A stretch of DNA of 64,000 bases, taken from the NCBI GenBank assembly GCA_903813345.2, contig CAIIXF020000005.1, positions 2,542,001-2,606,000 of the forward strand. The letters are read 5' to 3'. Source of the stretch: Owenia fusiformis. Its lineage: Eukaryota > Annelida > Polychaeta > Sabellida > Oweniidae. A program made the position numbers and the translations under genes. Shown in pieces: positions 1-64,000 of the stretch; position 1 is the stretch's first letter; every line of letters starts with the position of its first letter. The notes beneath the pieces are model-generated. The model had not been told where the DNA came from and did no database searches. It was given only the letters and a program-made list of their open reading frames with translations.

Positions 1-61
1 AGTAATCGCGTGATAATTATCAATCTATTTGACAACAATTTCGTTTCAATAGTTTAAATTT

Positions 62-660
62 TAACCCGGGACGAACAGACACAATGAAGGACATGCGGAA
101 ATGTCATTTTAGAGATTGGTAAGTTTAACCTCATTTTACTTGTATAAATGACCATTTAATACAATAATATTGTGTTGAATCGCTTGATGTTATGTGTTTT
201 TATATTGTTGTCAAGTATCAGTTGCATGTTATCGCGGAAAAATGGTTTCGGTGGATCCAAAACTTGCATCAATGGAAAGAATAGTAAAGAGGTTAAACTC
301 AATAATGGCCCCAAGAAAATTCTTAATAATAAATAACGCCGTTATTGAGTTTAACGACGTTGAACTATGTGTCACTTTGACTTGTGGGGAAAAATCAACC
401 ACATATTTATTGGGGGACTTTGACTTTCTGAGTTTCTCATCAATGCACAGCCAAAACCCAAATGGCAGTGTACAGTAGTGTTGTCGCGATGTGCCATCAT
501 CGTACACTGATGGGTTTTCGAAAGCATCAGTAATTTTCAGGAGTAGGGGAAGTCGTCCTATCATCGAACGGGTACTCAGGGAAACTACTGACGATTTCAA
601 ATATGATAACTTCAACTTACTTTGAGAATATGAGACGAAAGATCAACCTTTCCTCTAAAA
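62..660 (+). other. possible exon remnants, unrecognised
   Basis: A short open stretch begins at an ATG near 81 and meets a good donor (gtaagt) after about 38 bases. A second open stretch (GTG at 194, stop at 478) has a peptide-like composition with the internal Met at about 242. I recognise no domain in either. The 3' part overlaps the left end of an inverted-repeat element that starts at 546. It could be chance coding or the end of a gene lying to the left. Very unsure. Confidence 0.15.
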
Positions 661-1168
661 TGTAAGTATGTGTTTGACATTTCTCAATCTCCGAACGCTA
701 ACACTTTAAGACCCCTTAGACTCGCATGTGCGGTGGTCCTAATAATCGCACAGTCGTCCTAATTATCGCACAGTTATGTTTCAGATGTCATTTCACGATA
801 CTGTATACATGTCTCTGTTTATAACAGATACATACATATGCTGTAATCATTTTTCTATCAGTTTTAGTGTAAAATATCAAAAAAATATACATTATACACT
901 TACTTTTCTGTCTTTATTTGGAGGGGGTCAAAATTTGTCAGACGAATTTCACTTCTTGCGCAAAAGCATTTATGACAATGGCGGAAGTAAACAATTCTTA
1001 AAAAATGAAGAGATATTTCTAAATATATGAATAAATCATGAAGATTGGGAGTAATGGTGTTAAACTGTTTTTCGTAACACTGGTTTAAAAGATGGTGGGT
1101 GCATATTTTAGCTATTTAGGACAATCGTGCGATAATTAGGACCGTACGATAATTAGGACCACTTCCCC
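546..1168. mobile_element. short TIR element with repeated inner motif
   Basis: The left end reads GGGGAAGTCGTCCTATCATC and the reverse complement of the right end reads GGGGAAGTGGTCCTAATTAT. Both ends are flanked by TA (544-545 and 1169-1170), as expected for a TA-targeting DNA element. The motif GTCCTAATNATCG(C/T)AC recurs as two copies at 735-773 and two inverted copies at 1119-1160. No transposase is present, so it is a non-autonomous element. Confidence 0.6.
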
Positions 1169-1248
1169 TAAGCTTAAATCGCTGCATATCGCAATGAACA
1201 TCTGAAAAAAGTCCGAGAAAAAGTTCACATACTTATAAATGTTTTTTA

Positions 1249-1304
1249 GAAAGCACTAGAATACTGAATGCAAGCATTCTACCACTGAACCATAAGTGCT
1301 TTCA
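1249..1304 (-). other. tRNA-Gly-like A-box hairpin
   Basis: On the minus strand this stretch contains TGGTTCAGTGGTAGAATGC, which fits a pol III A box and resembles the D-arm of tRNA-Gly. It is closed by complementary 9-base ends (GAAAGCACT with AGTGCTTTC). It is only about 55 nt and lacks a visible T-arm/B box, so it is not a working tRNA. It may be a tRNA-derived repeat fragment. Confidence 0.25.
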
Positions 1305-1750
1305 TGTATGAAAACCTACAATGGAAAAATATATGGGGACACATAGGCAGAATAAAAGAGACAAAAATCAGATCATTACAATATAAAATAATACATCAGG
1401 TGTACCCTACGAATATTCAATTAGAAAAATGGAAACTAAGTAACACCAAGAAATGTAAATATTGTGTAGAAGAGGAGGATACTTATGAACATTTTTTTAT
1501 TAAGTGTCACCAAATAAAAAGAATTTGGGATGATGTTAAAACAGTGTTAAAAAGAAAATATGAAAATATTACTTTCACTGATGTAGATGTACTTTTATTT
1601 TATGAGAACAAAAAAAAATCTGTACAAGATTATGTAAATCAAGTCATACTTATCGCAAAACACTGCATAAGCAAGTTTAAATATGGAGAACATCCAAATA
1701 TATCATTTCTATTTCAAAACGAACTAGAAATGAGACAATTATTGTGACAT
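1304..1750 (+). mobile_element. 3' end of a non-LTR retrotransposon (zinc-binding C-terminus)
   Basis: The open frame gives 147 residues in the style of the region after the RT domain of L1-like LINEs. A cysteine/histidine cluster (KCKYC then EHFFIKC about 10 residues on) matches the zf-RVT type, and the flanking sequence is typical LINE C-terminus (LQYKIIHQVYPTN, IKRIWDDV). The endonuclease and most of the RT are missing, so this is a 5'-truncated, dead insertion. The stop is at 1747. Confidence 0.65.
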
Positions 1751-1751
1751 T

Positions 1752-3052
1752 TTTTGTATTTTGTTGTATTTTCTTCTAATACTCCTGATGTTGCATTCTG
1801 GGAGTCAATCCTCCTTGGATCACAAACATGGCGATTCATGAAAACATTCGTTCGATTTGGTTGGAATTTACATGGCAGGGTATTACAAAATTCCCTTAAA
1901 CTTGAATATGCATCAGTTTTAGTGGTTCACTTTTCATATTACCCTTATTAATCTGATAGTTATACAAATTAACATATGTCCAGTAAAAGAAAATATTATC
2001 TGCCCAACACAAGAAAAGATATTTCACTTTTTGTGGTTTTACAACATGGGGTCTATGGGGAATCTCCCCGACCTAGAAATCACATTTTCAAAGAAAATTA
2101 AATTTTCAAAGTTGATAAACTCTTTTCAAAATCACATTTCTAAATGTAATTTTACATGTAGATTCCAAATATGACATCAGTTTGACTGAATTGTGAATTT
2201 TTAATGATGTAAATCAAGATTATTTCTACTCGCATCTGGGATATTAGTTTCAATTAAATGACAATTTCTCAAATCTCAGCCTAGACTACTGAATCTTTTC
2301 ATTTAGATAATGAACAAGCTACATGTATACCTACTCCTATTAATATGAGCCTGATTTGCATTTTGTCTTACTTTTGACATTTTTAGCAAGGCAATCCTAT
2401 ATTTCTCTTGACGAATATATCAACAACATCAGCATTTACATCATTATCTCTTCCTTTTACTATACTCTTGTACCCTTGCCCTTGCTTGTGAAAAATGTTT
2501 AAATTCTCCCAAATAATAAGAATGGTAACCTTTCTAATTGAAAAATAATACATAATTGTAAAAATCTTTAGTTTTCCTGGAATAAAGTATGCACTTTTGT
2601 GATTTTTAGAAAATAGACATGACAAGGAATGACATGAGCCAAAAATATAATATTGAAACAATTTTTGTTTAGCCCTCGGTTTAGCCTGCTCACTATCTGA
2701 TTTTCTCTTTAAAGTTGATAATCATTTACATTTGCTATCTTCTTTGGCAATATATTTGTTTTTAAAAATGTAGTACAATAATGTGGAATCGGGTTAAAGG
2801 GCCACTTAAACATTCTTGATAAATGTAATCATTTTGAATTTGATGACCTTGTGTTGTTCGTTTTATCATGTGTCTCAATTAAGTCTACAATGTTGAGAGT
2901 AGAGTTCATCAACGAGATAGGTCCAAAGCCCATTTCTTAATTTCTAATTTATATTTTGAATTATCTGGAGTGTTTATTTGAATTCTTAAAAGTTTATTGT
3001 TGCCAGCATTAAAAGTGAAAAAGTATTCCAAAAAGATGCAGTTAACTTGTGG
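1752..3052. other. non-coding spacer with one copy of a dispersed repeat
   Basis: No gene seen. About 1893-2245 is a diverged direct copy of 5088-5440; the shared blocks include CCAGTAAAA(G/C)AAAATATTAT and AATGATGTAAATCAAGATTA. A shorter relative lies near 8609-8700. Confidence 0.5.
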
Positions 3053-3060
3053 TGTTAAGT

Positions 3061-3452
3061 CCCGGGGGGTTCACTCCAATATACAATGTACCTCTTAATA
3101 CCAAAGACCGCCTTTTTGATCATTCTTTCCATGTCAATTTCCTCTTAAGATTGAAAGTTTCCATGCATACTTCCTCTCGGACTTATAAAAGGGAGTAAAT
3201 TTCCTGAAATATTGGTGTATAACTATAAAATCCACTTTTTAGGTGATTTATCCAAGACCTCGCCAACTGATTTTACCGATTTATTACCATTATTTGTAGA
3301 AAAACTGATTTTTGACTTAAAAAGGCTCTCTCTTCGACAAATTTTCCATGTTTTTTTCCTCTCAGATTGGCCAGCTTCCATGGTTTATGCCCTAAGCCAA
3401 AATTGCCCCTGCTGCACATGCCTACCCAAATTATTTAGAGTGAACCCCCGGG
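3061..3452. mobile_element. hAT-like MITE with CCCGGGG ends and 8-bp target duplication
   Basis: The ends are CCCGGGGGGTTCACTC on the left and GAGTGAACCCCCGGG on the right, inverted with respect to each other. TGTTAAGT occurs directly before (3053-3060) and directly after (3453-3460), an 8-bp target site duplication as made by hAT-type transposases. The 392-bp inside has no transposase frame. Confidence 0.75.
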
Positions 3453-3460
3453 TGTTAAGT

Positions 3461-6400
3461 ATCCCTGGCCTTCACACGCTAAGAAATATATTCAGATATT
3501 CAACTCCACATAATTCAATAGCATTATCCTTATGATAAACAATTAGGGTTATTCTGGATTCTATTATATGGACAATACACTGTCCTTATTATAAACAATA
3601 ACCCAGAGGCAAATAGTAAGTTACCAGTTTCACTACCACGTGGCTTATATTAGGCATATCAGGTATATTAAAGATCTAATAGCAAAGGTTTTGCAAAAAT
3701 AAATCAATGCAGTGTAAAACAAATGTATGTATAATGAAGAAATAAATATTTAATGAAAAAAATAGATTATGTGTTTGTAATATTGGTATTAACTTAAGAT
3801 TAAAAAGTGTCACTATCTCTTTCATTTTTCAACAAATATAGGCTCACGTGACATATGACGCGGGGCAGTCAATTTTGATCTATCGTAGACCATATCAGTA
3901 TCAAACTGCCGATATTTCAACCTCGTCTTGCGAGGCCATTTTTATTTGAAACATCTTGAATTTGGTGTCAAAATAAAGCTGGTCACGCCCACTTTCAGAG
4001 TTATCAATGAATCATTTACTACGACTACTATATTCATTTAGGAGGCGTGTAAAGTTAACCAATCAGAAAGACAATTGCTCCATATATGACAGTTCATTAA
4101 CATATTCAGTGTTTACTATTGTTTTTCGCGTCATGACAACACGAGTAGTAACCAATCAAAATGCCGTATTTTATCACGTGAGTTCAGAGTGACATGCACA
4201 ACATGTAAGTTTAGTCTGAGCTGATCGCGATGTTGAACAATTTCTTCTCGGAATTTGTCCAGAGAAATCAGCGATTCTAAATTAAGGTAGGATCTCCCAT
4301 TTCTTCCTGTACAAGTTTTAACTTATCTCTATCGAATCCTAAAGTTTTGGATGAAGATATGAAGCATACGTTTAAAAACGAAGCGATTAATTTGACGATC
4401 TGATTTTGCAATTTGCAATGGCCAATTTACTGCAAGTCTGCGTGTATTTGACAAGAGATAGCGCCAAGTCTTGTATCCGAATGCTTGTTAAGCCACTCAA
4501 AAACAAGATCCATATTTTCTAAATTTGATAACTTTGCAGAGAGCCCGTTTTCATAACATGTTTTCCGCGTCTAAATTCAAACTGAGTAGAATTATAGGAT
4601 CGCTGGGATTCTCAGTCAATGGCAACGGGTCTTCATTCCAGAACGCACATTTTTTTAGTTGATTCTCCGTCATAGTACTTATCTAAAGTCCATATCTGCT
4701 CTTTTACTGGCATACTTGGACATATTTCCCCTCCTTAAATTGTCCTCCTTAAATAACACCCTCTCGCCGATTTATATATAGCCATTTCCCAGAACCCGGG
4801 AGTCAGAATCGCTCATGTTTGCCATATTGAACATGTTGAAATATGTACTGTAATATCTGTAATACTAGGCATTGCCTGCTACGCGTAAGGGTCACGTGAC
4901 TAGCGCGATACAGGAAAAATGGGGAATTTCGAAACAACAATTTTTGGGCACTTTTATTGCAAATTTCAGGTATTTATAAGTGTTTGTGGTATAAAATATA
5001 ATCCACAGACATAAATGAACATCCAAACTACATATTTTATTACGTTTTGGAGCCTTTTTTGCTTTTAAAATGACATCTTTAAAAACTTCCCTTTAAACTT
5101 GAATATTCACAGGTTCTCGTGGATCCATTTTCATGTATGTATTTCATTTATGTATCTGATAGTTGATAAATGAAAATATATCCAGTAAAACAAAATATTA
5201 TCTGTCTAATAAAAGAAAAGATCTTTCACTTTTTGTGATTTCATCACATTATTGGGGTCTGTGGGGAGTGACACGGTCTTAGAAGTTTCAAAGAAAATTA
5301 GATATTCAAAGCAATGATAAACAGTTTTTGAAACCACATTTGTAGATGTGATTTTACATGTGGATTTCAAATATGATATTACTTTGACTGAATTTTGAAT
5401 ATTTAATGATGTAAATCAAGATTATTTCTACTAGGATCTAGTCTAATAGCAATAAGGATTAGCCTGGTTTCAGTTATATGTACAATACATGTATTGTCCT
5501 TATGATAAACAATTAAGATTGTCCTGCATGGTTTCAAACTCCATCTCCAGTATCTACAATATATTCAGAAGTAAGACAGTACTTTAAGATACTTCAAATC
5601 CTGTTTGAACAGTCCTTGAAGTGGCTGATAGCCTGGTATATTATATCACTTTCACGTCTTCTTATTTTATCAATAGCCAATCAGAATTCAGAAAAACAAA
5701 GTCACATTTTATGCATTCAATCTACAATTATTCAGATGCATTCATTGTCATATTTTATTTAGAGGAGTCTTTTCATGATCACGTTTTGGTAAGTATTTTT
5801 ATTTCACTGCCACTGACAAATTGTTATAGCCTGCAACTTTTTTGTGGATTGTTTTTGGTGATTGTAAGTCAGAAGTCAGTGTTTGGCATCTGTAACAAAT
5901 TCTTATAAGTTCTAATAACTTTACAAGTATGGTCTATCTTCACATTTTTACCGTCAACATATAAACAATGTTATATTTTTGCCAATATCTGTTACCATGG
6001 CAATTAAACTTACAAGGTTATCATGTTAATGCCTTGTCTTTGACTTAAATCTGAATTTTTGGATAATGTTCAGCTATTTCACAAATAAAAAACTAATAGA
6101 TGGTCTTTTTCATTTTTATTTACATTTATATAAGCTGCAATGTTATAGATTTCTTTTCAGCATATTTCAATGAAATGCAGGACTTCATACAGTGGGCCTT
6201 TCTATAGGTCTAAAGTGTTTCCATTTTAAATAACACTGTATGTTGTAGTTGATGTTGAGAATGACGTAAAGTTATTGTTTATGATTTTCTCTTGGATGTG
6301 CAAAGAGCAGAGATATACATGTAGATGATTTGAGGCAAAATTGTGCATAGTTATCAACACAATGAATTAATGGTGAGGTAATTCTATTGAAGATATTGTA

Positions 6401-6782
6401 TAATCATAAGATAAGATTGCTTATCCAGACATATCGGTAATTTGACCTACTTTTGTTATTTGACCGACACTTGTAACTTGACCTTTGTTTTAAAAATAAA
6501 TAATGTGAGCCTACTGGTTGATGAAAGGGTGCCAATAAGGGAAATCACTTTATATTCTTTTTCTTTGTTTGGATGAAATTATTTATGTATTTTTATAAGC
6601 TTTAATTACATGTACTTGTACATGCCAGTGGGCCTTTAGTTTTACTGTGCTAACTGTTTTGTCAATTCAGTCTAAGGATAGGTAGATTTTAAGATTTTAG
6701 GTTTGGAAAATTTTTGTACATTTATGAAAATTAGGCCTACCAAGGCCTACTTTCCAAATGAGGCCTCAAGAATTAAACCCCC
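3461..6782. other. non-coding spacer with dispersed repeats
   Basis: No gene supported. It holds the second copy (about 5088-5440) of the repeat at 1893-2245. About 5460-5525 resembles 3525-3600 (shared TTATNATAAACAATTA block). A diverged copy of the hairpin repeat family lies near 5800-5890. Slightly GC-richer stretches with CACGTG motifs near 3845, 4157 and 4892 might be promoter-like, but no first exon could be tied to them. Confidence 0.4.
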
Positions 6783-7441
6783 AAAGGAGGAGGGAAGTAT
6801 CGCAATAGATTTCGTCATATGTTGGATTTTGGCTATTTTTGTTGAAGATTTAAACAGGTACATACGTTAGGCCAATGCATTGCCCCCAGGAAAAGCACTC
6901 ATCGAGATGATAAAATAATTTTGACTTGGAGACAGGGAAGATGCAAACAACCCACCCAAATTTTTTTTTCTGAAATGTTTTCCTGATTTTCAACCCCTTC
7001 CACTCCTGCTTTTTTTAATAAGTGATTCCTTTGGGGGGTTCTAAAGATATCCATTATAGGTGACCAAAATTAGCTGAAAGCAATGAATTGCATGAGTTTT
7101 CATTATGGGAAAATAACACGAGAAATATTGTTTTGCACTTTGTCTTAAAGGAATCACTTATTCCTTTAAAGGGGTTAACTTTATGTCAAAACACAACATA
7201 TTGATGAAAGAAAAATTAAAAAAGCAGGAGTGGAAGGGGTTGAAAATCAGGAAAAAATTTCAGAAAAAAACTTGTGGATGGGTTGTTTGCATCTTCCATG
7301 TGTCAAAGTCATTTTATCATCGCTAGGATTTTCCTGGAGGTAATGCATTGACGTAGCATTTGCATCTGTTTAAATCCTCAGAAAATAGCCAAAATCCAAC
7401 ATACGACTGTCCGAAATCTGTTGCGATACTTTCCCTCCTTT
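6783..7441. mobile_element. foldback element with long imperfect arms
   Basis: The left arm (about 6783-7035) and right arm (about 7146-7441) are reverse complements over roughly 250 bases with scattered mismatches. The outermost bases are AAAGGAGGAGGGAAGTATCG and, reversed, AAAGGAGGGAAAGTATCG. The arms enclose about 110 bases. No coding capacity seen. Confidence 0.65.
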
Positions 7442-7670
7442 ATATAAATTGACGTGAGTAGACATTACCCTTTCTCAGTCATTTTGCTGTCATGTTATCC
7501 TCTAGAAAGATAAAAAACTTGTAAAAGTCAGATTAAAATATTGTATAGGTCATTGTATTGAAGTAAGGTCACACTAAATATGTTATACCATTAAACACTT
7601 GTAAATTGTGGTTGTGGTAAGATCTAATTCTGACGTGCAAGAATGTCAGATTTTCTTTTGCCACCAATAT

Positions 7671-8286
7671 CAGGCCTCCTAGACTTCTAATAACGAGAAC
7701 ATCAGTTCTGACCCTGCAAACTACGTTCTTTGCACTAGAACCACAATTCACATGTCCTGAACAAGAAATCTTTAGTCACGCACCACCATTTACTCAGTCC
7801 CGAACATATTTTACCACTCAAGAACAGAGATCCGTGCTCACGATACACCTGTATCCACTTATTGAAGATAACAGTATGAGTATCTTCAAGCTCCAGGAAA
7901 CACAAAACATTGGGACTACTTTGCAATCCGCACGCATTGACATTTTCAGTGAAAGGGCTGGGTAATAAAAACAAAAACATGGATTTTCATTGGCTGCGGA
8001 GAGTTTATGACTCTATTGAAATACATGTGTACATGTATAAGGGTCAATGTAAACTCCTGTTGTTGCTTGCAATTGGAAACCCAAATACCCGGAAAGCACT
8101 ATGTACAAATTATTCGCGAGCATGGATCTCTGTTCGCAAGTGGAGAAATATATTCGGGAGCGAGGAAATGGTAGTGCACGACTAAAGATTTCACATTCGC
8201 GACGTGAGAATTGTGGTTCTAGCGCAAGGAACGTAGTTTGCGAGCTCAGAACTGATGTTCGCGTTGTTTGAAGTCTTGGAGGCCTG
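7671..8286. mobile_element. inverted-repeat element
   Basis: The left arm begins CAGGCCTCCTAGACTTCTAA and the right arm ends in its diverged reverse complement (GTCTTGGAGGCCTG). Complementarity runs for about 180 bases (7671-7850 against about 8108-8286), including GAACATCAGTTCTGA against TCAGAACTGATGTTC. The short reading frames here are products of the repeat, not genes. Confidence 0.6.
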
Positions 8287-8289
8287 AAT

Positions 8290-11200
8290 ATGAGACATGA
8301 TCTCTAGTCAGTCTTGTCTGACACTTACTATGATGTGGGATTTGTTGTACTTTAGCATTGCTATTATCATCTTCTTGATGTAACCTTACTATAGTCAAAG
8401 TTCATGTTAGTCATAAAATAATTTTTATAGAACATCAGAAATTTTATATATCAGTTATCAAAAAATGACCAATATCTTAAGGTGAACTACTTATTTTCCC
8501 ACAATAATGACACCTTATTTACTTACCTATATCATTGTATTATAATAACTCAGTTTCACCGCCAGGTGGGTTGTTCGGGTCAGATAGCATGGTGGGTATA
8601 GTAGAAAGTTCCCTATCCCTAACTTAAATATTTATATTTTTAGTGGTTCAACTTTTATATCACCCTTATGTATCTTATAGTCATGCAAATTAATTATAGA
8701 GGTTCATTTAACATCAAGTCAAATGGTCTGAAGTGTTTCACCAACAGAGGTGTACCACGTCCAGAGGTTTTCCACTTTGTAGTATATTTTTCAGCTTCAG
8801 TTCACTTCGAAATCATTTCGTTTCAAAATAATTTCACAATTTTGCAGAAAATAAGGTTAACTTGATCACGCAGTGCACAAAAGATTCAAGTTTAAGATAT
8901 ATGAGACCCAGACACCTCTCATGACTCAGCATTAAAATTGTTTCGAAGTACTGGAAAAGTAGTAATTAAATCTGTACTTAGTTTGCATTAGAACTAATAA
9001 GGTAATAATAAAAATGTATTGCAAATATAAATAACAATCGGATTCACTTCAGGTCTTCTTAACATCCAACATTTCTCTTTCACATTTTCTGCTCTCTTCT
9101 CTGGATGCATTTTATGTTCAACTTGTAAAATGTCTCAATTTTTGGAATTTATTGTAAAATATCCTGATATGAGTGGCATACCCCTCCTCATCTACTTAAG
9201 ATTTGTAGCTGTACCATCATATGGCAGCATTATCACTATATGGTCTCCCTGTGGATATTTTGTGTCTGCTTTGGTATTTTCCGAGAATCTGAATGCCGCA
9301 GGAATATCCTAAGGAAACCCTGCAACGTCATCTCAAAGGTACATGTAGTATCATGGCAGCAGAAGGTTTTTAGTCTCCACAAGTTCAAAATAGACCATGC
9401 AGCAACATATGTGACTGCTAGATATGTGACCTTGGGAATGCTGTGGCAGCCTATCAATAAACTCATTTCAAAGGGCAACATGTTGAAACCTTGTGGCCCT
9501 TGGGCTAAGATTTCACTATGTTCCCATCTGAAATGAGATTATTAGTATTAGCAGCACCTATTGAAAACTAAGTACAAACTCGTTATTTGCCTTGGACCAG
9601 GGCAGATAATGACCACTATGGTTCATCACTATGGCTCCACCTATTGCTTGTGTCAATATAGTAAAATATAAGCCTTCCAAATTCATGTTAATACCCTGAG
9701 AACAGGCCAGGCCTTGCAAGATGGTGATAATTGTTATTATTGGCCATAGATATTTTTACACTCGTACAGCTGCCTCATCAAATGTGACTAAGGCATTAAC
9801 CATGTAACGACTCTATTATCACTCACTTGAATTTTTAAATATTAGTCTATTTATCACAATTTCTTCCTTATACCACATTCATTGATATTTCTGAATCAGA
9901 GTAGTCTGTTATTAGGGGGTATGTGCCTGTAACATTGATTCTATTACCTTTATTTTGAAGAAAATTACTGCGGTTACGGTCATCAACAGGCAGACATGTA
10001 GCTGAGGTATCCATCAAATCAATTGACTATACAAGATTTCTTAAATACCATTTTATGTGTAAAATGGGTTGACACTGACAGTCAATGGGTCTCGGCCAAT
10101 ATAAATATTGCTAATTCACTGGAATATGGGCAGACTTCCAAACTAATTAATAAATTTGAGATGTTTATTTGGCACTTTCATCAAGTTTATTTTGTGATGC
10201 TTTTCCTCATTTTAAAATGTTCTATAGTTCGTCTCAATGAGCGACCCTGCAGAGGTTAATGTGTGAATGAGTTAAACCCAAGTTACTGTGATGTAATTGA
10301 TATTGACTGCTGCTTGGAGATTGATCATTATAATTATACTGAGACTTCACTCTCCAGGCAGATATTGGACAAGTTTCTGATTTCTCATCCAACATGTAAA
10401 GATCACAAAATTATAATTTGTAATTGTTTTGTATCTGACAGGGAAAGGTACTTTTAGGCAAGCCAGGCTTCATTGAGAGTGTGTGGAAACATGTGGAATA
10501 TGTGGAATCAAGTGGCTCTGAGTTTTGTGATTTATTTATAGATATTTAGAGGCATCTTGCTTCATCAATCATCAGCTTCAGACCTAATGTAAGTGATGGT
10601 GATGGAGCATAGGAATCAATGATGGTGAAAGAGTTATATATGTCAACTTTTTCACAAGTACTGTCAAATGACCAGCATTTTATTTTGAAATAAAGGCAGA
10701 ACTCTTTATTGGAAACTGTAAACTTTTGACGGAGATAGTCATTAGCAAAAACTATTAAGACTGTGACAACTTTTCAAAAAGTTATCCTTAGTTTGTATCG
10801 TTCCTGTGACATCTCCATTTAAAGAAATCATTTGGCCAATTGATTATGGTTAAAAGTAAGATTGATCAATCTACTGTCATGTTATAATAGATGCTATCTT
10901 TATAATAATCTGCAATTTTCTGGTAGACAGTCCATAGGTCTTGGTTTTCTGGCAGAACTCTGGTTCATTTGACGTCAATCAATAGTTATGGAGGTATAAA
11001 CTATCTATAAAAGCCTCTTATATTATAGTTACTGTAACTGCACTAAAAGACAGAAAAATATTTCTCGGTTATGTGGCATATTCAGCGGAAGCTTAAAGAA
11101 CAATTAGGTGAAATAATGATGCATATGCTATAATATCATATCGTGAATTATAGAACTTCGCAGCTTCTTCTATAAATCCCTGACAGCATCCAGACGTCTA

Positions 11201-12748
11201 ATTGTAGATCAGTTTTGCGAAAGCATATTGCACATTTAACAACAGACCTGGATTGATGACTTTTAACTAGCAATCTGTATTGATCTAAAGTCAAGAAAGT
11301 CAAGATCATCAAACTTATTTTTCAGACAATCATTAGATACCATGGATTAATTGTCCATTCCTGTTGCAGAAATGAAGTACTTGCCCAGCATTCAAAATGA
11401 TGAAATGTCAATAGAAGCACTTACCCAGAATGCATCATTGTTCTTTTTCATGAGATTTAATTCCAGAACTATTTGATAATTTTAGTAGAATATATATGAG
11501 TTTGTAATATGTACAATGTTTTTCATTTTAAATCATTCAAAAAATTAGAATCTGGCAAACTGAGTTAAAATTATTTCAAGTAAGATCGATGTTGTGAGTC
11601 TATGAAACCTAAATTGCATGCAATTGGTTGAAGTATTGCATTGAGAATTATTTATTTTAAGCTCGGAAAAGTAAGGTACATGATTGTAACAACTGCAACA
11701 AATAAATAAAAAAAATAGTTACAAAGAACTGTGGGATGGGCAAACCTCTTTTACACCAGATTAGGAAATGATTTTTCTATTGCTCTTTGACTCATTACTT
11801 GAAGCTACATACAGTTGTTCTTGAACATATTCTAATCTAACTTGAACATTAAAGACTGATGGAAAATCAAACTAAATTAATTGGAAATTACTTGGGACTG
11901 GAATTCTGTATAATGGTGAAGAGGCATTAGTGAATTATAGTGCCAGACTGACATTGTTAAAGCAGAAGTAACAGTGTATCTGTGCCTTTAATCAGGTTCA
12001 AGTATTTTTACTTTTTTTGTTTAAATGGATATTAGGGCTTTAGTTATGGCAGCAGTAAACTAAACATACTTACAAAGAGGAACTTGACAGGTGATGTATT
12101 ATTGGATATATAATGTAAATCTAGATAAGAGGGGACTTTACTTTTATTTAAAAATAGACTTTGTTTTCTTTTAAAAATAAATTTTATGTTAATATATAGG
12201 AGTTGTCATAATTTAGTACAAGTCAATTGTTTTGCAATTTTTATTATTTGATTGTCAAGAATTAATATGTCTTATCTCGTCATAGTTGTCAGTACATGTA
12301 AAGTGAATTAATTTCTGATTATTTCAAGTTGAAACATTTTTTAATTACTCTTAAAGCTACTTGTAAATAAAGTCCCAGATCCACCTGTTTTTAAGAACAG
12401 TGTGCTTTTTATGTTGCGACCAAAAGGTGTGATTGTGACAGTGGTGTTTGGTGTCTGTAACAAATGGTAGGTGGTGACATTTTGCATGTTTATGTTTGTC
12501 TAATTTTATAAGACATATATAGGACATCATGTTCTGAAAAATACAGCCAGTTTTATTAAGTATCTTGTTATAATGCAGGGCTCACATTATTCGCGTTGCC
12601 AAAGTAGTATATATCCAGGTTACTATATTCTTATATTTTAAAACCATTTTCTCACTTCTTCAATCTTCAACCAAGAAATCCATGAAATTATGAACAATGA
12701 TCAATTCTTAAGTAAACATTTTATACCAGGTAATAGAATTGCCATATA
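8290..12748. other. non-coding spacer
   Basis: No gene seen. Open frames near 9130-9536, 10023-10259 and 10263-10457 have no recognisable domain and lack supporting splice sites. A copy of the hairpin repeat (GGTGTCTGTAACAAATGGTA) lies at about 12,430-12,500. Confidence 0.4.
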
Positions 12749-12750
12749 TA

Positions 12751-12887
12751 ATGCCCTGGTCACATTTGCACCGATTTTCACTACGGCACCCGAGTATTTT
12801 GTTCAAAATTGAATGCAATATTGAACAAAACACTCAATCGGGCAGCGGGCGCCGGCCGATGGATTGGAGCAAATGTGACCAGGGCAT
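12751..12887. mobile_element. small palindromic MITE with TA flanks
   Basis: ATGCCCTGGTCACATTTGC on the left is mirrored by GCAAATGTGACCAGGGCAT on the right, and TA lies on both sides (12749-12750 and 12888-12889). The 137-bp interior is GC-richer than its surroundings and includes GGGCGCCGGCCGATGG. Confidence 0.65.
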
Positions 12888-12889
12888 TA

Positions 12890-13867
12890 CTGACAGAAAC
12901 AAATAACAAAAAACAACTGATAATTGGCCAGGTGACCAATTGGTTCTGGGCAAAAATGTTAATTTCAAGGCCTGATATGTGCTTATGCATGTTCATATAT
13001 TGTTACTGGTATATTGTCTATTTTAACCCGCATATTGACTTGATAGTTTTACCTGTCGGTCTGACCAGATTAAGTGAGCTAAAATCAATGATAATTAGTG
13101 CATTTCAATAGATTAACCTTTCTCTAATGGAACACATTCAGAAATATGTCGTGTTAACAACCATGTGGGTTTTAAATACATGGGGAATAAATATGTAATA
13201 GGGGGGAATTATACGAACAGTATATTCTCTTATTGTTATGAACTGAAGGAATATAAATCATGATGGATATGGGTAAGTCATATGGGATCATTATTAAAGA
13301 ATTGATTGGATACTGAAGTGATCAGAACATTTAGGTAATAGTTTCATTTATTACAGTTAAACCGTTTTAAGTTGAAGATTTGGTATGTCCTTATACATCT
13401 CATTCTAATGGGGGTCCTGGCTCTATTCGTCAATTAGATAGCATTCACTGTACTAAATATTTCACGGTAGACTAAATATTTCACGGTGGATTTCTGGCTC
13501 ATGCAAGATCCTCTCTGTATAATTCATTGGAGCAAACTAAGCATCAACTTACTGATTCTATATTTGTCTTGATATTTTAAACTGAAGATCCATCATAATA
13601 TGTCATTCCACTGAGCTGATATCTTGTTTTTTAAAATATTTCTTAGAGTTCTACAACGCTTCACCAGGTAAAGTCCAGAAAGTAAGATTGATGAACTCGT
13701 TGACACCTAATTTTTTTTTGTTGTCTTAATGTTTGTTTATAGGGCTTCAGCTACGTCATTTGTATACAATGGACTTGGTGGTATATCTGTATACACAGAA
13801 TTACCATACAGGAGTTGTTAATTAAATCAAGCTCGGTTCTATAGTTTTAAATATTCTATGTTTTCAG
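12890..13867. other. spacer or 5' intron before SLC26 exon 1
   Basis: No coding signal. The stretch ends in a pyrimidine-rich ttttcag acceptor (AG at 13866-13867) directly before the first coding exon. This suggests that one or more 5' UTR exons lie further left, but none could be identified. Confidence 0.4.
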
Positions 13868-16800
13868 CTGACTAAGGGGCGTGGATAAAGTATGGCGATG
13901 AATAAGAATGCCGAAATCGGCTCTACAGGATCCGTCACTATCCCACCAGATGGAGACACAGATGTATCCGGGGGATCGGGACAAAGGAGCAACTTGAATA
14001 TCGTAGTTGAACGTCCTGCATATACGCAGACCCATTTTGATGAGGGTTTTGAAGCAACGGAAAAATCAAAAGTTCATCCAATCAGAGCTTTGAGAGATTC
14101 GGCAGTCAATGCTGTATCTTGTAATGCAAAATGTGCAAAGAATTTTTTCTTAGGACTCTTTCCATTTATTGGAATTATGAGGACATATAACCTTAGAACA
14201 GATCTGGTAGCTGACGTCATAGCAGGTCTGACCGTAGGGATCATGCATATACCACAGGGTAAGAAAGAAAAAACTAGAAATTTTAAAATAGACTAGCTGG
14301 AGTAGAAAAATCTTGATTTACGTCATTAAATATTCAAAATTAATTCAAAGTGATATTTGAAATCTGCATGTAAAAGTACATTTAGAAATGTGGTTTTAAA
14401 ATTTGTTTATTAATTTAGAAAATTTAATCTTTTTTAAAAATTTGACTTCTACCCTCTCCGTAAGGAACACCTATCTACAAGGAACAATGTTGAAAGAAGT
14501 ATGAATGTTCCTTATAGGCAGGTTCTACTGTGTTTAAAACATATTGCTCAAATACTAAAACAAAAAGCTATTAAACACACATGCTGAATGCAACAATGAC
14601 CGAACACATCTAACAACTAATCTGTTACATTTTGATAGTAAATCAATGTTATTAATTCTGCACAAAGTTCTATGTTGAATCTATAATTGTGAGTAAACCA
14701 GCTGTAAGAAACATAATAGGAATTGAAACCCTCTGACCTTCTTTGGATACCTAGAGAAATTGATTCTTAATAAAAGAGATAGTATCTGACTTGCACATCT
14801 TCATTATCTAATTCAATAATCGTTTTAATAATATTTTTGCTTGTATATCAAAAATTGTTTTTAATTAGAGGCAAGTATGAAGCATGGATTTACAAGGGCT
14901 TCCAATTGTTAAAGTTTGTGTAAAAAGGTGTTAGATCTGGGGCAAGATCGGAGGGGTCCTATGTAAAATGAAAGCATATTTAAGTTTATCTTTGTCTCTT
15001 TTTGACCCTAACAGGATCAGTTTTTATGACCTGCAGTTTTTTTTAAAAATATAACAATAGTAGTTGTGAGATTTGCACTGTGACAGCTGCTTACTATATT
15101 TATTAATTGAATTAGTTACCATGGATAAAGGCCACGCTTTGCCGAAGTATATATTTGTACGCTAAAATAAATTCAATTATGAAAATAATGTGTGGGTCAA
15201 TAAAGCTGTTTAAAGTGAGGAAGGGAGAGGGGTGGAGGTTCGATAAAGTTGTTAAGAAGGAAATGGGAGAAAATGATTTTCAGTAGCTTTATTATTATGG
15301 GCCAATATTGTTTTGTTGTTTAAAACAAAAGTGGATAAAATTGTTCAGTTGGAAATTGATGAATAAAAATAGGGTTCCATCAGAATCACTCGTGAATCGT
15401 GATTAAGACTGAACAGTACATCATTGTGCACTTACACAAAACGCTCCATCATTCTTTATTATTGTTCTCTGTTAGGATTTATCTCGAGCCCAATTTTCTA
15501 ATTTCCCTTTGGAATTCATTGAAGACAGTTTTAGTATCAGCTTGTCATAGACACCTCTCTAGTTATTATCATGTAACAGACAACTTCTTATCTATTTTAA
15601 CAAGAGAAGAAGTATCTGTCATTCCAAGATTTTTAATATTTTCCTGAGGCGTCAGGACATTTGGTTGGTCATTTGTGGTCACACGGTTTGAACCTGTTGT
15701 TCTTTATATTCATCTTTGGAGAAGATTTCATTTTTCAAATAATGCTATGTGATACTCTAATGCCAGGGATAGAATCCAAGGATGTTGTCGTAAAGATAGG
15801 AAATGGGAAATGATCTGAAAACGAGGGAATAAATTTATTTTTGGGGAAATAAAATGGCATCTTGTTGAAAGTTAAGTCCTATGAGTGAAATAAAGCATTA
15901 TATTACTTTAGACTAAAAGCAGTTACTGTATTTTCGATTTATATCGTTAATTGTCCTTGCTAGCCAAGGAGAGGTGTCTGCTGTATACTTTTGATCCTAA
16001 TTAATATAATTCCTAAACTTGTACTTTCAATTGACTTCTTTCCTGAAAAAATCAAAGTTTGAGAAAAAGCTCTGATGAATTTTTCATTTTTTATCTTGGA
16101 TTGATAAATATTTGCTTGTAAAGACTCCCCAGCATTTAAGTGGATGCAGCACCCACTACACCTGAGATTTTGAAAGCAGGCCTGCAACCAACTGAAAATT
16201 CATTTGCACCACTTGAAAATGAGAAAAATTGGCACAAAGGTCTGAATTGTGAAAATGAGAATTTTGCACTCACTTGAGAAAAAATCCTATGTAGAACAAA
16301 TATAAGAACATAAAAGTTTACAGGTATGATTCTATCAGCATGCTTCCATTGGACATGTACCAATAATGCTTTTATTCCATGACACCAAACACATTTATTA
16401 TGCACAGGTGAAACCACACGTTAAACCACAATATAACCATATGAAATTGTTTGTTAGATTGAAACGGCAAGTTTTAATTACTGTTTTAATAGATTTCATG
16501 AATTCAGAATTATTTAAAAGTTTTTTTGTGATAACAATCATGGCAAAATTATTTATCCGAGACATGTAAAATTAACACATAAAACTATAAACTGAATAAA
16601 TAACAATAAACTGAATTTTAGCACAAATAACATGTCAATGAAATGAACATGGTTTACAGTAAATGTATGTTTCTTGTGTATTTACAGGAATGGCGTATGC
16701 AATGTTAGCATCAGTACCTCCAGTTGTAGGACTCTATGTCTCATTTTTCCCTGTTTTGATTTATTTTTTTATTGGCACATCACGTCACATATCTTTAGGT

Positions 16801-19800
16801 AAGTAAATTTTGATGAATGAATAATTCACATAGATTATGTATTCATTAATCTTCACATTAAGAAAATTTATACAAAAAATGATTTATTCTGTACAAGATG
16901 TGTGTTTGTTGTTATCGTACAAATATTAATATATGCATCTATTATTAGACTTCGATAATTTATCGACCCAGGAACCTGGTACCCAGAAGCCTCTGGAAGC
17001 TAGTACCCAGAATCCTCAGAGATACAATATAGATAGGGAAATGCTTGGTTGTATTTCTTGGTTCTAGTTGGCTCTATTTCCTGAGGATATAACTTATAAA
17101 ACCAGACTCAAATATGCTCAGTTGAGTTCAATTCACAGCCCATAGTGTTAAGTCTGTTGTCGTTCAAGTTGTTGGATTTAATAGGCATGTTTTGTTGAAT
17201 TTGAAGTAAATGACAGTAATTGAAAATTTATTTAACGTTTTTGAGAAGACATTGTGTTGATTTAATTATTCCAGATAACGATCAAAATGTGCTGGCCCAG
17301 TTTTGTATCATTTTAACGCTTTTATATATTCTTCCGATTCTCAATAGGCCTCTTACAAGATCTGAGTTGGGATTATATTTATGACACTCAATGGTAATGT
17401 AAAAACAGGATTGATCTATAGCCATGTCACGAACATTCTTTCTCCAATTATTACATCCCGGAAAACATCGAGAGAGGCTCAGCAGATCAGGAATCAATGT
17501 AGAAAGAAATACATACGTCTTATTGTAAGTTAGTTTTTAAGCCTTTGGAGCAGAGGCTAACAATTGGCTGTTGAAATTTTCATTACATATTGATTCTTGA
17601 TTTTTATTTGATAATCACAAACAGTTTTTGATTCAGTTATTAAGATGAGTTTTCAACCCACTTTTTAGCTTATTATCTCTGTCTATATACAATGATGTCC
17701 AACATTGGTCATTGATATTCTACACATGCTGATAACTTGAGATCAGAGATCAAGAGTCTTTAATTTGTTAATAAAGAAAACATAATAAATCTGGGCAAGA
17801 TATTTTAAAAAAATGATCTAAAAGGTTAAGCACTTCTATTAAGTCTATGAGTCACATTTTCGATATATGCCACTGCTACAGCATCAGAAAACCTCTAAAC
17901 ATCCATTTAAACTCAAAGCTCTGTCAGAGACAAATATACAATCAATAGATTGTAATTCATCATAATTAATGTTATAAATAGCACTCTAACACATGTATCC
18001 TTCACATTGTCAAGATCATCTTGTCACTTCTGATGAAATCAGATTTATTGTTCATTTTTTTGAGATTGGACAGATATTTATGGATATTACATGCCTGTCA
18101 GTAAATCACATTCAGTAAAGCTGTCTTTTTGTATAATATAAACATCCTAACTTGTGATAAGAAAAATATATATATACATGTATATTCAAATTGAAAAGTA
18201 TGTCCTTTAAATATATATTTTTAAACACCTTAATTAATCTTTGCTCTAACTTAAGTTAAGCAATAAATATTATTGACAGAACAATGGTAGAAAGTGCTTG
18301 GTATTGATAAGAATAATGAAAAAATCAAATGGCAAACTGAACTTTTTGGGTCACCTTTACATAACCTATGAAAACTAAAAATAACTCTTCACATGTAAAT
18401 CCATTAAGAAAAGTCTGCAAACATCTGTGCCTAATTTAGTCTAAGAATGTAATTCAAAGTAAAAGATGGCAAAACTTTTCAAGATCAGTCTGATAGAACC
18501 TGTCAAAATTCAATCTACAGACTCAACAATTACCGAATTTTCTGATTTAAATATGCCATAAAGGATCTGACCCGATGTTCACGCAATATTTTTACATTCG
18601 CTTAATTAAATACAGCATTAGGAACCTTCCGTTGAGTTCTCTGCCATGTCAGTTACATAGTGTGGGTGTTCGTAAGTGGGAGTCGCTATATTGGCCTATA
18701 TTTCTGCTTTATACTGGCTATATCAGTTGTATTGATTTGTTAAAGTCATTACGCTCTATCATTTCTATCTTCACAAGCCATTGGTTGTTCTAATTGAAAC
18801 TTGGTTAACCTATTGAGACGAGGTTCGCAGTGCATGTTATTTGAAACAAACTGTGTTGATCACAATGGTTTAGTAGATGTTTTTTATCTGAATTACAAGG
18901 ATGTTTCTTTATGTTAAAGATTCACCATCCCTTGATCTCTAAAGATATCAAAATACAGTAATTTCTCCCAAACATGAAACGATAGTTCGATTTGTGATAC
19001 ATATACTTTAGATCTTATCCTGGCTTTGTTGAAGTAGTCACATAAATTGTAGACCAGCAACAGCTTCACAAAAATCAAACAAGTAAAATGTTTGCAACAT
19101 ACATATACTACTTTTCTTGATTTTCACTTTGAATTTTAGAATAGATTTGGTCCAGAAGATTTGCCATTATCATGTTGCATTCTGGGAAAGGATGTCCTTC
19201 TGTTACAGGAACTATAGCGGTGGTTAGTCTGATGATCGGCAACTTAGTCCAGAAAGAAACATCAATTAATTTTCCTCCCCTTTCTTTCAATCAGTCTGAG
19301 ATTGGGCAAAATGGTAACATTAACAAAATATTTTTAGTTTTAAATACTGAATTCTTTGCTGAAAATTCATATGTCTTTTCTATGTGATGCCATTTGTTAT
19401 TCTTTGTTTTACTTCTGCACAACTTTTTAATACAGTTTTATAGCACCCAATTATTTTTTGGTGAAATTATATTTTTAGAGCCAATTCCAAGATGAGAATT
19501 GGGTGTTGTGTTTTACTGAGAGATAAGTTGTCTTATATTATTTGGACTTTTTTTCGTATTTCATTTCCCTGGACCTGCTAAAAGGTTCTCATATGATTGA
19601 TAATTTTATTCCAAAAACTTTGTTATGCACTTTTACCTTACAAAATCTGGATACGTGATTAATGCAAAGTTTAAAATTTCATTTATATAAATTGTCTTTG
19701 AAATCATATGCTAAAGTGCAGCACACCTTGAAACTAAAAAGACCCATCACGTTTTCCCATAAATTCATTAGTTTTAAAGAATGTACTGCTTTATCTATTG

Positions 19801-22800
19801 AATCAAAAATAAATAAATCAGTATTTACATAAATTGTGTACTAAGTGTGTACTTAGAGTTTATCATTTATCCTACACATGTCAAATAAATGTGAAAAACT
19901 GGACTGGTGTCATAGAATCTAAAGTATCACAGAGGCTTTAAGACAGTCTCACATTTTTATGTATCTTTAGTGATCAATGATTGTTAAATGATTGTGGGTT
20001 TTGAGTTGTTTTTTTTGTAAGTGAACTAATCTTGACTTGATAATTTATTGATATTTGGGTTGTGACGTTAGATTGTCAAGACATATCCTGATTATATTTA
20101 GATCTGAATTATATCACAAAAGATAACATTTGACTTCTAAAAATAATTCATTTTTTGTGGTGATGTCTCTCTCATATTGAATACATTACCTTGTATTTTT
20201 ATCTTTGTTTAAAGAAAGCACTTGCAGTGTGCCATAATTGGGGATTTGTATGACTTTTGTGAGAAAATTCAACAAATTTGCTAAAAAAAATTCATATGAA
20301 AGTTAACAATTCAGTGAAGAGTATATGGTCATGTACAGATTAGTAAAAGGAATGGTATCGATATGGTGAACTGAATTCAACAATGTTTTTCTCTTTATCC
20401 AATTATTGAAAACATTCTGTAGAAAAATACGGCCCTTTATGTAATTTTGACTGATTGACAACAATTTAATGCGAATATTATTTATATATATGAAATAAAA
20501 GGTTTATCTTATTTTTTATTGAATTTAGGGGTTTTTGATTTAATTTTTGAATACTTTTTGTTAAATCAACTAAAATTTCCCTTGTTTAACTGTTATATTG
20601 AGAGGTCTAAGAAAATGTATATATACACCATATATACACCAATATACTGAAAAGCATAGCATGTATGCTGCTTTGTTCCAAAAAGTAAAACAAGGTTCAG
20701 AAAGGTATTTTATTTCATTCTCAAGAATTGGTAAAAAGGAATAAAAAACAATAACAAAAATTAACAAAAATAGTTACATGTGTTACAAAATGGTACCCCA
20801 TAACAAATTTTGCAACCCATGGACGCGGTGATTTGACTTTTAATATGGCAAACATTTTTCACTTGATCCAGGCTCTTGTATGCCCAAATATCATTGTTGT
20901 CACATTTCTGGAATCACAGGAGCACCATTCAGATTTTGATAAAACAGTGTTTTGGGCTCTTATCAACGCAGTATTGCTTGAATAACATTCATTAGTGAGA
21001 AAAAAGTTAAAGAATAACAAGACGCTTCGAATGAGATATGATTTGTCTCATATTTTTCAGCAATGGCTGCACAATCATCATTTAAATAACTGTGAAGTGT
21101 CATATCTCCTGAAATGTGATCCCCAACTTTGAAATTGTCCCCTTGTCCGTATGACTCTCCATCCATCTATCTATCTGTCAATCAACAATTATCGGACAAA
21201 TAAAAAGTGCATAATCTCATTATAGCTTGTTTTATTGATCACATTAAGTTATCCTATTGTAATACATAGGCTTTACTTATCCCTGATATATAATTTATCA
21301 ACCGTACCTGAAATATGACCTATTTTTGATTAAACTAGCATCGGGAATTACCATGTGAACCCATATTGTTGCCATTTTTTAACAAAAGTCATACTATCCC
21401 CACCATACTTAAAGTGCATTTTATAGGTTTGACCTTTAAATGTTGAATCCATTTCTGCAATATTGCAATGGAAGAGATGTATTTTAAAGGATATAGAATA
21501 AACTGAAGAGAAGTTTTCACTTCATCTCAGTGTCACTTACATTCATTCCTTAAGTGAACTTCATTCACTTATCAAAAAAATCCTTTAATTGGCAGAATTC
21601 AATCTTGATTTTGATATGAAACATAATTTAATTAATATTTTTGCTATTATTTTTTCTATGGCATCATTTAAAGATACTCAATCCCTAAATCTGATCCTAA
21701 AAACTTTAAATACTTTGAGATTTTCTGTAAGAGATGTTTGTATCTCAAGCCATTAATAGTATAATATAATTTTCTGGGAGTTACTGTAAAGCTACATGTA
21801 GAAATCATTTAAATGTGAGGTATAACACAAAGATATCATTTCCATGATACAGATTAATAAATTCTGAATAAGGTCAAAGGAAAAATAAATATTGTGGAAG
21901 ATCAGTAAAATCATGAAAATTGATAATTATAAAAGGTTCTAGTTTTACAGTGTTTTGAAGCTAGAGGTTGGGCCACTTTGATTTTTCTCATTCTGTAACT
22001 AAGTATATTCTAGCGAAATGGAAAGTCAATATTAATTCTATTTTTTCAGATATCTTTCTAATTTGGCTAGTTACATTTCCTGCTATGCCATTAGTAGAAG
22101 TCAGATTTTATAAAGAATCATTTCTTCTTTTCCCCTAGATCTTCATGTAATATGGCTACTAAGTGAAGAGAAATCATCCAACATGTCCTTTTAGGGTATT
22201 TAACTACAGACTATGGTTACGATGCAGTTATGCTGATATTTTTGATTTCATTACTTTATTTGATTATCATCAGATATCGACTCGTTGTATATTTTGTCGT
22301 TCTGTATAGCGCAAGTCAGTACAGATTGATAGATCAGCTATACATTAAGGCCCTGTCAAAATTAATTTCGGAATCTATTTTTCAGAAGTATGTTTTGGCA
22401 AGTTTTGAATACTCTTCAAGCACTGTACATATAACCTTGTTTCTTCATATTAAGTGTATTTTTATTGCAATTATGAAGTGCTTTCTTATTTTTGATTTGT
22501 TGGTTGATTGTTTGTTCTAACCTTGCACTGATTGGTTTTATCTGTAAAGATATCATGTTTTAGTGCAGTTTTGTCAAAGATTTTTGAAAGGGACCTAAAT
22601 GAGCTATTATCAGGATGTCCAGTATAGAAGGTTCATAATTTTAAGATTATGGGATAATGATACAAATATGAAAAATGTAGTCTGATACTAATAATTTAAA
22701 AAAAAAAATATTTTCCTTACTGTCACTGAATTTTACCACTGATTGTGACCCCTGATAGTTTCCCCTTATAGTTTCCCCTCATTGTGACCCACCCCATGTA

Positions 22801-25800
22801 ACACGTTTTTGCTGTTGCAGGAACCTTTGCTGTGATCAGTCTAATGGTCGGGAGTGTAGTGGACAAAGAGGTCATCAATGATTTCAACGTGAATAACCCT
22901 CCACCCACTACCGCACCGGCCCCTACCATGGACCCCTTGGCCACAACAGTGTCATTTAGTTATGGTAACATTACTGCCATGATGAATGGGACCCAGGGTC
23001 CTTCAGATGGGATGCAGGAGTACAACAAACGCTTGGTAGAGTACCAAATAGCTACAGCGTGTTCTGTGACTCTGCTAGTCGCCTTTATGCAGGTTTGTAG
23101 AAAGATTTGATATTGTATATCCCTTGTATGTTCAATACTGTTAAAACCTCATTTTTGAAAATCAATAACTTCTTTGTACAACATACTGAACTAAAATCAT
23201 AAAAAAACAAGTCAGTTCTTTTCATGTCACTACCATTAGTAGTGACATATTTCAGAGTTCAACATTCAGTGACTGTAACAAATGGCAGGTGGTGACAGTT
23301 TGAATGTTAATGCCTTTTTATCATCAAAAATAGTACTGGCAAGATGTAAATATTAAGCATTGGTTTACTGCAGTATATTTCCATATACATTTCCATTTCT
23401 GTCCAGGAAGACTCAGAACTTTTCTTCATGCTAAGATATTAACTATTGTGCATATCATATTTTGTTTGTAGCTTGGTATGGGCATCTTACGCCTTGGGTT
23501 CCTCACTATCTACCTGTCTGACCCTCTCATCAGTGGCTTTACCACAGGGGCAGCCTTCCACGTCCTCACCAGTCAGGTGAAACATATGTTTGGACTCAAC
23601 CCTGGACGATATTATGGAGCTTTTAAACTCATTAGAGTAAGTGATTGCATTGTAAAGTAAGCAATGAATTATTTTTCTACAGAGTCATGCCAAATAAGGC
23701 GATTGTTTCAATGCCCCATTTGAGACCTTTGAATACCATTCATTGAAACGTTCCATGACCTCATGCAGGTACACTCAATCATTCAATAAGTCAATAATGA
23801 TATGATGTGTGTCTAGGTAATTCATCTGACAATATTAGAACTGCACTCAGAATTAATGTTGATTTGCCAATTCTTTTTTATGGCAACAGTTTCAGAATAA
23901 ATATTTGTAAAATGTTGCATGTGATTGAACAAATTATTATATTATTTAGTTTTAGTTTGTATTTTGTCCCAAATGTGAAAGTAACAACTTTTATGATATG
24001 CATAAAGATAGTGATTCTGACCTTCATTTATTGCAATAGCATTTATTTAGTATTCATACAGACTGTATTCTAGAAAAAAACAAACTGTATTCTAATTTCA
24101 GACTTGGATAGATTTATTCACACAGATTCCCCAGACAAACTTTGGTGCATTGATTACAACTGTGGTCTGTGTAATAGGGCTGGTTCTCGTCAAAGAATGC
24201 ATCAATGCACGCTTCAAAGACAAACTGAAGATGCCAGTGCCAATAGAGCTGATAGTGGTAGGATAGATTCAACTTTAATGAGGGAGGGAGGGGGAAGGGG
24301 GAGGGGTATTGTGTCTCTCCTTTCTGATTATTTGCTATTTGAAAATTAAACTGTTGGAATTATTGAAAGATAAAATAATTAAATCTAATATCACAGAGAT
24401 CTTCAAATCATCCTTTGAAGTTCAATCCAAAATTAGACTCTTACAAACCTGGTCCAACCGTTCTTTGCTTTTTGTGATTTTTATGTCATATGAATATACA
24501 GTTTTGCAATTTAAGATTTAAAAGAAGACTGGTTACCTCACCCTATCCATTAATAACAAATAGTTTGCTGAATGGGAATAGAATTAACCAGTCGGGTTTT
24601 TGAATTGTTTTCATGCAAATTTATTTCTAACATGTCTTAGACCTGATTAACTGAATGCATTGAATTTGTTTCCAGGTCATTGTCGGAACTGCAGTTTCTC
24701 ACTTTGCAAAGTTCAACGAGAGATTTGATATGAAAATTGTTGGCAGCATTCCAACTGGGTGAGACACTGAACAACAAATAATTTAATTTAAATAGCCCAT
24801 TTGGACTTTTTAGTAATTGTAAGTAATTAATAAAAGGGATTAAGTGTTTATTTCACTTTTAAATTCATTTTGATTTCATCAATCTAAGATTGAGTCAGCT
24901 TTTAGAAAAGGCTGTGATTAACAATCATGTTTAATTTTTGGGCCTGGATTTGAGGGGAGTTTGAAAGAAAAAACATCTTCATGTACCTCTAAAAAATTTG
25001 GAGTTTAAACTGAAAGTAAGATTTTCCTGCTTGATAATGAACCACTGATTTTAGCGTTGAATCAGATTCAGGCTTTTTCTGTGATATACATGTAAGTGTC
25101 CATCTATTATCTTACACCATGTAAGAATTGTTTGTTCTAATTCATAGGATTCCACCACCCAAGGCACCACCAATGAACAGGATGGGAGAGTTTGTTGGCG
25201 ATGCATTTGCCACGGCAATAGTAGCTTTTGCCATCACAATCTCAATGGCAAAGATCTTTGCAAAGAAACATGACTATGAAGTGGACTCAAATCAGGTACA
25301 ACTCGAAGGTTTAGTAGAAGTATATACAACATGTACAGTTTCCGATTCCACATAAATTCATTAGTGAACGAAAAGAAATGGAATGAGTGATGCCCAGTTG
25401 ATTTAAATTAATATCTCAAGTGGTTACATATTTTTATGGTCTCTTAATTTTTTTGTGGACAGTGTTTGGCCATTGGTGTTTGGTGTCTGTAACAAATGGC
25501 ATGTGGATGGTGTCATTTTGCATGTTAATGCCTTGTTGTTTCTTCCAGGAACTTATTGCTGGTGGAATAGTGAATGGTGTGAGTTCATTCTTCAGCTGCT
25601 ATGTCACTGCTGCGTCTCTGTCAAGGAGTCTTATACAAGATACAGTTGGAGGTGTAACTCAGGTATGTTCTATATGTACACTACAATGAAATATGGGTAA
25701 GTGGAACACCTTTGGTACTTCAAAATTATATTCCATTTGGGAGGAGTTCCACGAGCAGAGATTTGTTTTACATTTAGTTAATGGGATAGTGTTGCACTTA

Positions 25801-28800
25801 TTGAGGTGTTCCAATAGCAATTGTGTCCAATTTACTGTATGAAACCCATATACTAAAACATGACGAGAAATGTGATCATTTATGTGGCACAGGATGTGGG
25901 ATCTTTTAATAAACATGTTCATTTGTGACATATGGTTACATTGATCTAAATGTGCTAGTGTGCAATTAAAATAAAATCATGCCTTGACATGTACATTAGT
26001 GGCATGACAGATGTAATTATAACTGACTGAAATGTGCAAGTGCGTCTTCCACATCTATATCACATCATGTTCATTAGTGACATGTTAGATGTAATGATAA
26101 TTGACCTAAATGTTCAAGTGCGTCATCCACATCTATATCTATATCACACCATGATGCCATGTTGTTGCAACCTTATACTCAGTCTACTTATATATGACTT
26201 CTGTAACCATGACAACTGCTGTTTTCCAGGTGGTAGGTCTTGTATCGTGTGTGCTGATACTGGTGGTCCTGCTAGCACTAGGACCACTTTTTGAGTCCCT
26301 GCCAAATGTAAGCAACTTTAATATCATCTATACCTCTGTAATTGTCTAGATCATCAATATAAATTACAAATGTTATAGTATTCCAATTTTCTCATGTTAA
26401 AATTAAGCCCAGAATACATCAAGGAATAAAAATGAAAAAAGTGTACTGTTAGGATTATTCACTTAGATTTTCTCTAAAAATGATTTTTGGATAAAATTTC
26501 TATAGATTAAGCAAATTATGAATGTTTCCAGTGTGTATTAGCCTCCATTGTATTGGTGGCATTAAAAGGGATGTTTCTACAGTTCACGGAATTTAGACGT
26601 CTTTGGGGTTGCACCAAGATGGATGCAGTAAGTCCCCCACAATGCATCTGTCCCTCTTCAATGTCCTCCTTTGCTATATTTGCCAGCTTTGATTGGCTCA
26701 AAGCATCTTGTCAATATCTGGGCAACTTGTAGCTTTCTTGCTATTTATTGCTCGAATGCTCTTTGTTTAACACAAAATTATTTTTAGTCTTTTTAGTTGA
26801 ATTTCCACTTGGAAATCTTTGGGAGATCTTTTCACTACTGACTGCTTTTTGGCTACTTCATACTACCACTCTATCTTTCAGATACGCTGCCTCTACCTTT
26901 CAGATGCGCTGCTGTGTTGTTTTGACCCAAATACCTACTAACATATATACTTTTCTACCAGTTTCATTTTACCACAGGAATGATGCCAAAGGATTTACAC
27001 GGCTGTTGATCAATCAGGGTTTCATGAATGTGGATCTGTTGTTTTTACTAGGAACTACTTTCTCACTAACTCCTTATTTTATGTTCCTTTAGTGTGTTCT
27101 AGCTGCTATTATCCTGGTGGCTTTGAAAGGCATGTTCAAACAGTTCACAGAGCTACATAGACTCTGGAATGTATGCAAAGTCGACTTTGTAAGTATATGG
27201 GCTACACATCAATGTTATATTATGACCTGCACACCAGTGTTACATTATGACCTGCACACCAATGTTACAATATGACCTGCACACCAATGTCACATTATGA
27301 CCTGCACGCCAATGTTACATTATGACCTGCACACCAATGTTACATTTTGACCTGCACACCAATGTTACATTGTGACCTGCACACCAATGTTACATTATGA
27401 CCTGCACACCAATGTTACATTATGACCTGCACACCAATGTTACATTATGACCTGCACGCCAATGTTACATTTTGACCTGCACACCAATGTTACATTATGA
27501 CCTGCACACCAATGTTACATTGTGACCTGCACACCAATGTTACATTATGACCTGCACACCAATGTTACATTATGACCTGCACACCAATGTTACATTATGA
27601 CCTGCTCACCTATGTTACATTATGACATGCATACCAATGCTATATTATGATACCATGCATTTCAATATAGAGTGATATTTTCCCATTTCCCTTTACTAAT
27701 AATTCTAATCATTTCTGGAAGTTGTGTAAAGGACAATGGACATACATGTACAGTATTTTGTTACCAAATACTTCTTGAATTTACATTTGTAAGAACTATT
27801 AATGTATGTCTTCCCAAAATATTATTTTCAGAAACTACTGTACATGAATAATTATTTAAATAATTGATGAAAAGAAATGTCATGTTCATTTCAAAACATA
27901 ACGTCATATCATAATCTGTTTGTCTTTGAATTCCAGATGGTGTGGTTGGTGACTTGGGCGTGTACTGTGTTCTTAGATGTTGACCTTGGTCTCATTATTG
28001 GGGTGGGATTTTCCCTGCTTACTGTAGTATTCAGGACTCAAAGGTAAACAATTAATAGGAAACAGTTTAGTCCAAAGTATTGTTTGATTCAAATTTATCT
28101 GTTGAACATAATAAACTGTGGTTGGAAAATTTCAGGCCTCACACTTGTATTCTGGGCCATGTGGTTTATTTTAATTTGAAACATTTCAGGCCTCACATTT
28201 GTATTCTGGGCCATGTGGTTTATTTTAATTTGAACATTTAAGGCCTCACACTTGTATTCTGGGCCATGTGGTTTATTTTAATTTGAACATTTAAGGCCTC
28301 ACACTTGTATTCTGGGCCATGTGGTTTATTTTAATTTGAACATTTAAGGCCTCAGACTTGTATTCTGGGCCATGTGGTTTATTTTAATTTGAAACATTTC
28401 AGGCCTCACACTTGTATTCTGGGCCATGTGGTTTATTTTAATTTGAACATTTAAGGCCTCGCACTTGTATTCTGGGCCATGTGGTTTATTTTAATTTGAA
28501 CATTTAAGGCCTCACACTTGTATTCTGGGCCATGTGGTTTATTTTATTTTGAACATTTAAGGCCTCACACTTGTATTCTGGGACATATGGTTTATTTTGA
28601 TTTGAAACATTTCAGGCCTCACACTTGTATTCTGGGACACGTGGTTTATTTTAATTTGAAACATTTCAGGCCTCACACTTGTATTCTGGGCCATGTGGTT
28701 TATTTTAATTTGAAACATTTCAGGCCTCACACTTGTATTCTGGGCCATGTGGTTTGTTTTAATTTGAAACATTTTAAGCCTCACCCTTATATTCTTGGAC

Positions 28801-31800
28801 ATATGGTTTATTTTAATTTGAAACATTTCAGGCCTCACACTTGTATTCTGGGACATGTGGTTTATTTTAATTTGAAACATTTCAGGCCTCACACTTGTAT
28901 TCTGGGCCATGTGGTTTATTTTAATTTGAAACATTTCAGGCCTCACTCTGGGACATATGGTTTATTTTAATTTGAAACATTTAAGGCCTCACACTTGTTT
29001 TCTGGGCCATGCGGTTTATTTTAATTTGAACATTTAAGGCCTCAGACTTGTATTCTGGGCCATGTGGTTTATTTTAATTTGAAACATTTCAGGCCTCACA
29101 CTTGTATTCTGGGCCGTGTTGCACATACAGATCTCTACAGAGATGTGCAGATGTATAATGGGGTAAGTGCATTTAAAAAGTCTTGTATCTAAAAGTATAA
29201 GAACAATAATTACTGAATGTCTTTATTGAATAAGCTGAGAACAGTCTTGAGGAACGTTTGCAAATCGCATACATGTACATGCACTGATTAAATTGTAAGA
29301 GATAATTCTGCACAAAACATTCCTTCTCGTCCCTACAACAGTGATAGATGTTATACCTAATTTCATTTCATACAACTTCTTCATATTTTAGCTGAAAGAG
29401 ATTCCTGGTGTGAAGATCTTCAGATTTGAGGCATCACTGTACTATGCATCAAGGGAACACTTCAAGGACAAGTTATATGAACAAACCATGTGTAATCCTC
29501 GCAAGATAAAGCAGCAGAGAGTCAAAATACAAAGAAAAATTGATAATGCAATTAAAGATGAAAAGAACAAATTCAAAAAATCTCAAAAGGTATGATTCTT
29601 CCATGTGTTCAAATAATGAAAACACAGTTAGCAGTTACTCAAATATGTACGAGATGTAACAAATTCAGTTTTATAACAATCATAAAAAGCTCATGTACTT
29701 TGTTAAGGAACACAATTTTAAGGTGTACCACGATTTGAAGGTCATCTTATTGTATGCCATTTAAGTTTTACATGAGTCAAAATATTTGTCAGTATTTTTT
29801 GTTACGTTCTTGTTAAGGTTAATTTATTTCATTTTAATTACATGTATACATTTAAACAAAAACTGGTAATACAGTTACAATTCAATGTGAATGAAATACA
29901 AGTCTAGGTCAGAAGACATTTTTGGCTTTTCACTGTACAATCCCATCTAACCCATCCAAAACAGTTTTACATGTTTTTACTCCTCTATATGGCTACTAAT
30001 TTTTAGGAATAAAAGATTAATTAAAATTGCAGCATTCATCCAACCTTTCAAATTTTCTTAAATCTCATTTCCAGACAAAAGAGAGCACAGAATTAACTGA
30101 GTTTAATCGGGAAGACTTTGAAATAAGGATTAAAGGGGAATACCCGATGCCTTCATTTGAAATTCACCACATTATAATAGACTGCTCCACCATGGGTTAT
30201 ATAGATAGTGTTGGGGTGACGGCTCTTACACAGACCATAAATGAATATAAGGAGGCGGATGTAACAATCTTCCTAGCCCACTGTAAAGGTATGGATTGAT
30301 GGGTTCACTATATATATGCTTTTTGAATTAAGGAGAGATTCGTGCTGTGCAATTATCTATTACAGTTTAATGTCAGCAATCATTGTAAAGCCATCTGCAA
30401 TTATCTATTACAGTTTAATGTCAGCAGTCATTGTAAAGCCATCTGCAATTATCTATTACAGTTTAATGTAAGCAGTCATTGTAAAGCCGTTTGCAATTAT
30501 CTATTACAGTTTAATGTCAGGAATCATAGTTAAAGCCATTTTCAATAATTTGTTACAGTTTAATGTCAGCAATCATTGTTAAAACCGTTTGCAAGTATTT
30601 GTTACAGTTTAATGTCAGCAATCATTGTTAAAGCCATTTGCAATTATCTGTTACAGTTTAATGTCAGCAATCATTGTTAAAGCCATCTGCAGTTATCTGT
30701 TACAGTTTAATGTCAGCAATCATTGTTAAAGCCATCTGCAGTTATCTGTTACAGTTTATTGTCAGCAATCATTGTTAAAGCCATCTGCAGTTATCTGTTA
30801 CAGTTTAATGTCAGCAATCATTGTTAAAGCCATCTGCAATTATTTGTTACAGTTTAATGTCAGCAATCATTGTAAAGCCATCTGCAATCATCTGTTACAG
30901 TTTAATGTCAGCAATCATTGTAAAGCCATTTGCAATTATTTGTTACAGTTTAATGTCAGCAATCATTGTTAAAGCCATTTGCAATTATTTGTTACAGTTT
31001 AATGTCAGCAATCATTGTTAAAGCCATTTGCAATTATTTGTTACAGTTTAATGTCAGCAATCATTGTTAAATCCATTTGCAATGATCTGTTACATTTTAA
31101 TATCAGCAATCATTGTTAAACCATCTGCAATCATCTGTTACAGTTTAATGTCAGCAATTTATTGTTAAAGTCATGTTCAATTATTTGTTACAGTTGATGT
31201 CACTAGTTTTGCGACTGGCATCTGGTATTGGTGTCAGTATAAACAAACTGCTACACTTTTGTTGTATTTTCCAGTATTTCCCCTCAGTCTTCAGATTTAC
31301 ATATACATTGACTGAAAGATGTCAGGTGGTCACATGTTGTCATGTTAATGCCTTGTTTAATTGGAAGTGTACTGTTCTTGTAGCTAATAGTAAATATCAC
31401 TCATTAGTACAATTGTTTTGTTTCATCCTTACACTGTTGGTATATTATTTCATGTAGGTAATGTGAGGGAGATGTTACATAGAGCTGGGTTCTTTGATCG
31501 CCATGATAGAGGTATGATCTTTCCCACTACCCATGATGCAGTGCTGCATGCCCTCGACAACTACCAGGATGTAAAAGCAGATGTGAGTAGGAGTCACTAC
31601 TATGATTTTCCATAATTTTGGTGTACAGCATACCTTTATAATTTATTTTGAATACACATAAAAAACTCAAGATTTACCTATTTGTATTTAAACTCATCAC
31701 CAAAGTTATGGAAAATATCTTGTAAAGTTAGAAGTAAAATGCAGTATTATGTTTGTCATGATAGTTTAAATAACTGTACTTATAATTAATCAATCCTTTA

Positions 31801-34800
31801 CAAAAATAGCAATAGCCAGTTGTCTTTTAAAGATATATTCTATATAAACTTGTTTAACTTTTGTCGTTGTGGAATGTGTTTTGTTAACAATTGATTGATA
31901 AACATCCAGTTACTATAAGTTGTTGTTCAGCTGCCTGCTTGTGTTTTTATTATTCGAATTTCAAAACTAATCCAAATTAAATAAGATTGAAATCACAATC
32001 TTCGTAAAGCTTTTTGAGCTCATGATATACCAAATATATCAGAGATCTTGTGATTTGAAATTTTAGATAACACCCAATAATGTTAACGAATCTTTATGAA
32101 TCACACCATATCCCCTAATTAAGTACTGAATGCTGAAAAAATGTATAGATATATATACAAGATAAGTATAAAGTAATCCTCTCACCTTGATGGTATCCTA
32201 GAATATGTCAGTCAAACCCCTAAAAACCCAAGTACATTTGATTTCACCCCAAACATTTTGAACACTGAAGTATTCCCCTCTCTCGACCCCTCCACAGCTA
32301 TAAGCTATAACCTAACCTAAAAGTATTCCCCAAAATATTATTTTGAAACAGTAATTATAATCTACAGTACTTAAGCAACTATGATAGTGCTCTTTGCTTG
32401 TCTTTGTTTGAATTCTGTTTCCTAAGACTAAGAATGCTCCCCCAAGCTCTTCAATAAGGAATCTATTATAGAAGATTATGTTTAAGTATTGTTGCCCATT
32501 ATTACATGTTGAGTCTCTTACAGAGTAACGGAGGTGTATCTCTTAGAGAAAAAGTAAGGCTTGTTATGTTTTTATCTTGGAAATTTGATCATGGGTTGAA
32601 ATGATCTCCTAAAATTACCCTAGTAACATCTACACTAAAAACACAACACTAGGATATGGTAGTTTGGTGGTAACTTTGATACACATGTTTTTTTCCATAT
32701 CTTTCTTTCCAATATACCAGTAGATGTTGATACTAATCTAGCACATGTTGATTTCTTGGAGTTCTATACAATAGATGTAGTTGTTATAGTAAAAACTATG
32801 GTTTTTGTTTTACTTTGAAATTACCTATTTTTATTTTTGACTTATTTGCTTAACCCATGTGTAGCATGTTGCTTCTCGTATGTGAGTATGTCACTGTTTC
32901 AAAGCACCTGGTAGTGGTAAATCATATGTAGAGGCATCAGACCGAGGTGGGTTGGGTGGCATGTGTATTACAAACATTTGCCAATATGATTCCAGTGAAA
33001 TTTAAAATGGCCAGCACTTTTACCATTGAAAATCACTCTGTTCAGACAGTGTATGTAATGCATTCATTCACATGAAGTTGTATATGTAGTTTAGTTTATT
33101 ACTAATAAGGTCAAAATGGATTTTGAAATATCACCTTTTGGCCATAGTTTAAAAGCTCAAACTTTTATTGAAAACACATCACCCTGCATGCCCAACATCA
33201 GCTTTTACCAAGGTGTGGTTCATGTTTAAAAAATTCCTCGGGGAGTTCACTTTTAACAACTTTGGCCCAAAAGTGGCCATAACCACTTGAATGGTGAAAA
33301 TTTGAATGATCCCCCACCCCTCCCCCTAGCTGAACTGAATGTTCTCGGACAGAGCAATCTACTGGGATGGATCTAACCAAGAACTTAAAAGACCAGTTGC
33401 CTGCATTGCAAATCACTGCAGGCAGACCTCTATTATACCTGCTTCACCATTGACATACTTAAATGCATAAGCAATGTAAATATATTGGCATACATAAATG
33501 CAATGGCATATTTATATGCATTGGCATATTTACATGCATTGGCATACTTAAGAAGCAACATGTTACTCACCATTTACATGTAACTAATTTACTAATCTTA
33601 ATCAAGGCAAATTGATATTTTTTTAATGTTGAAATTATTATTTGTTATTTTAAATGTATATTGTAATGTAAAAGTTAGAATGATGCTAACCAAATGCTCA
33701 GAATGTTCATCATAATAACCTAATACTAAAAGTTGCTTTTTGTTATTTGCATCGAGTGTTGTTTATTTGTTTAAAAAATGTAATATTTGTTGTTGTTTTG
33801 ATTATTATACTAATCAAATAACATGTATACAGGATATATCATCAATGAGGTTTGTATTGTTTTATAGTTAGAACGAGACTGTGTGTTTTTGGGTAGTGCC
33901 ATATCGTATACAGGAAGTGGAAATTTATATGACGACGAAGAGATCCAGGGGGCCAATAACATTCCAGAAATAACTATAGAGGATGCAAATGAGGATACAA
34001 AATCAAAGAAAAATGGTGGTCTAACAGTAAGTAATAGTATTCATTTGAGATGAATGAGACTGGTCAGTAAGAAATATTTACTGATTTAAGATTTCAAAAC
34101 TATAAAATGCATTTTAAAAACCCATGTAATACATGTAAGTATTTTGATACATAATTAGTACATATTTATATCTATTAAATCTACAAGTTTCAATCCTCTT
34201 TTAAAGACGTCAAGTTTCAATCCATTTTTAGAAAATTACAAGTTACTGGAGTTCATATCTGACCTTTGATTGTAGAGTTCACCATTTGTTAACCTTCATA
34301 AGTTAAAAACACCTTCCAGCCTCTGTTAGCCTGGAATCTTGCTGTCTAGTTATTTATTGTGCATTATATTTCAGGAACCTTTAATGGATAGTGGTGCAAA
34401 GAAGCTTTGACCTACACATAAACATGTGTAGTCTTGTATATATTATATATAGGTAAGATATTTATATGTGTAATATGTATTATGGATATACAGTTTAGAG
34501 ATAATCCCATATGAGGTTCAGGATATTGGGATTACCCCGATGCCAGTAAAATATATCTGCCTGAGGGGTAGAGGTCCCAATGGGAATATAGAGATTATCC
34601 TATGTGAAGTTCAGGATATTGGGATTATCCACAGGCCAATGTAATATATCTGCCCGAGGGCCGCAAGTCCTGAGCAGATCGCGATTGTCTGCCTTTTTCT
34701 CCATTGTCGTTTAGAGTTATTATGCAAACATTACAAAAATGATATGCGAAAGTCGATTATGATGTAGCGGGCGTATATCTGCCTGCTCGGAGTGGGACGT

Positions 34801-36536
34801 GAAACTATATCTGCCCGCTGATGAAAATATACGTTTTTACAAACCTCCTGTACCTGTAACACGTCCAAGTATGGGATAAGTGTATTTTATTCCATAATAA
34901 CATGTTTTCCCTGGGAAATAAACAGGGAATAGAATTGATATTCAAGAAATCCCATATCAGATCCCGTATCAGCAAAAATCCCATATCAGATCCCATATTT
35001 GATCACATATCAGCCAAAATCCCATAGATCTCAGATCAGAAATATTCCTGAGGATTTCTCTTGATCTTTATACTTTTCGTTCTGTTTTAAAATGTATTAA
35101 TAAAAGTTGAAAAATGTTATATGATAAATCAAATGTATCATTTTATGTCACCATCATTGGGTGATGACAAATCGAACTTTAAATGAATAAGTTTCAGAAA
35201 AATTATTATAGAATAAATAGGTTATTGATGGTCGTGATGGAATATGAATTTTTTTGGGTGATGACAAATCGAACTTTAAGTGAATAAGTTTCAGAAGAAT
35301 TAGAATAAATAGGTTATTGATGGTCGTGATGGAATATGAATTTTTTCCTCGAGAAAATATGATATTAGCCTCAGAAAATATCATATTGACACTTGGGCTG
35401 TCACCTCGGTCAATATGATATTTTCCTTGGCCAATATCATATTTTTCCTCGGAATAAAATTCATATTCCATCCCTCCCATTAAATGACCTCTATATATTA
35501 CATGTTCAGTATACTGCCAATTGATAATTCCAATATTGTGAATCGACTATACATTGGATATTATGTTTGTACATATATTTCAAGAATATATGACATTTTC
35601 TGGAGTTTGGATAGGCCTAACGCATTATTGTATTCTACTTCCAGGTGAGCTTTACAGGTATATACAGATTGGTAACCTAATTAAAAACCTTAACTGTTTC
35701 GCTATTATATATGCCCTAGTTAACATGCACAAGAAGCCCCTATCAAGTTCCCTTAATAATTTAGATATTCATATCTACTATCACTGTGCTGCTGAGCTTG
35801 CTTATATGCTTGAAAATGTTAGGAAAGTATAATGAGGGAAAAATCTGGATTTTCTCTCATGCAAATGCAGACAACAATATTTAAGGTGCACTTAGTTAAT
35901 ATTGAGGTTAGGCTACATGTTTTTATGGAACTTGTGCACAAAAGAGTGAAATACTCTGGCCAGGATTACTGTCCCTCTCAATTGAATTTTCCAGGGACCT
36001 AATTACATCTTTTTACCTTTACACTCAATCGGGTTAGCAAATGATTTAAAGGGGGAACTAGTCCTCTGAAAATCATAATTCTACATATTCAAGGCATTAA
36101 AACATGTAACTTCTCCTTCTTATTATATACCTGTATATACCTGTAAAACAGTTGGATGACCAATAGTCCAATACCTTAGTAAACATTTATCTAAGGTATG
36201 CATTGAAGTTCTCCCTTGACAAGTTGCCACTCTCCTTTCATCCCAGGAAAACTTGCAGTGCACTATTGGATTTCATATTAATAAAGACTGATAGCATTCT
36301 CTTCCTTTCAGGTTATATCTGGGGGATATTCCAAGGTCAATGAGTACAATGCCAGAATGAATGGGATTCATGATGTTAAGGTCAACCCAGAGGTCAAGGT
36401 CACCCCAGATGTCATGGATGAGACTCCAAAACTCAATGGAGGTCCGGGGTCTGTGGAGCATGTCTACAACATTGTGAATGAAGATGAAGAACTTAGACAA
36501 AGGAATAATAAAACAGATAGTCAGACTCGGCTATAA
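13868..36536 (+). CDS. SLC26A6-like: SLC26 family anion exchanger (SLC26A5/A6-like), multi-exon gene
   Basis: Plasma-membrane anion transporter of the SulP/SLC26 family. Coding exons: 13892-14258, 16688-16798, 22821-23092, 23472-23636, 24102-24257, 24676-24758, 25148-25295, 25549-25662, 26230-26307, 26532-26627 or 27093-27188, 27937-28043, 29093-29162, 29392-29589, 30075-30288, 31458-31582, 33868-34026, then 34375-34410 or 36312-36536. All have AG/GT borders and matching phases, giving 832 or 895 residues. Landmarks: HIPQGMAYAML (SLC26 signature, about 119-129), [11 protein letters not shown] in exon 4, SLSRSLIQ at 457-464 (S459 and R460 align with the prestin anion-site S398/R399), and a C-terminal STAS domain from about 566. 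N-glycosylation sites (NIT, NGT) lie in the exon 3 extracellular loop. TAA stands two codons before the ATG. The A5 versus A6 assignment is uncertain; the QTRL end of one isoform recalls vertebrate A6. Confidence 0.93.
13892..14258 (+). CDS. SLC26 coding exon 1 (residues 1-122)
   Basis: Encodes the cytoplasmic N-terminus and the start of TM1, ending in GIMHIPQG. The start ATG is the first after an in-frame TAA at 13886-13888. The donor is gtaaga and the exon ends in phase 1. The first 40 residues are Gly/Ser-rich; VERPAYTQ opens the conserved N-terminal region. Confidence 0.9.
14259..16687 (+). other. SLC26 intron 1
   Basis: Starts gtaaga and ends tttacag. No nested gene or strong repeat seen. 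Confidence 0.8.
16688..16798 (+). CDS. SLC26 coding exon 2 (residues 123-159)
   Basis: 111 nt, phase 1 at both ends. Encodes [20 protein letters not shown] and the GTSRHISL motif between early transmembrane helices, both strongly conserved in SLC26. Donor gtaagt. Confidence 0.95.
19209..19313 (+). CDS. SLC26 exon 3a: duplicate of the start of exon 3 (alternative or relic)
   Basis: Follows a gttacag acceptor and begins in the same phase as exon 3b. It encodes [17 protein letters not shown], against [17 protein letters not shown] in 3b. Both carry an ATGGTAACATTA stretch further on, and in 3a that stretch is a possible donor. The counterpart of the second half of exon 3b (the next transmembrane helix) is missing, and leaving at this donor would end in phase 1 while exon 4 needs phase 0. 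It is therefore either a relic exon or needs a further exon I could not find. Confidence 0.6.
20346..20790. mobile_element. TIR element copy, family of 43865-44591
   Basis: Begins AAAGGAATGGTATCGATATGG and shares with the 43.9-kb element the blocks TGAAATAAAAGGTTTATCTT, ATATTGAGAGGTCTAA and TTTCATTCTCAAGAATTGGT. The left end matches the inverted right end of the other copy, which shows long terminal inverted repeats. The right end here appears truncated. Confidence 0.55.
22821..23092 (+). CDS. SLC26 coding exon 3b (residues 160-250)
   Basis: 272 nt, enters in phase 1 and leaves in phase 0. Encodes [17 protein letters not shown], then a Pro/Thr-rich extracellular loop ([14 protein letters not shown]) with glycosylation sequons NIT and NGT, then [18 protein letters not shown] of the next helix. 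Acceptor gttgcag, donor gtttgt (weak). Confidence 0.92.
23217..23330 (+). repeat. hairpin-ended dispersed repeat copy
   Basis: Starts with the hairpin TGTCACTACCATTAGTAGTGACA and continues through GACTGTAACAAATGGCAGGTGGTGACA to GTTAATGCC. Related copies lie near 5800, 12430, 25440, 31260, 39540 (inverted), 43380 and 60715. Confidence 0.6.
23472..23636 (+). CDS. SLC26 coding exon 4 (residues 251-305)
   Basis: 165 nt, phase 0 at both ends. Encodes [20 protein letters not shown], then [18 protein letters not shown], the conserved core of the SLC26 transport domain. Confidence 0.95.
24102..24257 (+). CDS. SLC26 coding exon 5 (residues 306-357)
   Basis: 156 nt, phase 0 at both ends. Encodes [20 protein letters not shown], a hydrophobic helix, and the charged turn [22 protein letters not shown]-rich run (GGGAGGGAGGGGG) lies about 25 bases after its donor. 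Confidence 0.93.
24676..24758 (+). CDS. SLC26 coding exon 6 (residues 358-385)
   Basis: 83 nt, ends in phase 2. Encodes [20 protein letters not shown] and IVGSIPTG, the typical family sequence before the IPPP motif. Donor gtgaga. Confidence 0.92.
25148..25295 (+). CDS. SLC26 coding exon 7 (residues 385-434)
   Basis: 148 nt. Encodes [20 protein letters not shown] and the helix through [19 protein letters not shown], directly before the NQELIA motif shared with vertebrate SLC26 proteins. Confidence 0.94.
25435..25548 (+). repeat. dispersed repeat copy supplying the exon 8 acceptor region
   Basis: Contains TTTTTTTGTGGACAGTGTTTGG, GGTGTCTGTAACAAATGGCA and TTTTGCATGTTAATGCCTTG as in the other family copies, then runs straight into the TTGTTTCTTCCAG acceptor of exon 8. 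Confidence 0.6.
25549..25662 (+). CDS. SLC26 coding exon 8 (residues 435-472), anion-site exon
   Basis: 114 nt, phase 0 at both ends. Encodes [20 protein letters not shown] and [19 protein letters not shown]457, S459 and R460 correspond to the S396/S398/R399 anion-binding segment known from prestin, so the site looks intact. Confidence 0.95.
26230..26307 (+). CDS. SLC26 coding exon 9 (residues 473-498)
   Basis: 78 nt, phase 0. Encodes one transmembrane helix, [20 protein letters not shown], then FESLPN as in the family. Confidence 0.94.
26532..26627 (+). CDS. SLC26 alternative exon 10a
   Basis: 96 nt, phase 0 at both ends, with ttccag acceptor and gtaagt donor. Encodes [20 protein letters not shown] then [12 protein letters not shown]. 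It has the same length and phase as exon 10b and aligns without gaps, so either could follow exon 9. Using both would repeat a helix, so the pair is best read as mutually exclusive. Confidence 0.88.
27093..27188 (+). CDS. SLC26 alternative exon 10b
   Basis: 96 nt, phase 0, cctttag acceptor and gtaagt donor. Encodes [20 protein letters not shown] then [12 protein letters not shown]. This is closer to the common family sequence ([11 protein letters not shown]) than 10a. A 25-bp minisatellite starts about 15 bases after its donor. Confidence 0.92.
27204..27647 (+). repeat. 25-bp minisatellite in SLC26 intron 10
   Basis: About 18 copies of TATGACCTGCACACCAATGT plus TACAT, with few changes (T for A in ATTATG, G for A in CACGCC). 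It begins almost at the donor of exon 10b. Confidence 0.9.
27937..28043 (+). CDS. SLC26 coding exon 11 (residues 531-566)
   Basis: 107 nt, leaves in phase 2. Encodes [20 protein letters not shown] and [15 protein letters not shown], the last helices before the STAS domain. Confidence 0.95.
28136..29092 (+). repeat. tandem array of the intron 11/exon 12 boundary
   Basis: Eighteen copies lie directly upstream of true exon 12, starting at 28136, 28190, 28243, 28296, 28349, 28403, 28456, 28509, 28562, 28616, 28670, 28724, 28778, 28832, 28886, 28940, 28986 and 29039. Units are 54 bp or 53 bp (one of 46). Each holds the exon's first 23 or so bases (GCCTCACACTTGTATTCTGG..), intron filler, and a new acceptor (ACATTTCAG or ACATTTAAG). 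54-bp units are free of stops in the exon frame; 53-bp units meet TAA. Confidence 0.93.
29093..29162 (+). CDS. SLC26 coding exon 12 (residues 566-589), start of STAS
   Basis: 70 nt. Encodes [20 protein letters not shown] and MYNG, matching the RP..(T/C).LG.v..TDLY.d family sequence at the beginning of the STAS domain. It is told apart from the repeat copies by GGGCCGTGTTGCACATACAG instead of GGGCCATGTGG. Confidence 0.92.
29392..29589 (+). CDS. SLC26 coding exon 13 (residues 590-655)
   Basis: 198 nt, phase 0. Encodes the STAS strand [20 protein letters not shown], then a highly basic segment rich in K, Q and R ([20 protein letters not shown]) that forms the variable insert inside the STAS domain and may be helical. 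Confidence 0.92.
30075..30288 (+). CDS. SLC26 coding exon 14 (residues 656-727), STAS core
   Basis: 214 nt, leaves in phase 1. Encodes [20 protein letters not shown] and [20 protein letters not shown], the STAS core strand-helix with the conserved D-x-S-x-x-x-x-x-D-S pattern. Confidence 0.95.
30340..31195 (+). repeat. 48/49-bp minisatellite in SLC26 intron 14
   Basis: About 17 copies of TTTAATGTCAGCAATCATTG, T(T)AAAGCCATNTGCAATTAT, TTGTTACAG. Each unit ends in a good acceptor-like TTGTTACAG. It starts about 50 bases after the exon 14 donor. Open frames over it ([15 protein letters not shown] repeats) result from the repeat, not a gene. Confidence 0.9.
31458..31582 (+). CDS. SLC26 coding exon 15 (residues 727-768)
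   Basis: 125 nt, enters in phase 1 and leaves in phase 0. Encodes [20 protein letters not shown] and [20 protein letters not shown], the C-terminal helix region of the STAS domain. A dispersed-repeat copy (about 31,260-31,370) lies just upstream. Confidence 0.93.
31583..33867 (+). other. SLC26 intron 15
   Basis: 2.3 kb; besides the microexon candidate at 32524-32553 no coding signal is seen. Confidence 0.7.
32524..32553 (+). CDS. candidate 30-nt microexon of SLC26
   Basis: Bounded by tcttacag and gtaagg, exactly 30 nt, phase 0 at both ends and open: [10 protein letters not shown]. It would insert 10 residues between D768 and L769, after the STAS helix. Size and phase fit a skipped cassette exon, but chance cannot be excluded without transcripts. 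Confidence 0.4.
33868..34026 (+). CDS. SLC26 coding exon 16 (residues 769-821)
   Basis: 159 nt, phase 0. Encodes [20 protein letters not shown] followed by an acidic tail ([20 protein letters not shown]) and a lysine patch. This is the start of the variable C-terminal tail. Donor gtaagt. Confidence 0.9.
34375..34410 (+). CDS. SLC26 alternative terminal exon 17A
   Basis: After a tatatttcag acceptor, 36 nt in phase 0 encode [11 protein letters not shown] and stop (TGA), closing an 832-residue protein. AATAAA at about 35,099-35,104 could serve as its polyadenylation signal. If it is skipped, splicing to 36312 gives the long tail. Confidence 0.7.
   Translation, partial: EPLMDSGAKKL
34411..36311. 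repeat. repeat-rich stretch between the two terminal exons
   Basis: Contains two ~75-bp direct repeats (34,497-34,570 and 34,590-34,663, sharing TTCAGGATATTGGGATTA), short CCCATATCAGATCC repeats at 34,955-35,030, and a ~105-bp tandem duplication (about 35,157-35,343, GATGACAAATCGAACTTTAA). An inverted pair GGAATATGAATTTTTTCCTC / TCCGAGGAAAAATATGATAT-type at 35,330-35,470 ends in ATTCATATTCC. No gene. Confidence 0.6.
36312..36536 (+). CDS. SLC26 alternative terminal exon 17B with QTRL end
   Basis: 225 nt after a cctttcag acceptor, phase 0. Encodes a 74-residue tail ([20 protein letters not shown]..., a [15 protein letters not shown] stretch, acidic VNEDEELRQ) and ends TDSQTRL, stop. The last four residues fit a class I PDZ ligand (T-x-L), the type that ties SLC26A6 and CFTR to NHERF scaffolds in vertebrates. 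Function here is inferred. Confidence 0.85.
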   Translation, partial: VISGGYSKVNEYNARMNGIHDVKVNPEVKVTPDVMDETPKLNGGPGSVEHVYNIVNEDEELRQRNNKTDSQTRL

Positions 36537-39500
36537 ATGCAAACCTTCTAGTCTTCACATCCCTAGTGATATGCTTTGACCAAACCATGATACCATACTC
36601 TCTCATCAGTATATCCTGTTCTTGGGCATAGAGAACCAATGAATTGTTTATAAAGTTGAATCAAAATTAAGCCTGTGAAATCAATCAGTATTATATATTA
36701 ACAAGTATATCGATAGGTGGCATCTACAATACAATAAGAACAAAAAAAGTATTAGAGCATAATAATTTATTTATTTACAGTTTTGAAGTAAATATTTTAC
36801 ATAATAACAAGGTAGAATACGGCATAATGTTAATGGGCCATTGGTTGAGTAACCATGGTATTTAGATGAAGAAGAGGATCAGATGTGTTAAAAGGAAAGT
36901 ACTCCAAGGTACTGCAACTTACAAAAAGATAATTTCTTGGTGTTAAGGCTTCCAATTTACAAAATTTTATGTGGAATGTTTGTTAAAAATTGTGATAAAA
37001 AACCAAAAAAAAAATGATTGGTCCTCTCTGTCTCATTTGAACTCTATTATTATGAAATATCAAAGGCAGTACTTTGTTCCCATGAATCCTGAATGTGTTG
37101 GTCACATGACTTATATGGAGGATCATGGGAATGAGATGCCTCTTGCTGATACAATCATTATATCAACTGGCTGTGAAAGACACTTTATAGTGTGTCATTT
37201 TAATAATGTGTCAATTTCATAAAATGTAAGTGAATTAATATACATGTATATCATGCCATAAAATGTAAGAAATTATATTCAATAGACATCATCATCCTTG
37301 GTCCAAGAGTATTTCACTTCTTTCCATACCCTTCATGCAGCTGATACATTAAATCACCAGCCAATCAGAACAGTTGTTACTTAATCAAGGGTCAAAATGT
37401 TCACAGTGATAAACACAGGCAATATGTGCTCACTAATGAGTTTATTGCCTAAGTCTGAATGCATTTCTTGTGAAGAATCCAATTCATACGTAATTTGCAT
37501 CTCATTAGGGGTCATAAACAGAAGGAGGACAAAACATCCCCATTGAATTATGTATAGAACATTATGATTGGAGAATGCATTTTCTGCATTGACCACTAAG
37601 AAACTCAGCTTATTTATCACCCCTAAAATGAAACTACCTGGCCTTGCATGAAGGGCTGAATTGAGTAATAAATGAAGTCCTTTGAATGAAGGATGGACAT
37701 CATGCATTTGAAATACCAGTGAAAATGATTATGTACACATATAAACATAGGCTATAGTTCCATTGTTAAAAGATATGGTTAGTCAATGTATACAGTGTGT
37801 CAGCAATAATCAATGTCTGATAGGGAGTCGTCTCTAAGATTTTAGACTAAATCCTACAAATTGTCCATTACTTGCCATATTTGTCAGTAAAACAGTTTCA
37901 TTGAATATAACTGTATAAACTAGTACTATAAAGAGATCTTCCACTTAATCTGAAATGGGACCCTGTGTCTTGTTTATTTGGTGATTGTGTTTTTACTACA
38001 GAAATGTGCCATAACTAGATTTGTTGATTGTTTTGCCATTGGTGTATTAATTGTATATACATGGGTGTTTATTTCGTAATGGATGGAACATTTTTCAACT
38101 CAACCAATTAAATCTCAATATCATGTAATTTTTTGTTATGGTCTATTCCAAATCTACAATTGTAGACTTTATATTGTTTTGAGAAAATGGATTTCATTAA
38201 ATCTAAGTTAAGAAATAGACTTCCATTGCAAATAAATTCAACATGTCCCCAGTTAATTGCAACTCATGTTAAAGACAAGACTGGCAGGACTATATACAAA
38301 TGTATGTATCCCTTGACATGTAGAATAGTCAGACTTTTTAAGTTTATTTACCATTGACCAAAGTAAGAGTTACTTTTACAGTAACCATATTCAGTATTTA
38401 TGTGAATAATTTTATGAGACCATTGATTTTCTGATTTACACTTATAGTACCATTTCATTACAGTATGAGTTTTGGTGCCATATTGTGCACAGATTGTATA
38501 TATGCTTATAAGTACAGTATCAACCAATAGTAAACTGTAAAACTGTTAGTCATAATGTTGAATTGATTTTATTCAAATTATTGTTTTTTACATAAACTTA
38601 TAAAGTACCTACATTATAAAATGAGTTGTGGTACCGCTACTACCGCATTGCCCTTTTATGTTCCAAAAGTAAAACTGATCAGTGAAAAATTTGATGTGAA
38701 GACTATTCTCGCTACATTCTGAATGACTTTCAATAAGACTAAATTTTTGGGTGTCAGATTAACACAGAATTTGCTAAAATCAACTTTTTACAATTTACAG
38801 TATAATTTGTTTCCACTATACTGTTTAAGTTAGACTAACTGAGATTATTAGTATGTGTACATTGTAGACACATCATTGCAAATAAAGTATAAAATATGAT
38901 ACACAAGAAAAATGTAGGTGGAAATAATGTAATTAATGAATATGTAAAATATATATATATATATCAACCCATGCTCATGTAGGTATAAACTGCAGTAGGT
39001 TATGATTATTGACAATTTTGAATAATTATGAATAATTATTGAAATTGTTTTGATCTTTTTGCCACTGGTTTATGCTGATGAAGGCTGTGAGGGACTAAGG
39101 TTATTCTATATCATGTATACTAGTACAGTAGTAGATAGTATTGTTATATTATTGTATCTACTATCTATATAATCAGATTATTGAATAAATGCTAAATACT
39201 GGAATGTTATTTGTTGTTTTAAGTAGAATTTATTTTATCGTAATGAAATTACAACCAATCCATCACAAATATCAAGATGTTCATACACAGATATCTTTGA
39301 ATTTGCTCTGTATTACCAATATACTTTCATGAATAATTCAAAAAATGAGATTCTGAAGCCTTGACTACATTCATTCAAGAGGATGGTGTATCCCAGAATT
39401 CATAGATGAAGATAACCTTTAGAGGTTCACTTTATGAGCTCATCTATGAATTCTGGCCTATTTCATCCTCTTCATTAACTTGGAGGAAAGGGAAGTTGTG

Positions 39501-40461
39501 AAATCATAGCAATATTACTGAGAGGAATGGCATATATGCATAACAAACAAAAACAGGGAATTTATTTGCAAATTGTCACTACCTGCCATTCTTACAGTTG
39601 CTGAACACCATCCAAAAAAGATGGAGACTAAAACAATATGTCACCACTTCTGGTGGTGACATGAAAACTGCATTTTTATGATGGTTTATTAACTAGTATC
39701 ATGAATAAATTAATATTGAGCATGCAAAGTATTTATATTTTTTCAGACATTTTAATGTTTGATTGTGCTTTAATCTGGCATCAATGTGATTGTGCTCAAA
39801 TCCCAAATCAATGTTTCATTCAATTGATTGTGCTCTGCGACCCTACATTGATATCTGACCTGCTGACTGTGCTTTGATCTTGATTTTACATCAATGTTAA
39901 CCAATGTTTGAGTATGCCTTGATATTTGATCGTGCACTGATCTTGTGTCTATATTTGATTGTGCTCTGATCTTGTGTCTATATTTGATTGTGCTCTGGTC
40001 AATGATTAATTGCATCTCAGTGAGTGTTTGATTGTGCTCTGGTCTTGCGTCTTTGTTTGATGATTATACGTTGATCTGGAGTTGATATTTTTGAACTGTG
40101 CACTGATCCTCAGTCGATGTTATTCAATAATCAGTTTTACAGTGATAAACTGTAAATCAGATAATGATCGATCCCCACTAGATTTCTAACGAGAAACAAC
40201 TTCCACACTTTCTCCGAATGACAACAAATGCATGCGAACACTTGTGTGCTTGTGGATCTTTGTTAGCTTACTTGGGGTATACGTTTTGAAGCCATATTCT
40301 TAATTCAAGATATCAACGATTAAACAACACAGATCTAGCAGATTTGGTTTTTGGTGAGATTTTCTACCAGAGACAGCGAGAATGATCAAAGATTCTAATC
40401 TGAAAAAAATATATCAAATCTACACAAAAATAAACAAATGACATCTGGATTTTCTATTGCA
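36537..40461. other. SLC26 3' UTR and intergenic DNA
   Basis: No gene. Possible polyadenylation signals AATAAA at about 38,881 and 39,184. A hairpin at about 39,378-39,472 has CCAGAATTCATAGATGA against TCATCTATGAATTCTGG. An inverted copy of the dispersed hairpin repeat lies at 39,540-39,665 (TGTCACCACTTCTGGTGGTG). 39,755-40,135 holds degenerate repeats of TTTGATTGTGCTCTGATCTT. Confidence 0.5.
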
Positions 40462-41263
40462 CAGTAAAATTTTAAATGTTTGGAACTACTTTGAATTAAA
40501 AATAATCCTGTGCCAGGACTATAGTCCTGGACCGAGCACAATCTTTTGCCTGTACGATTACAACTTGGGAGAATTATCTACGCCCCTTACACTTAAGATA
40601 CCTACTTCAATAGATTCCTTGGTATTTTAGCATTCTTTTCGTGTAGTTGATTCCACAATTGTCTGGGTATATCGGCAGAACAGGAACATTTTTTTCACCG
40701 AGAGAGATTCCATAAATTTCAAGATGGCGGTTGGATTTAAAAGGGGATTCCCCGTTTGACTGGCCCGGAAGTACCAATAAGTGGAGGAATTTGACGGTTG
40801 AAATAAGTTAAATATTATATATTGTGGATTCAACTACACGAAAAGAATGCTATAATACCAAGGAATCTATTGAAGTAGGGATCTTAAGTGTAAGGGGAGG
40901 AGATAATTCTCCCAAGTTGTAATCGTACAGGCAAAAGATTGCGCTTGGTCCAGGACTATAGTCCTGGCACGGGATAAGTCCTAACTTTTATATATTTTAG
41001 TTTGTTTTGTAGTTAAGCTATCATATCTGTGGCCTCTTATATTTTGATGCTTCTCTGCCATGTTATTTTCGGAAAAATCAACATGGCTGAGACTCCCTAA
41101 ATTACGGAAGGCCACGGCTTTGCTGCACAGTATACATAACTATCTGAAATATACAAAAGTTAGGACAAGTACATATGTTTCTATTTCTATTTTTATATAC
41201 TATAGCAATATAGTCATTTGATTACTTATTTTTTAGTAGTTCCAAACATTTAGAATATTACTG
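40462..41263. mobile_element. TIR element A, carrying an inserted foldback
   Basis: Left end CAGTAAAATTTTAAATGTTT, right end AAACATTTAGAATATTACTG (imperfect inverse). The interior matches element B (41276-41810) in the opposite orientation: ACTATCTGAAATATACAAAAGTTAGGAC, in parts, against TTTTGTATATTTCAGATAGT. Bases about 40507-40974 are a separate foldback inserted near the left end. Confidence 0.65.
40507..40974. mobile_element. foldback element inserted in element A
   Basis: Arms of about 155 bases are near-perfect reverse complements. Each outer end carries the 18-bp palindrome CCAGGACTATAGTCCTGG (40513-40530 and 40950-40967). TAA lies at both borders. The ~150-bp centre has no gene. Confidence 0.75.
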
Positions 41264-41275
41264 TAGTCTATCCCA

Positions 41276-41810
41276 CAGTAAAATTGTAAATGTTTGGAAC
41301 ACAGGAACTTGTAGCACATATGATATTAGATGCTTATGTCAGATCTGAGTCATATATATGTATAAGACTTATATATATAAATGACTCAGATCTGACATAA
41401 GCATCTAATATCATATGTGCTACAAGTTCCTGTGGTTCGGAACTACTTTGAATTTAAAAAATAAGCAAACAAATGACTATATTGCAACAGTATATGAAAA
41501 ATAGAAACAAATGTACAAGTCCTAACTTTTGTATATTTCAGATAGTTATGTTGTTGTGCAGCAAAGCAGAGGCCTTTTGTAATTTAGGAACTTTTGGCCA
41601 TGTTAATTTTTTCGAAAATAACATGGCAGAGAAGCATCAAAATATAAGAGGCCACTGATATGATAGCTAAACTTCAAAACAAACTAAAATATACAAAAGT
41701 TAGGGCATGTATAAATGTTTCTATTATTTTTACATATTCTTTTTCAATATGGTCCTTTAACTGCTAATTTTTTAGATTCAAAGTAGTTACAAACATTTAA
41801 AATTTTACTG
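41276..41810. mobile_element. TIR element B, inverted relative of A with inserted perfect palindrome
   Basis: Left end CAGTAAAATTGTAAATGTTTGG, in shorter form CAGTAAAATTG; right end AACATTTAAAATTTTACTG. It is related to element A in inverse orientation. Bases 41301-41433 are a palindrome with 53-base arms that match exactly, inserted within the GGAACTACTTTG sequence seen intact in A. Confidence 0.65.
41301..41433. repeat. perfect 53-bp inverted repeat
   Basis: 41301-41353 and 41381-41433 are exact reverse complements (outer bases ACAGGAACTTGTAGC). They are separated by 27 AT-rich bases. GGAAC occurs just outside on the left and again shortly after the right arm, a possible target duplication. 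Confidence 0.9.
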
Positions 41811-41811
41811 T

Positions 41812-43198
41812 AGTGCTGATACAATATAATAAAGGGTGCATTTTCAAACTAAACAGAGTGCTCCCAAAATGGATTTGCCTACATACTGTACCCTTGAGAC
41901 TCTTAGGGGAGGCATCAAAAGATCAATGTCTGATAGAAAACTAAATAAATCTAGTTTGGGGGAGGGGGTCAAAGCTATTTCAGTTTGCTATCCGACAAAT
42001 TTCAACATTTGAATTTTGGGGAATTTCAACTCGAAATGCCTTGGAATGGTTTAAAAATAAAGACTTTACCAGATGCCTTCTTCACAAATATGCATGCAAC
42101 ATGGAATATTATGCCTATTGTTGTTGGCATATGTTTTAAGAATCATGAATAAGTTCTAGTACTACCCCCATAAAAGTCCAAATTGAGTCGCAAAAACATG
42201 TGAAAGTCCGCGATCAACTTTCATTGTATTAAGTTTTGAGGGGGAGGGGGGGGGGGGGGTCCAACTCAAAACTAGATTTATTTAGTTTCCTATCAGACAT
42301 TGAACTTTTGATGCCTCCCCTTATCTGATAGATAGAATGCACAAATAAAACAGACGTTTTGCTATTATATAGTGCTGATACAAAATAATAAAGGGTGAGT
42401 TTTCAAACTAAACAGAGTGCTCCCAAAATGGATTTGCCTACATACCCTTGAGACTCTTATCTGATAGATAGAATGCACAAATAAAACAGACATTTTGCTA
42501 TTATATAGTGCTGATACAAAATAATAAAGGGTGAGTTTTCAAACTAAACAGAGTGCTCCCAAAATGGATTTGCCTACATACCCCTGAGACTCTTATCTGA
42601 TAGATAGAATGCACAAATAAAACAAAAGTTTTGCTATTATATAGTGCTGATACAAAATAATAAAGGGTGAGTTTTCAAACTAAACAGAGTGCTCCCAAAA
42701 TGGATTTGCCTACATACCCCTGAGACTCTTATCTGATAGATAGAATGCACAAATAAAACAAAAGTTTTGCTATTATAGGTAAAAAGTTCTCTTCAATTTC
42801 GAAGTGATTTTACCTGTTAATTCTGTCATCGGTCCGCCATTTTTGCGGAAGTTACACTGAAACACAAACTACATGAAACAAAATGAAATCAGTAGAAAAA
42901 AACATGGCACACATTGTGGGCATGCGCATTAAAGTTTAAACCAATCAGACTATTTGATTATTTTGCGCTCATGAATTATTTCTGAGCACTCCCTTACTTT
43001 ATTTTAGCAAAATTTCAGCTCAAACTCGTGACAAATGCATTATGCATACGCTGGTATGAAGTCTTGGAGACACTCATTTTGGTAAATATGATTTACGGTG
43101 TATACTTTTCTGCGGTTTGTGGTAGTTTGGGACATTGAATGTTAAAATTCAAGAAAATATGCCAACTATACGAGTTATCAATTAATTTGTATCAGCAC
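41812..43198. mobile_element. element with AGTGCTGATAC ends containing a 136-bp tandem array
   Basis: Begins AGTGCTGATACAA and ends TTGTATCAGCACT (inverse). Inside are four copies of a 136-bp unit, starting at 41812, 42371, 42507 and 42643 and ending near 42,778. The first copy is interrupted by the MITE at 41906-42320. The rest to 43,198 is unique and non-coding. Confidence 0.65.
41906..42320. mobile_element. MITE with GGGGAGGCATCAAAAG ends and TTA duplication
   Basis: Left end GGGGAGGCATCAAAAGATCA; right end TTTTGATGCCTCCCC. The inverted repeat extends about 50 bases (AAACTAAATAAATCTAGTTT on the left). TTA flanks both sides (41903-41905 and 42321-42323). Other copies of the host tandem unit read GAGACTCTTATCTGATAG without it, a built-in empty site. 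A poly-G run lies near 42,246-42,259. Confidence 0.85.
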
Positions 43199-43864
43199 TG
43201 TAATCCCATACTGGTAGTGGTAAGTAGATTATGTGGTTACATCATATCATTTCGTTATTTTAACCATATGAACTGCTTCCCAGAATAGAAAATAAAACCT
43301 TACAAGGCTGAAAGAAGTCAGCTTTAGTCTTAGCAGGTGTGTTCAGTAACTATACGTCTATTGATCTATATTGTTATTATCTCCAACTTTTTTGTGGAAC
43401 GTGCTAAACAGTCGGCATTTAGTGTTTGGCGCCATTTGGTGGATGGCATCTGTCACAAATGGCAGGTTTGCATCATAGGGGCATTCTCAGCCACATGGTA
43501 TTTACTTGATAATCCCTTAATGGCATCAGTTGAGTCTTGTTAGACCCTGATATATAATTATATATCACCATGATATCACGGTATCGATAAAACAATGTGT
43601 CTAATGTGAAGTTTCATTTAAATCAAAGACTCATTGAAGATTGCCAGGCATTGCCCCATGACCGAGAATATATGTACTCTAATGCCTTTTGTTAGAAACT
43701 TTTTTTAATGCATATCTGTCCCTTATATACTCCCTTTAATCATTGTTCGAAGTTCTAAATGCTAATCACAAAAACTCCCAACATCATTAAAGGCCCCATG
43801 TGAAATATGTTTTTATCATTCCTTACTATTTGTAATGACTTTAAAAGTTATTTAAGGGATTTTT

Positions 43865-44591
43865 AAAGGAGTGGTTGATATGGCGAACTTTTTGAACACA
43901 CGTTTCTCTTAAACCAGTCATAAAAAAATCTATAAATTTAACACATCGCCAATTTAATGGTCATCTTTTGAATGGTAACAATATAATTTGAAAAATATAT
44001 ATATGCTTTCATCTATATTGTTTTAGAACATGTAGAAAACACTTGTTTTGTTCTTGGTATCATGTTTCCAGAGTGAAATGAAACATCTTTCCGAACCTCA
44101 TTGGAACAAAACGACATAAACACAACATGTTTAGGTCTCTCAATATTGTAATTATACAAAGGAAATTTTGGTTGATTTTAAAAAAGTATCTTGTTAATGA
44201 AATAAAAGGTTTATCTTGATTTTTATCTATTTTGGGGGGATTTTGTTTTAATTTTTTGAATACTTTTTTAAATCAACCAAAAATTCCTCTGTATAACTAT
44301 AATATTGAGAGGTCTAAAAACATGTTGTATATGCTATTTTATTCCAACAAGGTTCGGAAAGTCATTTTATTTCATTCTCAAGAATTGGTAGAAAGGAGCA
44401 AAAACAGTTGCACTAAAAAACAAAAAATGTTAACAAAAACAGTTATATAAAATATTTCTAAATAATTTTTGCATTAAATTGTTGTCAATCAGTCAACAGT
44501 AAATGCAGTGTTTATTTCAGAATGTTTTCAATGATTGGTTTAAGAGAAAAACATTGTTGAATTCAGTTCTCCATATCGATACCACTCCTTT
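43865..44591. mobile_element. TIR element just upstream of NUDT16
   Basis: Left end AAAGGAGTGGTTGATATGG, right end CCATATCGATACCACTCCTTT. The inverted repeats run about 60 bases (GTTTCTCTTAAACCAGTCA against TGATTGGTTTAAGAGAAAAA). A related, rearranged copy lies in SLC26 intron 2. It ends 95 bases before the NUDT16 start codon. Confidence 0.65.
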
Positions 44592-44686
44592 GCAATTTTT
44601 TAATCATCAAATATTCCACTTTGAGTGCAATACATGTACACATTATCTTTTTTAACACCATTTTAGATTTGGTACATAGCAATACT

Positions 44687-44890
44687 ATGTCTACCAATGA
44701 CTGGCCTGGTATTCTAGGAGACTTTGAGCATCTAGGACGCCCTGACCAGCCTAGCCATCAGTATAAGGAAGAGTCATATGAGCACTGTACAACAGCCCTG
44801 GAGTCTTACCATCATGCTGCACATGCTCTAATATACGCAGATGATGACAGCATCAAATTCAAATTCTATCCAGCTAGAGCTGCCATTATG
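44687..44890 (+). CDS. NUDT16: NUDT16 exon 1 (residues 1-68)
   Basis: Encodes a family-atypical N-terminus (MSTNDWPGILGDFEHLGRPD) followed by the conserved HHAAHALIYADDD and PARAAIM. Donor gtaaat. A ttttag 20 bases upstream of the ATG could be an acceptor if a 5' UTR exon exists. Confidence 0.88.
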
Positions 44891-47800
44891 GTAAATATAC
44901 AAGCTAATCAAGTTGATACTGCAGGGGTTTCACTAGAATTTCTAACAACAGGCTAAATAAATTAAAACCGCTGGCAAAATTAAAGGAAATCATGAATTTA
45001 ACATGGAAAAGTTGAAAAGTCCCTAAAAAGAACAGGCAATTTGGTGAAAACAACCTGTGAAAATCGCCTGTTGCCTGCTGCTAATGAAACCCCTGTACTG
45101 ACAAAGGTCCAGTTTTATAAAAGAGAACTGATTTCATTAAAGGTAATCTGACTGAAAAATTGACCTTTATGCTTGGTGATGAGACTTTTTCAAAATGGGG
45201 GCAAGACTATTTTAGATTATTTGATAGCATTGTAAAACGCTTTTTAATCCAATTGTACAAGGCCAGAGATTTATGCCTTTGATTATTTTAGTATATGCAA
45301 CATTGTTTTAAAAAAATATACACGACTTTGTATTTTATTCATATTGTATACAATTTTCTTGAATTCTCCAGATGCATACAATTTTCTCTAATTCTCCAGA
45401 TGCAGATGCGCTGTGATGGCTATGTGGGGTTCCCAGGTGGCATGGTAGATGATGGAGAGAATATAGAAGCAGCAGTCAATAGAGAACTCAGGGAGGAAAT
45501 AGGACTCAACTTGAAAAAATACGAAATCACGAAGGAGGACCATTTTATGAGTCAAGTCAGTGAATTTAAGAAGTTGTGTCTTCATTTTTATGTGAAGAAA
45601 GTGACATTAGAAGAATTCTTTGAGATTGAGATGGATTGTCTGAGAGCCCCTGACCATGGCACTGAGGTAAGTGATAGCCATCTATTGTAATATGATATTA
45701 ATTTGTTTTGTAATCTAATATTAATTTTGGTATTGTAATCTAATATTAATTTTGGTATTGTAATCTAATATTAATTTTGGTATTGTAATCTAATATTAAT
45801 TTTGGTATTGTAATCTAATATTAATTTTGGTATTGTAATCTAATATTAATTTTGGTATTGTAATCTAATATTAATTTTGGTATTGTAATCTAATATTAAT
45901 TATCATTCTGAGGTACCGTGGTAGATGATAGTTGAGGTCATGTGACCTTTTCAAAGATAATCCATAAGAAACTGTTCAATAGAAAAAAATTCCCTAAATT
46001 GCATTTATAACTCTAAATAGATATATAGATGTCATTACTATCAATGTAGATTGCCAGTCGTTAGAATTAGAAATAAAATGCAGATGCAAAACTTGATTAA
46101 ACGATTTTTTGGGTGCAATGGTGAGGTCATCATATTGATTATTAAGACATATCTACATGGAAAGAGGAGACTAGTGTGCATTAATGCGAGCGAAGCAAGG
46201 ACCAAAAGGGAGGGGGGGTATTAGGGTTCACCCCTGAAATTTTTTAAAAATTTACATTGCAGGGGTTTCACTAGAATTTCTCATAACAGATTAAATATAT
46301 TTCGGCCATTTTGATAAGAGGTGAAACCTCCCTCGTTTCCTGTTCATCGCCAGTGAATATATTGCCAATCTATGCTCATACATATTTTTTCACAATGACA
46401 TGATAAGTTTCATAAGGATATGGGTTGTATGGCTGTTGGTTACAACCAGCTATAAACAAGCAAGTCACAAGTATGAATTCTTTAATTTGATAGCCTAGCC
46501 CCTGTGCAGATTCAGTTTTGATAAGACATTCAATGTTGATTTTAATAAAACATGTAATTTTTAATGACATAAATTATCTTCTACTATTTGAATATTTTTC
46601 TTCAATATGAATGTTTTATCACTACGTGTACTTTTAAATTTATTTTGAGCATGTATTGAAACCATCTGGTTCCCTTTTGAAACTACAATGAATGGTACAG
46701 ATTTTTTCAGTTCAGTGAGTTGACAATGAGCTACTAGATTGGCATTGAAACCTACTGAAATATGCAAAGGTTTTGATGAATGAGCAACCAATAATGTCTA
46801 TTGATTAATCTAGCTCTTGCCGCATGTCATATCGACAATATGAGTCACTGGTTAAAGCAGTTTCATTACTGCAGCATGTTAATATATTCGATCAATAAAA
46901 ACTGATGCCAAATGCAGGAAAAGTGTTCAAAGTATCGTCGAGATGATAATCGTAGCATTAGTGACAACGGTTTGCCTTGTTCATGCTGATAATATAGCAG
47001 TTAAGCCATCTGATGTGATCACAAACATTGGGAATGATATAACACTACCATGCCAACTTGCAGAAGGAGTAACACATGAATATGTTTCATGGTATGAGTT
47101 CAATACGAAGGAGAATGGATTCCAAATATTTAAATCCAATGAACCAGACAGGGTTCAGAACTCAGACAAGTTTGAAGTTGACACCATTAAAGCGAAGTAT
47201 AACTTGAAAATACTGAATGTATCTATTGAGGATGCTGGGAAATACACCTGTCAAACATTTCTAGAACAACAGCGATACCCAGCCTATGTCACTGTTTATG
47301 AGCCACCCTTGTGCGACTATGTCAGAGCAAGTGGGAGTAGTATGACATTAATGTGTAATATCAGATACACTGGCTTTGCCAAACCATCATTGAAATGGTT
47401 CCGGAATGGCAAGGAGATGCACTCAAATATGGCTTATGATATTGATGATCAGAGCGCAACTATGAATGTTACGTTTGATGTCTACCATGCAGACATTGGT
47501 GTGAACTTTACCTGTCGCGTGAGCAGTACAGACCAGCCTAAATATGTCGGGGATTCATGTACAACCATACTGAATTGGAATGATAATGAAGTAAAGGCTG
47601 CATATAGACTATCTGCCGCTGAACTTGTCATTAGAGATCAAGGTCTTTTCCTTATTTCTCTATTGGTTTTCTTTTGTGCCATAGGCTAAGGGTTAGACCA
47701 TTGCTTGGGGTGCAACCTTTCTAGAATACCATGGATCTGATTATTAATGAAAAAGTGTGACTTGTAAAATGTGGAAGATAGAAAAATCATCATGATTTGT

Positions 47801-50800
47801 ATGGAATCTCAAGGTCAAGATTCAGACCATCAAAAGATACATTGAGTGTAAAAGATGAGGCTCCCAAGATCTATGTTCAGCTCTAATCAGAACTAGAGGA
47901 TGGAGGAGTATTAATAAATGGAACTAGTATGTACAATTATAATATGGCTTCATAATGTAAAATAATTACCACATTGGAAATAGCTGCAATTATTATATGC
48001 ATAGTGATCACTGCGATTCTCAGAAGTAATGTACATAATTTATGATCTGATGTATCCAATATTTTCCAATATGCTCAACACTTACAGATTGAATCAATGA
48101 TTAATAATATGAAAACTAAAAACCCAATGAATTCATATTAATTTTTAATCTACAGTGTCTAGGAAATTTCAAAATATAAATACATTGTATAAATGTACAA
48201 AAGTAAATATGATTGATTTGATAAATCCTGCCCTGTAGGCCTACCCCTCTACAGCCAAAATCAGGATATACTGTATGGTACCAAGGGTGATATATCATTG
48301 GAAATATCATCCAAAGTTACATTGATTTGCATATATCTGCTATCCGTCAATCATGTGTCACAGTTGCTGCATTGTATCAATTAAGGTGACCACTGACCTA
48401 GAAATATGGCAATTTGGCATATTTGGCAGCAGACAAGTCAAAAGAACTCGAGATGACAACATTAATATGGCAGTGAATTTAAACAATTTGTATGGTTGGA
48501 TATGGTTAGATGTTGATGGCAATGGAGAGTGATGGAGACTATATTTTGTAAGAAGTAGATTGCAAAAAGATGTAATTTGACATATTGTTGAGGCATATCC
48601 TTCTCACTTTGACACTATATAAGCTGCTAGAGGGGGCACAAGAACTATCAAAGACCTTGTGATATTTTTTCCAATGATATATTACACTAGATACCATCTA
48701 TTAGGTTTTAGCTGTAGAGGGGGGACTTATTTGACACCTTGCATAAGGGCACTGTACATTGCACCATTCACATGTACATGAATTAAGATGTTTGAGATAT
48801 GGAAGATTACAAAAATTGTATGCTTGAGGTTTAATTCTTTTGCAATTTAATATTGCATTTAGCAGAACATTAGATTGATATTGTACCACTGATTTATAAA
48901 TGTAGTAAGTCTGCATATCATTTTTGACTATAAATAGACTGCATCTTAAGCAACTTTGGTCATATTTTAAAAATAATGTTTAAAATGACATTTTAATCAG
49001 AATTGCTGCTCATATTATCAAGATGTTAATTCCAATTGAAATATAAACATTTTAGCTTTGTGCTGATGACTTGTCTGGCAAAACGTGATTATATTGCTAG
49101 CTTATCTTTTTTTAGTCATGTTGAATTTCATGTCAAATGACATATATTTTTGTATCTATTTATTGTAGTTAGCTTAGGGTGGTTTTGGCTTATTTTTACA
49201 CTGTGCTGTACACTGTAAGATAATATTTCATTGTTATGTAGTATGTTATAGTACTATTTTATACTCATTTTATGTACTACAATTATTGTATGTATTAAAA
49301 TTATTGTATGTATTACAATTATGTTGTTAACAATAAATGTCTTACATGTATAACATTTATCTTGAGTCTTATCCATGCATCTTATCCATTACGTCATCTA
49401 AAAAGGTATAGATTAAACAAAAATTTTATGTTGAACTATAATCTTTATCTTTTCTGTTTTGAAAAAATGTCTTATAAAATATATTCAATAAATCTTGTCA
49501 TTAGGATTCCAGGAACACTGCTTGGTGGTACGCATTTTCGAGAATACCAACTTTATACCTCCTTTAATAGTCCTCTATATACTACTTTACATTAAATATT
49601 ATTATTATGAGCTTTATTATACTTGTATCCCACATTTGGGCAAAGTGTACAGCTTAAACAGAAGAAAATGAAAAAGCTTAACTAATTATCTATATAGTAT
49701 ATTAACTAATCAAAGGGTGCTTGATCATTGCAAGATTTTATTGGATGCATTTCGTGTTTTTTTCTCTCTCGATAAAAATATTGGATATATATTTTGCTAG
49801 TATATTTAATATTATTCCCTCTGAATTAAATAGAAACATTAATTTATGTTCCACGTTATTCATGTTTTCTAAATTTTGACAGTGTTTTTTTATTTTATCC
49901 ATATAACTCGACCGAACATCTTTTAGCGTATTGCATTCTAATAGGAAATGGCATTCTGAACCAGTTTTCTTGTTACACATTAAACATTCTCTTTCTTCAA
50001 TAGGGGTAATTGGTTTTGTGTAACGACCTGTTTCGATTTCTAATTTATGTGCGCTAATTCTTAGCTTTGTCAAGTTATTTCTGTCTAATTCATTTTTGAT
50101 TAAATCCAAGTAGGGTTCCTTGTTCCATTTTGCTTTTATTATCTTATAAAACCTCAATTTACCATTATTTGATTTTATTTAAATTAGTTTCCCAAAATTG
50201 TATGTATCTATTTTCCAGTAATTTCTTAATTTCTCTTGGTTTTAAGTTTAAATAGTTTGGTGAAGTACCATTGTAAATATATTTAAGTACATCATTGATG
50301 TGCGTGAGCCATGATTGTTTATTCATATCTGTCAGTTGTTTATTTACCTCAAGGGCTTCACGTAGAAGTGAGTCGGTTCCTTTATTGTTAATATGATTAA
50401 GATATTTCATTTGTTGATAAAACAAAGAAATAAATAGTGGAAACCTACCTAAATCGCCTCGTGTAGCGTCATTACTGGCCTTTCTGTTAACACCGAGTAT
50501 CGATTTCATAAATGATATATGAAGAGATTCAAATGTTATTCCATCATATCCCTTTTCTAATGCCCATTGTGGGTCTTTTTTAATTTTTCTCGAGTTTAAG
50601 ATACCCGTACCCCATATATCAGATCCATAGAGGCATATGGGCTTTATGAGTTGATCAAATAGTTTTAAGCATAATGATGGTTTCATATTACCATTAGAAA
50701 TTAGACTTAATAATTTAAATTTTGCCTTTTCAGCTTTGTCTTTGACATGCTGGGCTGCAGGTCTCATTGACCCACTTATGCTTAATTCCATTCCCAGGTA

Positions 50801-53800
50801 AATGTATCGTGAAACAGATTCTATTTTGTAATTTCCTATAAAGAAGTGATTATCAATAAGTCTACCATTTTTATTCATTACCATAATTTTGGTTTTATCA
50901 GTGTTGATATTTAAGTGCCATTCTTCACAGTATTTTTCTAATTTGTCCAATTTGGTTTGCATTTCATCTTTTGAGGATGCGATAATTACTAAGTCATCGG
51001 CAAAAAGGAGGCTTCCAATTCGCGTATTATTTAATAAAGGGTCTGTTTTGAGATCTAATGTTTTAATAATGTCATTTATATATATATTAAATAGAAGAGG
51101 ACTTAGGGGGTCCCCCTGTTTTATTCCCTTGTTACAGTCAAATTCATTGGTAAATAAACCCTCATTATCTAGTCTGACTCTTGCTTTTGATTGTGAATAT
51201 ATATGTTTTATCATTTTATAGAATAAACCGTTTACCCCCGATTGCAAAAGTTTCAAAAATAATCCATCATGCCATACCGTATCGAAAGCTTTCCTCAAAT
51301 CAACAAAACACATATATATATTCCCTTTTTCACTTAGTACATATTTATCCACGAGGGTTCGTATTATGAACATGTGGTCAGTTGTTCGTGCTTTCTTTGT
51401 GAAACCGGCTTGATTTTCCGATATTATTTTTCGGTCATGTACAAAGGCGTAAAGTCTATTATACAAAATTATTGAAAATAATTTGCCAAAGCAATCAGAA
51501 ATAAAAATACCTCTGTAATTGCCAGGGTCTTTCGTCGTTCCTTTCTTAAATAACGTAACGATTGATGAAATATTCCATTTCTCAGGGAAAACTGTTTTGC
51601 TTAGTAATATGTTAAACATTTTACAGATAACATTATTTAAAACTGAGTATGACACTTTAATCATTTCATAGCTAATGCCGTTAAAACCCGAACTCTTGTT
51701 GTTCTTTAATTGCTTAACTGCCTTGTAAACCTCGTTTTCTGTTATTCTGAAGCTAAGTTCGTCAAAATGATTGTCATTTTCTATTGACTTAACAATTTCG
51801 TTGACTTTTTTGTTGATTTCGGTATTTTTATCCTTTTCAAATAATTTGGAAAAATGTTCATGCCATTTCTCTGGTGTTATATACGCGGACTTATTGTTTC
51901 CGTCTTTGTGCCTAAGTTGCTCAAGTAGGGACCAATATTCTTTAGGGTCATTGTCATAAAGTTCTTCTAATTTATTTATCATATTAGTTTTAAATTTCCT
52001 CTGTTTTATCTTACAGCATTTCCTATATTCCTTTAGCAACTTGAAGTAATTACCTCTAATCATATTATCATTTGGTGATTTTATTAGTTTTGCTCCAATT
52101 GACTTAACCTTTCTTTTCAGTATACTGCAATCATTATCAAACCATTTTTGAGATATCGAGCCCCCTTTCTTTTTACAGGGTAACTTTTTTCGTAGTGTTC
52201 TTTTTGCTGTGTTAATTATAATTTTTTCGAGCTTGTCAATACAATCATCAATATCATAGGTGTCGTTTAGCTCGTCATTGAGTTCATTTATATCATTTCG
52301 TGTTTTTAAATTATTGGAGAGGTCCGTTTTAAATTGTACCTCGCGACGGGCGTCCCATTTATATTTGATTGGTTTCATTTTGATAGTATGCCCATTGTTT
52401 TTAGTCCGATTGTTACCGTGGTCGTTTGGTATTCGTACTTGCATTAATAGAGAAATCTTGCAATGATCAGAGAGCACACAAAGGTTATCATGAACCTTGA
52501 AGTACATAATATCTGGAAGCATATTTTCATGAATAATACAATAGTCAACTACACTGCTTCCGTTCCATTTATGGCAGGTGAATCTACCGGGCGAATCCCC
52601 AAGTACTCTGCCATTTATAATTCGTAAATTAGATGACCTGCATAGGTCTAGTAGCTTCTTACCCGAAGCATCAACAACTGAATCCATGCTGGAACGTTCA
52701 TTGATGGTGACATCGTTGGGACAAAGCAGAATGTTTGGGATATGATCATCATAACCGTGATTATTTTCAAAATCGCGTACTTCACCTGTTCTTGAATTAA
52801 GATCTCCCATAATCATAACATCACCTATATTAGAATATTTATTTATTTCTTTTGTCAAAATCTCGTATGGCCCAATTGAAAAATAAAACTAATTACCAAC
52901 TTATTACCAACTAATTTACAACTAATTATCAACAATTCTGCTGGCAATTGGAATTAAAGTTAAGCGTTAATTAAATCAATGATAATTATGGCCTAATTAT
53001 CAGTAACAAGTTCAACGTAAATTAACTTACAATAATGCTGATTTATGATTTTTAGTTGATAATTAACCTTTAGCGTGCTGCCGGCGGACGAGTCCGCCGA
53101 GACTAAAATGTCTCTCACAACTGCCGGCGGACCCGTACGCCCGATTTCAAACTTTTAAAAACTTTACTTTTTCGCGCCATTCGTATTGTCCAATTAGATT
53201 GCCCGATTTATTCAGTGCCTAACATGACTTCCTGTTGACCTAGAAATGGCGATATTTCGAAAAATAATTCTCAATTCAACAATTTAAACAGTGTTTTAGT
53301 CGTTTTTAGTTAACGAATCGTACAAAATGGTGGACAAATACGATCACAACGAAAATGTGGAGGAAATTGATTACGATTTCGAGCTCTTTAGGCTCTTGGA
53401 AGCCGATAACGGTCATCGAAACTAGAAACTAGAATATTTTCTGAATTGAAAAATTGAACATTCGATCGCTGCAAATTCAGATTTGGATTCTGACCAGACG
53501 AAGAGGCGGAGCGGCGGATTCCGGAGGAGTATTCATGGTATATTTATGCCCAGTCGTGTTAATGTACGAATAAATTCATGAGAACATTTTTTTTCATGAG
53601 CCAGGCCACTGTATCTTCCCTTTGTGAAAATTTTATCCAGATTCATTCAGTAGTTATTGAGATATTAATTATTTAGTCCAGGCATATCATTTTTTGCACT
53701 CTTTGAAAAATAAGCCAGTTGCGTGGGATATATTTGCTGAAATAAGGCAGCATGGTAAAGGTTAAGATATGAAATGTTTGAGGGTGATAGTAAGTGGTAA

Positions 53801-56800
53801 ATTAAAACGTTTTTGTTCTGAAGTAGATTATTGGTTGATAGTTAACATATAGGATGATTATAATGATAATTAGTCGTAAATTAGGCCCATGATTTAGAAA
53901 TACAAACCCCCTAAATTTAATTTCAAGATGGTGGAAAAAGAAAACATGTGAGAGATATTTCTCTCATAAAATTGAGAATTACAACGTGAATGGTGTGTAT
54001 ACTACCATGAAATTTGGTCAACATTATTATAAGGGTATGTAGAACATGAATACAATGTATGTTAAATCTTATTCACACTTCTGTCTGAAATGTTTATGAA
54101 TTTAAAAATCTTTTTGAATCAGATCATATAATATTAATCCTAGAATGCAATTTAGGTACTAACATGGGTTACCTATATTTCACAAGTAATCCAAATGTGC
54201 TCTTCTAAATAATGATTGTTAGATCAAAGACATTTCAAAACATATTTTTGATTATATCTGTTACGTCCTTATTATGTAACATTATAGTCTAATGTTTGGG
54301 TTCTGATTTTAGTTGTTGATGGCAATAATGATGTTTTCACATGCTTTTCATGAATCTTAAAAATTTGCAAAATAGAATAGCTTTAAAAAAGAGGGGGAGA
54401 AACCCCAGGGTTCAAAGATGACATACGCTTATAATGTAAATCTGTATTGAGATGACATCGTCGCTGATTGGTTTAGCGAGTCGATCGTTGATTGGTTTAA
54501 AACTAGGTCAATTTGAAAACTTTGAAAACCAAGACGGAGGGTACGTTTTCGACAAAAGGAGGTGTGCGAAGGAGGAAATCGTATGTCATCAATTGAATCA
54601 TGGGGTTTTCCCTCCTCTTGCTGTGAAATTTCAATAGTTCAAGTTCAATGTTGTCTGTTCTGAAAGATCCTAATTAAGATGAATATTCCGTCACAAAATA
54701 GTTCAAGATGATGCAAAAATCTCTGAGTGAAGAGAAGCCATCCTCCTAAGCAGGTGTCCAGAATACGTACCTCCTTCTTCCCCCTGCTATAACCAATTTG
54801 GACGCGCCCGATTTAACTGAATCACGTGATCTAATTATGCGCAATGACTTATACATGATTTCTGTCGCAGTGTTGCGACAGAAATCAGATTGCGAGTTCT
54901 TAATCGGGGAATTGCTAACTGCTTATAGCAGGGTGTAAAAAGAAAGAATATATTCTGGATTTTGAAGCCCTGTGATCGGAGGATGAGAGAAGCAAAAAAG
55001 AAGCGAGTCATTTTTGAGATGTCACAAATCTGACTTAAACCTAACTTTCAACTAATTATCAATAGTAAGTTAGGTGATAATTAGAGATTAACTTACATCA
55101 AACTTACAACTAACTTTCAACTAATTTACGTAAATAGCTCATTTGCATATTGATGGTAGTTAATCGTTAATTAAGTTGCAAATTAAGCGTTAATTAAGTT
55201 GATAATTAGCTCATTTGCATGTGAATTTTTACACCTAACTTTCAACTAATTATCAATAGTAAGTTAGGTGATAATTGGAGATGATTTTCCATAGGCTTTT
55301 TTCAATTGGGGGGTCATCCCCTGAGTTGAATTTACCTTTTGGGTTATAGTTTGCAGGTGAAAAATACGTTATACATAAGTAAATGTCATTACTTGTATTA
55401 AAGAACTTTTTTGAAAGTTTAACCCACAGGATATCTGGTGTCTTCATTTTGATTATTGTCGTTCCTGCTACATATGTATTTCTTATAAGTACAGCTAATC
55501 CGCCATGACGTTTCCTGCCAGATTTAGCTCTATTTACCGAAAATGATGTGAAGCTACCTCCCCAGATGTTGAGGCAAGGATATCAATTTCCAAGACCTCC
55601 AAGTAATATCCCGTCAGCTGCATGGATACCTCAAAGAGCCATGCTTCAAGATGTTCAGCTGAAATCAATGGATCCATCTATACTACATCTTAAGTCAACA
55701 AATCTACATGCATCTACAGCACCCATGTCAAATTCGTCCTTACAAAAAAAGCCAACAGGACCACAAGTAGCTTTTACTTCCCCTAAAACCCCAACAGCAC
55801 CACCGGTTGATTTAGCCCCTCCAAAAACCCCAACAGCACCGCCAATGGAAATACCATCACCTAAAACCCCAACAGCACCACCAATGGAGTTAACCCCACC
55901 CAATGCCGTAAAAACAGTCCTATCAGTAAATGAACATTTTCAGTCACAGATATCAACCTCTAACCGATTTGAGCCATTAATTGAAGAATATGAACAAACC
56001 CAAAATCCAGATCAGGGAAACAAAACTCAGGTAGAAACAGCCCAAGCATCACTCAAAACCTCAACAGCATCCAAAAAGGTATTGTGGATCGGTGATTCCA
56101 GACTAAAGAATGTTCAGAACATTGACGACAATATATATGTGATAATAGCTAACCCTGGAGATAGGATTCAAGATGTAAATCGAAGGATTTGCGATATGCT
56201 ATATGACAACACCATGTTCTCAGATGTCATCATAGACTGTGGGGTCAATAACATAAGGTCTGATCGTGACTCTCCTGATAAGTGCATGGAGCTAATGGAA
56301 AAAATCATCAAGGACATTCAAAAAGTAAGTCCAAAAATAAACATCATAATTGGTGGAGTGCTACCAGTTCAAAATGATGTAAATGTAGATATCAAAGTAA
56401 GGGAAACAAACAAAAAGTTACGGCATCTCACCAAGCAATACAGAAACATTATATACAAAGACAATGATGTGGTCTTTGTAGACCAAAACAATAAGATAAG
56501 ACCAGATCTATACAGAGATAACATCCACCCTAACATAGCAGGAACTGAGAAACTGAAAAATTTAACCATGAAGGTCAATAATAAAAAGTATCATAACAAT
56601 CATCTCCCTGAAAAATCAATCATAAAGAACCCTTGTTACTGCTGTGGAGAGACAAATCATCAAGCACGAAATTGTTTAATGAGAGTTAAATGTTACGTCT
56701 GCGGAGAATTGGGGCACAAAAGTAAATTGTGTCCTTGTAATTGTGCCTAGGGATACAGCAATGAAGAGGGCTCAGAGAATTATTTATGTGAGTGCTACAG

Positions 56801-59800
56801 TACTAGCAGACTGACTAATTATCTAGATATTAGATTCTTTCTAGCCACAACTTTGAAATATGTTGACCTCCAGGAGAGGTCACACAGGGACACACTACAC
56901 ACTACTACCCCATTAATGAAAGATAAAACCATAAGTGGAATTAAATTATGTCATCATAATGTGAGAAGTCTGTTTCCTAAAATTGAAGAACTGAGATGCC
57001 TACATCAAAAACATGCATATGACATCATCACAATAAGTGAAACATGGCTTGATAATTCAATACATGATTCTGAAATAGACATTCCAGGCTATACGATGGT
57101 AAGGAAGGACAATAATAGACATTCAAAGGGGGTATGTATATATATTTCTCAGGATATTAAATATGTACAGAGAGTTGATCTACAATTTAATGATCTGGAC
57201 ATGGTATGGGTTGAACTAAGACCCAAATTTATTAAGCCAATACTTGTTTCATCACTCTACAGATCTCCATCCTCAAATCAAAATTATATGAACACTTTAT
57301 CTGAATCATTAAATAGAGCTGACGCTGAAAATAAAGAAATAATTATTATGGGTGATGTTAACTGTGATCTGAATACAGATACCTTATCAAAATCAACAAA
57401 GGATTTATTGTTTTTAAGTGAACTTCATAATCTAACACAAATTGTGTCTCACCCAACACGCATCACTCGCGACAGTATATCACTTATTGATTGGATATTG
57501 ACTAACAACCCTGAGAAATACACCCCAGCAGTGGTCACTAGCTGTAATTTAAGCGATCACAATATAGTTTCCACAGTGCGACCAACCAGGAATGTAAAAT
57601 ATACACATAAAACACTAAAGTATAGGAGGTTCAAACATTTTAATCACAATGACTTTGAGCGTGACTTAAATAAAGTCTCATGGGGTGATATCAAATTATG
57701 TAATGATGTAAATAGTGCCTGGATGAGCTTTAAGTGCCTGTTTATGGAGGTAGTAGACAAACATGCACCAATTGTTGAAAAGCGCATGAAAGCAGGTTCA
57801 AAGCCATATATTAATGATGAAATTCTACAACTTATGAACAAGAGAGATTATTACAAGAAAGTTGCAGATGCAACGGGAAGTGAAGATGATAGGAGAAATT
57901 CAAATAGATTAAGGAACAGAGTAACATACCTAATCAGAGAAGCTAAAGCAAAATACTATAAAGACAAAATTAAAACGAACGAGCATAAACCCTCTAACAT
58001 GTGGAAGTGCTTAAAAACTCTACTGCCACAGAAAATGAAAGAAACTCAAAAATCGTTAATTGTTGAAGGAAATGAAATATCCTCCCCATATGAAGTGGCC
58101 AATGCCTTCAATAACTTTTTCAGCAATATAGGACCAACAATATCTAAAAAGATTCAACAGACTGGAAAAAACCCACTTGATTATATTAATCAACATAATA
58201 CCTCATTTGAGCTCCAAGAAGTTACTTGTGAGTTTGTAATCAAAACAATTAAGGACATGACCTTATCCAAAGCCACTGGACTTGATGGTATCAGCTGTAA
58301 ATTATTGAAGCTAGCCAGTAATATAATAGCACCATATGTGACCTTTATCATTAACATGTCATTAAACACCAGTGAAATCCCTGATGAATGGAAACATGCC
58401 AAAGTAGTGCCTGTTTACAAACAAGGCAACAAATATGAAACTAATAATTATAGGCCTATTTCAATACTTCCTATTATATCAAAAATACTAGAGAGGGCTG
58501 TTCATAATCAATTATATAAGTATTTTAAAGCCAACAACCTATTTTCAATATGGCAATCAGGTTTTAGAGATCACCATTCTACAGAGACAGCACTTCTTTC
58601 TTTATGTGATGAATGGCTAAAAAATGTTAACGAAGGTAAATTAACGGGAACTATATTTTTAGACCTGAGTAAGGCGTTTGATCTTGTTGATCATTCGATC
58701 TTACTAGAAAAGTTAAAATTGTATGGTGTAGGCAGTAAAAGTTTACTTTGGTTTCAACACTACTTAAAAAATAGGAAACAAACTGTTATTTTAGATGATA
58801 CACCTTCGCAAGAAGCATCTGTCTCTTTGGGAATTCCACAAGGATCGATAATTGGACCTTTGCTCTTCATAATCTTTATTAATGACTTAGCCAAGGTAGG
58901 CAGCCAAGATGGTTGCATCAGACTGTTTGCAGATGATACTACTTTAACTAGGTCAACTTGTGATGTACCATCTCTTCATACACTACTTCAAAATGATATT
59001 AACTGTATTGATGAATGGATGAAATGTAATAAGATGAATTTAAACTATAGTAAAACAAAATTAATGAAAATAGGAAATACCTCAAAGTATGGAAATGATG
59101 AAGATACCATAACAATATCAAATAATGTGATTGAAAATGTTGAAACTTATAAATATTTAGGTGTTATTGTGGACGACAAATTAGCATTCAAAGTACATAT
59201 TGAAAAGCTTTGTTCAAAGATTTCTTGTAAGATAGGTATTTTAAGAAGGCTTAAACCATTTGTTTCAAAGGAAGCACTCATCACAATTTATAATACAATC
59301 ATATTACCAGAATTTAATTACTGCTCAATTGTCTGGGGAGAATGTTCTAATAAAATCTATCTGACTAGACTAGAGAAACTTCAAAAGATGGCAGCACGAA
59401 TTATACTGAGAGCTAATTTTGATATTTCAAGTGTCACTTTATTTCAGTCCCTAAATTGGACTCCAATTCAGGAAATGATTAGATATAGGAAATCAATTTT
59501 AATGTACCAGGCCATTTCAGGCATCTCTCCCCCATATATTCAAAACTGTTTCAAAGAGACAAAGTCCATACATAATTATGCCACTAGAGCAGTTGTGGAA
59601 AATTCACTTTATGTACCAAAACCAAAACTTGAAATATTTAAGAAAAGCATATCATACAGTGGTTCACATCTTTGGAACAAGCTTGATAAGACTGTCAAAG
59701 AGTCTGATTCTGTAAACTCTTTTAAGAAAGCATATAAACAAGTGTATCAGATCAGAAAATGAAAATCATGTAAATGCATTATTTAAAGACATTGTTCCTT

Positions 59801-61024
59801 ATATTCATGTAATTCTCTTATAAGTTGTTCTCTATGTTTCATGTAAATGCATACTTTGAAGATGCTTATATATCAAATTGTTCTATATGTCCTATATATC
59901 TATTTGTATGTTTCTATATTTATTGTACACATTGTAAATAATTGTAAATTATTACTGGGCCTCTAGGAAGACCAGTTTTTGTACTGATAGAGCTACCCAG
60001 AATAAATATAGTTTTCAAATCAAATCAAATCAAGCCCTTAACTCTATCAAAACATATCGGGTCTTTTTCATCACCATGTGTTTCGGTTAGACAGACTATA
60101 TCATGTGTTATTAATTCTTTGATAAAATCATTATCGTGCAATTTGTTCCTTACTTTGCTTTCAATTCCCTGAACGTTCCAGCAAGCGATATTTAAATGTG
60201 TGGTAATGGTCGTATTTTTATATATCATTATAATACGTAAATATGTTAATTAACATTCAACATCTTACATCTTACATCCCGACATACTGAAAATATAATG
60301 TAATGATTGCATATAGTGTACTTCTGCTGATAACGTCTTAAATGCGTAGAAGTATTATACATTCTTACTTGAATTTATAATATAATTAAACGTCTTATAT
60401 AACTTATTTAGTCACTGATCCGTCTAAATTATACAGTCATTTTATCTGACTGAAGTGTCTTTGAAACTGTGACCTACATGTATATCCTGGCTTTAAACCA
60501 TTCTGGAGTATATTGATTACATATCGAATACATATCGGAAACTACTACTACATTATACTACAATACAATATAGTACAACACAATATAATACTACATTATA
60601 CTACAATACAATAATATCGCTGGTCTTGAGTGAGTAGAAGTTAACAATCCGTTTATGGTTGTAAAAAAAATATCACCTCATATTCCCAAACTTACATGTT
60701 ATTTATCTATTTTTTATGCCACCACCAGCAGTGGTGACATATTGTTATAGTTTTTTAGCTTACTGGCACTCCTATGCACCTTATTATGGGGACTTTTAGG
60801 TAACTGTTTTTGGTACTTGTATTTTTCAGGTAATGGGTGCTCTACGTGTGCCTCTCTATACCATGGGGGATGGAATGCGGGGTCTGCCTGTTTTCCTAGC
60901 TAACCAGTTCATAGGAAATGCAAGGCAACAACTTATCACAGCGTTACTGAAGTTGGGTATAATGACTGAAGATGAAGTAATAAAGGTGCTCAAAGGAACA
61001 GAAATGTTTAAGTCTTCACTATAA
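44687..61024 (+). CDS. NUDT16: NUDT16-like nudix hydrolase, three exons
   Basis: Exons 44687-44890, 45400-45666 and 60830-61024 join in phase 0 to 221 residues. The family member NUDT16 is a nuclear/cytoplasmic metal-dependent hydrolase that removes RNA caps (U8 snoRNA) and acts on (d)IDP. The nudix box fits GX5EX7REUXEEXGU: G82, E88, R96-E97-L98, E100, E101, G103, L104. Other matches to the family are AAIM-MQMRCDGYVGFPGG, KDHG-like APDHGTEV, and the C-terminal GALRVPLYTMGDGMRGLPVF and FIGNARQQL. All key residues are present. Intron 2 is 15 kb and holds an Ig gene and a nest of transposons; intact splice sites suggest they are spliced out. The start is the ATG at 44687; a short upstream extension is possible. 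Confidence 0.93.
45400..45666 (+). CDS. NUDT16: NUDT16 exon 2 (residues 69-157), nudix box
   Basis: 267 nt, phase 0. Begins MQMRCDGYVGFPGG and carries the whole nudix box, then FMSQVSEFKKLCLHFYVKKV and LRAPDHGTE. The acceptor region is locally duplicated: AATTCTCCAGATGCA occurs at 45,362 and again at 45,390, but only the second keeps the frame. Confidence 0.93.
45692..45902 (+). repeat. 25-bp minisatellite in NUDT16 intron 2
   Basis: About eight nearly identical copies of TTTTGGTATTGTAATCTAAT plus ATTAA, starting some 25 bases after the exon 2 donor. Confidence 0.9.
45903..46942. other. NUDT16 intron segment upstream of the Ig gene
   Basis: No gene. The phrase GCAGGGGTTTCACTAGAATTTCT at 46,258 also occurs near 44,921, in split form, so both belong to a dispersed repeat. 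Confidence 0.4.
46943..47689 (+). CDS. two-domain immunoglobulin-superfamily surface protein, single exon, nested in NUDT16
   Basis: 248 residues. Residues 1-15 form a signal peptide (MIIVALVTTVCLVHA). Ig domain 1 has C37, W50 and the D97-x-G-x-Y-x-C103 motif; Ig domain 2 has C138, W152 and C191. N-glycosylation sequons are NVS92, NVT175 and NFT188. The C-terminus is hydrophobic (GLFLISLLVFFCAIG) with no cytoplasmic residues after it, as in GPI-anchor signals; a very short membrane anchor is the alternative. It is intronless inside another gene's intron on the same strand, which could reflect retroposition. AATAAA at 47,913-47,918 lies 220 bases after the stop. Family members act in adhesion or recognition; a specific role cannot be named. 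Confidence 0.8.
   Translation: MIIVALVTTVCLVHADNIAVKPSDVITNIGNDITLPCQLAEGVTHEYVSWYEFNTKENGFQIFKSNEPDRVQNSDKFEVDTIKAKYNLKILNVSIEDAGKYTCQTFLEQQRYPAYVTVYEPPLCDYVRASGSSMTLMCNIRYTGFAKPSLKWFRNGKEMHSNMAYDIDDQSATMNVTFDVYHADIGVNFTCRVSSTDQPKYVGDSCTTILNWNDNEVKAAYRLSAAELVIRDQGLFLISLLVFFCAIG
47690..49596. other. Ig gene 3' region and NUDT16 intron
   Basis: No gene seen. A possible late polyadenylation signal (AATAAA) is at 49,332-49,337. Confidence 0.4.
49738..52858 (-). pseudogene. LINE reverse transcriptase and C-terminal region, frameshifted
   Basis: The larger open part (52858-50165, 897 residues) continues the endonuclease (MIMGDLNSRTG, SDH) and carries the RT palm: VDLRKAFDTVWHD, KQGDPLSPLL, LLFADDLVI. 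The frame stops at 50165. The continuation (50157-49738) lies in another frame and carries the Cys/His segment CLMCNKKTGSECHFLLEC. A small indel near 50,165-50,175 therefore broke the frame, and together with the two insertions makes this copy inactive. Confidence 0.85.
52871..55310. mobile_element. 2.4-kb TIR element inserted in the LINE
   Basis: Left end CCCAATTGAAAAA, right end TTTTTTCAATTGGG, exact inverse over 13 bases. The LINE frame reads through if the element and about two duplicated C bases are removed. Near both ends the motif AACTAATTATCAA or its inverse TTGATAATTAG recurs many times. There is a 14-bp perfect palindrome at 54856-54887 (TGATTTCTGTCGCA arms, GTGT loop). No transposase remains. 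It contains a piggyBac-like element. Confidence 0.75.
53067..53761 (+). mobile_element. piggyBac-like deletion derivative with TTAA flanks
   Basis: Left end CCTTTAGCGTGCTGCC, right end GGCAGCATGGTAAAGG. TTAA lies directly outside both (53063-53066 and 53762-53765), the target of piggyBac transposases. An ATG at 53327 opens about 32 acidic residues (MVDKYDHNENVEEIDYDFEL) before a stop, possibly the remnant of a transposase N-terminus. 695 bp, non-autonomous. Confidence 0.75.
55566..56750 (+). CDS. LINE ORF1 protein with SGNH esterase domain and two CCHC knuckles
   Basis: The first ATG inside the element is at 55566; the frame is open further left into the flanking element, so the true N-terminus may be lost. 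In order: a Pro-rich region with tandem PKTPTAPP repeats (about 70-115), an SGNH hydrolase fold with GDS (LWIGDSRL), the DCGVNNI block and the catalytic D-x-x-H (DNIHPN), then zinc knuckles CYCCGETNHQARNC and CYVCGELGHKSKLC. ORF1 esterases are known from CR1/L2 elements, where the protein binds RNA and may bind lipid. The catalytic Ser, Asp and His are all present. Confidence 0.85.
   Translation: MLRQGYQFPRPPSNIPSAAWIPQRAMLQDVQLKSMDPSILHLKSTNLHASTAPMSNSSLQKKPTGPQVAFTSPKTPTAPPVDLAPPKTPTAPPMEIPSPKTPTAPPMELTPPNAVKTVLSVNEHFQSQISTSNRFEPLIEEYEQTQNPDQGNKTQVETAQASLKTSTASKKVLWIGDSRLKNVQNIDDNIYVIIANPGDRIQDVNRRICDMLYDNTMFSDVIIDCGVNNIRSDRDSPDKCMELMEKIIKDIQKVSPKINIIIGGVLPVQNDVNVDIKVRETNKKLRHLTKQYRNIIYKDNDVVFVDQNNKIRPDLYRDNIHPNIAGTEKLKNLTMKVNNKKYHNNHLPEKSIIKNPCYCCGETNHQARNCLMRVKCYVCGELGHKSKLCPCNCA
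56916..59762 (+). CDS. LINE ORF2 protein: APE endonuclease and reverse transcriptase
   Basis: 948 residues from the ATG at 56916 (the frame is open from 56853). Endonuclease blocks: LCHHNVRSL, ITISETWL, IIIMGDVNCDLN, LSDHN. RT blocks: FLDLSKAFDLVDHS, GIPQGSIIGPLLF, FADDTTL, KYLGVIVDD; C-terminal KKSISYSGSHLWNKL. No stop or frameshift, so this copy is young. It makes and inserts cDNA at nicked targets. Confidence 0.92.
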   Translation: MKDKTISGIKLCHHNVRSLFPKIEELRCLHQKHAYDIITISETWLDNSIHDSEIDIPGYTMVRKDNNRHSKGVCIYISQDIKYVQRVDLQFNDLDMVWVELRPKFIKPILVSSLYRSPSSNQNYMNTLSESLNRADAENKEIIIMGDVNCDLNTDTLSKSTKDLLFLSELHNLTQIVSHPTRITRDSISLIDWILTNNPEKYTPAVVTSCNLSDHNIVSTVRPTRNVKYTHKTLKYRRFKHFNHNDFERDLNKVSWGDIKLCNDVNSAWMSFKCLFMEVVDKHAPIVEKRMKAGSKPYINDEILQLMNKRDYYKKVADATGSEDDRRNSNRLRNRVTYLIREAKAKYYKDKIKTNEHKPSNMWKCLKTLLPQKMKETQKSLIVEGNEISSPYEVANAFNNFFSNIGPTISKKIQQTGKNPLDYINQHNTSFELQEVTCEFVIKTIKDMTLSKATGLDGISCKLLKLASNIIAPYVTFIINMSLNTSEIPDEWKHAKVVPVYKQGNKYETNNYRPISILPIISKILERAVHNQLYKYFKANNLFSIWQSGFRDHHSTETALLSLCDEWLKNVNEGKLTGTIFLDLSKAFDLVDHSILLEKLKLYGVGSKSLLWFQHYLKNRKQTVILDDTPSQEASVSLGIPQGSIIGPLLFIIFINDLAKVGSQDGCIRLFADDTTLTRSTCDVPSLHTLLQNDINCIDEWMKCNKMNLNYSKTKLMKIGNTSKYGNDEDTITISNNVIENVETYKYLGVIVDDKLAFKVHIEKLCSKISCKIGILRRLKPFVSKEALITIYNTIILPEFNYCSIVWGECSNKIYLTRLEKLQKMAARIILRANFDISSVTLFQSLNWTPIQEMIRYRKSILMYQAISGISPPYIQNCFKETKSIHNYATRAVVENSLYVPKPKLEIFKKSISYSGSHLWNKLDKTVKESDSVNSFKKAYKQVYQIRK
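60025..60228 (-). pseudogene. LINE endonuclease N-terminus, cut off by insertion
   Basis: ATG at 60228 on the minus strand. Encodes HLNIACWNVQGIESKVRNKL and DIVCLTETHGDE, the first two endonuclease blocks. It is interrupted after VKG by the CR1-like insertion; the sequence continues at 55554 on the same strand. Confidence 0.85.
60236..60829. other. end of NUDT16 intron 2
   Basis: Contains a CTACATTATACTACAATACAATA repeat near 60,545-60,610 (in parts) and, at 60,715-60,800, a copy of the hairpin repeat (CCACCACCAGCAGTGGTGAC), just before the exon 3 acceptor atttttcag. Confidence 0.5.
60830..61024 (+). CDS. NUDT16: NUDT16 exon 3 (residues 158-221)
   Basis: 195 nt including TAA. Encodes VMGALRVPLYTMGDGMRGLP and VFLANQFIGNARQQLITALL, closely matching the NUDT16 C-terminal region. 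Confidence 0.93.
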   Translation, partial: VMGALRVPLYTMGDGMRGLPVFLANQFIGNARQQLITALLKLGIMTEDEVIKVLKGTEMFKSSL

Positions 61025-63279
61025 CTGGATTTATTTATACAGACTGTTATAGGGATTACATTCATTTATTTTTTATTGGGAATTAATGTTTTATGAATAA
61101 TATGCACAATGAAATGTATGTTTTTAGCATATGTACTTGAATATATTCTTTTATTTATTCAAATTAATATATTATCTAATTGAAAACTCAAATTTAAGCC
61201 TTTCCCGATGTGAATATGAGAGGAAAATGTTGGCCTTGTGTCTGATAAGTAAGAGCGTTTTTTAGGTAAAAACTAGAAATGACGTAACCCTGGGACCTAA
61301 ACTTTAAATGTTATCACTGAAATACAATTTTTAATAAGGATTATCACATTTACTATTACTTAATAGCCTATCATCGTGAAAGGGTTAAGGCAGAATCAGA
61401 GGTAGAAACTTTCTGAATATCTTTTTGCCTTATAACATTCCTTGACATGTATTATCTTTAGATTATTCATGTACACATATTTAAATTAAGATAACTTTGC
61501 CATTTCGCAAGATATGCATCTTTTAGTTTGTCTTTCATTTGAATTTGTAAAAGACACATTGACATTATTTGCGATTTTGTGACTTCTAAGTCTCTGATTC
61601 TAGCTAATTTTGCTTTTTTACTCTACTGGATTCTCATCACTATGCAATGCAATTTTCAATGTGCAATATGTGAAGTTGAAAGACCTATCCAGGTCCGTCA
61701 GACACTTTTCTTCGTGATGGTGTCCAATAAAGGTTATTCAAACAGAGAGGGGGAGGGGGTGAAGCCACAACAGTTTTTTTCACAACTGTAATCAGTGGGA
61801 CACCACTCCTTAAATGAACACTCACTTTTTGGACAAATCAATTTCTCACATTAAATACTACATGTATATTATATATAAAAATCTATATTATATTCTTATT
61901 TATATATACTTTGGAAAGGGGATACTAAAGCTACAAAATTAGTAAGGTAGACTACTTTTGTAAGATGGGGTAACTTTTTGTGAGCATAATACGGTATATT
62001 ACTTTTATTTGTAATTATATGATTATATTACCTTATATTGGGTAGGATACTTCTGTTTTATACAGATATAAATGATTGCATTCTACATCTATTGATATTT
62101 TAGTAAGGATACGTTATTTTTGTATTTTGGGAGAACGTGCAATTTGCATTACAATTTATCTTTTCAAATATGTCCATATTTTTACTAAATGTGGAACACA
62201 ATCTATTTTGTACCAAAGAACATATTTGTAGTACAAATATTTACTAATCCATGACAGGTGGAAGTAAGTTGTTTTATGTAAAATAGATGGCAGTTATGTA
62301 GATGGCAGATTTTGAAATTCTCATAATAATGGAAAATTCGGGTAAGTCAAAATGATGACTCAGTTGCGATAACACAATGGAAAGCATTTGGATACAGTGA
62401 AACTTGTGTTTGTCAACACTTTTTTAAGTGAAAACCTATTTCTGTGCTCTTAAGAATAAGAAATGTAAGCTCTTAGTTTATAGAGTTTTTACGGATCAGT
62501 GAAGTATTAACAAAAGGGCACCATGAGCCTGGTTACTTTTGGGACACCCTGTATATAGCATTTGATGGCATTTACCTTATTTTATAGCTATAATCTTATA
62601 GTTTACCAATGAAAAACTTCATATAGCACTACAGTGGCATACAGGGTAGGTTGTCAAGAATGTATTTTATGGATATTAATGCTGGCACACAATGGAGTAG
62701 AATCAAAATGGATTTTGAAACTTAGGAATTTCATACCAAGTTGGCTTACTATATTAGCTCAAGTACTCATTGTTTAAGTTAATGTTTTAATTTATTTCCA
62801 TAATATAAATAATGCAAAAGTACAGGTCCATGCCAAAGCATTACAGTCAAAAAGATACAAGGTTTAATCTAAAATCAATTATGAATTATTTATTTTGATT
62901 ATTTAGTGCATATAAAACAAAAACAAGTAAACTCATCAATATTTGTATAATTTGTATTTATTAAATATATTTATTCCTGTTTGCCAGTAGTGATCAGACC
63001 GATAAGGAAATACTGTTGCGTAGCAGCCAAAATGAAAATACTGGCCAATTATAACACACACACATACTATATACCAGTGCATATGTTTTATCCTCAGTTA
63101 TTTGTTGTAAAAATTGTAATATGAAATGTAAAATAAGGTTGACTGAAGAATACAACATTATATTTATGGATGTCATGGATAGTAAAGTACAATTTTATTT
63201 AAATGGCTCATCAACATTACAAAAAAATAAATATAACATTGGAAATGTATACATGTTTTGCTGTTTGACTAATGGCCTA
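61025..63279. other. NUDT16 3' UTR and downstream DNA
   Basis: AATAAA at 61,726-61,731 is a possible polyadenylation signal. TTTTGGGACACCCTGTATA at about 62,540 is of the kind found at DNA-transposon ends, but no partner end was found. No gene. Confidence 0.4.
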
Positions 63280-63930
63280 GTCACATAGCCCGGCCGATGA
63301 GGTTACGATGAGCCAGCGATGCAATTTTCACCAAACTCGGCCGAACACCGGCCGGACACCGGTCGGACATCCGTGGCGTTTGTTGCTTAAAACCGCATCG
63401 GTGGTAGCTCGGTGAAATTTTAACTTCGGAGTTAAATTTCACCGAGCTCTCACCGAGCTCCCTCATCATGTCATCGCAGCCCCATCGTAACCACATCGGA
63501 AAACACGTCGGCCGGTGCACGGCCGAGTATCGGCCGGTGTCCCGTGCATCTGAGACAAGCAGAGGACGAGGTTTTTTAACTGACAGCGGCCGAGCTCCGA
63601 CCGATGTGGGACAGAGCATCGGCCGGTCACTGTTCAAAGCCCGTTAACAACCCGGCCGGCGATCGCACGGTGTCCTGTTACCTGCTCGGGTACGGGCCGT
63701 ATTCCTTCCGATGTCCGGCCGACCTCCGGCCGGTAGTTGCTGCCACATCGGCAGAAAAAAACTACCATTTTGAGACAGACTCCGTACGGTCACCGGCCGG
63801 TGTTCGGTCGGTCGCCTGAAGATGTCCGGACGGAGTCCGTTCACGTCACCGAGCTCTGCTTCCGATGAGGAGAGCTCGGTGGCACCAAAAAATCCACCGA
63901 GCTCTACCGATGCCGGACATGGAAGGCCAA
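63280..63930. repeat. GC-rich segment of short repeated motifs
   Basis: Abruptly GC-rich against the AT-rich surroundings. Many copies of CCGGCCG/CGGCCGG and of CACCGAGCTC or its inverse. A hairpin at about 63,400-63,445 pairs CTCGGTGAAATTTTAAC with GTTAAATTTCACCGAG. The left border (ATGGCCTAGTCACATAGCCC) resembles the MITE at 12,751. Open frames on both strands are most likely composition artefacts. Confidence 0.5.
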
Positions 63931-64000
63931 TGTCACATTTTTGACCCAAGGTCAAATGAAATGTCAAAGGCTTATATTATCTCATTATATATGTGAGTAT

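Follow-up and report, generated by a model that had tools for sequence, protein, structure and literature searches.

In the genome of the annelid Owenia fusiformis, exon 12 of an SLC26 anion transporter gene is preceded by 18 tandem copies of its own 3' splice junction, and this array, a large one for its class, belongs to the already described mirage repeats. We consider it very probable that this splice-junction-spanning minisatellite is a neutral by-catch of intronic tandem duplication, in which splicing keeps to the last acceptor and for which no function is shown. The window, by which we mean the whole stretch of DNA that was analysed, comprises 64,000 nucleotides (contig CAIIXF020000005.1, positions 2,542,001 to 2,606,000 of the forward strand). 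Its GC content is 33%, with values of 31.5-34.4% across 8-kb steps. The genome analysed holds 498.3 Mb in 525 contigs, twelve of which (C1-C12, 32-62 Mb) total 477.5 Mb. The erythrocruorin linker family PF16915, which we take to be an annelid linker family, had three matches over the cut-off in this genome (best E 5e-7). The contig pattern, the GC content and the linker matches speak against a lancelet genome. Searches for GFP and mollusc haemocyanin, run without a positive control, gave no match and carry little weight, and COX1 likewise gave none. The published assembly of the species is given as 505.8 Mb with 12 chromosome-scale scaffolds (PMC9977687), and transcriptomes covering its life cycle have been published. 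The features used in this study are listed below, with coordinates counted from the first letter of the window.

27937..28043, + strand: exon 11 of the SLC26 gene, 107 nt, upstream partner, donor AAG/gtaaac (gene model; paralogous exons on C12 and C8)
28044..29092, + strand: intron 11, 1049 nt long; the first junction copy begins after 92 nt
28125..29119, + strand: minisatellite of 54-, 53- and 46-bp units across the 3' splice junction of exon 12 (TRF and unit listing)
28136, 28190, 28243, 28296, 28349, 28403, 28456, 28509, 28562, + strand: starts of the upstream copies, first half
28616, 28670, 28724, 28778, 28832, 28886, 28940, 28986, 29039, + strand: starts of the upstream copies, second half
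28778..28831, + strand: copy in which the acceptor AG is lost (TAA precedes), not a canonical site
28940..28985, + strand: 46-bp unit; its exon-derived part has a gap of 8 bases
29039..29092, + strand: nearest upstream copy, AAG acceptor, the one frame-preserving choice (unit listing, acceptor scores)
29093..29162, + strand: exon 12 of the SLC26 gene, 70 nt, acceptor tttcag, donor GGG/gtaagt (gene model; homology; C8 paralog)
30348..31202, + strand: comparison array, a 49-bp minisatellite in intron 14, off any junction (TRF, acceptor scores)

We confirmed that the array is real, as its TRF score of 1654 (period 54, 18.7 copies, 92% matches) lies far beyond chance. When the array was cut at the junction, the unit-by-unit listing gave the real acceptor before 29093 and 18 upstream junction copies, in agreement with a preliminary description made from the letters alone, which had placed 18 copies in front of the exon. 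The consensus unit combines 23 bases from the start of exon 12 with about 31 bases that end like intron 11. Ten upstream units are 54 bp long, seven are 53 bp and one is 46 bp. The same description had given every unit the intron end with its AG together with about 23 exon bases. The exon bases were found as described, while the AG is kept in 17 of the 18 copies; the triplet ahead of the junction is CAG in 9, AAG in 8 and TAA in the single copy at 28778. The copy at 28456 has the variant letters GCCTCG. A DNA search of the 498.3 Mb and 525 contigs reported no second genomic place for the array, although such a search skips common words and is not proof. A dispersed repeat was considered and is not supported, as a query of approximately two units matched this locus only.

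The host gene was assigned from its homologs. The peptide encoded by exons 10b-15 matched prestin chain 7v73_A (E 1.1e-63) over the last transmembrane part and the STAS region, and 5 of 22 matches to PF00916 (Sulfate_transp) were located at exons of the window. Homology to both Sulfate_transp and STAS identifies the gene as an SLC26 anion transporter. The first base of exon 12 completes an R codon begun in exon 11, and the junction between the two exons is ungapped in both alignments inspected (prestin and SLC26A6). Two multi-exon SLC26 paralogs, located on C12 and C8, have intron positions in common, and all 19 acceptors examined at homologous places (10 + 9) end in AG. In the C8 paralog exon 12 has the same start and phase as here, with the acceptor attcag, and tblastn did not detect this exon in the C12 paralog. 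None of the 34 SLC26 junctions of these two paralogs had a local repeat.

We propose that the array was founded when a segment reaching from the last part of intron 11 to base 23 of exon 12 was tandemly duplicated. Judging from the edges of the array, this may have happened via slippage at the TGT that TGTGG on the intron side has in common with TGTTG on the exon side. The units would later have been expanded and shuffled through unequal exchange or conversion. Units 5 and 18 are identical at a distance of 690 bp (28349-28402 and 29039-29092), as are units 1, 11 and 15 and units 3, 4 and 6, and the mean pairwise difference between units is 4.4 columns. TRF also gave a 213-bp higher-order period in the array. 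Identical distant units together with this period fit unequal exchange or conversion. Since the copies sit between the donor of exon 11 and the true acceptor, they belong to the intron. Most likely the spliceosome stays with the last acceptor, before 29093, as only this copy offers the remaining exon and the strong donor GGG/gtaagt within 70 nt. Such a choice would follow from exon definition, a general principle of splicing. The array would be tolerated so long as the last acceptor keeps being used. Unit variation is blind to the frame, with seven units of 53 bp and one of 46 bp, and with eight AAG copies and one lost AG among 18. Decay of the copies, their effects on the frame and the lancelet precedent suggest that the upstream copies are unused, and neutrality of the array is most likely.

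The strength of some copies speaks against their being ignored. We scored acceptors with a 20-nt position matrix built from 33 references, 14 of them from the gene itself (exon 12 excluded) and 19 from the paralogs; one more listed acceptor was misplaced and dropped. The real acceptor of exon 12 scored 5.31, and 30% of the references were lower in a leave-one-out comparison. Eight of the 18 upstream copies scored 5.31-6.09 and are as good as the real site or better. The first upstream copy scored 1.87, the eight AAG copies from -0.49 to 1.23, and the TAA copy -3.33; A at position -3 was present in only 1 of the 33 reference acceptors. As eight copies match the real acceptor, the 20-nt sequence alone cannot explain the choice of 29093. 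Decoys that resemble acceptors are commonplace in this gene, since of the 54 AGs within the 49-bp array in intron 14, 1.2 kb downstream, 16 scored at least 5.9, above the real acceptor of exon 12. Among 537 other AGs in introns of the gene, 42 scored at least 6. Given these equal-scoring copies and decoys, the signal that singles out 29093 must lie beyond the 20-nt site. Masking of the copies by RNA structure was rejected, as a fold of 281 nt (about five units) gave z = +0.44 and no Rfam family was found in 26000-32000.

We then considered what the use of an upstream acceptor would do to the reading frame. An acceptor at 29039 would insert 54 nt, that is 18 codons, in frame and free of stops, exactly as had been claimed. 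The remaining 17 of the 18 choices hit a stop 125-921 nt ahead of the exon 12/13 junction, and a premature stop is predicted for 16 of the 17 AG-bearing copies. The preliminary description had held that 53-bp units truncate most other choices by bringing in TAA. Truncation is predicted for all 17, and our reading of the unit listing divides its cause: the TAA of a 53-bp unit stops nine frame-breaking choices (28136-28509 and 28986), while the other eight (28562-28940) stay open up to the frame shift caused by the only 46-bp unit. Messages with stops so far before an exon junction are typical targets of NMD. The consensus 54-bp unit is open in the coding frame only, which could hint at a coding past. 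This hint is tempered by the gene itself, as an open 54-mer would also arise at 5 of its 14 other junctions. There were 15 substitutions in the exon-derived 23 nt of the units and 18 in the 31 intron-derived columns; 9 of the 15 fell at third codon positions, and 5 of those 9 are one shared change. This pattern is not evidence either way on coding constraint.

The survey of junction repeats in this genome covered the 30 best exon matches of the SNF family among 107 listed and the 30 best of p450 among 106 listed. By site score alone, 72 of the 120 match ends (40 SNF, 32 p450) were taken as junctions, and some of these may be false. Together with 30 SLC26 junctions of the window and 34 of the paralogs they made up 136 junctions. 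Two of the 32 p450 junctions came from six loci (L037-L042) with the domain in one frame, and the counts do not extend to a third, more distant multi-exon SLC26 paralog (L002, contig C9). We called a repeat when the junction lay inside a local direct repeat no less than 25 nt long and 75% identical, within 300 nt. Such repeats were detected at 4 of 136 junctions (3%), the junction of exon 12 among them, and at 4 of 134 when L037-L042 were removed. Intron points 50-300 nt deep were in repeats in 5-12 of 136 cases per distance (4-9%), intron points 12 and 25 nt deep in 4 and 3 of 136, and exon points 12-60 nt deep in 0-3 of 136 per distance (0-2%), in a survey that is small and whose repeat points are correlated and may lie in a further exon. 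On a denser grid, repeats were present at 647 of 8658 non-exon points versus 3 of 2937 exon-interior points. Junction arrays recur in this genome on both intron sides, at a rate no higher than the intron background.

The donor-side examples come from four exons of two transporter genes. Locus L015 has a donor-junction repeat at TTCAAAG/GTGAGT, and in L032 the donor ACAAAT/GTAAGT is present twice, 57 bp apart, with 95% over 43 nt. At L022 the apparent exon end marks the start of a short degenerate repeat in which GAGTAAGT is frequent; this locus was flagged 32 nt past that end, and the end itself is within the same repeat. In L029 a 35-bp unit in about 4.5 copies, detected by TRF only, runs across the donor TTCAAAG/GTAAGA. 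This donor is among the 136 but under the self-BLAST threshold, and counting it would give 5 of 136. The four examples are not independent, since L015 and L032 belong to one gene region and L022 and L029 to another. No p450 locus was flagged for a junction repeat (32 p450 junctions). Two further candidates, flagged by TRF close to a junction, were not counted: the repeat of L013 ends just short of the acceptor, and that of L017 is of low complexity. Elsewhere in the window, the apparent acceptor of a Nudt16-like exon is doubled within a 28-bp repeat.

The strong copies and the predicted truncated messages could also be read as a regulated or noisy acceptor array, in which upstream copies are used, the messages are mostly targeted for NMD and array length tunes transporter output. 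Eight acceptors equal to the real one and premature stops from 16 of 17 AG copies would serve such a role, the 92-nt intron left by the first acceptor makes it physically possible, and human boundary repeats are described as able to change splicing (PMC2812944). We nevertheless regard this as unlikely, as eight of the 18 copies are weak AAG sites and one is dead, junctions were not enriched in repeats in the survey, stronger decoys occur in the intron 14 array of the same gene away from any junction, and normal splicing is what the cited passages report for lancelet mirages (PMC3087553, PMC3902484). Quite unlikely, too, is a length-variable brake, in which the 16 frame-breaking AG copies would occasionally be used, NMD would remove the products and the length of the allele would set the amount of transporter, with junction arrays so used at several genes. 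The exact number of copies may differ between individuals. A splicing buffer, a source of noisy isoforms and a length-variable regulator had all been suggested at the outset; they found no support here, with 29039 weak, decoys ordinary and junctions not repeat-enriched.

It is very unlikely that the array is an expansion or collapse made in assembly, with the true array absent or of a different length. Tandem arrays are error-prone when assembled, and a supplement legend describes one lancelet mirage as aberrantly assembled in the draft genome (PMC3087553). The present units, however, differ mutually by the mean given above, the array sits between unique flanks within a 42.5-Mb contig, and the Owenia fusiformis assembly is described as PacBio-based (PMC9977687). 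A protein variant with 18 residues added by 29039 at the linker between membrane domain and STAS is highly improbable, for although its 54 nt are stop-free and in frame, the copy has an AAG acceptor scoring -0.49 versus 5.31 for the real site, it is an exact copy of unit 5 and thus not specially kept, and the alignments mentioned above have no gap at this junction.

A neutral minisatellite across a junction has close parallels in lancelets. The term mirage was introduced for amphioxus Adh3 and denotes tandem repeats that span exon-intron boundaries (Canestro and co-workers 2002, as related by citing papers). In the passages cited, mirages are described in two globin genes of amphioxus, where two BflGb6 haplotypes have 6 and 3 units and where AG/GT is retained in many but not all units (PMC3087553), and in troponin C, with similar repeats in lancelet PGBD5 (PMC3902484); they occur at either intron end (PMC3087553, PMC3902484). 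We found the same properties in the present array: a boundary-spanning unit, many copies of minisatellite size, a splice signal in many but not all of them, and concerted evolution within the cluster, seen as identical distant units and the 213-bp period. It thereby resembles the mirages of Adh3, BflGb6, BflGb9 and troponin C, and the similar PGBD5 repeats, in its tandem unit, partial AG/GT retention and concerted evolution. It differs from them in its annelid host, in its copy number (18 upstream versus 6 and 3 units in the BflGb6 haplotypes) and in its unit of 54 bp, compared with 150-160 bp in BflGb6, 157 bp in BflGb9 and 10-72 bp in Adh3 (PMC3087553). According to the same passages, mRNA was undisturbed for Adh3, globin and troponin C and is suggested to be so for PGBD5 (PMC3087553, PMC3902484). 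The Adh3 and globin data are taken there to suggest that regular splicing is not disturbed, though the authors allow that copies could serve as cryptic sites (PMC3087553).

In human segmental duplications, internal tandem repeats at exon-intron boundaries are described as able to alter splicing and to form new introns in recently duplicated paralogs, and 66% of the boundary-repeat intron changes in duplicated genes also had transcripts that kept the repeat (PMC2812944). These repeats are like the present array in their minisatellite size and their position at an exon-intron boundary, whereas the array has no shown counterpart of the altered splicing or the new introns. Intron gain via tandemly duplicated splice-site sequence has been proposed as an outcome of mirages (PMC3087553). 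Splice-site sequence is duplicated here as well, but no new intron has formed, as the start and phase of exon 12 are equal in the C8 paralog. The unit of the human IFI6 (6-16) minisatellite contains a splice donor, and alternative use of its several donors has been reported; the splice site lies within the unit as here, on the donor side there and on the acceptor side here. Earthworm metallothionein genes have minisatellites in the first intron, with no junction mentioned in the passage cited (PMC12783039). This was the one annelid paper with minisatellites listed in our searches of open-licence papers, and annelid junction-spanning cases elsewhere in print are possible.

In summary, our results suggest that lancelets are not the only animals with junction-spanning arrays, and that such arrays arise repeatedly where a genome has much intronic tandem duplication. 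If acceptors are used as predicted, the array would be a natural test of how a true site is found among 18 near-copies, eight of them equally strong by sequence. Junction arrays that recur in this way would supply raw material for the proposed gain of introns from duplicated junctions.

We observed that the SLC26 gene contains a tandem pair of exons of equal length, which were compared with each other and with the multi-exon SLC26 paralogs on large contigs C8 and C12 of the same assembly (G000).

26532-26627, 96-nt SLC26 exon, first of the pair, AG/GT ends
27093-27188, 96-nt SLC26 exon, second of the pair, AG/GT ends

The two exons are homologous (identity 58/96 nt, 22/32 aa) and have the same phase, and in tblastn each of the two paralogs showed one counterpart of the pair. 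They are likely alternative versions of one SLC26 segment, perhaps mutually exclusive. Two further exon-like stretches, 19209-19313 and 22821-23092, are likewise homologous to each other; the former belongs to a different length class and is perhaps a duplicate that has decayed or is incomplete.

Three introns of the SLC26 gene carry one minisatellite each, with different units.

27205-27650, minisatellite, 17.8 copies
28125-29119, minisatellite, 18.7 copies
30348-31202, minisatellite, 17.6 copies

The nearly equal copy number, about 18 apiece, is probably a coincidence.

Further, repeats at splice junctions were found at other genes, namely at a Nudt16-like exon in the window and at SNF-family transporter exons elsewhere in the assembly.

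45348-45404 (window), 28-bp repeat, two copies, doubling the apparent acceptor of the Nudt16-like exon
L029:1616-1774 (C12 near 25400500), 35-bp repeat across an SNF-family donor
L015 (C6 near 5616150), SNF-family donor-junction repeat
L032 (C6 near 5610990), SNF-family donor-junction repeat
L022 (C12 near 25403200), degenerate short repeat at an SNF exon

At L029, AAAG|GT is intact in two copies and decayed in several. The L015 and L032 repeats appear to sit at two exons of one gene. The L022 repeat begins at the apparent end of its exon, and GAGTAAGT donor-like motifs are numerous in it.

Two retrotransposon-like stretches in the window match reverse transcriptase.

50168-52888, minus strand
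55509-59759, plus strand

Next to the latter is a frame that matches both GDSL-lipase and zinc knuckle.

Elsewhere in the genome, a whole Sulfate_transp domain lies in a single open frame (751-770 aa) at four loci, and multi-exon relatives are also present.

C5:15971005
C2:9593629
C5:10130397
C5:10148692

It is possible that these four loci are retrogenes.
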